Positions 1 to 64,000 of a stretch of 64,000 nucleotides of DNA are shown here, piece by piece. Both the position numbers and the translations under genes were made by a program. The notes under the pieces were generated by a model, which was not told where the DNA came from, searched no databases, and saw only the letters and a program-made list of their open reading frames with translations. This stretch comes from Zygnema cylindricum (lineage: Eukaryota > Streptophyta > Zygnematophyceae > Zygnematales > Zygnemataceae). How positions within the stretch are numbered: the stretch's first letter is position 1; each line of letters opens with the position of its first letter. The stretch lies in NCBI GenBank assembly GCA_037447655.1, contig JBBHKE010001973.1, positions 959,954 through 1,023,953 of the forward strand, given 5' to 3'.

Positions 1-2658
1 TTACCCTTTCCCAAAACAACCACCTATAAGGGAGAAAAAAATTTAGATTTAGTACACACAGATATTTGGGGACTAGCCAAAGTGCCCTCACCAGGGGGGA
101 AGAGATTTATGATGACTATCACTAATGATTGGTCTTGTTATTCCAAAGTGTATTTTTTGAAAAACAAGTCAAAAGCTCAGGATTATTTTAGACTCCATGA
201 AAATCCAATCAAGAGAGTAAGGAGTGACAATGGTGGAGAGTATACTTCTAACCAGTTTGAGGATTTTATGAGGAGAGGAAGTTCAACACCAAATGACAGT
301 TCCAGAAAACGTGGAACAGAATGGGGTAGCTAAAAGATTAAATAGGACACTAACTGATAGTGCTAGAAGTATGTTGTCGGAAAAGAAGATAGGAAAAAGG
401 TTTTGGGCCGAAGCACTGAACTGTGCTAATTACCTCAAAAATAGAGTTCTTACCTCAGCTATAAAAGATCAAACACCTTATAAGAGATGGACAGGCCTGA
501 AACTAGACATATCTCACTTAAACGTTTTTGGCAGTCAAGTATTCACTCTAGATAGAGATTAGTCTAATTGGAAGCTAAATCCTAGAGGAAAACCGAGATA
601 CTTATAAGGATATGATGAGGATGTTAAAGGATATAGAGTTTATGACAAAAAAAGGGAAGATAAAATCTTAGTAAAGCATCTAATAGTTATGGATGAAGGA
701 AAGTGTGTGGATCCCTTTAAGTATACAAAGTCACTAAAAATGAGATTTGAGTCAGAAAATTACGATTACTTTGAACTTCTTAACTATCCAGGTTTTAGAG
801 AAGATGACATTATTGTAGGTACAAATTAGACCAAAAAGAACTTAGCTGCGGAAACTCTAATGACAACTCTACCCGAAGCGGAAGACGTGGTGGAAAACTG
901 ATTCGGAATTAAGGGACAAGGGAGAAGCCGAGATTGTTTGAAAGAACTCACGAGAACCATCTATTCCGGCCACAGATTTTGAGGGGGGAAAGAGAAGTAG
1001 CAAAAGATTGCAAGAAAAATAGGTTAATAACAAGGTAACAAAACTATCTCATCAAGATGATCCTTAGACTTATGGAGAAGCGATGACTTGCCCAGAAAGA
1101 AACCGGTGGAAGACAGCCATCAATGAGGAGATGGCCTTAATTATGGCTGCCGATACTTGGGAAATGGTGGATTGTCCACCTAACCAAAAACCAATGGGTT
1201 GTAAGTGGGTTTTCAAATTAAAACTGAACCCCGATAACACAATTAAGCGTTATAAGGCCCGATTAGTGGCAAAGGGATTTACACAAAAGGAGGGAATCGA
1301 TTACGAGGAAACCTTTGCCCCGGTCGTCAGATTTCCCATCGTCCGCATACTTCTCAGTCTGGCAGCAGCGGAAGACATGGAGGTGCACCAGATGGACATC
1401 AAGACAACATTTTTACATGGAGAATTGGAAAAGGAGATCTTCATGCGAAAACCTGAAGGATTTGTGGAGGAAGGAGAGGAGAGTAAGGTATGCCAGCTGA
1501 TTAAGTCTCTTTATGGTTTGAAATAGCCCCCTCGACAGTGGAATAAGAAGATTGATGAGTTTCTTACCGGTGTGGGATATATCTGGATCAGCTTAGGTCA
1601 CTCAATCAATGTTTTTGAAGATGAGGAAGGTGTTATGTTTATTGCAATTTACGTTGATGATTTACTTGTTTTAAGTAAATCAATGGAAAAATTGAATAAA
1701 CTGAAAACCGAACTTAAAGGGAGATTTGAAATAAATGATATAGGGGAAGCAAAATATATTTTTGGAATTTAAGTAGAAAGAGATCGAAAAAGAAAGATTA
1801 TAAGATTGACTCAAAAAGAAGCAATAAGGAACATGCTTGAAAAATTTCAGATGGATAAAGCTAATAGTTGTACAACTCCAATGGAGTTTAAAAATGGAAG
1901 TGAGCGGAGTGAGGAAGAAGGAGTCATTGTCTTAGACGAGGAATTATCTCTTGAAGAACAGAAGTTCATGCAGACTATTCCTTACAGGCAAGTAGTGGGA
2001 ATTCTAATCTATTTTATAAATTGTACCCGGCCGGATTTAGCTGCAGCTATAGGAGTGCTGAGTAGAAGTCTAAATGCTCCCACTAAGAGAGATTCGGAGG
2101 CAGCTAAGAGAGTCCTTAGATATTTGATAGGAACTAGGGATCTATGGTTGCATTTGGGTGGGGAGAATACTGACATCACTACTTGGAGTGATGCTAGTTA
2201 TGGTGATGCTCCGATAAGGAGATGCACTTTTGGATATGTATTATATGTGGGTGATGGGGCTTGCTGTTTGAGTAGCAAACAACAAAATGTTATTGCTCAA
2301 TCCACCATGGAGGCTGAGTATATGGCCTCTTGCTCTGCTGTAAAAGAATTGATGTGGGTCAAGTCTTTGCTTGGTGAGCTTGGTCACCTTAAGAGTGGTG
2401 TGCAGAAGATATTTTGTGATAATCAGGCAGCAATCGCTATTTTTGCCAATCATAAACATCATTTTAAAGCCAAATACATGGACAACAGACTCAGCTTTGT
2501 TAGAGAGAAAGTAGAAAACAAAATAATCAGTTTAGAGTACCGACCAGATAGTGAGATGGTAGCAGATATGATGACCAAACCTGTGCTTTCCCCTAAGCTA
2601 ATTTTCTGCAGGGAGAAGTGTGGTCTGAAATTAAAGATTGATTAGAAAATAAGGGGAG
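1..2658 (+). pseudogene. Ty1/copia pol remnant (integrase core, RT, RNase H), cut by window edge
   Basis: The frame opens inside the integrase core (LVHTDIWG near 53-70; RSDNGGEY near 226-243) and continues through the copia reverse transcriptase (KWVFKLKLNPDNT near 1207-1245; YVDDLLVLSKS near 1650-1683) and RNase H (WSDASYGD near 2184; STMEAEYMAS near 2301; CDNQAAI near 2416). It ends in a C-terminus like that of the intact element at 5294-11507. Stop codons interrupt it (for example near 560, 826, 1525 and 1770), and the integrase lacks a segment near 190, so it cannot make a polyprotein. A polypurine tract AAGGGGAG at 2651-2658 abuts the LTR. The 5' LTR, gag and protease lie outside the window. 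Copia assignment follows from domain order integrase, RT, RNase H, which is certain from the sequence. Confidence 0.93.
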
Positions 2659-2875
2659 TGTAGAAATTAATGGTCCATTTTAAGTATTTTCTAGGTCTAA
2701 ATAGAAATATAGAAAGAAGGCGAGGCAGTCGACCTCTAACTTCTCTCTCCAAACTCTCAAACTTGTCGCAGTCACTAAGGAATTGGAGAGGGAGCTAGAG
2801 CCATGGCTACCTAGGCTATCCAGAGGTTTATGGAAAATATATATTAATTAGGGGTTTATTTACTAAAAGGTATGT

Positions 2876-2955
2876 GCCGGCCTACGATTTAATCCTGGTA
2901 CCTTCCGGCCGGCAGACAGCCGGTAGTCGGTAGCCTTAGCCGCTAAGTTTATAAC
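2876..2955 (-). other. tRNA-like module inside LTR A (antisense)
   Basis: Read on the minus strand it has a D-arm-like start (GCGGCTAAGG) and a degenerate B box (AGGATTAAATCG). It lies about 217-297 bp from the LTR start, at the same place and in the same orientation as better-preserved modules in the other LTRs. On its own this copy would not be convincing. Confidence 0.45.
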
Positions 2956-3460
2956 TAGTGTTACATACTATATGGTTTGATAATTAATTAAACATAATCA
3001 GGTAGGATAATTCATTTAACTGTAACTGTTTACGGGATATATAGATCCAGTAATGTAAAAGTACGGATTAGGGTACGGATAAAAAAACTAATACCGCGCA
3101 TTTATTTCTTTAATGAAACAAATTTCGCGCATGTATTTATTACGGCTACGATTAAATGTGAATTTAATCGGACAGTCGGAATTAACGCCCAGACCGCGGA
3201 AGAGGATTTCGCCGGTTTGTGGTCATCGCCACATCAGATGACACGTGGCGGAATGACATTAGATCGCGGCATCTCCGAGGATTAAGGGAGCGAATCCGGA
3301 CATACCATGTGTCGACATTTAGGCCATGTCGTACACTGTACATACAAGTAGTACACCGGCAACTGTACTTCTGTGTACAGAACTGTAATCTGATTAGTTC
3401 CGTACATCAGTAGATAGAGTATGTGAGAGAGATAAGACTTAGAAAATTTAGGAGATAGGA

Positions 3461-3621
3461 CCCTCTCTCCCAGAGGGCTTCTGTACAAAAGGTCAACTTT
3501 GACCCTCCATAACTTACTGCTCAGGGGAGCAAATTCAGAGATTCTTTTTGCTATCGACTCAGGGGAGTCTTGCCTTCACAGGGGTGAAGTTGGTCAGAGT
3601 TTTTGTCTGCCAGGGTGGCAG
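3461..3621 (+). promoter_or_regulatory. six-hairpin array in LTR A
   Basis: Six short inverted repeats follow one another: CCCTCT/AGAGGG (3461-3477), GGTCAA/TTGACC (3491-3504), GCTC/GAGC with loop AGGG (3519-3530), GACTC/GAGTC with loop AGGG (3556-3569), CTTCAC/GTGAAG with loop AGGG (3574-3589), CTGCCA/TGGCAG with loop GGG (3607-3621). Equivalent hairpins with changed arms occur in the other LTRs, which suggests selection on RNA structure. The region would lie in the 5' leader of the genomic RNA, so packaging, dimerisation or translation control are possible roles; none is shown. Confidence 0.7.
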
Positions 3622-3714
3622 TTATTTTTGCTTAAACACAAAGGGGTCAGGATTATCCTAGAGGCTTCTTGGAAGCTGTCCACTCTGAGGACTTATGGAG
3701 GTCTCAGAGTTACA

Positions 3715-3729
3715 GGTTATGGGCCCACC
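3715..3729 (+). promoter_or_regulatory. copia primer-binding site (initiator tRNA-Met anticodon arm)
   Basis: GGTTATGGGCCCACC immediately follows the LTR. It is complementary to the anticodon arm of plant initiator tRNA-Met as I know it (GGUGGGCCCAUAACC), the half-tRNA priming described for Drosophila copia and yeast Ty5. The ATG inside it is the complement of the CAU anticodon. Confidence 0.8.
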
Positions 3730-4004
3730 CTCTAGGGTACCAATCTTTAATGGAACTGGCTTCATATACTGGGAAAGTATGATGATAGGAGCTCTATGCG
3801 AAAAAAGGTTTTGGGGGATAGTGAGTGGACGATTGGGGCGTCCATCAAGTCTTGGAATTCCTCCAGGGTTTGGAGGAAGCAGATTCACCAGAAAGAGGAT
3901 TCACCTTCAACGGAGGAAACAAAGGAAGGAGAGGTGGTGGACAAAGGAAAGGAGAAGGAGGCGACCACACCAATAGCAACTGGTTTAGCATTCATGTCAC
4001 CAGC
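3715..4004 (+). pseudogene. copia gag 5' fragment between two LTR pieces
   Basis: The translation starts MGPPSRVPIF and continues FIYWESMMIGALCEKRFWG, matching the N-terminus of the intact gag-pol at 6190 onward. It keeps about 290 bp, then meets a second LTR fragment. Frameshifts are present after the PPGFGG segment. The rest of gag, protease and the start of integrase are missing, so this is the relic of an internal deletion or of recombination between elements. Confidence 0.8.
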
Positions 4005-4244
4005 TTTTGTACAAAAGGTCATCTTTGACCCTCCATAACTTACTGCTCAGGGGAGAAAATTCAAAGATTCTTTTTGCTATCGACTCAGGAGAGTCTTGCC
4101 TTCACCAGTGTGAAGTTGGTCAGAGTTATTGTCTGCCAACAGTGGCAGTGGTTTTTGTTGAAACACAAAGGGGGGTCAGGGTTATCCTAGAGTCTTCTTG
4201 GAAAGTTGTCCACTCTGAGGACTTATGGAGGCCTCAGAGTTTCA
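4005..4244 (+). repeat. copia LTR 3'-end fragment
   Basis: It matches about 3481-3714 of LTR A from the TGTACAAAAGGTC block to the terminal TTTCA. The hairpins GACTC/GAGTC and CTTCAC/GTGAAG are kept with changed loops (AGGA, CAGT). It joins integrase sequence directly at 4245, with no primer-binding site, so it marks a deletion junction rather than a normal LTR/internal border. Confidence 0.82.
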
Positions 4245-5288
4245 CAACTCCAAAAGATAGTTCCTGAAAATCCTGAGCAGAATGGTGTAGCCGAGAGGTT
4301 AAATAGAACATTAAGTGATAGTCAAAGGAGAATTCTCTCAAATAAGAAGATATGAAAAAGATTTTGGGCCAAAGCTATGAATTGTGCAAATTATCTCAAG
4401 AATAGAGTTCTTACTTCAGCAGTAAAAGGCCAAACTCCTTATGAGAGATGGACAAGCTGAAAACCAAATGTTTCACACTTAAAGGTTTTCGATAGTCAAG
4501 TATTCAGCCTAGACACAAATCGGTCAAATTAGAAGTTCGATGTGAAAAGAACACCAGAATATCTGCTAGGATATGATGAAGATGTAAAAGGATATAGAGT
4601 ATATGATCTCAAGAGCAAAGATATAATCCTAGTTAAGCATCTAGTGGTCATGGTTGAAGGGAAATATATAGATCTTTATAAGCATACAAAGACACTCAAA
4701 ATCAGATTTGAGTCAAAAAAAATGATGACTTTGAGCTTCCTAATTATCCAAGTTTTTGAGAAGACGATGAACTTGTAGGTACAAATCAAACCGAGGAGGA
4801 TTCAGCCGTGGAACCCCTAGTGCCAACTCCAACCGAAGCGGAAAACGTGGTGAAAATAGACCTGGAATAGAGGGATAGGGGAGAAGTCGAAACTATTCGA
4901 AAGAATCTACAAGAGCCATCATTTTCGGCATCAGAGTTTGAGGGTGGAAGGAGAAGCTGCAAAAGACAGCAAGAGACACAAGTTAACAACAAGGTAACCA
5001 AACAGTCTCATCCCGATCAATCCGAAACTTATGGTGTGGCGATGAAATGTCGTTAGAGGAACCGGTGGAAGACAGCCATTAATGAGGAGATGTCTTCGAT
5101 TATGGTAGCCAATACATGGGAATTGGTGGAGTGTCCCCTAATAGGAAGCCAATCGGGTGTTATTGGGTATTCAAATTGAAACTCAACGCAGATAACACCA
5201 TTGAGCGCAACAAGGCTCGGTTAGTGGCAAAGAGATTTACCCAGAAAGAATGAATTGATTACGAGGAGACTTTTGCTCCGGTTGTCAA
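4245..5288 (+). pseudogene. copia integrase to RT remnant, left half (interrupted by 5294-11507)
   Basis: Translation shows integrase after the second catalytic Asp (PENPEQNGVAERLNRTL near 4265), the GYDEDVKGYRVYDL region near 4568-4610, and the RT start (KLNADNTIERNKARLVAK near 5185-5230). Stops are scattered (4353, 4459, 4530, 4776). It ends in ETFAPVVKF, exactly where the younger element has inserted, and the coding sequence resumes at 11513 with PSVRILL. Both halves belong to one older element. Confidence 0.9.
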
Positions 5289-5293
5289 GTTTC
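5289..5293 (+). other. target-site duplication GTTTC (left)
   Basis: GTTTC immediately before the 5' LTR is repeated at 11508-11512 immediately after the 3' LTR. Removing the insertion and one copy restores an uninterrupted RT reading. Five bases is the usual copia duplication length. Confidence 0.93.
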
Positions 5294-5437
5294 TGTTGAA
5301 AAGAGGTAATTAATAGTTCACTTCCCTATTTTAGTTTTGTTTTAAAGAAAGAGAGTGAGGATCAAAGGCGCGCCATGGCTGCCGCCATATTTAGAAAGTG
5401 GCAGTTTTTGCAGATAAGGGTATTTTGGATAAAATGA

Positions 5438-5515
5438 TGCCAAGGTCTAGATTTGAACCTGTGACCTCTAGACTCTTTATAGCCTAACGCCTTAAACCAT
5501 TAAGGCGTTACGAAA
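5438..5515 (-). other. tRNA-like module in 5' LTR (antisense)
   Basis: On the minus strand it reads like a Leu/Ser-class tRNA: an A-box/D-arm region GCCTTAATGGTTTAAGGCG, a five-pair anticodon-type stem (TAGGC/GTCTA) round an 8-nt loop, and a B box GGTTCAAATCT that fits the Pol III consensus. The T-stem pairs poorly and acceptor ends do not pair, so it is not a working tRNA gene. It could still be an internal Pol III promoter. Confidence 0.6.
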
Positions 5516-5930
5516 CGATACACGTGAAGGGTTTCATAAATATATAAACATTAACGAAACAGCTAATTAACAGCAGACTAACCAAAATGAGCAATTTCTG
5601 CATGTACGCGAATCTGAACCGTGTAAAATATGTTTTGATCGGACGGCCGGCATTAAAGCCGCCACGCGAAGTGAGCTTTTCGGCGGCATACGGATATAGC
5701 GTCACGCGGTGCCACGTGGCGCCACATTATTTGATACCGGAGAAGATGGGAGGAGGAACCATGGCTTCCGATATGACAGGTGTCACCTTGTAGACCTTGT
5801 CGTACAATAGTTGTACAATAAGTACATCGCCCATTGTACCTTCTTGTACTTTATAGTGTTCCTATTGGACTAGGGTTTAATAGTAGGTAGTCGTGAGTAG
5901 GCAGACTGAGACTTAGTAATATTTAGGTAC

Positions 5931-6090
5931 CTCTCTCTCTAAGAGAGCTTGTAACTATAAAGGTCATCTTTGAACAGCCATAACTTACTGCTCGGGTGAG
6001 CAAATTCAGTGATTCTTTTTGCGTTTGACTCAGGGGAGTCTTGTCCTCACAAGGGTGAGAGTGGTCAGAATATTTGTGTGCCTGGGTGGC
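5931..6090 (+). promoter_or_regulatory. hairpin array in 5' LTR
   Basis: Inverted repeats in order: CTCTCT/AGAGAG (5931-5947), GGTCA/TGAAC (5962-5975, one pair broken here but intact as TGACC in the 3' LTR), GCTC/GAGC (5990-6001), GACTC/GAGTC (6027-6040), CTCAC/GTGAG (6046-6059), GCC/GGC (6080-6090). Compared with LTR A, the third and fifth keep pairing although loop and arm bases differ. Confidence 0.7.
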
Positions 6091-6165
6091 GCTTATTCAG
6101 CGGGAAAGTAGAAGGGGCAAATATTATCCTAGAGGCTTTACATAGGCTGCTCATTTTGTGGGTCA

Positions 6166-9100
6166 ATGGAGACCACAGAGTTTCAGGTTATGGGCCCACC
6201 CTCTAGGGTGCCCATATTTGATGGATCAGACTTTATTTATTGGGAAATGATGATGGAGGGAGAACTATTTGAGAAGCATTTATGGGGCATAGTGTCTGGA
6301 CAAATTCGATGCCCACCTCCACCTGGGTTTGGAGGGACACGTTTTTCTGGCACCTCCGCCTCTACAGTTGGTAGAACAGCTGCCACCATCACCGAGGATG
6401 AAGATGAGGAAGGAGAAGAGATTGTCATGGAAGGAGAAAAGGAAAGAGTTGCAACTCAAGTAACACCATTGCCGAAGGCGATACCGGCAGCAGCACCACC
6501 AGCAACAACGACAAGGGTTCAGACCGAAAGATCAGAGTATGAAAAGTGGAACTACAAAGACAAGGTTGCTAAGCTCTTAATTCTTAAAAGTGTAGCAAAG
6601 GGCATTGCCATTCCCCTTATGCATGTCAAATCTTCATCTCAGATTTGGATATCACTAGTTAACAAATATAAGAGTGGATCATTGCAGCAGCAACAGTTGG
6701 CAGAAAATAAGATTGCAGCTTATACTTATAAAGGAGGAAGTATGGATAATTATTGCAATGATTTAGGAGCATTGTTTGGAGATTTAGAGAGTGCAGGTAA
6801 CTCATGGTGTGAGAGACAAAGAGTGAACACATTAATGATGAAACTACCTGAAGAGTATGAGAATATCATTAACCGATTGCAGGACATAGGAGATAGCAAT
6901 TGGAATTGGGATGACACTGTGGGAATGATTTTAGTGAAAGAAAGCACCATAGAGCTTAGGAGAGGGAGTCCAAGTGTTCAAGCATTGTCTGCAGGAGCTG
7001 ATTGGCGGAAGCGTGATGAGGAGAGAGGGAAAGATCCTTATCGAAACTTTGGTGGAAGAGGACAAGGAGGTGGCAGATTTGATAGACAGGGGAGAGGAAC
7101 TTCTCGAGGAGGATTATGTCACTTCTGCAAGAAACCGGGACACTATATGGCAGATTGTGTCAGACTTGCAGATCTTCGACTGAAAGATGGTCAAGGAACT
7201 TCAAAGGACGGAGGAAAGAAAAAGGCTTTCCTGACTCAAGTTCTTGATGAGGAAGTGGAAGGAAAAACTGAACCTGAAGAGGAGCTTGAGGAGCTTCTCC
7301 TTAATCCGAAAAACACTGAAAAGCATGTCGACATTCCACGGAGACAAAAGTGTGCTTTCGGAGGTAAGAGGGATCCACCCGAGGATGGGTGGATTATAGA
7401 CTCAGGGGCTTCAATGCATATGTGCAAAGATAAGCGGTGGTTCACTAAACTGAGAAAGATCCCAACAGTTGAGATAGAGTACGGAGATGGTAGAGTAGAA
7501 ACCACAAGTCTTGTTGGAACTGTTGACTTGAAGGTTCTAGTTGATGGAAAGGCCTCAATTATAACACTCTCAGACGTTCTTTACATTCCACAACTTAGCA
7601 AGAACCTAGTCTCAACAGCTGTCCTAGATGAAAAGGAGTTTGAAACAGGAACTAGGAAAGGAATCTTCACAGCAAGCTTTGATAATGAGGTTTATTTCAT
7701 AGCTGAGAAGGGCAGTCAAGGAATGTTCAGAATTGTACTTTGCAATGAAAAGAGTGTTCTCTACTCGTGTGCAAGTGAGATGATGCTTTGGCATAAAAGG
7801 TTGGGGCATGTGCATCTAGATAGATTAAAGAAAATGAAGAAAAATGGAATAGTGGAGGGTATTACTTTTGAAGATGATGAGACCTTTGATGATTGTAGTG
7901 GATGTGCCCAAGGGAAGATTCATAGACTCCCATTTCCAAAGGCAACCACATTTAGGAGAGAGAAAGTATTAGATCTAGTTCACACTGATGTTTGGGGACC
8001 TGCTAGGTATGCCTCACATGGGGGGAAAAGATGGATGTTAACTATCACAGATGATTGGTCTAGATACACGAAGGTATACTTTCTCAGACATAAGTCAGAG
8101 GTATTAAGATGTTTCAAAGAGTATAAAGTATGGAGTGAAAAGCTACATGAAACCTCAATAAAAGAGATAAGAAGTGATAATGGGAAAGAATACACCTCAA
8201 GGGATTTTGAAGAATATCTTAAAGAAGATGGAATTCATCATGAGAAAACTGTTCCCTATAATCCGGAACAAAATGGGGTAGCAGAAAGAGTGAATAGAAC
8301 TTTAGGAGATATGTCCAGAAGTATGTTAAGTGATAAGAGGATAGGGCTGCAGTTTTGGGCTGAGTCTATGAACTATGCTAATTTCATCAAAAATAGAGTC
8401 CTAACTTCAGCAAATAAAGAGAAAACTCCGTATGAGAGGTGGACAGGAAGAAAGCCTGATTTGTCTAGTTTGAGAGTGTTCGAAAGTCAAGTCTACAGTT
8501 TGGATTCCGATAAGACTAAATGGAAATTAGAGGGAAGAGGGAAACCAGGATATCTTGTAGGTTATGATGAGAGCACAAAAGGATACCGAGTGTATGACTT
8601 GAAAAAGAGAGATATAATTTTGGTAAAACACATAGTGGTGATGAATGAAGAGAAGTCCATTGATCCATTCAAATATAATAAAGAAGTCAAAATCAGATTT
8701 GAAACGGATCAGTTTTCTGACTTTGACTTTGAAAATGAAGAGAAGGAAGAGGGAGAAAAAGAAAAATCTGCAGATCTACCAAAGGAGAAAGAGGAAAGGA
8801 CAACATCCGAGGCAACGCCACAATACGAAGTGGAAACCGATGAGGAACTTGATGAGACACCGCAATTGGAAGATAGGGAAGCTGAAAATTTCCCAAAACG
8901 AAACCCAAGAATGCCTTCCATACCAGCGTCCGATTTTGAAGGGGGAAGAAGAAGTAGTAAACGACTTCAAGAAAGACAAGTAAATAACCAACTCACAAAG
9001 ATGTCTCACCCAGATGAACCTCAAACATACTTAGAGGCCATAAACACTCCAGAAAGTAACCGGTGGATCACAGCTATAAATGAAGAAATGGCCTCTATCA

Positions 9101-10602
9101 TGGAAGCCAATACATGGGAGTTGGTAGATTGTCCACCGGACCGAAAACCGATCGGATGTAAGTGGGTGTTTAAACTTAAATTAAACCCGGATAATACCAT
9201 TGAGAGGTACAAAGCTAGGTTAGTTGCAAAAGATTATACACAGAAAGAGGGGATAGACTACGAAGAAACCTTTGCACCTGTAGTCAGATTTCCTTCTGTT
9301 AGAATCCTTTTAAGTATAGCCGCAACGGAGGATATGGAAATCCACCAGATGGATATTAAAACTGCCTTTTTGCACGGAGAGTTGGAAGAAGAAATTTACA
9401 TGAGGCAACCGGAAGGATTCGTGGAAAGTGGGGAAGAAAACAAAGTTTGCAAACTGATAAAATCACTCTATGGGCTTAAGCAAGCCCCGCGACAGTGGAA
9501 TATAAAGCTCGACGAATTTCTGACCGGTTTGGGGTATATCAGAATTAGTTCAGATCACTCTATATATTTATTTGAGGATGAGAATGGAGTGATATTTATT
9601 GCTATTTATGTGGATGATTTGTTGGTCTTAAGCAAGTCCTTAGATAAAATTAACAAACTAAAACGGGATCTTAGAAGCAGTTTTGATATGAAAGATCTTG
9701 GCGAAGCAAAGTACATTTTGGGAATTCAGATGGAGAGAGATAGAGGGAATAGAATTATAAGACTCACTCAAAAAGAAGCAATTGGTAATATGCTAGAAAA
9801 ATTTCAAATGGAGAAAGCAAACGGATGTACTACTCCCATGGATTTGAAGAAAGTGAGTGAGGGGAGTGAAGAGGGAGGAATATTCATCATTAATGATGAG
9901 ATGGACGAGATAGAAAGAAAATTTATGGAAAATATCCCTTATCGGCAGATTGTAGGCAGTTTAATTTATTTTATGAACTGTACCCGTCCGGATATAGCTG
10001 CAGCTGTAGGTGTCCTTAGTATAAATCTAAATGAACCAAGAAAGAGAGATTGGGAGGCTGCCAAAAGGGTGATGAGGTATCTGGTGGGGACAAGGGAATT
10101 ATGGTTGCATTTGGGAGGGGAGCACACTGACATCACCACTTGGAGTGATGCCAGTTATGGAGATGTGCCTTTAAGGAGGTGTACGACTGGATATGTGTTG
10201 CAAATTGGATCCGGTGCATGTTGTTGGAGTAGCAAGCAACAAAAAGTAGTTGCTCAGTCCACTATGGAGGCTGAATACATGGCTTCCTTTGCTGCCACCA
10301 AAGAATTAATGTGGGTTAAATCCCTTCTTGAAGAACTTGGGTTCATGAAGTCTGGAACTCAAAATGTTTTTTGTGATAATCAAGCTGCTATCTCTATTGC
10401 AGCTAATCCGAAACATCACTTCAAAGCTAAGCATATGGATATTAGACTAAGCTTTGTCAGAGAGAAGGTAGAAAATAAAATTATTAAACTGGTTCATAAA
10501 ACTGATAGAGAAATGATTGCAGACATGATGACAAAAGCAGTGCCTTCCCCTAAGTTGATTTATTGCAGAGAAAACTGTGGATTAAAATTGAAAAGTGACT
10601 AA
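6166..10602 (+). CDS. copia gag-pol polyprotein, 1478 aa, intact
   Basis: A single frame encodes all retrotransposon functions. Gag occupies about residues 1-400 with a zinc knuckle CHFCKKPGHYMADC near 318-331. Protease has the active-site motif D412-S-G. Integrase has the zinc-binding H543/H548/C577/C580 and the catalytic triad D608, D671 and E707 with the expected 35-residue spacing. Reverse transcriptase has YVDD at 1148-1151, and RNase H has D1328, E1368 and D1404. No stop or frameshift is seen. The first ATG (6166) lies within the LTR and the frame runs through the primer-binding site; the next ATG (6190) is inside the primer-binding site itself. If transcripts start upstream in the LTR either ATG may be used. 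Possible weakening changes are VFESQ and VAKDYTQ, where glycine is usual in related copies here. Confidence 0.95.
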   Translation: METTEFQVMGPPSRVPIFDGSDFIYWEMMMEGELFEKHLWGIVSGQIRCPPPPGFGGTRFSGTSASTVGRTAATITEDEDEEGEEIVMEGEKERVATQVTPLPKAIPAAAPPATTTRVQTERSEYEKWNYKDKVAKLLILKSVAKGIAIPLMHVKSSSQIWISLVNKYKSGSLQQQQLAENKIAAYTYKGGSMDNYCNDLGALFGDLESAGNSWCERQRVNTLMMKLPEEYENIINRLQDIGDSNWNWDDTVGMILVKESTIELRRGSPSVQALSAGADWRKRDEERGKDPYRNFGGRGQGGGRFDRQGRGTSRGGLCHFCKKPGHYMADCVRLADLRLKDGQGTSKDGGKKKAFLTQVLDEEVEGKTEPEEELEELLLNPKNTEKHVDIPRRQKCAFGGKRDPPEDGWIIDSGASMHMCKDKRWFTKLRKIPTVEIEYGDGRVETTSLVGTVDLKVLVDGKASIITLSDVLYIPQLSKNLVSTAVLDEKEFETGTRKGIFTASFDNEVYFIAEKGSQGMFRIVLCNEKSVLYSCASEMMLWHKRLGHVHLDRLKKMKKNGIVEGITFEDDETFDDCSGCAQGKIHRLPFPKATTFRREKVLDLVHTDVWGPARYASHGGKRWMLTITDDWSRYTKVYFLRHKSEVLRCFKEYKVWSEKLHETSIKEIRSDNGKEYTSRDFEEYLKEDGIHHEKTVPYNPEQNGVAERVNRTLGDMSRSMLSDKRIGLQFWAESMNYANFIKNRVLTSANKEKTPYERWTGRKPDLSSLRVFESQVYSLDSDKTKWKLEGRGKPGYLVGYDESTKGYRVYDLKKRDIILVKHIVVMNEEKSIDPFKYNKEVKIRFETDQFSDFDFENEEKEEGEKEKSADLPKEKEERTTSEATPQYEVETDEELDETPQLEDREAENFPKRNPRMPSIPASDFEGGRRSSKRLQERQVNNQLTKMSHPDEPQTYLEAINTPESNRWITAINEEMASIMEANTWELVDCPPDRKPIGCKWVFKLKLNPDNTIERYKARLVAKDYTQKEGIDYEETFAPVVRFPSVRILLSIAATEDMEIHQMDIKTAFLHGELEEEIYMRQPEGFVESGEENKVCKLIKSLYGLKQAPRQWNIKLDEFLTGLGYIRISSDHSIYLFEDENGVIFIAIYVDDLLVLSKSLDKINKLKRDLRSSFDMKDLGEAKYILGIQMERDRGNRIIRLTQKEAIGNMLEKFQMEKANGCTTPMDLKKVSEGSEEGGIFIINDEMDEIERKFMENIPYRQIVGSLIYFMNCTRPDIAAAVGVLSINLNEPRKRDWEAAKRVMRYLVGTRELWLHLGGEHTDITTWSDASYGDVPLRRCTTGYVLQIGSGACCWSSKQQKVVAQSTMEAEYMASFAATKELMWVKSLLEELGFMKSGTQNVFCDNQAAISIAANPKHHFKAKHMDIRLSFVREKVENKIIKLVHKTDREMIADMMTKAVPSPKLIYCRENCGLKLKSD
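6186..6200 (+). promoter_or_regulatory. primer-binding site (initiator tRNA-Met anticodon arm)
   Basis: GGTTATGGGCCCACC follows the terminal CA of the 5' LTR with no spacer and is identical to the site at 3715. It matches the internal anticodon arm, not the 3' CCA end, of initiator tRNA-Met, implying priming by a cleaved tRNA half. The gypsy remnant at 14290 uses the ordinary 3'-end site instead. Confidence 0.85.
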
Positions 10603-10607
10603 GAATT

Positions 10608-10615
10608 AAGGGGAG
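10608..10615 (+). promoter_or_regulatory. polypurine tract
   Basis: AAGGGGAG directly precedes the TG of the 3' LTR, the expected plus-strand priming site. The same octamer occurs before LTRs A and E (and on the minus strand before LTR D). Confidence 0.85.
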
Positions 10616-11507
10616 TGTTGAAAAGAGGTAATTAATAGTTCACTTCCCTATTTTAGTTTTGTTTTAAAGAAAGAGAGTGAGGATCAAAGGCGCGCCATGG
10701 CTGCCGCCATATTTAGAAAGTGGCAGTTTTTGCAGATAAGGGTATTTTGGATAAAATGATGCCAAGGTCTAGATTTGAACCTGTGACCTCTAGACTCTTT
10801 ATAGCCTAACGCCTTAAACCATTAAGGCGTTACGAAACGATACACGTGAAGGGTTTCATAAATATATAAACATTAACGAAACAGCTAATTAACAGCAGAC
10901 TAACCAAAATGAGCAATTTCTGCATGTACGCGAATCTGAACCGTGTAAAATATGTTTTGATCGGACGGCCGACATTAAAGCCGCCACGCAAAGTGAGCTT
11001 TTCGGCGGCATACGGATATAGCGTCACGCGGTGCCACGTGGCGCCACATTATTTGATACCGGAGAAAATGGGAGGAGGAACCATGGCTTCCGATATGACA
11101 GGTGTCACCTTTTAGACCTTGTCGTACAATAGTTGTACAATAAGTACATCGCCCATTGTACCTTCTTGTACTTTATAGTGTTCCTATTGGACTAGGGTTT
11201 AATAGTAGGTAGTCGTGAGTAGGCAGACCGAGACTTAGTAATATTTAGGTACCTCTCTCTCTAAGAGAGCTTGTAACTATAAAGGTCATCTTTGACCAGC
11301 CATAACTTACTGCTCGGGTGAGCAAATTCAGTGATTCTTTTTGCGTTTGACTCAGGGGAGTCTTGTCCTCACAAAGGTGAGAGTGGTCAGAATATTTGTG
11401 TGCCTGGGCGGCGCTTATTCAGCGGGAAAGTAGAAGGGGCAAATATTATCCTAGAGGCTTTACATAGGCTGCTCATTTTGTGGGTCAATGGAGACCACAG
11501 AGTTTCA
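10616..11507 (+). repeat. 3' LTR of the intact copia element
   Basis: Same 892-bp length as the 5' LTR, with about eight substitutions by eye (for example in the GGCCGACATT and CACCTTTTAG stretches). Its tRNA-like module lies at about 10760-10837 (minus) and its hairpin array at about 11253-11412, where the second stem is fully paired (GGTCA/TGACC). The target duplication GTTTC follows at 11508-11512. Confidence 0.95.
10760..10837 (-). other. tRNA-like module in 3' LTR (antisense)
   Basis: Copy of the module at 5438-5515 with the same A-box-like and B-box-like elements. Being in both LTRs, it would be propagated by each round of reverse transcription. Confidence 0.6.
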
Positions 11508-11512
11508 GTTTC

Positions 11513-12833
11513 CCTCTGTTCGGATACTTCTCAGAATGGCGGCAGCAAAAGACATGGAAGTGCATCAAATGGACATGAAGACGACCTTCTTACATGGAGA
11601 GTTTGAAGAGGAGATTTTTATTCGACAACCCAAAGGATTTGTGGAGCAAGGGGAGGAGAGCAAGGTATGCCGAATGATCAAATCTTTGTATAGGATGAAA
11701 CAAGCGCTCCGGCAATGGAATAATAAGCTCGATGAGTTTCTTACAGGTTTGGGATATATTTGGATCAGCTAAGATGACTCAATTTATTTGTTTGAAGATG
11801 AGGAAGGAATTATTTTTATTGCAATTTATGTTGATGATTGGCTTGTTTTAAGTAAGTCTATAGATAAAATAAACAAGTTGAACTGATATAAAAGGAAGAT
11901 TTGAGATGAAGTATATTGGAGAAGCAAGATTATAATTTGGGAATTTAGGTAGAGAGAGACAACGATAGAAACATAATAAGATAAACACAAAAGCATGCCA
12001 TTGGAAACATGTTAGAAAGATGCCAAATGGACAAGGCTAATAGTTGTACCACTCCAATAGAACTATAAAAGGGAATTGAGGGGAGTGTGGAAGAGGGAGT
12101 TATATTCTTGGATGATGAGTTAGGTCATGAAGAGAAAAGATTTATGTGGACCATCCATTATAAAAAATTATTGGGCAGCCTAATATATTTCATGAATTGT
12201 AACTGTCTGGAAAAAGCCGCAGCTATAGGAGTACTCAGTAGGAGTCTGAATGCTCCCACTAAAAAAGATTGGGAGGCCGCTAAGAGAGTCCTTAGATATC
12301 TCATAGGGACTAGAGATCTATGGTTGACTTTGGGTAGGAACAATACTGACATCACCAATTAGAGTGATGACAGCTATGGGGATGCTCCTATGAGGAGATG
12401 CAAGTCTGGGTATGTATTGTATGTGGGTGATGGGGCTTGCTATTGGAGCAGCAAGCAACAAAAGGTCATTGCTCAGTCTACCATGGAGGCTGAGTACATG
12501 GCCTTTTGCTATGCTGTAAAAGAATTAATGTGGGTCAAGTCCTTTTTTGGTGAACTTCGTCATCCTAAGAGTGGTGTTCAGAAAGTGTTTTGTGATAATC
12601 AGGCAGCTATAGTCATTTCTGCCAATCCTAAACACCATTTTAAAGCAAAACATATGGACATTAGACTTAGCTTCGTTAGAGAAAAGGTAGAAGACAGAAT
12701 AATCAATTTAGAATATAAACCGGATAGTGAAATGGTAGTAGATATAATGACCAAACCTGTGCCTTCCCTAAGCTAATTTTCTGTAGGGAGAAGTGTGCTC
12801 TGAAATTAAAAGGTGACTAGAAAATAAGGGATG
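11513..12833 (+). pseudogene. copia RT/RNase H remnant, right half of the interrupted element
   Basis: Coding homology resumes with PSVRILL and continues VHQMDMKTTFLHGE (near 11560), YVDDWLVLSKS (near 11828; L to W beside the catalytic YVDD), and RNase H segments (SSKQQKVIAQSTMEAEYMA near 12450-12500; CDNQAAIVISANPKHHFKAK near 12590-12650). Stops at 11770, 11884 and 12359, and frameshifts near 11880-12070, kill it. A decayed polypurine tract (AAGGGATG) precedes its LTR. Confidence 0.9.
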
Positions 12834-13952
12834 TGTAAAAATTAATGGTTCTTTTAGTATTTTCTAGGTCTAAAATTAAATGTAGAAAAGAAGCCGAGAC
12901 AGTCTGCCTCTAGCTCCTCTCTTCAGCTCCAGCACTAGTCGTCTAACTCCTCTCTTCAGCTCCAGCACTAGTCGCAGTCATTGAAAGTTGAAGAGGGAGA
13001 TAGAGCCATGGCTACTTGTGCTATCGAGAGAGAGAGAAGGTTGAAGAGGGAGATAGAGCCATGGTTGCTTGTGTTATCCCGGGAAATACAGTCAGATGTT
13101 TTAGTAGATTTACTAAAAGGGTACTTGATAAACCTAGGATTTGATCCTGGTACCTACTGTCTGTCAAGCTAGCCGGTAGCGGTTAGCTTTATCCTACAAG
13201 TCTAGGATCGAAACAGAGACATATAGGTTTTGAGTTAGGCGTGAACTAATTCATTTAACGATAACTATAGACGTCGTGCATGGATACAGTTTTTTAAAGT
13301 ACAGAGTAGGGTACGGTTTCGAAACTGATACCGCACATTTTGTTTTGACAGCGAAAACAAATATCGCGGAACGATTTATAACGGCTATGATTAAAACCCG
13401 ATAACAATCGGACTACCGCAAAAGATGTCGAGATCGCGGAATAGGATTTTGGCGGTTTTTGGTCATCACCACATCAATTGACACGTGGCTCGCCCACATT
13501 AGATTACATCATCTCCAAGGATTACAAGAACGAATCCAGATTTGACATGTGTAGACTAGGTCATGTCGTACAATGGTCGTACATAAAGTACACCGGCACC
13601 TGTACCTTTCACTACAACACTGTATTCTGATTTGTGTCGTACTTCAATAGATAGAGTTTTAGAGAGATATAGGACCTAGGAAAATTTGGTAGATAGGACC
13701 CTCTCTCCAAGATAGCTTCAATACAAAAGGTCAACTTTGACCCTCCATAACTTACTGCTCAGGGGAGAAAATTCAGATATTTTTTTTGCTATTAACTCAG
13801 GGGAGTCTTGCCTTCACAAGGGTGAAGATGGTGTGAGTTTTTGTCTGCTAAAGTGGCATTTATTTTTGCCAAATCACAAAGGGGTCATGGTTATCCTAGA
13901 GGCTTTGTGTGAGGTGCCTACTCTGAGGACCTATGGAGGTCTCAGAGTTGCA
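12834..13952 (+). repeat. copia LTR (copy C), 3' LTR of the interrupted element
   Basis: Starts TGTAAAAATT and ends GTTGCA, 1119 bp. It belongs to the LTR A family but carries a local duplication of the TAGAGCCATGG block (13012 and 13056). G-box ACACGTGGC at 13481-13489, GTAC cluster about 13566-13630, tRNA-like module about 13131-13206. Hairpins ACTC/GAGT and CTTCAC/GTGAAG (13812-13827) are kept; the first and third are broken. Confidence 0.88.
13131..13206 (-). other. tRNA-like module in LTR C (antisense)
   Basis: Minus-strand B box GGATCAAATCC is set in a palindromic T-arm (CCAGG/CCTAG-type), with an A-box-like GGATAAAGCTAACCG upstream. It has the same position and orientation in the LTR as the other modules. 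Confidence 0.5.
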
Positions 13953-14289
13953 ACGGCTCCCTTAAGTAACCCTCCCGTGTAATAAATATTTTCATGATCA
14001 GATACGTCAGGGAATTTCTCCAAATATTTTGTTATCGAAAACAACCAATCATTGAGATTCTTATTCTGGGCATGGTCAAACTCATCGAGAAATCGTAACC
14101 CAGACCTCTGCAAATCTCTCTGCGTGCTTCCGTGTGTTCGATCACCAAAACAAGATTACAAGGTTGCGACGGTGTGACTCAAGTGAGCGTTTTGCAATCT
14201 GACATTCTCTAATTTTCGAAGTACTCGCTCTAACATATCAGTTGTGGACACGCCATGACCTTCCATGCTGTCAGGTCACGAGGGGGAGC
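13953..14289 (-). pseudogene. Ty3/gypsy gag 5' end, decayed
   Basis: From an ATG at 14266 the minus strand reads MEGHGVSTTDMLERVLRKLE and stops. In another frame, from about 14113, it gives FLDEF...NLNDWLFSITKYLEKFP...LLKGAVA, which resembles the capsid start of gypsy gag (WLF.I..YF then LL.G.A). The copia LTR C ends at 13952, so the copia chain was inserted in this gag. The remainder of the gypsy element would lie left of the copia block, outside the window. Confidence 0.6.
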
Positions 14290-14301
14290 TCCGATACCAA
14301 T
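14290..14301 (-). promoter_or_regulatory. gypsy primer-binding site (3' end of initiator tRNA-Met)
   Basis: Minus-strand TGGTATCGGAGC differs at one base from the common plant site TGGTATCAGAGC. It lies 24 bp upstream of the gag ATG, the right place for a 5' LTR/internal border. It contrasts with the anticodon-arm site of the copia elements. Confidence 0.7.
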
Positions 14302-14830
14302 ATAAAAGGGGCAACTCTAGACACCACGTCCACAATGCACAACAAAATATTCCCATAGATTCACTCGTACCAACAGCAAGGTCACACAGTGTACACAAGG
14401 GCGAGTTTGAGCTTTATTTATCAAAAGGAAAGAAATTACAAGATTGAATGCTCGTTGTTTGAAGTTTATTTGCAAAAGAGTCCCATTTCACTAAGTCTTA
14501 TGAACTATTTAAACTTACTCGCCGTTAGTCAACCTGGTACTACAGTTGTACAACTATGTACACAAATACAATCTCAATGAATCACATAAAAGTTCTAGAA
14601 CAATACCGTTCACTCCAGAGCTTGTTGCATTGCGATATTGTTATACTACGTTGCTATGTTGTTATACTACGTTGCTATGTTGTTATACTACTTTGCTATG
14701 CTGTTATGTTACGCTAGTCTGACATCGCATCTGCACTACCACCTCCCTGACTCTATCTTCCTGACTGCTTGAGGCAGCCATGGCTCTCTTTGATTCTGCA
14801 TTTACTACGACAAGTGTGAAAAACAAAAAA
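14302..14830 (-). repeat. presumed gypsy 5' LTR region with 21-bp tandem repeat
   Basis: It lies upstream of the primer-binding site on the minus strand, so the 5' LTR should occupy it, but I could not place clear TG...CA ends. A tandem repeat with unit about GTTATACTACGTTGCTATGTT (21 bp, three copies and a decayed fourth) occupies 14640-14711. No coding capacity is seen. Confidence 0.45.
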
Positions 14831-15440
14831 CCTTCAGAGACAGACTAACAAAAGACAGAAAATAGAAAATACCTTTTTCATCATAGAAAGGCAAAAAAGG
14901 GAGAGAGGGCGGGTAGACAAGAGTGAGGGATAGAGGTTGGAAGCAAGAGGGAAAAATAATGAAACATTAAAAAAGTTTTTTTGATGGTGTTAAAATAAAA
15001 TGAGATATATTATAGTAAAGTAAGTTAAACAATAGATAAAATGTTGAAAAAAAAATGTTTCATCTCCATAGTGTGTAATTTTATGTATTATTTTTGGTCT
15101 TGAATCAGTTTCAAAAAGAATGATATTTTCGAATACACTTTTAATAAACATTTTGGGCCAAAACTTGCAAAATTGCAAATGACACCCTTGATGTGCGGAA
15201 TGAAAATAAATTGACAAATCAGATAATAACGATTCCCTCCTAACACACTAAAAATGATATTTGATTGTATGACCAATGAACGGTCGATGGGAGCCCTTTG
15301 AATTTCATTAAATGAGAAGCAATTTGCTTGTGTTTCTATTTTGGCTTGTATAGCAAACTAACGAGTCAGCTTGATTTGAGTTTTAGGGTTTTTGTGGCTT
15401 GTTCAAGTTTTGGGACAAGGTTCAAGTTTACGGAGCCGAT
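14831..15440. other. no gene recognised; AT-rich spacer
   Basis: Short open frames only, with no recognisable protein, RNA gene or repeat ends. Confidence 0.5.
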
Positions 15441-16370
15441 TTAAGATTTTTTATACCGTAAAAATAAATAATAATAAAGAATAATCATAATAATAATTAT
15501 AATGATAAATAATAATAATAAATAATCATAAAAATCCCTTATCATCATCATCATCATGTGGTTGTGCGACCATGAGTTGTCATCATTATCGTTATTCATC
15601 ATCGTCATGCAATATCCTCATGCATCATCATTTTGCATCATTGTCGTGCATCATTCTTATGTATTCTCATGCATCTTCATGCATCATCGTGCGTCATCTT
15701 ACGCTATCGTTCATCATCATGGTTTTGTTGGTTTTAGTAGGGAATTCAAGTTTTGGTTAAAATTTAGGTTTAGGGGCCGAGTTTAGGGTTTTCATACCCT
15801 AATAATTATAAAAATAATAATAATAATAATAAATCATAATAATCATAATAATAATAGCAATTAAAAAATAAAAATATTTTATAGTCATAAAAAACTCTCA
15901 TCGTCATTGTTCATCATCATCATCAACATGTTCTGTGGTCATGAGCTGTCATCCTGATCGTTATGCATCATCGTCGTGTAGTATCATCATGCACCATCAA
16001 CTTGCATTATCATCATGCATCATTCTTATGCATCATTCTCATGTATCCTCATATATCTTCATGTATCATTTTGTGTCATCTTGCGTTATCCTTCATCGTC
16101 TCATGTTTAGGCTAAGATTTAAGTTGAATGAGCTGGTTTAAGGCTCATTAAGCCCTAATAGTAAATAGGAATAATAACAACAACAATAATAAATAATGAT
16201 AAAAAATAAATATAAAATAATAAGAAAAAATCATAATGATGAATAATAATAATAATTAAAAAAAAAAAAAAATCATCACCATCATCTTCATCATCATCAA
16301 CAACAACACCATCATTTATTATCATCATGTGGTCTTGACTGATCGTATATTCATTGTTGACATTCAAAAT
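15441..16370. repeat. diverged tandem repeat of AAT-rich and ATC-rich blocks
   Basis: About three units of 350-400 bp follow each other. Each starts with an ATAATAATA-type block, passes into ATCATCATC/GCATCATC runs, and (units 1 and 2) ends in a unique stretch containing TTTAGG...CCCTAATA. The landmark TGTGGT..ATGAGYTGTCAT recurs at about 15552 and 15930, with a weaker copy near 16325. Open frames here are by-products of the triplet repeats. Confidence 0.75.
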
Positions 16371-17010
16371 CTTTAGTTCAGTAAATAGAGCTATGAAAGG
16401 AGATTGAGGACTTATAATTTTTTTTGTCTAGGTCAGATGTAATACTTACCTTTGATAGTGTGATTGTAGCAGTTACACAGTAGAGTGTACTGTGTACTGT
16501 ACTTCTGCAGGGACACGCGTCAACAGTTGAAGATGATGTAGGTATTCTGGAGTGGCGACCGACACCCACATACGCGTGTCACAAATGATACGGGTCGGTT
16601 CAATGAATCGCAAGGACGAAATGTAAGCCGATTATCCGAGAGAGAATTGTGAAAGATCGAAATTAGGTCGTCGATACGAAGCAATTCAAAGAACACGATT
16701 AATCAGGGGAACACAATGACTAACTGCGTCGTACGCACTCAGGATCTTCATACCACTGATCAACAATTATCTTGACTTTTGTGATTAATGTTGACAAAGC
16801 ATCGACAACATTAATTTTACGGACGTTATTTGTAAATATTTGAAAAAAAATTGGTTGGAGTTTATTGCTTTAAAAATTAATGTTACATTGTTTTTTTAGC
16901 GGTAGGTAGTAATTAGGGTTTTGGAAGTACTTAGAGTACTGTGACGTACATGTAGGATACTTTGTCGTAGGTAAGGATGGTACTATAGTAAAGTTACCTA
17001 AATTAGTATT
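16371..17010. other. no gene recognised
   Basis: Non-repetitive sequence with small frames only; nothing assignable. Confidence 0.4.
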
Positions 17011-17156
17011 GACCAGTAGATACTCACTGTAAATAAATAATTTAGGACTTAGCCAAAATTGTATCATCTAGTTTTGGGAATATGACCAGTAAATACTCAC
17101 TGTGACTAAATAATTTAAAACTTAGCCAAATTTGTATCATCCACTTTTGGGAATAT
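17011..17156. repeat. 73-bp tandem duplication
   Basis: Units 17011-17083 and 17084-17156 both start GACCAGTA and carry ATACTCACTGT, TTAGCCAAA, GTATCAT and TTTTGGGAATAT. They differ at several positions, so the duplication is old. Confidence 0.85.
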
Positions 17157-17246
17157 GATAATTTGTGGACAATTTTTCAGAAACTTTCAAGCTTTATATC
17201 TTATGGTTTACTTGTTCATTTGAGATTCAATTTTGGGAATTGTTAG

Positions 17247-18312
17247 TGAAACTCAGAGACCTCCATAAGTCCTCAGAGTGGACAGCTTCCAAGAAGCCTC
17301 TAGGATAACCCTGAACCCTTTGTGTTTCAGCAAGAATAAGTGCCACTCTGGCAAACAAATACTCTAACCACCTTCACCCTTCTGAAGGCAAGACTCCCCT
17401 GAGTCGATAACAAAAAGAATCTCTGAATTTGCTCCCCGAGCAGGAAGTTATGGAGGGTCAAAGTTGACCTTTTGTACAGAAGCTCTCTGGGAGAGAGGGT
17501 CCTATCTCCTAATTTTTCATAGTATTATCTCTCTCACAAACTCTATCTACTGATGTACGACCCCAATCATATTACACTTCCGTACATAAAAGTACAGCTG
17601 CCAGTATACTTTCTGTACGGAAACTGTACGACATGGCCTAAAAGTTGACACATGTCATATCCAGGTTTGGTCCCCTAATCCCCAGGGATGCCGCGATCCA
17701 ACATAATTTTGCCACGTGTCATTTGATATGGCGATGACCACAAACCGTCGAGTTTCTCTTCCGCGATCTCGGTTTTTTTCCGGCCGTCCGATTGAATGCG
17801 GATTTCAATCGTAGCCGTCATAAATACTTGCGCGGTATTTGTTACGTTAAAGAAAAAAATGCGCGATACTCGTTATCCATCCAAACGGTAATCCATACTT
17901 TTACATAACTGGATCTTTGAATCCCGTAAACATTTGGAGTTAAATGAATTATCCTACATAATAATATTTAAATAAATATCAAACCATATACTAGATAACA
18001 TTAGTCTTAGACTTGATGGTTAGGACTGCCGCCTGCTAGCTATCTATAAATCCGCAGGTACCAGGATCAAATCCTGGTTCCAACATCCATTATTTTAGTA
18101 AATAAACTACTTATCGGTAAATAAGCTAATCTATTTCTCGTAAACTTGTGGATAGCCAAGGTAGCCATGGCTTTAGCTTCCACTCTAACTTCCCAGCGAG
18201 TGCGACAAGTGTGGGAGTTCGAGAGAGAAGTTATAGATAAACTGCCCCGGCTTCTTTCTGTATTTTAATTAAGACCTAGAAAATACTTAAAAATGAACCA
18301 TCAATTTCTACA
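17247..18312 (-). repeat. copia LTR (copy D), minus strand
   Basis: Read on the minus strand it starts TGTAGAAATTGATGG after the polypurine tract AAGGGGAG and ends GAGTTTCA, 1066 bp. It belongs to the LTR A family. AGCCATGGCT at 18163-18172, tRNA-like module at 18005-18084, G-box 17711-17720, hairpins 17350-17490 (GACTC/GAGTC, GCCA/TGGC, GCTC/GAGC, CTCTCT/AGAGAG intact). Confidence 0.9.
18005..18084 (+). other. tRNA-like module in LTR D (antisense to the LTR)
   Basis: This copy has the best T-arm: CCAGG/CCTGG, five perfect pairs round the 7-nt loop ATCAAAT. A D-arm-like TTGATGGTTAGGACTG lies 5'. The acceptor ends do not pair, so it is not a normal tRNA gene. Confidence 0.55.
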
Positions 18313-18519
18313 CTCCCCTTATTTTCTAGTCAATCTTTAATTTCAGACCACACTTCTCCCTGCAGAAAATTAGCTTAGGGGAAGGCACAGGTTTGGTCAT
18401 CATATCTGCTACCATCTCACTATCTGGTCGGTACTCTAAACTGATTATTTTGTTTTCTACTTTCTCTCTAACAAAGCTGAGTCTGATGTCCATGTGTTTG
18501 GCTTTAAAATGATGTTTTC
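18313..18519 (-). pseudogene. copia RNase H C-terminal remnant (copy D)
   Basis: Minus-strand KHHFKAKHMDIRLSFVREKV and the MMTKPVPSPKL...CGLKLKID end precede LTR D. The reading breaks at about 18519, where plus-strand gag of another copy begins, so the two elements meet head to head at a deletion or insertion junction. Confidence 0.88.
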
Positions 18520-21500
18520 TAAGACACCTCACTCAAGATTTGGGAACCCCCAATCTTCACATTTACAAGGCCGAGGAAATGTGGGTGAGCTTGGTGGAAA
18601 TCTATAGTTGGCGAAAAAAAAGTAAGGGAAGTATACTTACAAAGGGAGAAAGATGTTAGCCTATTGTAATGATCTCTCTTGTTTGTATATCGAGATCGAG
18701 AGTACAGGGTGGACTGGTACAATGAAGATGAAAGTTAACACTCTCATGATGAAGTTACCCAACAAATATGAAAATATAGTGTACCAAGTACAGGAAATGA
18801 CTCACAATTTATCAAAGTGGAACAGAGTGGTCCGGATGATACTTGTGCAGGAGAACACAATTGAGATCAAAGGAGGGGGAAAGAGCATCGACGCTCTAGC
18901 TGTAGGAGGAAACCGGTATGGGAAGGATCGGAAGAAACCGTACAAAGGAGAGAGAGATCAGTCTAGAGGACCGAGGCCCCGAAAGGGTATTTGTCACTTT
19001 TGCAAAAAGTTGGGACCCTTATAGCGGATTGTGTCAAGCTGTCAGAGCTAAGGCTCCAAGAGAACCGTGGAGGGGGTTCTTTCGGAGGGAAGAAGAAGGC
19101 ACTTGTGGTCACAAAAGTGAAAGGAAAGACAGATGAGGAGTCCTCTAAGGATGAGGATGGGGAGCTTCTTCTTGACGCGAGTGTAGAGGAGAAGGAGATC
19201 CCTTGGAAACAGAAGTGTGCTCTCAGAGCAATTCGGGAAGCTCCACAAGAAGGATGGATCATCAACTCAGGTGCATCAATGCATATGTGACGTGATAAGC
19301 ACCTTTTTACTAAGGTAAGAAAGATCCCTACTGTAGAGATAGAGTATGGGGATGGGAGAGTGGTTAATACAAATCTAGTGGGGTCAGTAGACCTAAAAGA
19401 CTTAGTGGAGGGTAAGACTTCTATACTCGCCTTCTCAGATGTACTCTACATTCCTCAACTGAGTAAAAAAATTATCTCCGTTTGTGTTAGATGAAAAAGA
19501 GTTTGATACCTTCACTACAAAGGGAGTCTTTACAGCTAGGTATGGGAATGAAGTCTACTTCACGGCATATAAGGTAGCGAACGAATGTTTGGGCTTAGCC
19601 TGAGTAATAAAAAGAAGAATGCTTACTATGTTGGTGTTCCAAAGTTGATGATTTAGCATAAGCAGTTGGGGTATGTGCATTTTGATAGGCTGAGGGAAAT
19701 GAATAAGCTTGGTATAGTAGAAGGCATTCAGTTTGGGGATAATGAAACTGTGGATGATTGTAGTGGATGTGCTCAAGGTAAGGCTCACATACTTTCTTTT
19801 CCCAAAGCCGCCTCATATAGGGGTGAGAAAGTACTAGATTTGGTCCACACACATATCTAGGGACTTGCCTGAGTACCTTCGGCCGGAGGGAAAAGGCTTA
19901 TATTGACAATAACCGATGACAGGTCTAGATACTCTACAGTCTACTTCCTAAAAACAATGTCTTAAACACCTACTTACTCCAAAGAATATAAAGCCTAGAG
20001 TGAGAAGTTGCATGGAACCCCCGTTAAGAGAATAGGGAGTGATAATAGGGGAGAATATACCTCCAACCAGTTTGAGATATACTTGAGAGATGAGGGAGTT
20101 CAGCACCAAAAAACTAGACCATATAACGCGAAACAAAATGGGGTAGCTGAGAGGTTGAACCGAACAATAAGAGATTGTGTATGCAGTATGTTGGCCGAAA
20201 AGAAAATAGGAAAGAGATTTTGGGCAGAAGCAATGAAGTATGCCAACTACATTAAGAATAGAGTCCTAACCTCAGCTGTAAAAGGAATGACACCTTATTA
20301 GAGATGGGTTGGAAGGAAACCAAATATCTCTCACCTTAAAGTATTCACTAGCTAAGTTTACAGTCTTGACACGGATAGGTAAAAGTGGAAACTAGATGCT
20401 AAGGGAAAACCTGGATACTTTGTAGGATATAATGAGGATGTCAATTGATACAGTCTATGACTTAGCAAAGAAAGATATCATTTTGGTAAAAAAACTTAGT
20501 TGTCATTGATGAAGGGAAGTCATTTGACCCCTTAAAATATCAAAGAAGATAAAAATCAGATTTGAGTCCGAAAGTGAGGAGAACTCAGTCGTTCCTGAAA
20601 GGGACATTAGTGAAACAGTGATTGCAGATTTAGGGGAGATGCAAAATACAGGAGATCTTACAAAAACCTCACATATTACTATGGAATTCGAGGAGACAGA
20701 AGACGAGGATCAAGGGACCGGCTTCCATGGATGGGGGAGCCAATGAGACGGTAAGGAGAAATCCAAGACTTCCTTCCATTCCAGCTTCGGAGTTTGAGGG
20801 AGGGAGAAAAAACAGCAAAAGGATACAAGAGAAACAGACCGCTCATAGGGTAACTAAGCTATCTCACCTAGATGAGTCTCAGTCTTACTCGGAGGCAGTG
20901 AACAGTCTGGAGAAAGATAGATGGATTAGGGCCATAAATGATGAAATGGCCTCCATCATGGAAGCAAGTACTTTGGAACAAGCGGACTGTCCTCCGGACA
21001 GAAAAACCGATTAACTCTAAATGGGTGTTTAAACTAAAACTGAACCCAGATAATACCATTGAAAGATATAGGGCTCGGTTGGTAGCAAAGGGGTTCACCT
21101 AAAAGGAGGGGGTTGACTATGAGGAGAACTTTGCTCTAGTTGTTCGGTTCCCATCAATAAGGATTCTCCTCGGTCTAGCAGCACCAGAACACATGAAAAT
21201 ACACCAGATGGATAATAAGACAGCCTTTCTCAATGGTGGATTAGAGGAAGAAATTTGTATACGGCAACAAGAGGGGTTTGTGGAGGAAGGAGAAGAGAGC
21301 AAAGTCAGCAGGCTTATAAAGTCTTTATATGGACTGTAGCAGGCTCCGCGACAGTGGAATAAGAAACTAGATGAGTTTCTCACCGATCTAGGATATATCC
21401 GGATCAGCTCTGACCATTCTATCTATATGTTTGAAGATGAGAATGGTGTCATTTTAATTGCAATTTATCTGGATGATCTGTTGGTGTTAAGTAAGGCTTT

Positions 21501-22012
21501 GGAAAAGATCAATAAATTAAAGAAAGATCTTAGAAGCAGATTTGACAAGAAGGATTTAGGGGAGGAAAGATATATTTTGGGAATCCAAATGGAGAGAGAG
21601 ATAGAGGGAAAAGGATCATTAGACTTACCAAGAAAGAAGCAATAGGTAATATGCTTGAAAAATTCCAGATGGAAAAGGCAAACACTTGTACCACTCCTAT
21701 GAACTTGAAGAAAGTAAGTGATGGAACAGGGGTATATGAAGGAGGGAGTGCATGAAGTCTTTTGTGATAATCAGGTTGCCATTGCAATTGCGGCCAATCC
21801 AAAACATCATTTCAAAGCTAAGCAAATGGACATAAATTTGAGCTTCGTGAAAGAAAAAGTTTAAAATAAAATAGTGAATCTTGTGTATAGGTCTGATGAA
21901 AAGATGGTGGCTGACACGATGACCAAACTTGTGCCCCTTCCCAAGCTAAAATACTGTAGGGAATAATGTGGATTAAAAAAAAAGGTAAAATTAGACTAGA
22001 AAATAAGGGGAG
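18520..22012 (+). pseudogene. copia gag-pol remnant (copy E), decayed
   Basis: Gag is recognisable from about 18574 (MWVSLVEIY; LAYCNDLSCLYIEIEST), then a damaged zinc knuckle near 18985 (CHFCKK), and protease near 19250 where the active-site motif reads NSG, not DSG. Integrase follows (CSGCAQGK near 19755; IGSDNRGEYTSNQF near 20030-20075), then RT (near 20940-21530; AIYLDDLLVLSKA replaces YVDD) and a short RNase H end. An internal deletion near 21728 joins RT directly to the CDNQ part of RNase H. Numerous stops and frameshifts make it inactive. A polypurine tract at 22005-22012 precedes LTR E. Confidence 0.9.
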
Positions 22013-23017
22013 TGTTAAAAATCACTAGATTTATAGAGTATTTTCTAGGTCTGAATTGTTTGGTAGAAAAAGAAAAGAAAAGCGCAAGCACCCTTCCTCC
22101 ACCCCTTTCCTCTATCCCCCAAACTTATTGTAGTCAGTGAAGGAGAGAGAGAGTAGTGGAGCCATGGCTGCCTCAGCTCCATAGGTAGTACTAGAGAGTG
22201 ACATAAGTCACTCTAAACAAAAGGTTGAATCCAATAGGATTCGAACCTCCGACCGGCAGGGCGAGGCGTAGCCGTTAGCTCTAACCGCTTTGTCGTAGGA
22301 GTTCGTTGAAATACCTAAGGTGTACTAAATACTTAAATCTTACTATAATCCTTAATCCGATTATCGGAATTACGAATGAGAGGACATAAAACTAGTTAAT
22401 ATATAGTGCGAACGAGATCCCGCACGAAACAAATTAATCGGACATTTATTTCAACGGCTAAAATTAAATGTCGGATTTAGTTCAATGGGCAACATCACTG
22501 CCGCGATCCCGAAATGGTCACTTTGGCGTTTTTCGGACGTAGCATGACCAGCGCCACGTGGAGAGATAACATTTGGTCGCGAGATTTTCTAAGAATCATA
22601 TAGACGAGTAAAATGTGCACACGTGTCACCTAAAAAGCCTTGTCGTTCACAAGCTGCACATAAATGACATCGGCCGTAGTACCTTTCTGTACTATACAGT
22701 GATTTAATTGATTCGTACTGCAATAGATCGAGGTTGTGAGAGGGAATTAAGACTTAGCATATTTTGGTAGACACTTTGTTTGAATTTTGAGAGTTTGTAT
22801 AAATTGGCATCTTTGCCACCTCATAACTAATCAGCTAGTTAGACATTTTCAGTGATTCTTGTTGCTACGAACTCTAAGGAATCCAGAAACACAAGGATGC
22901 AATCAGATTGTCAATTTGTTTGCTTGGGCAGCAATGATTGTGGCTGAAAGTGGGTTAGTTCAAAACTATCTAGAGGCTTCCTAAATTTTGTAGTCCAATG
23001 GAGGACAAAGAATTGGA
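22013..23017 (+). repeat. copia LTR (copy E), shared between two elements
   Basis: Starts TGTTAAAAATCAC and ends near AATTGGA (terminal CA mutated), 1005 bp. It is a third LTR subfamily, close to LTR F. AGCCATGGCT at 22160-22169, tRNA-like module 22224-22302, G-box at 22553-22561, hairpin region about 22765-22930 partly decayed. Integrase sequence follows directly, without a primer-binding site. Confidence 0.88.
22224..22302 (-). other. tRNA-like module in LTR E (antisense)
   Basis: Minus-strand B box GGTTCGAATCC is a perfect consensus match, with four of five T-stem pairs (GGAGG/CCTAT). An A-box-like AGCGGTTAGAGC lies about 40 nt upstream. Confidence 0.6.
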
Positions 23018-24277
23018 ATGGACTGAAAGAAACCAGATATCTCTCACCTTAAAGTATTCAGTAGCTTAGTTTACAGTCTTGACACGGATAGGAAAAACTG
23101 GAAACTAGATGCTAAAGGAAAACCTTGATACTTTGTATGATATGATGAGGATATAAAGGGATATAAAGTCTATGACTTAGGAAAGAAAGATATCATTCTG
23201 ATCATCTCTGACCATTCTATCAATATATTTGATGATGAGAATAGTGTGATTTTTATTGCAATTTATGTGGATGATATGTTGGTGTTAAGTAAGTCTTTGG
23301 AAAAGATGAATAAGTTAAAGAAATATCTTAGAAGCAGATTTGACATGAAGGATTTAGGGGAAGCAAGATATATTTTGGGAATTCAAATGGGGAGAGATAG
23401 GGGGGAAATGATCATTAAACTTACTTGGAAAAAAGCAATAGATAATATGCTTGAGAAATTCCAGATAGAAAAGGCAAACAGATATACCACTCCCATGAAC
23501 TTGATGAAAGTAAGTGATGGAAGTGTAGAAGGAGGAGTGATAATCTTAGATGATCAAATTAGTCCAAAAGAGTGAGAATTTATAAAGTCTATCCCCTACA
23601 GGCAGATTGTAAGAAGTCTAATATACTTTATGAACTTTACCATGTCGGACATAACGGAAGCAATTGGAGTACTCAATTAAAGTCTTAATGATCCTAAGAA
23701 GAGAGATTGGGAGGCAGCCAAGAGAGTCATGAGATATCTGGTGGGAACCACAAATTATGGTTGCATTTCGGAGGGGAGCACACTGACATCACTACTTGCA
23801 GTGATGCCATTTATGAGGATGCACCTATGAGAAGATGCACTTCTAGGTATGTGTTGTATGTAGAGAAAGGTGCTTGCTGTTGGAGCAGTGAGCAACAAAA
23901 GGTGGTTGCTCAGTCTACTTTGGAGGCTGAGTATATGGCCTCTTGTTCTGCTGTGAAAGAGTTGATGTGGGTCAAGTCCTTGTTGCAAGAACTGAGGTAT
24001 ATGAAAGAGGGAGTGCATGAAGTATTTTGTGATAATCAGGCTGACATTGCAATTGTAACCAATCCAAAACATCATTTCAAAGCTAAGCATATGGATATAA
24101 GATTGATTTTCGTGAGGGAAAAAGTTGAAAATAAAATTGTGAATCTTGTGTATAGATCTGATGAAGAAATGGTGGCTGACATGATGACCAAACTTCTGCC
24201 CTCTCCGAAGCTAAAATATTTTAGTGAAAAATGTGGATTAAAAGAGAAGTTAAAATTAGACTATAAACTAAGAGGAG
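23018..24277 (+). pseudogene. copia integrase/RT/RNase H remnant (copy F), internally deleted
   Basis: A short integrase piece (ISHLKVF region near 23038, in a broken frame) jumps near 23200 to RT (SDHSINIFDDENSVIFIAIYVDDMLVLSKS, 23207-23300) and then RNase H (EAEYMASCSAVKELMWVKSLL near 23925-23985; CDNQADIAI near 24025; KHHFKAKHMDIRL near 24067). Stops near 23573 and 23680. It ends CGLKEKLKLDY before LTR F. Copies E and F are close relatives. Confidence 0.9.
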
Positions 24278-24477
24278 TGTTGGAATCACTAGATTTATGG
24301 AGTATTTTCTAAATCTAAATAGCTTGTTAGAAAAAGCGTAGGCAGTGTGCCTCCACCTCTCCCCTCTATCCCCCATACTTGTTGTAGTCAGTGAACGAGA
24401 GAGGGGGTGGTGAAGCCATGGCTGTCTCAGCTCCATAGAAAGGACTAAATAGTGATATAAGTCACTCTCAACAAAAG

Positions 24478-24552
24478 GTTGAGTCCGTTAGGATTTGAAC
24501 CAGCAACCGGCAGAGCGTGGCGTAGCCGTCTGCCCTAACTGGTCGCTCGTAA
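24478..24552 (-). other. tRNA-like module in LTR F (antisense)
   Basis: Minus-strand B box GGTTCAAATCC matches the consensus; upstream are an arm GACCAGTTAGGGC and a GC-rich stem pair (GGC..GCC) as in LTR E. Confidence 0.6.
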
Positions 24553-25032
24553 GAGTTCGTTAAATGACTTAAGGTTTGATATTTATTTAAGCACTGTTTA
24601 AAAGATCTAGTCTGATTAACAGAACTACGGATAGCAAACATAGAGATCATGTAAAATACAATACGAACACATCACGCACGAAACAAATGAATCAGATATT
24701 TGTTTCAACGGTTGACATGAAAAACCGATTTAGATTTGATGGCCCAGACCAACGTCGAGATCCCGGAATGACCAATTTGGCGAGTTTGTGGCGTTGCATG
24801 ACTTGACACCATGTGGCTGGATAATATTGGGACGTGGAAATCCCGGGGAGCATAAGGAGGAATCGTATGGAGATAGGCGTCCACTCAATGGCGTTGTCGT
24901 ACACAGGTCGTACAGAAAGTACATTGGTCGTACTACCTTTCTGTGCTTTTTAGTCGTGTGATTGGTTCGTACGCCAGTAGATATGGGTTGTGAGAGGGGT
25001 TTAGGACTTAGGAAAATCTGGTAGGTAGCCAC

Positions 25033-25187
25033 CTCTCTCTTAGAGAGTTTGTATAAAATTGGCATTTTTGCCGCCCCCTAACTTATCGGCTCGTTGGCCG
25101 TTTTCAGTGATTATTTTTGCTACAGACTCAAAGGAGTCCCGACTGCACAAGGGTGCACTCAGATTGTCAATTTGTCTGCTTGGGCAG
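25033..25187 (+). promoter_or_regulatory. hairpin array in LTR F
   Basis: CTCTCT/AGAGAG, GGCA/TGCC (25061-25072), CGGC/GCCG (25087-25100), GACTC/GAGTC with loop AAAG (25125-25138), TGCAC/GTGCA with loop AAGG (25144-25157), CTGC/GCAG with loop TTGG (25176-25187). Several arms differ from LTR A on both sides at once. Confidence 0.7.
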
Positions 25188-25273
25188 TAGTGGTTGTGGG
25201 TAAAAGTGGGTTAGTTAAAAACTACCTAGAGGATTTTTGAATTCTGTTGTCCAATGGAGGATACATAATTGCA

Positions 25274-26130
25274 AGCTCTGGGCAAGATGGGATATCGTCC
25301 AAATAAGATGAAGTAAGGGCTATAGGAGTGGAGGGAAGCTTGCCGGCTGAACTTGTATCCCATGGCAATCCAAGGCACCCTTCTATTCCACTCCCCCTTA
25401 TCTTCTTCGGCGGCATATTTTTGTAGTGACCGCTTCACTGTCTGTATGCACCTTTCGCCCAAACCGTCGGCTTGTGGGTGGTCACGACTGGTTAGCCGAT
25501 GGTCGATTAGGCATTTCTCCAAAAGGTTAGAAAATTCTCCAGCAAATTCGGAGCCTTGGTTGGTCAAAACCTTTGCAGGCGCCCCAAATTGTGACAACAC
25601 CCTCTACAAAAAGGCATATGCAATTGACTTAGACTCCTTTCGAGGCAAAACCGCCAACTCTGTCCATTTTGAAAAAAATTCAATCATGACCGCACGAAGC
25701 GGTTCTCCCGACTACTGGTCGAAAGAGGCCCCAAAAGATATAGAGTCCAACGATAAAACATCCCCCGGATAGGAAGAGAATGAAGCTCCGTTCCGCCTTT
25801 TATGTCAAAAGTTGCTTTTACTCGATCGTAGGAAGTGCAAGTCTGTACAATTCGGTTGATTTGGGTACGCAACCCGCGCCACCAATAAGATCTTGTGACC
25901 AGAGAAGTGGTCCATTTCTGCCCAAAGTGTCCGCATTGCTGATGGAGACGGGTGATCAAAGTTTCTCGATCTGTTAGGGGAGGAACCACTTTCCTCGTTC
26001 CATCCGCCCATTTTCGGAGGATAACACCTCGGTCCCAGTCATACGCCTCTGATTCTTCGCGTGCCCGTCTTCTCTCTTGTGGTGGTCCTGGTTCTGGGTC
26101 TTGGCTATTTGCTACACCTATTTTGTCCAC
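25274..26130 (-). pseudogene. Ty3/gypsy integrase remnant
   Basis: On the minus strand a zinc-binding region (LHQQCGHFGQKWT...CTSYDRV near 25860-25920, final Cys replaced) is followed, in another frame, by integrase core sequence (GAPAKVLTNQGSEFAGEFSN near 25585; HPQADGLGERCIQTVKRSL near 25490). The usual TDNGxEF appears as TNQGSEF, so a catalytic Asp is lost. It ends where copia LTR F starts. It need not belong to the same element as the gag piece at 13953. Confidence 0.85.
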
Positions 26131-26253
26131 TCTTCGATTCTCACCTGCTCAATTCACCACCACCCTCCGGTTTTGCTGAGGCCTCCCCCAACCTCCTTTA
26201 CTTGGCTCTCTAGTTTGCGCTTGTGGTCGTGTCTTGAGGCTTGATGTGTCGAT
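26131..26253. other. junction between gypsy and LINE-like remnants
   Basis: Pro/Ser-type low-complexity frames only; no clear boundary of either element. Confidence 0.3.
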
Positions 26254-27034
26254 TTGCTTCGTTGCTCCCATGGGGGAGAATTGATCCAGGCGCACGACAC
26301 TATTCGCGACGCTGTTGCGACTATCGCTTCAGAGGGGGGCTTTTCTATGCGTCGGGAGGTTTCTCCTATTTATCCCTCGCGCCGGATCTATGTTGTTATG
26401 CTCGATGGTGCTCGCCACATTTTTTGTGATATTGTTTTGGCCAACCCTACTTCGGCTACAATCGTTGGTCAGGCGGCTCGACATGTTGGGGTGGCGGCTC
26501 GTGATGTTGCTAAGGCGAACGAGAGTGATTATGCCTATCGAGATATTCCGATGGCGGTGAGATCTTTGGTTGTTTCGGTATTGCGTTGGACGAGTTTCTC
26601 CGTACTTGTGCTCGACATGCTTTGGAGGCTGAAGACTTGGGAGCCCTCCTCTTTTGGTCCTTACATCTTTTTATCGTCAGCGGTTATCTGTGGCTTTACA
26701 GCGAGTGCAGGCTTCGATTCTCCTTCGATGGACTACTGCGGTTATGGATCGTCCACGTTTTGCGCAACTCCCTCAACGTGCTCCCCGGGGTTGGGGGGAC
26801 TTACGTGGTTGCTTTTTGTAGATATTTAATTGAGTTGGGGTTCTAGTTTTGGTTTAGTGAGTTGTCGTGCTTTTCATTTTGAGTTTGGGTGCTTTTCTTC
26901 TACTTGCCATTTTTATGTGTTCAAGTTGCTTTCTTTGTTTTTTATTGCCCTGCTTGTAATTTTTCAGTTTTGGCCATGCCACCCCTTTTGTACCCCCAGA
27001 CTTAGATGGTTTACCATCGTGCTTTTTAATTTAT
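26254..27034 (+). pseudogene. non-LTR (LINE-like) retroelement 3' coding end and tail
   Basis: Translation gives HDTIRDAVATIASEGGF, a D-I-V-L-A-N-P-T stretch, KANESDYAYRD and, after one frameshift near 26550, EIFGCFGIALDEFLRTCARH. This resembles a domain at the C-terminus of reverse transcriptases of some plant and protist retroelements (H..IRDA...DV..DP...AA..K...Y...VE.FG...D.FL..CA). The tail from about 26797 recurs in fragments at 27374, 27776-28030 and 49285 and ends in GATGGTTTACCATC plus a TTTAAT tail. Family assignment is from memory of the motif, so moderate. Confidence 0.5.
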
Positions 27035-27036
27035 CC

Positions 27037-27084
27037 TGTGAGGATTGATGTCCAATAATCCGTGAGGATTGATGTCCAATAATG
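27037..27084. repeat. 24-bp tandem duplication
   Basis: TGTGAGGATTGATGTCCAAT and its following bases occur twice in direct succession (27037-27060, 27061-27084), just behind the LINE-like tail. Confidence 0.85.
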
Positions 27085-27373
27085 TGAAACAGGTGTGAAC
27101 TTAGTCTGACACGTACGGACCCTAGGGAAAGACCTATAGAGGTTGTTGGGATAAACTTGTAGAAACCACTAGGAGAGTATTTTAGAGACCATTGAAATAG
27201 TCCTTTAAGAGACCACTAGGAGTGTCTTGTAGAGAATATTGGGAGGGGCCATGGTACTAGGTGGAGTGACTCAATCACAAGTGGTATAACCTCACATAGA
27301 GTAGATGGAGCATCCATTGTCCTCCGAACCATTGTCCAATCTACGGTCAAGGAAGACTAACCAAAATGAATTT
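27085..27373. other. no gene recognised
   Basis: Contains several short near-repeats of GAGACCAYTRGGAG-type sequence (about 27165-27230) but nothing assignable. Confidence 0.4.
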
Positions 27374-27645
27374 AGGGACTTACGAGGTCGCTTTTTGTAG
27401 ATTTTTACTTATGATGGGGTTTAGTTGGGTCGTTTTGGTTTTCGCACTCTTTTTGGTCTTTTCTTCGATGTTTGTTGCTTCTTTGGGTGTCTTTGTTTTA
27501 CCTGTCCTTGTATTTGTTGCTTTTGCCTTGCTTATCCTTTTTGTTTGCTTCCCTCCACATGTAGTTTTTCAATTTTAGCATTGCCGCCATTTTTTGTTCC
27601 CATGGACTCAGATGGTCTACCATTGAGATTTTTAGTATAGTCGGT
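27374..27645 (+). repeat. LINE-like 3' tail fragment, copy 2
   Basis: Starts GGGACTTACGAGGTCGCTTT like 26797 and ends GATGGTCTACCATT (27611-27624) followed by TTTTTAGTATAGTCGG. Hydrophobic frames here are artefacts of T-rich noncoding tail sequence. Confidence 0.75.
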
Positions 27646-27775
27646 TTTTTTTTTTTTAAATGAATGGATCCCTCTAGTTGAACTTGAGGACAAGGGAAGG
27701 AGGACTGTCTCAAAGGGAAGCGAGGATTTTCAAAGGGGCCATGAGATGGTCAACTGTCTTGTTAAGAGAGGTAGT

Positions 27776-28030
27776 ATCTCTATGAAAATACCGACTTTAT
27801 TTAAAATTCCGATGGTAATCCATCTAAGTCCATGGGAACAACAAGAGGCAACAATGCTAAAACTGAAAACTACATATGGAGGGTAGCAAACAAAAAGGAT
27901 AAACATGGCAAAAGCAACGAACACACAAAATAAAGGACAGGTAAAACAAAGACACGCAAAGAAGCAACAAACACCTAAAAATAGACTTGTCAGAGTGCGA
28001 AAACCAAAATGACCCAACTAAACCCCAACA
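27776..28030 (-). repeat. LINE-like 3' tail fragment, copy 3 (inverted)
   Basis: The minus strand matches copy 2 over most of its length, including GTTTGTTGCTTCTTTG, TTTGTTTTACCTGTCCTT and CCCATGGACT, and ends with a stem GATGG/CCATC at 27811-27824 and an AATAAAGTCGG tail. It faces copy 2 at a spacing of about 130 bp. Confidence 0.78.
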
Positions 28031-28492
28031 TAACTAACAATCTACGAAAAGCAACCTCAAATCCTTAAAAGGACGACTACTCCAATAAACGAAGACCTTT
28101 CAGATGCTTTTTAATTTAATCTACATTGTTTTTTATTTTTTAGGGAAGCTTGCAATAGTTAAAACGACGTCAATCGCACATATCTTACTGACGGAGGTTT
28201 AAGAGGAGGAGATTTAAAAATCCTTTGCCTTGAGATAGGCAGATTAAAGAGGAGTACGGCCAATTTACTGCACCTCTCTCTAATAGTTTGGAGGAACTGT
28301 ATCATCCACACTAATAAGCACCTAAGGATGTTGGTTTTTCAAGGATTTTGTGGTGTTTTAGGGTCACGTGTGGGATCTGAAACATCAATTTGTAAGACCA
28401 CTCAACCGGTTGCATACCCGATAGAGATCAACTACAACGGTCTCATAACCTTCTAGAGTATACATCTTTGAATGTGATAAGTGCGAAAAGTA
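28031..28492. other. no gene recognised
   Basis: No frame, RNA gene or repeat end recognised. Confidence 0.4.
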
Positions 28493-28909
28493 CATCGTGT
28501 ATCGTTATGTGTCACATTTTTTTTTCCAGCGTAAAACATCTTTTCTCCTTGCACAGTCGTCAGATTGTTAATCTGACCACAATCTGACGGTAATCTGACG
28601 GTTGCAGAAGCCTAAATCCTAGATTAAATGAGGAATCCCGTTGCTCATATGACAACATAGAGCTAACAAAGCCAAATTGGTTAAACCAAACACAAACCAA
28701 TGAAAAGAAGCAATGACGTAAAAAATACACCAATAGAACGGATAAACACTCACACTAAGATCACAGATTTTTAGACATAAAATAGTGAATAGCAAAAGAG
28801 ACGCTAAGAATGCCCGAGTGCCGGTCTTCCACCGAAAATAGAACGTGTGCATGGATAAAAAATGTTTAAGTGGATAAAAAAACATTAACACTAATAGCGA
28901 TACACGGTG
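28493..28909. mobile_element. TA-flanked MITE (mariner-like), copy 1, 417 bp
   Basis: Terminal inverted repeats CATCGTGTATCG (left) and CACCGTGTATCG (right, reverse complement) are flanked by TA on both sides (28491-28492; 28910-28911). Inside it shares AAAACATCTTTTCT and TCTGACGGTTGC with the element at 59524-59740. No transposase is present; a 131-codon frame overlapping its right part shows no homology. TA duplication suggests Tc1/mariner mobilisation. Confidence 0.65.
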
Positions 28910-31199
28910 TAGTCTCAACTCTCGAATCTTACAATGTCCTTTCTTAGTATCGTTATCCCGAGACCGGAGAAACAAGAAACCCAAAAAAAGTACTGAAGAA
29001 GAATAAATGCTCAAGAGACGTCAACACCAACAAATTTTGTCTAAAACTAGGAATTGAATTCTCATAAATATCGACAATTATGACCGAATAAAAAGCATGA
29101 GACGCAACAAGCCTCTATCCAATGTTTGGAAATACATTTCCCAGATTTGTACTAACACAACATGTGTATACTATCTATTTTTACATTCCTAGAAAGTGGT
29201 GCAATTCCTCTTAACAACCGAGGTGAAAAGAAGATTGTCATTTTGAAATCACCGAAACAAAACATCTTAAAGAATACAAAACAAACAAACATCTTTTTTA
29301 TTTGGTAGAGTGACAAGGGAGATTGACTTGTTCAATAGAAACAACCGTCCACAAAACGCAAAGCTAATGCATAGAAATCCTGTCATGTTTATTCCTTTGT
29401 TCTTCAACAATTGTTTGTTAAGCGAATAAATTTTCCATATTTATCTTTAAACCTTATTTGCTTACTTTAACATTTCAACGAACAATAGACACATTTCCTT
29501 TCAAAGAAATAGTGTAGAATACAAACATTTGCTTTGACCAAAATAGAGTACATTTGAAAGACAAGACCTCCATCGTAAACACTCTCCACACTAAAAAACA
29601 AAATACACACCCAATAATCCTAAAAAAACATATTTAAAAACACATTTACATTCTTGTTTCCAACCAAAGAGGAAAAAAGAGAAGGTTTTGCCTTCAACCG
29701 AAGGTCAAAATTGAAAAGCTTTATTTCCGTTGGTAGTCACCACACAAATTCTTTTTGGTCCTTTAGTGGAAGTACCATAAAGTTATATCCAAAAAGAAAG
29801 GAACCAAAAAAAGGGAAAGGGAAGAAAAAAAGACATCACAAATGTCTCTTGACAAATAAAGTACTGAAAAATCAAGAGCCCACCTACTTCCCGCCGATGT
29901 GACTGACGGTCTCGGTTCCATATTCTCAAACTGCCATAATTCCTTAATATCTTCTCGAGACCCTTTCTACTCTCTCACTCAAAACCCCAAACCCTAAATG
30001 GAAAAAAAAAATGCATGAACTATAAACAAATGTTTTGCCAGTTTTGAACCGAAACAACACCCTAACAAACTCAATTTCCTTCACACTTGATCAGTTTTCG
30101 TATCGTTATCGTTTTCGTATCATTGTTTTCGTATCGTTCAATTTTCGTTACGTTACTTTACGCTACGTTCCATTTCAATTTGTTTCGTATTCATTTCATA
30201 TCATTTTGTTCCATATCCTAACCTGTCGTATTGCAACGTCATCAAATTTGGATACACAAAAGATCAAATCTCGAGTCGTACTTTTGGCACACATCCTCTT
30301 CTAAACAAAAATAGTTTCAACCTCTTTTCATTTATACCCATTTGACGAGGCGAAAAAACTCATCCAAGAAAGAGGGGCTCCCAACTCTCATTTCTATGCT
30401 TTTTCCAACAAACTAAATTTCTCTCCTTCCCTGAAATCCCATGACGGCTACTCCCCTCTACCTCCAAAAAATCTTCCAATACTCTCCTCTCCATCTCCTT
30501 CGATGGTTTTGGCGTTAACTACAATGAATATTAAACGCGAATCTTGGGAATCCGGTTAAAGAGAGGAAGTGATAAAAACCTTCCATTGAAGGCTTCAAAT
30601 TCCCAAACCCTAAAAATGTCGTTCTCGGGAGTAAAGGGCTTTCTTCTCTTCCCTGAACCCTCTTGTACCTTTAATACCCTTTCGAACTCGTTCGTGGACC
30701 TATTACGAAACCCCTGTCTACACCAATTCACGAGCCGACGAGGCAAATCTAAGACCAGAAAGAGACAAAACTAGCTAACATATATATATATTATGCCACT
30801 GATTTATGGGAAAATGCCTCATAAACATTTTCTTCTTTCTAAAGCCTAGACTTCACCTTAAACAAGTACATCTACTATTTTTAAACCTCCTTGGCTAATA
30901 AAAATTCCAGAATCTTCCAGAAAACACACATACAAACAAAAAATGCCAAAATTCACAAGAAAGTTGGCAAACAAGGAACGTGCCTCATTGGAAAACGCTG
31001 GCGAATTCAGATTTTTCCTTCTTTCTTTCAGATTTTAAATTCTTCCCGAAATTCCAGGAGGAAGAAACTTTGCGTTAAAAGCTTGTTCAAGAAGATAGAG
31101 GGATCGTCTCCGTCCAAAATCCTCTTCCCCTTGTGGAGGAATTGGGAATTGCTGTGGCCGAGTCACAGAAATGAGGAGATCTCGAAAGGCAGCCTAGAA
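28910..31199. other. no confident gene; simple-repeat tracts
   Basis: A degenerate repeat of TTTTCGTATCGTT/TTTCGTTACG type lies at about 30094-30222. Two minus-strand stretches could be 3' exons of the DCD/poly(A) polymerase gene but are unproven: 30538-30750 (open, after an acceptor-like CTTAG) and about 31027-31151 (after CCACAG). Everything else is unassigned. Confidence 0.35.
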
Positions 31200-31990
31200 T
31201 AGGGAAGGAGAGAGAGAGAGCGAGTGGAATAGGAAAAGAAAGGAAGGAAAACAGGGCGCAAGAAGGAGAAGGTGAAAAGGGAGAAGAAAGAAAGGAGAAC
31301 GTGAAACGAGGAGAACGAGAGAGAGAAGGAAAAAGAAGGAGAACAGAAGGGATGGGGGAACAAAAAAGAAGGAGAACAGAAGGGATGGGGGAAGAATGGA
31401 AGGGAAGTTAGGAAAACCATTTCATACTCACAAGAAACATAAAAAACCAAAAGAAAAAGACCAAGGAATACAATAACAGCAGAAAGAAAAGATTTCCTGG
31501 TTCTATAAGGGTCATTACGAAAACAAAAACTGGGTTGTGGAAAACTTAAATTCCCTCATCCAAAGAAATTTCTACGACACAAAAACAGGTCAACTCCCAG
31601 AAAATGGAATGCCTCAGAAATAAGAAATATAAAAATTACAAATGCGGGCACTCTTTAATATCCGTTTTGTAAAGCAAGCAAATAATTCTCCGCTCTTTAG
31701 ATATAGAGAGAGAGGAGAGACAAGAGAGAAGGAAGAAGGGGGGAGAGAGGGAGGGAGAAAGACAGAGAAAGAGAGGGAGAGGGAGAGTGAGAGGGAGAGA
31801 GAGATTAAGATACTAACTTATTACCCAATCCTTACACTCTCTATTGGTTTGCTAAGAGAACCAAACCCTACAAATCATTTGAACCCCTGGGAAAATGAAA
31901 TCAAAAATCTGCAAAGTCGATTCACCTTTACTTACCATCTAAATGCTCTACAAAACCATGGAAAACCCAAAGATAACCGGGAGAAACCAA
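31200..31990. repeat. purine-rich (GA) tracts
   Basis: GA-rich stretches at about 31200-31400 and 31700-31806, with GAGAGAGAG runs and AGGGATGGGG repeats. They create long but meaningless charged frames. They lie downstream of the last placed exon of the DCD/poly(A) polymerase gene, possibly in an intron or 3' flank. Confidence 0.6.
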
Positions 31991-32036
31991 AGAAAAACCG
32001 TAAAAAAAACAGAGAAAATCTTTAACTTCGACTCAC

Positions 32037-35000
32037 CTGGACATGCCAGATGGCGAAAGATCCTGCTCCAATATTGGCTCCAGGCCTCAGAGGATCGTCT
32101 ATCCATAAAGCAGTCGGCCTCTGAGACGGGTCGTGCCAAAAGACTCCATCCTGTAGTCCATTGTCACTCTGCGAATCCATACGGAGAAATTTGGTATAAA
32201 TTATTACAAATTGCTTGAATCATTTTATGTAGTACTGCCAAACAAGTTTGACTGTGAAGATTTTAATGCACGACTCATAGGTAATTGGGGTTTAAGAAAG
32301 ACATTGCTTCATTTCCGAGTATCATTGCTAAAAGAGCTGGAAAAACAGTTATCAACCTACCCATACCGACAGAGTATTCAAGTCGAAATTGGAGGTTCAA
32401 AACATTTATTTTTGCCCGGTCACTTGAACCGAGGGACAACTAGTTTTTCACAAAATGAAAAAATCGAAAAAGAATTGAAGCTTACATCAGCAGTTTTGTT
32501 TCTACATGTACGCAAAGTACACAGAAAATACATATGAAGTACACTTGAAATAATTCCAAATATGCAATTTACATGTAAGCATAAAATACGTGAAGTACAC
32601 ATAAATTACACAGAGTACGCATAAAGTGCGGATACAAACTGCAGTAATTACGTTACTCAACTGTATTTAACTGTACTAAAAACTGGAATTGACATGTCTT
32701 CTTTGCTTCTTCAAGACATTTGAAGCTACAGCTTACACAAGAAATTAACTCTATTCAGAAAATATTTGTTTATATTTTTTGAACTTATCCCAAAAATAGA
32801 TGTGCCAACTATCCAGAAAACAATTAGTAAAAGTTTAAATACTGAACGGTAATCAAAACTGGTTTTGGTCCAGACAAGCATTCATTTTATCACCTCTAGG
32901 AAACACACGTAGAATGTGTGGTCTATGTTCATCATTAACATACGATCTCCTACAGTCTACACACATAAGTGTGACTCAAGTCCGTGTGTTCAAGCAACAT
33001 CCTTGCAATGTTGTGCTCTGCCATTTAAAAAGTTAAATAATTACACATAAAACGACCCATCTAAACACCATTTCAGCCTTTCAGTCTAGTGTGTCTTTTT
33101 TTCTGCTTATTCCATACTATTATTTTGTTTATTCCGTACGAAAAGGACTGAGCTTTCTATAAGTGCATATGGTCAGTACAGACCTTACACGAAAGTATCT
33201 CTTCATAGGATAAACCTACTAAGACTGTCAGTTTTACACCACATTTCTATACAGGCTCAAAGTTTTTTGGTTTTTTGTTTTTATTTTAGAAATGTGAATA
33301 CATCATATTACAGAAAAGGATTCAAATGACCTGAAGGGAAAAGTAAAACACAAGTCGCAGCTGGTTTAAACAGAATAAACAAAGGTTAAAACGTTAAAAC
33401 TAGGTTTTGTTGTTGGAACTCTCCGTGTTTGACGTTTAAACCAGCGACATTCATTAAGGTAATTTCTGTACGGCTCAGGATGAAACGCTCCATCACGTCG
33501 CGCAGTACAGAAACGTCTTACAGAACATGCGGTCGTCACGCAAAGCAAGCCGCACGAGCGGTGACCGAGTCAACGGTGGAGGTTCGCGCGAGGTCGCATC
33601 GGACTCGCGATGTCGCCACCGAAACGCAATCATGATAATCAAAATCGAACGGTAGACGCGGGACGAAATTGATGGAAAATGGACGGACGAGATCAGATTC
33701 TGGCTCGGGTGCCCAATCCTACCCTCGACTGATTGACCGACCAATTTGAACCAACCAGGAGACAACCCCGTGGAGAAAGAGAAGAACCAATCAAAAGACT
33801 GTGCAGCGAAGAGATCTGCCGCCTAGCTGGCCAGATTAAAGAAAAAAGCACAAAAAACAAGAGCTCGCGTGACAAAAGTCCAGAATCCCCACGTGACAAT
33901 AGGGACACGGTACGGATGTCCAGACTTACGTACTTATGGAATCTAGCAAGCTGCCACGACTGCAAGTTTCTGACTGTACGGTGAGTCAAGAACCAATCAA
34001 ATTACGTTAGAAACGTTGCAGTCGGTGAAATACAGCAGACACCGCGAACAAGAAAAATGACGTGGAGGTTTCGATGTGGCTACCAAAATTTAAACACCGA
34101 CAAAAGGACTATGTACGGACAAGCACATGACAACAAACTTACAGAGCACACAAAGACAGAACGTCCTAACCTTCCAGATTCCTTCCACAAAGATCAAACA
34201 AAACCCTTGTCGGCGCCGCTAATAATTAGGCCCAATGGGAACAATAGCCGGGAGAGAAAACTAAGGTTAAGGGTCAGCTTTACAAACAAATTCTTAAGTT
34301 CACTCTAGGTTAGATTGTCGACCATAAGTTAGATGCATGGTTCTCTGTAAGAATAAGCGACTTTTTGAGGCATGAAAAGCATGTATCTTCTAACGGCCCT
34401 TAATTCTTCCCCTGAACCCATTTAAAGAAGAGTCGTCTTAAATTGATGATAAAATAGTGTGGCACCTTATAGAAATGGAGCTCGACTTAAAACAAACTCA
34501 TAGACAAAAATGTAAAAATTTAAAATTAACACAATCAGTTCAAATTTATACAAAAAGCCAACATAGCTTGGGTAATATTAACATAGAAAACTATTGAAAG
34601 GATTCAGTATCCTTTAAAAAAAACAATAGCATACGCGCCAGGATAGAAAACAGAAAAACCCATAAGGCTAATACAATGAATCAATTGCCAGTTAATACAT
34701 CATTAAATATTAAGTGCAAAAAAAGAAAGAAGAACAAAGAGGAGAAGGAAAAAAAAGAAAAAGTACCCCAAAAAAAAAGAAAGAAGGAAAAAAAGTTCAA
34801 ACAATGCAAAAAAAAGGAAAGTTCAACCATGGTTCACATGTGTCTCATCCACCAAAAAAAAAAAAAAATTACTGGAAAATGTGTGATTGAACCAAAAAAA
34901 AAAAAAAACGCCAACACAAAAATCACTTGTACAAAAAATAAAACATACCTTCAACACTAAGCGAACTCGTGAAAAATCGATCTCGTGTCCAAAAGCTTGG

Positions 35001-38000
35001 AGAAAACCGACCAATAAAATACCAAAACTTGGAGATGGAACCGATTTTATGGAATCTGGAAGCTCCTCCACAATGCTTTTCCCTTCAATTCCGAATCTCG
35101 ACTTACCCAAAACCGCCCTTTTTGGACTGCTACTAACTAGTGGGGAATTTTCTGGAGCAAAAACCTCCTTTCCCTTCTCTCCCTCCGAGGAAAGGCGGTC
35201 TTCAATTGCAGAAGAAGGAGAACTACATTCCTGTAACTCCAGCCCCTTTTCTATTTCCAGTTCCCTTCCTGTTTCCAGTCCCTCTTGTAAATCAAGTTTT
35301 TCTTGTATTTCCTCACTTGGCAAGGCTCCTTCAGAGGTATTTTCTCTGTTCCTTCCTCTACTTTGAATCTCGTCGCTAATATTTTCACCGTAAGCCTCTA
35401 ATAGTGCCACATGCTCCTCTCTTCCCTGACAACTTTCTGACACGTCGGCTCCCCTAAATTGAGAAGTCTCTCCCTCCCCTTCTCCAGCCACTCCACCTCC
35501 AGCTTCCTCCAGCTGTTTGGCATCCCCAGAAGTTGCCAAACTTGACTCCTCTTCTGACGCCACAAAAGAGACTACTTCTCCTCCCTCTCCCTCTCCTCTC
35601 TCATCTTCCTTGCTTTCTGATAATGCATTCGATGTATTTTCCTTGGAGATAGAGCATACTTCTCCTTCAGAAGGGTTTGCTCCCATGGCGACTCTCTCAC
35701 CTTCTTCTCTACCTAGTCTCTCCTCAGAGCTTTCCTCTATATTTTCCTCGGAAGGTAGTTTTGAACCGGTTTTCAAAATACTATTTGGGAGAAAATCAGC
35801 GTGTCCCATTTCATTTGTCTTTTCTGATTCAAAAGTAGATTCTGATACATAAGAAGGTCCTTCATAAGCAGCTTCTGCAAACAAAAGAGAGGGAGGGAAG
35901 GAAAGAGGATAGAGTTACGAGAAAGGGAGAATAAGCGAAAGAAACAATAACCTAGCCTAATTAGCAAAAAGTAATTTCCGCAAGAAACAAAAAGCGTAAT
36001 CTCACCTGTTGAATTCCCTACAACAGAATCCAATATCAGTGACTCCCCATCCTCTCTCACTCCTCCTCCCACTTTTCTCCCTTCTATAGTTGCATCCTCT
36101 CCTTCAGTTTTTGTAAGAGATGGAGCTTGATGAGGAGAAGAAACCTCTTCCTTAAGAGCTCCTTCCTCCTCTCTCACATTTGAAGAGATTCCTTCTACTT
36201 CCTCCTTCCTCACGTTTGAAGAGATTCCCTCTCCCTCCTCCATCCTCAGATTTGAAGAGATTCTCACTTCTGTCGCATGAATTATGGTTACAGAAGATGG
36301 ATGGGATCCAGAATTTTCTGATGAGACAGATAAGTAACTGGGTGGAGCACATGTGGGGACTCCCACAGGTACAGGTGCTCTCTGACAAAAAAAAAAAAAA
36401 AAACTCAGTTCAGCCATTTATGCTTTGCTATCTCCTTCCTCCTCTTCTTCCCTCTGTTGTCTATTCCATGCATGAAACCAGGAGTATACATTGATATGTA
36501 ACAAGACTGGGCCTTATCGGACTCTCTTTCTTCTCTCTCTTCTCTCCCTTTTCTTTTCAACTCTCACTAGGTCTCTCTTTTTTCCTCTATTTCTTTCCTT
36601 TTCAGTGTTTTCTGTGAAAAAACAGGAAATGCCCACGGAGGTGGCATGAAAGTAGATCTTCGAAACTCCTCTCTGCCTATCATTCTAATTCTGTTCTTTC
36701 CCAAATCTCTTTCTTTCCTTTATTCTTTATTCCTTTATTCCTTTCTTTCTTTCTTTCTTACAAAAGAAAAACAGAAAGAGGATATCCAAATCGATGGTAA
36801 GCCTTGAATGCAAAATACGAAACTGTCACAGTCAGGCCACCATACTGACCTAACCTGAGAGTAGTATTAAGTTGAAGCCAATAATAGTATTTTAACATTT
36901 CAAAAAAAATGCATTAATGCCAATCTGACAGTTATGATTTTACTTATCGGTTTCAGAATTTAAGAGATAAAATTGACCACACAGTCTACATGTAAGAAAG
37001 TACGGTAACCTTGTCCTACCAGCTCCAGTACTGTAAAACTATATACAGACAAAATTACAGTTTCAAAACTACATTGTTTTAAGTCTTGGAAGTTAACGGT
37101 GCCATAGGTACTTCACACTTTCATTTAGATTCAAGTGTTTTTACAATATGGGAAAGGTCAGGGATTTGATTTAAGAAACTGAAGTCATTTAAGTCCCAGA
37201 CCTACATGATTTTAGCTACCAATTTTTGAAAAGATCCACAAAACCAACCTCAAGGTAGAAAACCAGCATTAGTGTGAGAGAGAAGGAGCCCAGGCCTCCA
37301 GTATAAACGTCGTTGAGGCCTCGATGTTGCAACCAAGATTTCAAGAGAAGGACCTGCAAAAGAATTACAACAACATTTAAGTGTATGCATGATAGCAAAA
37401 TTAACAAACGACATTACCCCAACCATTACCAAAAAATGCTTTAGTGGAAAAACTTACAAGTGGAGCAAGCGCCGGAAGTCTTTGCATTCTCTCCTTCACA
37501 AATTCTCTCGCTGCTTCTCCATTATGAGCATTCACAGCATCTGAAAGTTTCATCGTCCACTCCTTACTTGTTCCCTCACTTCCATCGAGGGCACTTGGTC
37601 TACACCCAGCTATCGTAATATCCATGGCAACCGGAGGAAGACTAACATTTTTATACGAAGATATTCCCGAAACTTGATCACCTCCGGAATTTGCACCTGG
37701 AATTTCCCTAGTACCAACATTGCTCACACTCTCCCCATCGACATTCTTGTGTGCATTACCGTCTCCGCCTACCCCTCCTCCCACTTCCCCCTCAGAGTGC
37801 TGAAAGGACAAAGGACTAGCAGCAGCTTCTTCCTGCGATACTGAAGACCTGAGTTGTGGTTGACATTTTAATTTAATCACAGGAATTCTTGCAGTTTCTA
37901 TAGTATACATACTCTCACACCACTCTTGTTTTTGGAGAAGAGCAGCAAGGTCCCTTATTAAAGGGGCATTAATTCTAGCTCCTGATAAAGCCTGGGTTTC

Positions 38001-41000
38001 AGGGGTATCTGGAGGAGGAGGAGCATTTATTATCGCTAAATCCACGTCACTATTTGGAAGAGCAAGGCCAGTGGCAAATGAACCAAAAACCTGTTAAAAA
38101 AAAGGAAAAGAAAAAAAGAGCTCAGAAAAACAGAAACCGGTTCAGAAAATACTCAGGAAAACCACAGACATGTTGAAAGCCAGTCCAGAAAACTAAAAAC
38201 ACAGCTAAAATACAAAAAAGTACCCTAGGACTCCACAGCAGAAACAACAATTCTGAAAATAACATCTGACGATGTCAACATGAAATATATATATGCAATT
38301 GTCCTATCCTCTCCCCATTTTTCCAAGCGAGCTTTGCAAGAGTTCCACAAATCCTTCCTACTTTCTATTCTCTCAAGTCTTTATGACGAAAGTCCAGCCA
38401 CTCATCATTAAAACAAATAATCTTGCAACAAAAACCTACATAGGTTTAAAAACCTAGCCGAGAATTATCTCCCCCCCCTCCAGAACCAGAAAGTACATAC
38501 CTCTACATTCGCCCCAGGCCAAAGTGATTTCACCATTCCTCTCACGCAATCTACCGCCGATTCTGCCCTTGCCCTAGCCTCCTTCGGGGGTCTCACCAGC
38601 TCCGAATAATCCATAACTTCATTATGGAGAACTGTCACATTTGAAAGAAGAGCCGAAGCTGGCATTGGAAAATGGGGATGCCCCACAATTGGAGATAATA
38701 GTGGTTGAAGCCCACTCAGAGGCGAAAATAGGGCCGCAGGTTGATTCTGGGTAGGAGGAATAACATCAGATGGAATACGGGGAGTGAGAGTACGATAAAT
38801 AGGAGAGACAGGGTCTCCGGAATTAAATCCTTGTCGAACTCGGGAAGCTCGATTATGTGGGGAAGCTGGTTGAGAATGTGAATAGACAGGCGAGAAATGA
38901 TGAATTGTCGGCGAAGTTAGTCCTAAAGGAGGTGTAGATATTCTAAACGGGGGTGCAGCTGCAGCTGAAGGAGGGAGAGGGTGAAGCTGAGGTGGTGGCT
39001 GTAAGATAAGAGGAGGTGTCTGAATATCCTGTCGAAGAGGAGGAGTAAGCTTCCTTTGGGGAATTTTTTCATGATAATGGTCACTAGAATGCTGTCTTGG
39101 AGCAGGCCGAGTATGAACTCGGGGAAGAGTTGCATGAGAGTTAGATGTAGAGGTAGTAGGTTGTCGACTACTAATCTCCTTTACAGAACTTTGAGATCTG
39201 GGAACCTCACCTTCAGTACCCCACTGAGCAAGTCTTCGGAGGTCAGCAGGAGACGGAGATGACGCTATCTTCATTTCAACTCCCTGTTCCTCCATTTCTC
39301 CAGCGATTGCCTGAGTGACTCCGTTAGGTGGACATGGAAAATGAGCCTTGGATTGAAGGGAAGGAGGAGGACGATGAACTTGTGCTGTCTCTGGCTGTGA
39401 AGATTGGGACACTGCTGGAACATTCCTTTGTCCTGCCAGCTGCAATCTTGTCTGTTGTGATTGAATTCCCGCTTGAATTCCTGTATCTAATGAAGGGGTT
39501 TTCTCTGTTTGCCAAGCCTTATTGCTCAGATTAGAATTAGAATCAGTATCGTGGGTTGCAAGATGCCTTAAAATCGCCCCATCATTTCCTTGCCAAGCTT
39601 GACGTCTTACTATTGGTTTTGAAATAGTACTAGTACTCCCCTCGACCGGCTTAGTTGTACTAAGTAATTCTGCGCTATTAGAAGCCTGAGGTCTTACCTG
39701 AACGAGCCCACTTACTGGACTTCCTTCCCCTCCTTTCACCAATTCCACAGGAGTAACTCCTTGACTTTTGCGAATTCTAGCTGTAGCAGCATTGCTAACA
39801 GAAGTAGAAGAGTTAGAAGAGGTAGAAGGAACAGAGGAAGGAGTGACTACCTTCACAGAACCTTCTAAGCGTGAGGCTTCCTTCCCTTGTTGGACAACTT
39901 CCATTCTTCGTCCCCAAGCAAAGGGTTTTTCAGCTGTACTTGTTGATACTCTATGTGCTTCTCCAGATATTCCATTTTCCATCGGTTTTCCCATCTTTTT
40001 ATCTGCTTTCCCATTAGTCTGGACACTCTCTTGATGCTGTGCTCCTTTACCACCTGTAGAAGGTACTCTTTCGGCATCTCCATTAGCCCGTTCTCGCACA
40101 ATTTTCCGGTTATTTCCACCCACACTATGACCTCTTCCACTAGGTAAAACCCGAGGTTTAGGAGTTACGGGAGCTGTTTGGCTATTGCTAGTTACGTTGT
40201 TAACATTGCCATTACCACTGAATCCATCGTAAGCTTTTGACTTTCCACCAGACTGAAGGCCTCCATTTCCAGGAACATATCCAGCAGTCGGAGGAGTAGA
40301 GAGAGGAGTAGAGAGAGAATCTTCTCCGGTACTTTGACTTTGTTCAAATCCTAATTCCCCAGTAGCTCCCCTAAGGGCAGCTGCAAATGATACCGGCTTC
40401 ACCCTCATGTCAATAACACTACTACCAGGACTAGAAGACGCAGAAGTTTTCACGTCATCGGCTTTTACATCACTTTTCACATCAGTTTTTACATCAAATT
40501 TGACATCAGTTTTCACATCAGTTTTGGAGATTGCATCATTTTTTGCGTCTAACAGACAGGAATGACTGCTATTACTGTTGTGAGCTGTCAAGGAAGAAGT
40601 ATCTTTTGAATCTCTGACTGTTGAATAGCCACTAGTACCACCAACATGACCTCCCTTTGCCATAGTAGGTCCATGATGATGAGTTTTGTTCCCTGTTCCT
40701 CCGTTACTACTTCCTCCATCACGATGATTACGAAACCCTCTCCTCCCTCCTCCCCATCCGTCATGATGGTCCCGATAAGAATCTCGATGATGATCCTCTC
40801 CTCCTCCTCTGGTTGTATTGGAAGAACCTTGAGAGGGTCCAGAACCATCAGGATCCACCCTCCATCGAGGAGCATCTGCTCCGTCTGCTCTCTGTCTATC
40901 CTCCACATCTCTCCCTCTCGAATCATGATCCGTAAAACTATTATTATTTCCATGTCCAGCGGAGGAAGAGTAGCCGTTTGGTTGACTCCCTCCATGACGC

Positions 41001-43455
41001 CACTTCCCTGGAGAAGAAGCTCTTCTCCCCCAAACCCCACCCCTGTGACTTCCTGTCGCATGATTTCGAGTGCTCTTACTCCTCCCCTTCACCTTTTCCC
41101 ACTCACCCCCGTCGTCCTCTACTTGGACAGAAGCCTCCAGTTGGGAAGATGTCTGATTCTCTTCCTCCAGTGAACCACCAAATAATACTAAGAGTCTTTG
41201 AACCTGGTAATAAGAGGCACATATGCCCGATTAGAAATTTTCTCTACTCAAAATGCATCTTAAAAACCACCCCAACACATCACCAGAATTGCGAGATTCC
41301 TTCCCCTCCCCATACTCCCTCTTCTCCCCCCTCTCTCTCTCCTTCTCTTCTCCCTTTCCCCAGCTCTCTGGCCAGTCAGCGGCCATATGGATGACAGGTG
41401 TGATATTATCAAAAAAAAAAGTAGTTCTCTTACCTGTTCTTGAGAAAGCTCCAACCGAAATTTTGGACCATCATAATGATGCAAAACCGGACGAAATGCC
41501 TGTTCTGATAAAGGAGGACGCTCCTCCCGTAGACGAACCCTTACCTGAAAGCAAAAAAATAAATTAAGGAAAAAAATAGGGGCATGAATTTTATAATCCA
41601 AACACGCCAATCAAATTAATCACTAGACATGTTAATCACTAGACATATAATCGAGTGTGCTATTTATAACAAGCAAAACTTAGCTAAATATAATGTGAAT
41701 TGCCAGGGATTTGTGAACAGTAAAACAAAACATCGTGATACAAGCAAAGCTTTTGAGTGTATATAGACAAGAAACCAAGAATTGGAAAAATGTATCAAGA
41801 GAAATTGCACCTGAGAAGGAAATCGTGAAGCTGGTCGGCCATTCTTGAAGTCCTTATTTTCCCATGCTATCGGGTCAAGGTTTAAACCACCCTCACTTGA
41901 CGCCTTCAACATCCCCAAATGTATTGCTAATGAGCTACCATTTTTATTTACTATGCTTCGAAATCATTAAAAATCTTCACATTTATCTTCTTACAAATGG
42001 TATGATCCAGTAAATGGCTGCCCGGAGTTTTACAGCATGCAATTTCTTTAAGCTCCAACAATAAAAAGCTAGTTAACCTTTGATGACTCTTGTAAAAGAA
42101 TTAGCAAACCAAAAAAAAAAAATCATGGACCTCTTAACTACAGAAGTTTTCTTCCTCTTTTACAACATCCATTCACAAGAAGAGATACGCCTCCATGCTT
42201 CAATTATAATTATGCTGAGGTTTACATGTTTCAAAAAGTTATTACATAGTTTTGTAAGATATGGGGTTGACATTATATGGAGAACGTGCTAAAAACAATA
42301 AATGCAAAGAAAATATTGATGACGCAAAATAGAAGGGAGAGAGAGTGGGAGAGAGAGCGAGCAAGAGAGAGGGAGAAAAAGGGGGAGGAAGAGGGGGGAG
42401 AGAGAGAGAGAAGCCAAGGGAAAGACAAGGCAAGGATGACTACAAGAGGCGAGTGAAACACTTTAAAAACCTTATGACACACCTTTAAAAAAACCTTATG
42501 ACATACCTCAAAAATTCCATGGAGCTGATGCATTGTATAGTTGTAGAGAAACAATGGCATTCCTGGTTGAATCGCCCTTACTGAATCATGATATCTCTGA
42601 GGTAAACCTGTCAGCAAAAACATCACATAAAGGCAGTTTTAGGATCAGGAAAAATGGCCAACAACATCAGAGAGAAACAAATCCTATAGGGAAAGAAAAA
42701 AACATAGGATAGAACAGATTACAAAGTGTTAACAAAGCGTTGGCAAAAGCGAGTGAGAAGACCATAGACGTAAAGAAAGAAGCAATTTTGGAGGACAAAT
42801 GAGACAAAAAAATGGAAGTTGAACTAGTTTTTTTCAGAGCATTTGTATGAAAGAAAAGGTGTGAGTCTTCACCTTAATTGTAACAATATTACAGACAGAG
42901 CCAGCATAAAGTAACAAGAGATGAAAACAAAATATACCAGAATTGAGATGAAAGAATCACATTAACTGAATCCATCATTATTTCCTACCAGATTATGCTT
43001 ACCAGAGAGTTTTTAGCTTGAATCTTCTTCCATCTCTAACACTTCCTCACAAGAAAAAAGAAGCATAGGTAATGAGGAAACACATGAAAAAATCATGATT
43101 GAACCGTAATTATAAAAGACAATAACGACAATGACAAAGGAAAAACACATACGCCTGTTTCTACCGTTAGTACCGTAGGGTGTACTTACGGACAAAAAAT
43201 TGCTTAAACTCATGGTATCGTTATTACAGAAAAGACGACAATGACAAAGGAAAAGATATAAATTTCAGAAACATAGAACTTACCAAAAAGATTTCGCTTC
43301 AAATCTTCCCCCATAGTATCGTTATTACAAACAAAAATATAGCCACCGAGTGGCTCGTGCAATGGAGGTGCGTCATTGGACGACAGCGTTGCAGGAGATC
43401 TTCGATCTTCGATTCCCATTGGTTCCTGGAGACTGTACGGACGGTGAGCCACCAT
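32037..43455 (-). CDS. DCD-domain / TRF4-type non-canonical poly(A) polymerase fusion gene, 3' end open
   Basis: Ten exons in phase with GT..AG borders: 43455-43284, 42607-42507, 41903-41811, 41544-41434, 41203-38501, 38090-37458, 37353-37249, 36381-36006, 35874-34949, 32168-32037, giving 1784 codons. Residues 37-167 form a DCD domain (GGYIFVCNNDT, LFGLPQRYHDSVRAI, PLFLYNY, HGIFE, FRLELSQEQ), a plant module linked to stress and cell death. About 850 disordered residues follow, rich in Ser, Gly and Asn, with a K-T/S-DV repeat. From 1018 comes a TRF4/PAPD5-like nucleotidyltransferase: LHNEVMDYSEL, then GS...D1075-V-D1077 and D1217 as metal-binding residues, LLLKSWLQHRGLNDVYTGGL, an acidic insert 1307-1715, then GILLVGFLQAFGHEIDFS and IDDPLRPGANIGAGSFAIW of the PAP-associated domain. 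The expected role is nuclear RNA oligoadenylation or surveillance. Start: first in-frame ATG after a stop, context GCAGCCATGG. The last exon(s) are unresolved; reading from an acceptor near 31919 reaches a stop near 31850. Confidence 0.85.
32169..34948 (-). other. large intron of the fusion gene (about 2.8 kb)
   Basis: It joins GTATGT after LVLK to CAG before SDNGLQDG in the same phase. It holds degenerate ATAAAGTACAC repeats (about 32500-32640) and a GC-richer patch at 33430-33650. Frames inside (for example plus 32211-32537) show no known domain. Confidence 0.6.
42330..42430. repeat. GA-rich tract in an intron of the fusion gene
   Basis: GAGAGAGAG and GGGGGAGG-type runs, about 100 bp, between exons 2 and 3; CT-rich on the sense strand. 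No coding homology. Confidence 0.7.
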
Positions 43456-43598
43456 GGCTGCCACCGCCCCTTGCAGGGGACTCTCCACCTCTTCACATCT
43501 GCTGACTTCAGCTGGCGTCAGACTCGTGGCTCAGAGAAGGGGGGGAAGGGGAGAGAGACAGAGAGCGGGGGAGAGTGGAGGGAGAGAGAGAGCGAGCG

Positions 43599-43708
<110 letters not shown>

Positions 43709-43730
43709 AGAGAGAGGGAGAGGGAGAAAG

Positions 43731-45284
43731 ATATTCTAGATTTCTTAGGTTTGGAGAGAAAAGCTGGGATGGAAGTTGGCAACAAAAGGACAGAAAGTGA
43801 GGAGTCGAGAGGCTCTCTGTTTCTCTAAAACTCTTTCTAAACTCTTTCTTTCTTCTCTATGTTCCTCCCTCTCTGTCCTTCTCAATTTCTTTCACTCGTT
43901 GGTTAGAAGCTCCTGCGTTTTCGTGTCGGCTCTGTCTTCTCCTCTCTCCTTCTCCCTCTTCCCCTCCTCACTTTCTTTGTTGCTCTTTCTTGGTCTTCTG
44001 AAACTAGGTCAATGAGAAACTGAATATACTGGCAGTTTCAGAAAAGAAAAAAACACAATTCTGCAATGTAAAACCTCTACTAGTCTGTATTTTCTTGCTC
44101 TTCAGATATTGACAGTTAATAGTCTAAAGTTCGTATAGTATCCTCGGTTAATATTTTCTCGGCACTCCTGTCTATGCAAATTATGGCGTATATCACTTCA
44201 ACTTCCAAATACCGAATATATCAAAAATTGTCGGCTTAAATGCCAATTTCTCAATGCTATTTCAAGCGAAAGTTCACAATTGCCAAGTCTTTAAGTCAAA
44301 AAAGAGTCAAATTCTCCCAAAAAGACACAAACACTTTTCCACAACTTGATGAAAATAATTGTAAAAAGGAGAATGGATGCTCAAATCAAATATTTTCGAC
44401 GAAAACAAGTTAAAAAAATGGCTCGGGAAAGCTGCAGTTTTGAGTAAGAAGTGTTGAGGAGACTACTGCTTCACAAATCCTAATATCTTCACAATGCTAA
44501 CTTTGTACAAACCCTAAATTCCGGCGGCGCAAGGTAGACGGTACAAAAAAATGACGGCCGTCAGAAATATTCTCTCGGCAATGCATGCTGTTCAATAACT
44601 TCAAATGCAATCATGCTTTGTACCTGATGGTTTAACCATCGTGCATTTTGAAATAAAAACTTTTCTATTCCAACCATAGGTTTAATGTGCGAAAACTGTT
44701 GGAAACACTTAACCCTATATATTTAGGCCCCGTATAGTATGTTGTTCAAACAAAAAATACGACAGCCGCAAATAGTAAGCGTACTGTAAGGGCAAACAGA
44801 ATAAAGGGAACATACCATTTTAACCAAGCTCAGCATTTAGCAAGTTTCCCCCTCTTTAAAGTGGTCACAGTCACGCCAACAAAGGTGGTGGGGAACTGGA
44901 CGACGGTCGAAAGAGTTATGCCGTACAGCAGAATAGCCAGATGGCATACCGTCAAGTGTAGCGTCAACAGTGTTGTACTGCGACGTTCTTTGATTTTAAC
45001 GTTTTACATTGACATTTCTATGTTTGTTAATCGTGTTCTGGTTTTATCAGTAATTTTCCGATAAGAAGTACGAGACGGGTATAAGGTACGATATGGATTG
45101 CTTATATTTGACTGTATGTTGTAATAGATAAATAATCAAATATACATATCAATATTTAATTATTTATATATGTTCGTGAATAGATGTACTCTCCTTTATA
45201 TATCTTCGAGAAAACATATGTAAAAATGAGCAATTTGCCAATTTACCATACGTTTCACAAAAGTATGTATTTAAATGATAATAT
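43731..45284. other. intergenic spacer upstream of the fusion gene
   Basis: No gene recognised. T/C-rich sequence continues to about 44000. A GATGGTT/AACCATC hairpin with an AATAAA-type tail at 44626-44660 resembles the LINE-like 3' ends found elsewhere here, but no longer similarity was seen. Confidence 0.45.
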
Positions 45285-45361
45285 AGTACAGTACTGTACT
45301 GTAATGTACTGTACTGTACTGCACTCTAATGTACTGTACTGTACTATACTGTACTGTACTA
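45285..45361. repeat. GTACT microsatellite
   Basis: Runs of GTACT units with TAATGTACT and GCACTCTAAT interruptions. Both strands look similar because GTAC is self-complementary. Confidence 0.9.
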
Positions 45362-45660
45362 AAGAAGATGTTTATTTTAGGGTTTTCTTATGCAAATGTA
45401 AATATATTTTATTACATTATTGTTTTCTTTTTACAATGTCCAATTGTCCATATATACAAATATACATTTTTATTTTCGTTTAACTGCGCATCAAATCGTC
45501 TTTTTCTTGCATCGCCTATGGCAAAAATAACAAATGAAAAAACGCTTGTTTCAACAGGTTCAACTCATTTCTAATGTTTAAACAAGGTGTTATCTTTGAA
45601 CCTTTTTTAGGTTTGGCGTTAAAACCCAACACCGCCAACATGTGTATGACGCATGTGTTA

Positions 45661-45939
45661 TCTATATTACTAACCGCGAGGCGTTTGTCTGTCCGGCTTG
45701 TCTGTCCGTCTGTCTGTCTGTCTGAGAATTTTTAAACGTATGCGATTGGCGGCCTGAGTACCGGGCAATCGGTTTCTATTTTCTGGGCAATCAGCTTTTT
45801 TTTGGCTGATCCCGCCGTGAGTTTCAAGATTCTTTCGATGCTTGTGATTCGCTGCGTGAGCTCCCGACAATCCATTATTTTTTTGCCGGGCAATCAGTTT
45901 CTTTTTTTTTGCTCGTAGCACGTTGCAGTGTACTACTAA
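45661..45939 (+). mobile_element. possible nonautonomous Helitron, 279 bp
   Basis: Starts TCTATATTACTAACC after an A, continues with GTCTGTCCG/GTCTGTCTG repeats typical of Helitron 5' ends, and ends CTAA before a T, next to a hairpin (GTAGCAC / GTGTACTAC with a bulge). Insertion between A and T and TC...CTRR ends fit Helitrons. The hairpin is closer to the end than usual, so this is tentative. Confidence 0.4.
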
Positions 45940-46029
45940 TTGTTATCACCGTTAAAGAAAAATTAGCGTAAGCGCTAATTCAGAGGGTTGTCAACGCTAT
46001 TTTATGTATTAGTGTCGTTATAATGTAAA

Positions 46030-46503
46030 GCTCAAAACAATAGTTCAAAAGTAGGTGAAAGTACGCCCATACAATATGCCTATTGTATGCAAAACATACA
46101 ATATGACCTTAAGACCCATATTGTATTGGTCACAAAATGAAAAAAAATAGTAACAGGGTTGAGTTGCACATCGATCAATAAAGAATTAAACGTCATGTCT
46201 AAATTTTGAAAAACATTCGGACAAAAAAAAAAAAAATCTGTGAGTTTTGAGGTATTTTTTATTTAAACCGTCAGATTTAGACGATCGGACGATCTCTGAT
46301 CAAAGTAGCGATCTAAGAAGATCACATGAAAAGCCCATAACGCAACTTACGACAGGACTATCGTCAGATTTGGACGATGGGACGGTCGCTGATCAAAGTA
46401 GCGATTTAAGAAGATCACATGAAAAGCCCACAACACAAATTACGATGAAGGCGCCTACAGAAGGCCTACAATAGAAACGCCTATTTTTTAATTATGCTCA
46501 AAA
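46030..46503. mobile_element. hAT-type MITE, copy 1 (458 bp plus 8-bp duplications)
   Basis: Element 46038-46495 is flanked by exact 8-bp repeats GCTCAAAA (46030-46037, 46496-46503). Ends are CAATAGTTCAAAAGTAGG and a diverged inverted copy (ATAATTAAAAAATAGGCG). Inside, a block of about 105 bp (GATCAAAGTAGCGAT...GAAAAGCCCA) is present twice. No transposase frame. Confidence 0.85.
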
Positions 46504-46954
46504 CCATTGCCACTTAACGTGTGTTGACTCTCTGGTGTGTACTCTGAGCTGGCACTAACACTATTGTAGTATTGTCATATTCTGTAAGCATCTGCCGGGT
46601 GACGTAACTTGTGGGTTCGAAAACCGTATGAAGCATACAAAATTAAAGTAGTATTTAACAGTATTTGTAAGTTATTTTACTCTATTTTATGGGTTAAGCT
46701 TATTTATTACCATAAAAGTTTGCAGATATTGTTCGCACTATTTCCGGCGGTTAACACATATTTAAATTTAATAGCTAGCCATTCGTCGATAACCGATGTA
46801 TTGGTTTTTACTTACCGATAATCGATATATTGGTTCGATATATCAGTGAACGAATTTTCGCTATAAATTTCCGATATACCGTGATAAATTACCGATAATT
46901 ATCGGGTTGATAATTATCGACAATAACACCGTACTCTGGTACGGAATGGATTGT
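46504..46954. other. spacer between two MITEs with CGATA-rich block
   Basis: From 46785 to 46925 motifs such as CGATAACCGAT, CGATAATCGATAT and CCGATAATTATCGG recur, partly palindromic. No gene seen. Confidence 0.5.
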
Positions 46955-47276
46955 GAACAAATCATAGTTCAAAATTAGGTGAAAGTAGGCTCATACAATA
47001 TGTCTATTGTATGCAAAACATACAATATGACCCTAAGACCCATATTGTATTCGGACCTATTCGGACCAATTAAAAAATTCGGACCAAAAATTGGACCAAT
47101 TAAAACATTCGGACCAAAAAAATTTATTTACACCGTCGGATTCGGACGATCATGCGGTCTCTGGTCAAAGTAGCGATCTAAGAATATCACATGAAAAGCC
47201 CATAACACAACTAACGATAAGGGCGCCGACCAAAGGCCTATCATAAAAACACCTACTTTTGAACTATGGAACAAAT
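46955..47276. mobile_element. hAT-type MITE, copy 2 (306 bp plus 8-bp duplications)
   Basis: Element 46963-47268 has ends CATAGTTCAAAA / TTTTGAACTATG and exact 8-bp target duplications GAACAAAT (46955-46962, 47269-47276), diagnostic of hAT transposition. It shares CATACAATATG and the GTAGCGATCTAAGAA block with copy 1 but has the inner block once. Noncoding. Confidence 0.92.
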
Positions 47277-49284
47277 CTCCAAAAGCCACCCCCCCCACCC
47301 GTCACAATATCTAAGTACTCATTTTATACTTTATTTCCTACCAAAATTTTGTACTTTTTTTACGGACAAACCCCCTCAACCGATAAGTATCGACGATAAT
47401 TTTTGTTTGTTTCGGAGCGATATGTCAGGATCTATTTTATCGCGATAAGTTTTCTCTCGATACATAACACTAGTTTATGATTTTGGGCCAAAAAAGGCAA
47501 CGACAAACTTTGTGTTATTAACGCTAAGACAGATTGGCAGTAGTATAGTGGCATATACTTTGCAATATGTACAAGAAAGGCAACCAAAAACTTTTGCGAT
47601 TTGAGCTTCACGACAGAAACAAACAGTACTAACGGTTAGTTTCGAGGTTTGTTGATATTGTTATCGTAACTGCTACATGTAAACCATGTAATACCAATTC
47701 CAACTTTACAAGAAAACTCAAAGCATGTGTAACATCCCAGCTTGAAGAGTTTAGCCAAGAAATGGGTCAAAAAATAGCCCTATCTTAGTAGAAATCCTAC
47801 TACTTGGATGCTCATACATGGAATGGGTCAAGAAACCAAGAGGGGGAGTGAGAAAAATATTAAAATAGTAAAAGCAACACATCATGGATGGTTGAAATGA
47901 AAGGCTTTCATCCATTAATAAGTCTTTAAAAAATATAGACTGAAATGACTTGCTCCATAGGCGTAATGACGTGTGAGTCGTCAATCATTTAAATGGAAAG
48001 TTAGTAGGGCGTGGAAATGAACATGGACAAATAGTTTTCTCGTATGCTCCTCCTCGTGAGTGTCAACGAGAGGAAGGGTAAGTTGCATACAAATCCAAGC
48101 GAATCTCAAGAAGAGTGACTGATGAGAGAGAAAATAGAGCAATCTCAATTGGCAACCATATGGTGATGGTCAACGAAAATATATTTCAATCAAAAGGGAA
48201 CACTTGAAGGCTTGGTGTGGGGATTGTTGTAAGATACAGCAACATAACATCTCGTCCAATGTATTAAAATCAGTTGAAAATTCAAGATGGAGGAAAGCCA
48301 AATCTGGTTAGAGACCACATCAATGGAAACCACGACTTGGTGATCTTCTTGGATACGTGGCAAAAAAGTATATTGGGACGCGAGTTAGAGTTATATGTGG
48401 ACGGAAGGCTACAATAATATGACAACTCCACCTACTATATTATGGCTTTTAGAGTTCCGACCCTCTATAAGTCGTAGCGATATTGAGCAAACAAGACGTC
48501 ATGGGTCCATCAAAAAGTATGGGATCTACTTGAGATTCAAACTAGAAACATACATATTAAAACCTTTGACAACCAGTTCAAGCTACAACATAGTGAGGCT
48601 TCCCCTTTTGAGACAGAGGGAGAAGTGATGAGTGTTTTATTAGTGGAAAGGTTAGTAGGAGCATGGATTTACAATTGGATTGCTAATTGAGAGTTGAGAA
48701 AGCTTACCTTACGACCTAGGTGGACAGGACATCGAAATGTGAAAAGGGACATAAAAAGGAGCGGAAGGGTGTCAAGGTGAACAAGAAGCAGGAAAAACCG
48801 GGTCTTTTTGCTCAATGCGAGTTATTCAATATCGTTGAAATAACCTCCTAAAAAAATAAGAAAACAAAGGTTTAATTCTTACATGTAATTTCAAGCTGGG
48901 TAGCCCCACTAACCCCTCCCCCCGAGACGAGTGTATGGTTTTAAGTTTACAATCTAGTACTATGCATCCCGGATCATAACCTCCTAACTCAATATTGCAT
49001 ACAAATGCTCATTTCGGTGTGTCCTTAAAACGTTCATGTCACGTAAGAACGTCTAGTCAAGGGAGCCGGATCATGAGCTCCTAGCATGTCAATGCCCAGA
49101 TCTTTGGTCCATGATGGGCGAGAAAATACAGTAATGTTATGGACCTCGAGAAATAATTGTCGAAAACCGTGAAATGGTTAGAGCTACTTGTGTTGAGTGT
49201 ACAACCAACCCCAATTGGAAAGGGTTTCGACACTCGAAATAGTGTAGGTAGACTAACGTTTGAGAGGATTGAGTAGAGGTAAAA
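47277..49284. other. no gene recognised
   Basis: Short frames only. The stretch 47385-47460 again carries CGATA-type motifs. Nothing else assignable. Confidence 0.4.
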
Positions 49285-49530
49285 TAATATGTCGACTTTA
49301 TTAAAAAGCGCGATGGTAAACCATTTAAGTCCATGGGAACAAAAAGGAGTGACAATGCTAAAACTGAAAAACTAACTTGTGGAGGGAAGCAATAAGAAAG
49401 GATAAGCAAGGCAAAAGCAACGAACAGACAGATAAAGGAAAAGTAAAACAAAGTCACCCAAAGAAGCAACAAACACCTACAAAAAATACCTGATAGATTG
49501 CGAAAACTAAAATGACCCATCAAAAAGGTA
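49285..49530 (-). repeat. LINE-like 3' tail fragment, copy 4
   Basis: The minus strand carries the TTTGTTTTAC, TTGCTTTTGCCTTGCTTATCC and GTTCCCATGGACTTAAATGG landmarks of copies 2 and 3, with the GGTTTACC stem at 49312-49325 and an AATAAAGTCGAC tail. Hydrophobic minus-strand frames come from this tail. Confidence 0.72.
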
Positions 49531-50670
49531 GAATGGTGCCTAATTGTGTCTAACATTGTTAGTAACGAAGGGGAATAAAGGTCAAAATGAATTGTGAAGA
49601 TAGTAAAAGCGTACATGGGGGATTAGAGTGTGAAAAGGAAATGTTAACGAGGACATACTAAAAGGAAACGGAGGGAAAATAGGGAATAATGCAGTAAGAA
49701 CAGATGAAAATTCGATACAAATTTTTCACATGCCAAGGGAAAGTGTAGACGTAGGACACTCCTTTTCCAAAACTGAAAACATGACTAAATCGCATGAAGA
49801 GAAAACTAAGTACCAAACTGTAAGTTGTAAAAATGTAAGTGGGAAACTGTGAATGTAGATACACGACCAAAAAATAGTTCAAGAAACAAAATTCTTGATC
49901 TTAACAGCTTCTACGTATCGGAGTGGGGATCCTCGACTGGGATCGAGGCCTCATGAAAGGGAGAAAATGACGAAGGAGAAACGTCAGTAAGACAATCTTA
50001 CTGACAAAGTGTGGGAAATCCTACCTGTGGCGTGGGAGGAGGGAAGAAATGAGGGGAGTGGAAGAAACGAGAGGGGTGGAGGAAAAAGAGATACGAGGAG
50101 ATCATGCGAAATTGTAAAATGTACAGCAACTGGTCAAGATTTTGCATTTTTCTCTCGAATTTTTCCTTGCGAAGTCAATTGAACTTCTCTCCTATACACA
50201 AAACGCAGGCATTGGGCATGGAAACAAACATTGTCGTAACTAAAAACTAGCAATATATGCGCATCCGTACAAAACTAGTTCCAAAAAAAAGTACTAAATA
50301 CCATCTCCACATCCGTAAAGAATTAGTTACGCAAAAAGGTACCATATATCCCCTCAATATTGTTGTTGTTGAAGTTAACAGCTAGTTTGTGACGAGCTCA
50401 ATTATTACGAAGTAATCCACAACTGAAAGTAACTTGAATAACTATCATAGAAAAGGACTATCGTAAATAATAAATCCTAATTCTCACAAGACATCCACAC
50501 TTTTCTTCACCCATCCTCTTTCCCTAATGCCCACAAAGCATATGTGCATTACCGCGATAGTTTTCTCCTTTTGCTAAAAACCAAAAAAAAATAAAAAATA
50601 CTGGCTAGATTTGACAAAACCACGTTTTTCAAAAATGACAAAAGACAAAAAACAAACTTCTTTGGTTATT
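49531..50670. other. downstream flank of the CobW gene; no gene recognised
   Basis: AT-rich sequence without recognisable frames. The 3' untranslated part of the CobW-like gene should lie just below 50671. Confidence 0.4.
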
Positions 50671-53600
50671 CTAAGCAACTAACTCCGGTTTCGCCTCGGA
50701 GGAGACGAGGCATTCATTGAATCCTTTCCGAAGCTCAGCTTCGTCTAAATCCTTTCCAATGAAAACAATAACGTTTTTCCTCTTTTCGTCAGGGCCCCAT
50801 CTTCGATCCGGGGTACCTTCAAAGAGGGCATGGACACCCTGCATCCCCCCAGAAAAATATTTTTTTGGTTATTATTTTATTATTATTATTATTTTGGTTA
50901 TGTTATTTCCAAGAAAAATAATGTTATAATAATGATCAACAGTACCTCCTGTGTTGTGTCATAAAAAATAATAATAATAATTATTATTATTTCCAAGAAA
51001 ATAATGATGCAATCACAATCAACAGTACATCCTATGTCATACATGGTTTCAGTCTTTGTTCAAAATGTACGTACGAAACTGTGTGCACGAAACAGTTTGT
51101 ACACCGTACATACTATATTCTATGGTTTTCAATACTTTATTTCCGAAGGAACCAAAGGAGGAACAGAAACTATTTTTAATGTCAGGCAACAAAATAAAAA
51201 TTTGATATAAGATGACATGATGTTCTTCTAAAACGACTCACAAGCATGATACTTTCAACCCTTTTAGCATTTTTTCGGTACAAATTTCGATACATTTGCT
51301 TAAAAAAATGATAAAACATGGGCAAAAAGGGAAGAAAATAGCATAAAAATATCTTCTTGGTCAACGTGACTCTAACTTATGATGTTGCCCTTAAACATTT
51401 TTTTCCTAATTGACGGAATTAAATTGAAGCTCAAAACTGGTGAAAAAATGTTCATCCGTTTTATTTGAAGTGAGCAAATATTAAAAATGAGCTAATATTG
51501 TAAAAAGATGATATCATAATGATGTTCATTTTTATTAATAGAGCTATGACTTATGAATTACATTATAGACTTTTGAATTCAGAGCTGTGAACTGAGAATT
51601 TTAATATTTCAATTTGAAGTTAATAGAATTCTAAACTTAATAGAGTTATAAAGTAAGGAGAGGAGAAAGTACATATCAGAAGTACACATAGGTCTTAGTC
51701 AAATAGCTATTCAGATAATATTGAACGCAACAGTTTTTCTATGCAAAACAGGGGTTTTTTTTAACAAAGGAATTCAGTCCACATCAATTATTTTTAAAGC
51801 GTATTGATTGAAACCCTAATTTTCCGAATCCGTTCACTTCACTTCATACGGAAACGCGCACGTATTGAATAACCAACTGTACAATGAAACGTACATCCGC
51901 CTTTTGTTTCGTACGATTGTTTTTAAAACACAGATATACGTGTATAACAATTTTGCAATCATGTTACCCAACACCTATTCACACTACTATTAAAACAATT
52001 ATCATAAATCTTGTGCTCCCGACACTACACAGCCTACCGTTATTACACTTATATTGTTCGCACTCACAGTTTCTTAAAATAAACTACACTAAATCTAATA
52101 GACCACTTAACTGAATAGTGTTGTTGACAGTAATGTGTGACTTTGGGTAAAAAAAATACTCATTTGAAGTAAAGAGATTAACTCTAACAAATATGGGCAG
52201 AGTACATTTCACTTTGTGGTAAAATAGCTGACCAATTTGATAACCCTAACCCATGAAATAATATGACTCACACTAATAGTGGTGAATGGGACAAAGACCT
52301 AAGTTGCATGAAAATATAAGCTGACAACCTGGTCACGGGATTTATAACTGATAAAGAGGTGGTACTATAATACTTACTCCTGTTGCTCCATAAATGTGCA
52401 TGTCCCCATAAGTAACTTTGTGAGTGTTGTTATGAGAAAACAGAACATATCAGGAACCATACATTAACTCACATAGAACAAAAATTAGATCTCAATAGCG
52501 TGTTACCCTAAAAATAAAGAATACACATATATATAGAAACAAAAGTAGAAAAATATAGAATTCTTCTATAAATCAGAAGCAAATGAGGTGACAGAGACAC
52601 ACCTGAAAGACAAATCGTTCCCTGCTATTTTTTATTGCCAGAACGCCCTTCATTCTGTACAAATCATCGCTGCGTTCTGCGAGCAGATCGCCCAACCAAT
52701 CGTTTATCTGTTCCAAGACAGTTACAGTCACAACACCAAGAGGTACAAAAAACACTAGAAAACAGTGTAAGGAAGTGAAACCAAAGTGAAGGACCACCAT
52801 CACTGCCGTATTTCTCACTGAAAGATGACCATCATGCAAAGCATGCAAATTTTGTTTCAAGAATATTGGGAAAACATCCTACACATCCCACCTCATCGAT
52901 TCTTGAGGATGGACAACCATCATGTGACTCGAACCATTAATGTTCCTCTGAAAGTCTCGTGAATCAAAGCATTGAAAAATGATGGTTATGTGCGTTATAG
53001 TGCATCAGAGATGCCATTACAATAAATTGTAGAATACATAGGTGATTTCATAGTGGACTTCGAAGCTAAGGAAATGAAAATGTAAACAAAGCTTACAGAG
53101 TAGCAATGTAAATTGAAGCACTCATCAATGATGGGCAGTGAAAAATGAATAGCAGCATTTTATGAAGAACAGTAGTGTGAACTCAATCAAACTGTTAACA
53201 AGAGAGGCATTAAGAATTAAAACGTTTATGGATTCTTATTTGTTATCTTAGCAACTCACTTTTTCAAGATCCAAGTCGCCTTCACATTGGATGCAAACAG
53301 ACGACACACCGGGATCATGAATCGCATGATCGTGGTTATGGGCTGAAAACAAGAACAACCATTTCCATAGTCAACAACATCTCTTTGTGACAAACCTCCT
53401 CTGTAATCTATCATACAAGTTCACTACTACACCATGAATCACCATTCACGTTAAGAAATATTAAGCGTGGGGTATATTCTAGTGATATTAATTTTACTTT
53501 TAAGTCCAGGTGATGTGGACAATGTTCAACCGGTCACTAGATTAGCGTTAAGAAAAGGACAAGCAATATTATTAACGGTAAATAAAACCGACATGAAACG

Positions 53601-56600
53601 CTAATAAGGATTCACGATGAATCTTACTAAATTTCTTTCATGAACCTCATTTGTAAGATATGCATTTGAACCTCCTCCAGAAGCTCACACGTTCTTAATT
53701 ACTACAAACGCTCACAACTTCTCTACTAGTTCAGTTTTTAAACTTTTCTGATTAGCCATCAGAATCCTTACTAGCTGAAGACAACTGAAGACATATTCTA
53801 ACATTTTAACAACCTATCTCCAAAACAGAAGGTTCATAATAAACCCAAACCCTAAAAAACCTTAAACAAACCTAAAACATTGCTCCTTACCATGTCCATG
53901 GTCATGATGATGATGGTCATGGTCATGTTCAGTACAAGTTTCATGATCATGATCATGTTCATGATCATGAGAATGAGCATGAGAGTGAGAGTGTGAGTGT
54001 GCTTCCTCCTCTGCTTTCAAAAGCTCAGAATTCACCTCCTTTTCGATTCTGTGGCAAATACCAATCATCACTTAAGAAACTCCATTTTCCAAAGAATAAT
54101 TGAATTTGTCACTCAAAATAGACTCAGTTAAGACCCAAGCAAGAAATATGTCTGTATGTGATGAGGCATCAACAAACAACGAGATGGTCAAGCAACAACG
54201 CAAATTGGGTACAGAAAAAAAGTAGTCCGCCATAATTTCCTCCAACTTCAGCTTCCATGAAGTGAAAAAAAACACGTTAAAGGTAAAGAATCTAAAAAGA
54301 AGAGCATAAGTGTAAGACATCTACCGTAAGTGAACGACAAAATTTACACTATTAAATTGGAAAACCACGGTAATGCATGGAACTAAGCGAACTTTTAAAC
54401 AGTCTACAGGCAATGTATTTTTCTCGTTGCAAGGGCACACAAAAGAAGAAGGAACAGAACTTAAATTTCCAACAACATCAATACCTAGGATGCTCCCTTG
54501 CAAAGTTCCTGAAGTCATGCAACATGACCTCCAGTAAACAGGAATCGGCCAGATTCAAATTCAATTTACAAATCAAATTAAAAAAAAAAAAAACAATGAA
54601 CTTTACAAGCTAACAACTTCAGTGTCACATTCGACATTCCAGCAATTATAGTCAAAAGTAGTCCTGCATGCAATCAAGGTTACATGACATAGAGTACACA
54701 TATACATATATATACACAATAAAACATCAATGCCAAACGTCAATAAGTGTGACATATATCACCTTTCAAGATCAAAGCCGCCCACACCGAGCACATAATC
54801 CATATCGACACCACCATATGTTGTTGCCTGAATTTTAGCCATGCCATTGATTTTCTGCGTAAAAAAGGGGGAGCTCAATGAGGTCAACCAAATTACCAAT
54901 TTGAAGAACTGACGCTATTTAGCTTCTGAGAGAATGGTTGAAAGCCCCACCATCATTACACTATTTCTAACAGTTCAGCTGTTGACAGAGTGGTATTATG
55001 AGGCATAATCTGATGTTATGTTGCATATGTCATGATTTGGCGCATGATAACTTACTAAACCTCTCACCATGTACATACCCAGCAATAATAATAATGAGCA
55101 TGCTAAGATTTTATCAAAGAAGACATTCTCTGAAGGTCAGGTAATCACAAATGAAAAATGTGTGGTTTACAATTGCCCAAGTTCGTTTTTTTTTTTTTTT
55201 TTTTCCATAAATGAAGTGGAGAATACAGCTATCCAAGCCATTGAATTCCTACGATAGTAATACTGAGTTATGGTTTTTTTGTCACATTGAGGGCTTGGTG
55301 CAAGAATGGCTAGAATGTGAGGTGAGAAATGGCTAGTAGAGATGGAAAAGCGTGAGGCATATATTTCCAGCAAAAAAAGACCTTGTCTGTGCCAAATTCA
55401 ACTTACAGATAAGGGGAATATGTCAAATGGGGGCAAAAACAAGTTGATCTTCAATTATTGACTGATAGTAGCACTACAATGTGAACCAATAGAGCGTCAA
55501 TAGAGCGTTAATACACTATTTCCCATTTATTTTGCCCTCTGAACACAAAAGAGCGTTAATAGAAACACTTGTTTTATTTTTTTAAATTGTGGTTCACGGC
55601 CGTCCATGCTATTAGAACCAGAAATGGAGTTATAAAAACCAAAACAGTCCTCATACTAAAAATTTCTTGAAACTGACAGGGATTCAAGGAGTAGCATTAC
55701 GAGTATAATAGAGAGAAAAAAAAATTATATAAGTACCTTAATTCGCCGACGCAAAACATCCAAATCTCGATCAGATACAAGATCCACCTATTTAAATCCC
55801 CATAAAACATGCCAGAGTGAACAATTCTCATCATAGTCATCATCAGGTTTTGAAGGACTTTTTTTGCCCTCAAAAACCCAAATCACACCTTCAAGGGATG
55901 GAGAGACAACACAAAAAAACCTTTGCTGCAAAAATCGGTCTTTTACTGCTTCAGGGACATAAACAAATGATTGACCTCTCGAACAGCCCAAATGTGAAAA
56001 AAAAACTCTCCTTATGAAGAAAGACGCCGCATTTACCAACTCTAACAATCATCTAACAAACATAATTGGAAACAACTAGAACGCAACGACCTATAAACTT
56101 ACCAAGCTAGTCAATGAAAGTTCTGTTTTATCTCCAATTTAAACCAACACATGAAATTAAACACCCATTTTGCTAATTAGAGAACCCTAACAAAGTCTAC
56201 GATGAAATAAAGTGAAAAAGCAACAGCAAACTGAAAAATCATTCATGCAATGTCGGAAAGAACAAGACTACTGGCAAAACCAAGAAGCCATAGCCTTACT
56301 GACCTTATTGAGAATGATCCGGTCAGCAAAAGCAATCTGCTCAACAGCCTCATTCACAATCCCCTCAGGCTTCTTCTCGTTAAGATGTGCTACAACATGC
56401 TTGGCATCCACCATAGTCACCACTCCGTCTAGTTTGAGGTGATCAACAATAGAATCTTCCATAAAGAAGGTCTGAATGATGGGGGCTGGGTTAGCAAGAC
56501 CTGTCGTCACCCTCCATGTCCTCATTACATCAGAAAAAAGGACGACAGGTCAAAAAAAACTCACACAACTCTCTCCGTGGCTAAAATCATTGACAATTTC

Positions 56601-59076
56601 AACAACTTCGGAAAGCTTGAAAACTTTTCCCATTGATTATTAAAGAGACAAGGTCATGACTTATTACTGCTTGCATAATGACATTGAGCTGCCCTGAGTG
56701 GATAACATGCCCTCACATTCGCTACCATTAAAACTCCAATGAAAAAATGCAGTAGTTGACACCCATTTGCGGCATCTGCAATTGCACAACTATCATTCCA
56801 AAACTGTTAAGGAATATAATGTTCCTCTCACCCGTAGTTTCGATTAAAATATGGTCAAACTTTCCACGCTTTGTCTGAACAAGTTCAGAAAGCATGCGCA
56901 CCAAATCCCCTCTAACAGTGCAACATAAGCAACCATTCTGAAGCATGATGATATCCTCGGCACCCGTTTGTTTTGCTGCCACCAAACTGCCATCGATATC
57001 GACCTCGCCAAACTGAACACAACAAACACTTCTGAACAATTACTCCAGATGGAAGGATAAAATTATTTCTGTCATAATCCATTTAAAGAAATACCTAGCA
57101 TGAGCAACAGTGCACCGGTTCAACTGCTCACAGTTGACAAAGACTTGAGGTTATTTACCCAAGGCTTCAACCAGGAGTAATAAAGCTTTTAGTGACTGTA
57201 GGACTTAGTCTTAGAGAGAAAATGGCTAAAATTTTCCTAAACTTCATGTTTTGTAAAACATTCAATAATTCAAACTAATCTCAAGGTGGATAAGGCGCAG
57301 CAAAACATTGCAAGTGATAAGTCATACTTCATCCAAGTCCAACATCTAAACAAAGGGATTAAGGACTGCCAAGGTTGCTAGCACCATCCTTTTAGAGATG
57401 ACCCCGAGTGCTAAAGAACGCACACTATCCTCCATTATTTAAATGATCATGAACCTAATTGTACAATCAAGACCAATTATCGGTGTCCAAATTTTGTTGC
57501 TTGTTTAAGTGCGCAACAAATGTTTCAAACAACAATTGAGGTATTAGTGGGGAACGAGCATGTGCCTGTGTGTTTGTACTTTAACGCTTTTTAAAAGCAA
57601 GCCAATTGAATCAAATAGAAAGTCTCCAAAATAAGCTAAAGAAGGCTGGCAATTGAAGAATGTTGAGCTTCTGCAACAGGCATTTTGTAAATGAAAATAT
57701 GTTGCAAGAGGAATAAAACATACCTCATTCTCGACAACAGCAATGCGTTTTCCATGTTGACCAGTAAGCACATGATTCAACAAAGTAGTCTGCCAAACCA
57801 AAAGGGCAAACATACTTCTCCAGTCAGCTTGACAGGTTTCAATTATCCCATTCTAAATGAAAAATGGCCAAAATCTTTTGCAATATTGAAGAACCTTGAC
57901 AGAAGTGTCTTCGATGCCAGGTAAATTCGGGAGGTCAACATTACTCAGGAAAAATAAATATGCAATCGATTTTTTTTGCTTGCTGACAATGGCAAACTTA
58001 AAACATGTTTAAGACAGCTTCTGTGACAAAAAGTACAAACTGTATAAATCAGGAAGATATAAGTGAAAAGCCAATACTCACAAAAACCCAACATATTCAA
58101 AATGGTAGCTAACATTCACATATTCCACACTTCCACACGTACAAAAACTACTGCCCGGCGAGATGGCATAGACATTAAATGAACATCCCACAAAAACGCC
58201 CACTGCCTCTAAACTCTTATAAACTTTTGCAAATGAGATATGAAAAAACAGCAAAAACAATTCATACCTTTCCTGAACCAAGAAATCCTGTGATGACTGT
58301 CACAGGCAGGCGATTATCCGGTTCCCCAAAATTTTCATCAACACTATCTTCCTGTTCTGCCACACTGGAAAGTATACACAATGTGTCAATTCAATAAATA
58401 ACTAATGTGGCATGTCTAAACTTTACGTGTCAATTCAGAAAATAACTAAAATTCTCATGTCAGTTCACATTATAGGCGCATGCCATTCTCAAGCTAATTT
58501 GAAACTTGACAGGTCAACACAATGTATTTGAACAAACAAAGTTGTCGCTGGTACACGACCTGTGACAGCAAATAGAAGAAAAGAAAAGTAATTGGACAAA
58601 TAAGGCAAGATAATCAATTTTACTAAGAAATAAATAAAAAAACAGTACCACCAATTAGGCGCCAAAGATGTATTACAAAGAACCATAAAGAATACCATAC
58701 TATTTGTATACTTTTTGTTGAGAAAAAAAAAGAACCGCCAACAAAAATACATAATACAAATGACTGTGCATCTCATATACATCAATTTTTATTTTTTTTC
58801 CCCGTAGAAATGTTCTAAACAAATGTACCCGCTGGCGGTTACAAACAGGCGGCTTTGCTTCCTTGAAGAACTCAATACATTTCCCTTTCCTTTAGCTAAA
58901 AAATGGAAATAAGAATTCTGTTTGAGACTGGGAGAACAAACAGAGAAACTAGAAAGTGCTGTATTGAAGGTTCCATGTGCTTTCACGGAGACAATTTGTC
59001 GTTTAGTTGACAGCAAAACTGTCTTCGAAAGACACTTTGAAGCTCGGCAAATGAGAGCTGGAGAAACTGTAGCCAT
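50671..59076 (-). CDS. CobW/COG0523 (ZNG1-like) GTPase metallochaperone, probable plastid form, 481 aa
   Basis: Eleven exons join in phase with GT..AG borders: 59076-58829, 58364-58268, 57789-57724, 57012-56832, 56500-56304, 55787-55737, 54854-54763, 54048-53891, 53342-53260, 52707-52603, 50838-50671, totalling 1446 nt with a TAG stop. The first 82 residues are Ser/Lys/Arg-rich and nearly free of acids, like a chloroplast transit peptide. Then come the P-loop GFLGSGKTT (split by intron 2), the metal-binding GCLCC, the switch ETTGLANP, the guanine-specificity motif LNKVDL, a His/Asp-rich loop after EAHSHSHSH, and the C-terminal CobW domain GVHALFEGTPDRRWGPDE...VFIGKDLDEAELRKGF. The family couples GTP hydrolysis to delivery of metals, zinc in ZNG1. 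Length and motif order fit plant members. Intron 10 is longest (about 1.8 kb) and holds TA-rich repeats. Confidence 0.93.
50839..52602 (-). other. intron 10 of the CobW-like gene
   Basis: It carries a TTATTATTATT/AATAATAATAATTATTATT tract at about 50870-51000. No internal gene is seen; plus-strand frames inside have no homology. Confidence 0.7.
53891..54048 (-). other. exon 8 of the CobW-like gene: His-rich metal loop
   Basis: It encodes about 37 residues of alternating His with Asp, Ser, Glu and Ala, ending HHHHDHGHG, plus one Cys. Such loops bind zinc or nickel in CobW/HypB/UreG-class proteins. The acceptor and donor keep the frame with exons 7 and 9. Confidence 0.9.
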
Positions 59077-59523
59077 GGCTTGTGACAGAGAAATAGTCTA
59101 CTGCAAACGGCAGAGTGCAAAAATGTTGAAATGTTACACTGTTAAAAATGTTGCAGTGTTTTGCGCTTGAATGCTAGGATTCAACAAATTTAGAGAACAA
59201 GGCTACTGTACTTCCGGTCAATAATATTGCTTGAGGAATTGTAGAGAGATGTATCTGACCAAGGTTATAAGATCCAACCTACAATGCAATTATGAAATCC
59301 AGAAGTGGCATACCGTACAGAATTCTAGAGGTACGGTAAGGTTTGTGAAACTCTAAAACTCTAAAACAGAAAAGCATTTGTAAAATTGTAGGTCTATTAC
59401 TGTCACACGTGAACCAAGATTTTGTGAAGTCTGCTAACAAAAAGGTACACAGCTGTACAAAATAAGTACAGGTTTTAGTTCTTTCATGAAATTTTAGCTG
59501 CCCGAGATTCGGAGGTATCGGTA
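59077..59523. promoter_or_regulatory. upstream region of the CobW-like gene
   Basis: The 450 bp before the ATG contain no TATA box I can assign. GTAC cores occur near 59314-59332 and 59444-59470. The region ends at a MITE. Confidence 0.3.
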
Positions 59524-59740
59524 CACCGTCGATCGTATTTAGCGTGTATGTTTTTCTTGTCTCTTAAAACATCTTTTCTACCTACATACATGTCGGATTG
59601 TGGATCTGACGGTTGCGATTGAAAGGCTGTATCCTCAGCTTACGAATGGCGGTCTTAAATTGAAAATAGGACAAATGTGTACGGAGAAAAGGTGTTTTAA
59701 CAGACAAAATAAACATACACACTAAATACGATCGACGGTG
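59524..59740. mobile_element. TA-flanked MITE (mariner-like), copy 2, 217 bp
   Basis: Inverted repeats of about 30 bp, CACCGTCGATCGTATTTAG... against its complement, differ at about one base, and TA lies on both sides (59522-59523; 59741-59742). The inside shares AAAACATCTTTTCT and CTGACGGTTGC with copy 1 at 28493. No coding capacity. Confidence 0.85.
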
Positions 59741-59742
59741 TA

Positions 59743-60667
59743 CTGTACTCTTCTGCAAAGGCATCTGGAATGGATATAAGAATTTCGGCACAGAGGAATC
59801 GGGTTTGGAAATGACAGCAACGCACGCTTGCACTGAACAGTTCGACGCTTTAGGCCTGTTTGCCGTGTTCTGCTGCGACGTTTTAGACGCAAAACGTACG
59901 TATATACGCCGTTTCAACGTACTTTAAATTTGTCAATCGTTTTTTGGTTTCATTATTACAGAACCGTACTTTATTTAATTATTTCATACTATAATTACGG
60001 TACAGATTTAAGAGGTATCAATTATCTTTTCACACTCTTACATTCTTTTTATATTCTTTTTACATTCTTTTTACATTCTTCTCATATACTTATTTATTTT
60101 TTCAATTTTTTGTATTTTTATCGTAAGCTGTTCAAACCTACAAAGCCAGTCAAACAGTTCAAATCAAAATTGCGACAAGGCGAGAGTCATAAAATAAAGT
60201 TGGTCCCAAATAGTCCGACATGTAGGTGGCGCGGAACGCAACTACGCAAGAGTCTTGCCTTCAGGTTCAAATCGAAACTCTACAAATCGACAAAATTGCG
60301 ACCTATCGATCTTCGACGATTCGGCAAATATCGAAACCCTTAAAAGCATGAAGTGAGCTACTGTACAGTATGACAATTTCATGGTATACAAAATATGCAC
60401 AAAGCGAATAATAATCATTTCGATAAGCATCACGAAAAAAATGTTAAAACGTGGGTAGAAACCTCATCAAATTTAGACCAATAGGATTCCAACGACCTAA
60501 AGGATTACAAATACACTACAAGAAAGTCTGCTTCTACAGTTGTAAAGATATCGAAACGCTTAAAATTGAAGGAAAACCATTTTCTATGCGCATCACAAAG
60601 TAAAAGCTTGAAATCTGAAAAAAAAATAGGAATAACGACCGACTGAATAAAACCAGGATCAATAACA
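59743..60667. other. no gene recognised
   Basis: Contains a short T-rich run of TTTTTACATTCTTTTT type repeats at about 60045-60085. No frames of note. Confidence 0.4.
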
Positions 60668-60822
60668 GGTTGGATAAAAGGACGGCAGGTTGGACAAAAG
60701 GACAACATATTGGACAAAAGGACAACATATTAGACAAAAGGACAACATATTTGACAAAAGGACAACATATTGGACAAAAGGACAACATATTGGACAAAAG
60801 GACAACATATTGGACAAAGGAA
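60668..60822. repeat. 20-bp tandem array
   Basis: Unit TTGGACAAAAGGACAACATA, about eight copies with few substitutions. Units adjoin without spacers, so it is not a CRISPR-like array. It abuts a tRNA-like sequence. Confidence 0.93.
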
Positions 60823-60830
60823 CATTGTAA

Positions 60831-60913
60831 TCCGACCAACCGGATTCGCACCAGTGACCTATGGATAACAATGATTCTACACTCCTCCGCTCTACCAACT
60901 GATGCGTGGTTCA
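60831..60913 (-). tRNA. tRNA-Tyr(GUA)-like relic with intron (probable pseudogene or SINE head)
   Basis: On the minus strand AGTTGGTAGAGCGGAGGA, the anticodon context TGTAG, a short intron-like AATCATTGTTAT, then CATAGGTCACTGG, B box GTGCGAATCCGG and the 3' acceptor TGGTCGGA match plant tRNA-Tyr. Plant nuclear tRNA-Tyr genes carry such an intron. The 5' acceptor (TGAACCA) pairs at only four or five of seven positions and the D-stem is damaged, so a working tRNA is unlikely. Confidence 0.6.
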
Positions 60914-62520
60914 CACTTGAAAAATGGGAAAACAGTATGGTATGGAAACGGTACTTTTTTTTGTCCGCCGTGAACTGGCACGTGACGCTAGCCTACGTCA
61001 ACTAGCGTGTCGTGATACGAGCCACCTGTCCGAACGAAAAGTAAACGCTTTGCGGACATGATATGTACGAAGCCTTCCAAACCAAAATGTGCTGCCACGC
61101 AAGCGTTTGTACAGAGCGAAAATAACCGCGAAGGAACATAGAACATGCCCTTTTTTATTTTTTTCCATCAGTTTTTTTTTTTTTTTTAACATTGCGTGTT
61201 CTTTTATGTGATTGGTCCTCTAGTTTTTCATAAGTTTGCGACGGAATGAATTCTTGTACGGTTCACGTCGGTGCGCTTCGTTTTCGAAATTCTTCAAAAA
61301 CAAAAAAGTGCATTCCGAACATGATGTCCGATGGCGGGCGGCAGTTGCCGTTTGGTATACGCAGCTGTCGAGTTTTGACGCATAAAACTGCGTCTTTTGT
61401 CCGCCGCTACGCTCCGAAACGGTCGAACCAACTGCCCCAACCGTCACCGCCGCGTTTTTTGTTATTTTATGAAATTTGGCGTACGGATCCCAAAATTTAT
61501 GACATCGTTTTCCCATTTTTCAAGTGTGAACCACGCAAATGTTATCAGCATTTTGCTTTTAAAACCGCCCGTCAAAATTTGTCAAACAGTGTACTCTGTC
61601 AATACTCTGTCAGCCAACAATTTTTACAGCAGTCGAATCAATTCCGAGTTAATTCGAGACGGTGAGCTCTAGTAATCCTGTCGCACTCCACATTCTTGTT
61701 AGCCGAAGGACAAAAGACACCAGAGGAAAGAAAAAGGCGTTGTTGTTCAAATCGTGCGATTTTTTTTTTCCGATTGAAACGTATAATTCGTGACTGTTGA
61801 AAAAATCGCAAACAATCGCGATGTAATTTCTGTCCGGTAGATTGTACGGACAATTTACTGAATTTTACGTAAAATGTACGGATTTTTATGGTAATGTACG
61901 GAATTTGACGAAAACTTAAGTCGCAGTTATTAGTATTTTCTGTCCAGTAAACTGAACATAAATTTCACGGAACATGCACGTAATTTTTTTCGTAAATGTA
62001 CGGACATTTTTGAAAAGAGAAGTTTGAAATGTCACACTATTTGCGCGCGGTAAGTTTGAAAAATGTACGAACGTCTTCTTCAATTATTTTCGAAAGAAGC
62101 CACCATGGAATGTTGAAAATCTGCCAGGAATCTGCCTGTCAGATAGTATCAGACAGAAGGACTTTGACAAAAATATTGTGTTGGCCGAGATTTGAGCCTG
62201 GCTCTACGCTCTTCCATTATAGCCTATTTCGCATTTGTAACGGAAAACTTACAAACTGCGCTATTATGTAAAATTCATTTTTGTTTACATGTACGAAATA
62301 GTACGGATGAAAAATCAATAACGATTTTTTGCGATTTTTTCAAAACGTTCAATGCGTTCACCACGTATAGTTCGTCGCGATTGAATCGTTCGCACTAAAC
62401 GGTGTGAACAACTATGGAAAAAGGCGTTTCGTGCGACAGTAAAGTACGACACTTACAATAAAGTACGATAAAGCTGCCGGATGTTAGTTGATCGTTATTG
62501 CCTTCGCTATTCTCAGTTGA
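60914..62520. other. no gene recognised; upstream of the NPH3-like gene
   Basis: Many GTAC/GTACGG motifs between 61850 and 62060. Small frames without homology. Confidence 0.4.
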
Positions 62521-62785
62521 CTTCGCCTCTTTGTCCCTTCCTTTCCTGTTCTCACATGCACTGGCGCCGGGCTTCATAGTTCCAGAGAGGTGAAGCCGAA
62601 TGGCCGAAACCCTCCTCTTGAACAAACTAATAAGCTGCGAGGGCCGCACGTGTCTGAGCATGAGCGAGCTGCGAAAGAGCTCCAGCAGGATGAATATGTC
62701 TTCCCGGAGAACGCGTTCCTTGTCCTGGAAAATGCAGGTGGAACGCGTCTCGAGGGAGTCTCTTCACATCTTCAGAGGGTCGTGG
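62521..62785 (+). CDS. possible upstream exon of the NPH3-like gene
   Basis: The frame that joins in phase to the exon at 63218 is open from 62521 and ends at the donor TGG|GTAAGA with one overhanging base. It has no ATG, so it needs a further upstream exon (an acceptor-like TTCTCAG lies at 62510-62516). The other frame, with an ATG at 62600, ends in phase 0 and would not fit the next exon. No BTB domain is visible in either. A start can therefore not be fixed. Confidence 0.4.
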
Positions 62786-63217
62786 GTAAGAAATTAGCCC
62801 CTCGTTGTCTAGTCACGACAAAATGCTCTTGTCTCATGCATCAACTGTTTTACTGCCAAATAGGAATCATAAATGAAGAGTTCACACACGTGTGCCTCTT
62901 CATTTTGCTTAGAATTCCCTGTCTGGCAGATTCGGTTTTTTCGAGCTTTTTTTTGACTTGTAAATACCCATCTTTGAGATGTGTTGGTTTAATCTCTGCC
63001 TTTGTCGGACTTGTCCAGACATTTAATTCGCATTGTGCTTCTCTTTTGGAGTTCAATGTTTTATTGCTCCTCTTGTTTTTTATGTGTATACATGCATATT
63101 GTTTCTTTCTGGATTTGTTTGAAGGATGTCAATGGAACATTTGAAGTTGTTGGCATGTAATTGTACGAGCCCTCCATCGCTATTTCTCATTAAGTTCAAC
63201 TGCATCTTTTTGTGCAG

Positions 63218-64000
63218 ATTATGCAAAACGTTTAGACGACGCTAAATTAACCCCTCAGGACGAGGTTAAGTCGATCCCTCAAGCCATCATTTTTTTTAGA
63301 AGATTAGTGACTTTGCCGCCGAGCATTCTTCAGGAAGTTATAAAACGGTTTCACCAGTCATCTCTAGCCTTTGTCAAGCTAGGAAACCATCTTGCTAAAG
63401 AAGACTTTAATTGGTTACTGAGCTATCCTGTTGATGGCGGCGAAAGGCCCACGTCATCTGAGCTACCAATCTTATGTGACAATGTTTCATGGCTGGAGAT
63501 CAACAGTCGTACCTTCCTCGAATGGCTAATTGATCAGGCATTACAGTCACATGTTGATACTTCGTACATTGTGACTTTGTTAAAATTCTCATGTGAGCTT
63601 AAGAGTGAGTATTACACAGATGAATTGGAGAAACGGTTGAGCAATCAGTTGCATAATTTAAAACTGGAAAGCCTGCAAGCCTTGAAAGAACAAACTGTGT
63701 TATCCATTATCGACCGCTACCGAAGCGACGACGATTCTCCATCAGAAGAGACGCCGTCTGCGAGATTACTGGTAGACAGTTACCTGTTGTATTGTGGTCT
63801 TTGTCATAGTGACGAATGGAAGGCCCTACCAGGTCGTGCTTGCAATGACGCAATTGGACATTTCTTAGACCGCCATCCGGAAGAAAGGAACAGCAAAATG
63901 CAGCTCGATTATGTGGACTACAACAAGATCTCAGAAGCCAATGCCAGCCACGTGGACACGAAATGGAGTAGTTCGCCGATGCCTCATTCCATTCCCAGCT
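63218..64000 (+). CDS. NPH3-domain protein exon, cut by window edge
   Basis: After the acceptor TTTTTGTGCAG the frame stays open to the window end (261 codons). It shows the order of an NPH3 domain: DNVSWLEINSRTFLEWLIDQ (domain start), TLLKFSCELKSEYYTDELEK with RLSNQLHNLKLESL, then ARLLVDSYL, LPGRACNDAIGHFLDRHPEE and YVDYNKISEANASHV, corresponding to the LDGYL, LP..AR..DDGLY.AID.YLK.HP and MD..KLS.EA.. blocks of the family. NPH3/RPT2 proteins are plant adaptors in phototropin signalling and CUL3 ubiquitin ligases, usually with an N-terminal BTB. The copy is divergent (CND where DDGLY is usual), so it may be a non-canonical NPH3-like member. Confidence 0.7.

Follow-up and report, generated by a model that had tools for sequence, protein, structure and literature searches.

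Enzymes of the TRF4/PAPD5 (TENT4) type are nuclear and add oligo(A) together with zinc-knuckle and Mtr4-type partners. The DCD domain occurs in stress-related NRP proteins, in which it is supposed to serve as a protein-protein or localisation module. The solved core of yeast Trf4, the poly(A) polymerase of TRAMP (PDB 3nyb), carries no DCD. As partner domains of DCD, the accessible text of Tenhaken 2005 (PMC1182354) gives Kelch and ParB, unlike the nucleotidyltransferase partner described here, and the words "polymerase" and "nucleotidyl" are absent from it. In the part of its text that is accessible, a survey (PMC7641849) places DCD in an EVE/YTH-like group of modified-base readers, reports DCD joined to RNA-processing domains in other proteins and describes the ligand of plant DCDs as unclear; the YTH-DCD-KH CPSF30 and DCD-CAPAM-like proteins it covers combine DCD with an RNA 3'-end or RNA-modification module, as does the present fusion. 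"Nucleotidyltransferase", "bryophyte" and "Selaginella" are words absent from that survey, and the accessible parts of the two papers mention no plant DCD that binds nucleic acid.

The locus analysed here lies in a 64,000-nucleotide stretch of Zygnema cylindricum DNA (the window) and, as proposed in the initial annotation, joins a DCD domain to a TRF4-type nucleotidyltransferase in a single gene, judging by its Pfam domains and by Trf4 as its best structure match. The gene occupies positions 43455..31035 of the minus strand, with 11 exons encoding 1,836 aa (table). The ten exons first read in one frame were all present and stop-free (1,784 aa), and VQRLLVLF of the DCD and LHNEVMDYSEL of the polymerase were indeed found in one open frame within the exon 41203-38501. 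The gene end had been set wrongly at 32037, as exon 10 has a GTGAGT donor and an eleventh exon carries the stop. Upstream of the ATG of exon 1 there is a stop in the same frame, and an N-terminal MV or MA is also found in most aligned relatives. When compared with the proteins of relatives, all ten splice junctions fell inside ungapped alignment blocks: junctions 1/2 to 6/7 were backed by proteins from mosses and lycophytes (P0010, P0014 and P0027, in all of which the alignment is ungapped at both junctions of exon 3), and the last five, 6/7 to 10/11, were crossed by P0059, an ORF from a closely related, sister species.

Features of the DCD–nucleotidyltransferase gene, in window positions
Feature	Position	Strand	Residues	Content
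Exon 1	43284..43455	-		ATG at 43455, MVAHRPYS...; first DCD strand GGYIFVCNNDTM; donor GTAAGT
Exon 2	42507..42607	-		DCD, GLPQRYHDSV...LHGIFE
Exon 3	41811..41903	-		DCD, ASSEGGLN...SRFPSQ; weak acceptor and donor
Exon 4	41434..41544	-		DCD, VRVRLREE...FRLELSQEQ
Exon 5	38501..41203	-		2,703 nt, single open frame: DCD end, linker, start of polymerase core
Exon 6	37458..38090	-		nucleotidyltransferase, GSFATGLALPNSDVDLAI ... MDITI
Exon 7	37249..37353	-		VLLLKSWLQHRGLNDVYTGGLGSFSLTLMLVFYLE; junctions 6/7 and 7/8 spanned by P0059
Exon 8	36006..36381	-		first part of acidic insert
Exon 9	34949..35874	-		remainder of acidic insert, then SFGILLVGFLQAFGHEIDFSRVRLVLK
Exon 10	32037..32168	-		PAP-associated region; IDDPLRPGANIGAGSF at 32102-32055
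Exon 11	31035..31193	-		AAFRDLLISVTRP...LLEQAFNAKFLPPGISGRI, then stop; resembles C-termini of relatives
DCD domain	41177..43347, spliced, exons 1-5	-	37-168	Pfam PF10539
Low-complexity linker	38651..41176	-	169-1010 (842 aa)	between DCD and polymerase
Catalytic Asp	38048-38046	-	D1075	GS..DxD motif
Catalytic Asp	38042-38040	-	D1077	GS..DxD motif
Third catalytic Asp	37620..37622	-	D1217	MDITI
Acidic insert	35069..36375	-	1309-1700 (392 aa)	net charge -48; in polymerase part, exons 8-9

In the polymerase part, Pfam called PF22600 (E 1.6e-14) and PF01909 (E 1.5e-9), and the palm and central-domain fold of a terminal nucleotidyltransferase (TENT, pol-beta-like) was found, which is shared with yeast Trf4. 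The Asp triad proposed from GS...DVD and MDITI is intact (D1075, D1077 and D1217); in an alignment of 55 rows that includes the window protein, the GS..DxD motif is present in 54, and so is the third Asp. The GS..DxD, GGLGSFS and DP.....NI..GSF regions of Trf4 align with the family, with a marked difference in spacing between the FYLE and SFG blocks, which are ~13 residues apart in Trf4, 57-407 in ten family rows measured and 407 in the window protein. The PAP-associated domain of the initial annotation gave mixed results: the IDDPLRPGANIGAGSF region aligns with the corresponding region of Trf4, but PF03828 was not called in the window protein at E values up to 0.001, in a scan of the protein without exon 11. 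PF03828 also fell under its cut-off in all eight relatives scanned, six giving sub-threshold scores (at best 22.2 bits against a cut-off of 22.6, in Selaginella) and P0018 and P0025 not being listed.

With a family profile, the closest solved structure by sequence was Trf4 (E 2.1e-36), followed at a large distance by Cid1 (2.6e-12) and TUT7 (2.2e-5). This ranking argues against a uridylyl- or mixed-nucleotide transferase in place of an adenylyl transferase. Cid1 selects UTP through H336. The GANIG loop of the present enzyme has no His, which may likewise speak against uridylyl specificity; the title of one PDB entry refers to an H336N mutant with MgATP bound. Overall, an enzyme with uridylyl or mixed specificity appears improbable.

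The identity of the DCD was confirmed by a Pfam scan in which PF10539 was called well above its gathering cut-off (133.7 against 27.8 bits, E 4.2e-39) at residues 37-167, covering the full profile (1-126 of 126), and the predicted model of the domain has pLDDT values mostly >90. Presumably this DCD is of the NRP kind. The domain is what the fusion has in common with the plant NRP-kind DCD proteins in the accessible text of PMC1182354, and the likeness extends to gene structure within the same genome, where the positions of both introns flanking exon 2 are, by inspection, common to other DCD genes and one such gene is identical at 49/55 positions over exons 1-2. Given the shared intron positions, the DCD part was probably acquired in the form of genomic exons. 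The top PDB sequence matches for the domain were UPF0310/EVE proteins, all non-significant (E 0.43 and 0.56 with a single sequence, 0.14 with a profile). Structure-search lists contained polymerase folds only among the 50 matches listed in each and were uninformative on the DCD.

Between the two parts, the linker retains short conserved motifs (GGEWEKVK, PRWRVD, SFAAALRG, WQGNDGAILR and FRISTPP), and in the Selaginella model it is disordered by pLDDT. A long disordered linker with such motifs suggests partner docking and, taken with the close identity to another DCD of the genome and with an EVE link that stays below threshold, is consistent with a real fusion and real tailing in which the DCD serves for protein-protein contact or localisation, recruits the polymerase to a body of the stress or decay kind and reads no RNA modification. 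Against this stands the survey's assignment of DCD, in its accessible text, to the EVE/YTH group of modified-base readers with fusions to RNA-processing domains (PMC7641849). We regard such a localisation role as quite possible.

The fusion is not peculiar to this locus: the searches yielded 54 family proteins, and a DCD was called in 48 of them. Its carriers are zygnematophyte algae, liverworts, mosses, lycophytes, ferns and two conifers, so that the bryophytes, lycophytes and charophytes in which a search for the same architecture had been proposed all contribute members; flowering plants were absent among the named matches. The six proteins without a called DCD comprise four fragments or partial models (P0024, P0025, P0031 and P0059), Klebsormidium P0056 and Diphasiastrum P0026, in which the DCD is degenerating, and the domain may thus not be required everywhere. 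Separate DCD and nucleotidyltransferase genes also exist in the Zygnema genome; no positive support was found for a merger of two adjacent genes by the gene model or the assembly. Such a merger was rejected in practice, as a single 2.7-kb exon covers both parts, 48 proteins of many lineages share the architecture, and DCD and polymerase lie in one ORF of 1,347 aa in moss P0014, whose contig does not exceed 5,252 nt. Together with single-contig ORFs that group with ferns, such as P0034 (959 aa, contig of 3,997 nt), P0014 and the conserved architecture also counter the possibility of separate transcripts or of a fusion lacking in relatives.

Where resolved, the DCD tree and the polymerase tree both broadly track the species, and the window protein is placed among the zygnematophytes. 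The DCD tree contains fusion rows only, with 11 of its 19 inner branches open, and is silent on how fusion DCDs relate to other DCDs. As both trees roughly follow the species, the fusion probably predates land plants. In databases the family proteins are annotated as "hypothetical" or "DCD domain-containing"; judged from sequence, this is a streptophyte family with a conserved architecture, already in public databases though unnamed. No published description of a DCD–polymerase fusion was found, within a very limited coverage of the literature, and absence from flowering plants may explain why it was overlooked. A distant relative, P0063, combines DCD and polymerase with an RRM-like end; a search of viral contigs with it gave no match.

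In the tree, the fusion family groups separately from a second kind of TRF4-like protein, with outgroup branches that are few, long and partly unresolved. Representatives of the other type (Riccia P0051 and Spirogloea P0052) share PF22600 and PF01909 with the fusion and differ from it in that PF03828 is called, DCD is not, and they sit in a separate clade on a long branch. Riccia sorocarpa has both types (fusion P0002 and P0051), and so does the window genome, in which L015 on contig C102 is 80% identical to P0052 and 75% to P0051 over 83 aa; the fusion as sole TRF4 orthologue is thus unsupported. At least nine DCD and at least seven nucleotidyltransferase matches were found in the window genome. 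Among the matches listed, the two kinds share a contig only on that of the window and on C1851, where they are ~91 kb apart, and a second fusion copy was rejected on the strength of these matches.

We infer that the protein may be an RNA 3'-tailing enzyme whose DCD picks the substrate, a reading that we give about an even chance. A long flexible linker connects the DCD with the TRF4-like terminal nucleotidyltransferase, whose Asp triad is complete. The DCD would bind selected RNAs, perhaps modified, or RNA-protein particles and hand them to the polymerase; the 3' tail added by the polymerase would be short and most probably oligo(A), flagging the RNA for exosome-mediated trimming or decay. Partners would probably dock at the linker motifs, and in the plants that have it the fusion would act next to further TENT genes instead of being the only TRF4. 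A bolder version, tentative and rather doubtful, would make the protein a reader-writer for RNA 3' ends: the DCD would recognise either a modified base or a structure that such a base marks, with the covalently attached polymerase tailing that RNA, so that the modification state directly sets decay. Such a system would have arisen in streptophyte algae, been kept in bryophytes, lycophytes, ferns and conifers, and been lost in flowering plants, in which case work on Arabidopsis could not have revealed the link.

If flowering plants lack this enzyme, as they appear to, one may ask what took over its role there. The family represents a predicted RNA-tailing enzyme, deeply conserved in plants, with an accessory domain built in, and its relatives in Physcomitrium and Marchantia make it experimentally tractable now. 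The DCD, linked to cell death and stress through a molecular role that is still unclear, would thereby gain a direct enzymatic context.

The initial annotation had placed a DCD domain and a TRF4-type polymerase in a single gene. When the gene was rebuilt from sequence, the ten exons proposed there could be read through in a single frame, bounded by GT-AG and free of stops, and the 2,703-nt exon ran stop-free from the last DCD strand via the linker into the polymerase. The fusion was thereby upheld, but the end at 32037 was not: exon 10 carries a good donor (GTGAGT) and the gene therefore extends further, into an eleventh exon that was traced via the C-terminal tails of relatives. The complete product of the 11 exons is 1,836 aa, and a stop codon lies in frame upstream of the start codon. 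A long CT/GA microsatellite directly upstream of the start codon is probably within the 5' leader. Elsewhere, the window holds an intact copia-type gag-pol ORF (1,489 aa; RVT_2, 1.6e-82; integrase; gag) and two further ORF pieces judged copia-like by eye, the first of which gave no match in a Pfam scan.

Features of the fusion gene and its surroundings (window positions)
Feature	Position	Strand	Remarks
Fusion gene, initial annotation	43455-32037	-	ten exons
Exon joining DCD and polymerase	41203-38501	-	2,703 nt
Exon 11	31193-31035	-	TCTAG acceptor before; TAA closes
CT/GA microsatellite	43530-43800		upstream of start codon
copia-type gag-pol ORF	6133-10602	+	intact
copia-like ORF piece	1773-2645		by eye only
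copia-like ORF piece	23698-24312		by eye

The splicing was supported by matched proteins. P0059, a 623-aa ORF on a 2,016-nt contig, shares 484 of 614 aligned positions with the window protein (91% identity across 294 tree columns) and aligns ungapped over junctions 6/7 to 10/11; it is taken to be the spliced counterpart from a close relative. Junctions 1/2 to 6/7 fall within ungapped alignment blocks with the matched proteins P0010, P0014 and P0027. P0014, a 1,347-aa ORF, includes the whole Physcomitrium UniRef protein P0012 (1,223/1,223), and because its source contigs measure at most 5,252 nt, it suggests that in moss a single mRNA carries both DCD and polymerase. The source tag 'lgn' presumably denotes assemblies of public sequencing reads.

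Three protein searches, two limited to 7,986 scored candidates each and a conifer-query search scoring all 6,743 candidates (464-1,475 aa), identified at least 54 family members (P0001-P0049, P0055-P0059), in several cases isoforms from a single gene. These come from liverworts (Marchantia paleacea, two Riccia, Calypogeia), mosses (three Sphagnum, Ceratodon, Physcomitrium), lycophytes (Diphasiastrum, Selaginella), ferns (two Adiantum, Ceratopteris), conifers (Cryptomeria, Taxus), zygnematophytes (two Closterium, with Spirogloea and Mesotaenium deduced from identifier prefixes) and Klebsormidium. Among the matches listed, Pfam DCD was called in 48 of the 54. It was not called in P0025, P0031, P0059, P0024 (an ORF that starts at the exon-5 border and apparently reads into introns), Klebsormidium P0056 (a 548-aa model starting just ahead of the polymerase) or Diphasiastrum P0026 (19.2 vs 27.8 bits). 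The last, paralogue 02G, has a decaying DCD but retains the polymerase together with several motifs of the linker. Partial matches with no Pfam domain listed (P0050 and P0053, the latter with a DCD-like start), other TENTs (P0051, P0052, P0054, P0060-P0062, P0064-P0066) and P0063 were excluded. In ferns (P0036, P0038-P0040, P0043, P0049, P0055, P0057, P0058) the family has expanded, with five genes in Ceratopteris richardii (11G, 23G, 20G, 29G, 01G) and three in Adiantum nelumboides. Among the matches listed, gymnosperms were represented by the two conifers only, hornworts by none, and angiosperms by none of the rows with a named source. Sequence searches thus make loss in flowering plants likely, and only likely, since two of the three scored a limited number of candidates and some rows carry no taxon.

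A quick-method tree of 46 polymerase rows gave the family branch an SH-aLRT of 99 and grouped the window protein with P0059 and P0024 (97), adjoining Closterium and Mesotaenium. Ferns and conifers came out as starred groups; many deeper forks were open, Klebsormidium was placed among zygnematophytes and several outgroups formed long branches. A DCD tree of 23 rows, all from fusion proteins, recovered window, Closterium and Spirogloea (85/84), ferns (100/99) and conifers (100/100), with 11 of 19 inner branches open. The branches that are resolved fit a common history of the two halves. P0063, a 1,036-aa protein from a JGI contig, combines a distant DCD (7.6e-10), a nucleotidyltransferase and an RRM-like C-terminus (18.3 vs 20.7 bits), and its long branch groups with the family (SH-aLRT 95). 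The link between DCD and polymerase may predate streptophytes or have two origins.

Between FYLE and NLG.LL, Trf4 has ~13 residues, whereas the ten family rows measured hold from 57 (Cryptomeria) through 87 (Selaginella) and 140 (Sphagnum) to 407 (window, whose insert has a net charge of -48). Linker islands (GGEWEKVK, the WRSDSDS block, SFAAALRG/SYSAALKSG, WQGND..LR, RISTPP) show conservation that spans algae to mosses and is weaker in Selaginella, certain islands missing from single rows; the alignment comprises nine of 14 chosen rows, the cutting pattern not having caught P0029, P0019, P0032, P0038 and P0034.

The window's 352.8-Mb genome contains further DCD genes. By inspection, L007 has introns at both fusion-gene positions, one interrupting LFG in phase 1, the other following GIFE in phase 0; the donor sides of both are visible in L008, and L006 shows the acceptor of the first intron together with the second intron. 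Fusion and L007, whose DCDs are of the kind named NRP, are identical at 49 of 55 positions across exons 1-2. Because intron places and sequence are common to the two, the DCD half was probably acquired as genomic exons. L007 and L008 appear near-identical in the exons seen, on separate contigs, and are recent duplicates or uncollapsed alleles. L015, on another contig, is a separate TRF4-like exon (over 83 aa, 80% identical to Spirogloea P0052 and 75% to Riccia P0051).

DCD and polymerase are each of known kind. In a limited literature search, the available portions of PMC7641849 and PMC1182354 made no mention of a conserved streptophyte enzyme in which the two are covalently joined. Database labels of family proteins read hypothetical, uncharacterized or 'DCD domain-containing'. 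Trf4-type TENTs tail nuclear RNAs for the exosome. PMC7641849 argues that DCD is a member of the EVE/YTH-type modified-base readers and that it is joined to RNA-processing modules in algae and choanoflagellates, and calls the plant DCD ligand unclear. Sequence searches of PDB with the DCD give a hint in this direction: UPF0310/EVE structures ranked first, but with E values of 0.43 and 0.56 for the single sequence and 0.14 for a profile, which are not significant. From what is known of these families, the most likely picture would be a flexible two-part enzyme, in which the DCD, perhaps by reading a modification, an RNA or a protein, is predicted to locate RNA and the polymerase would then tail it.
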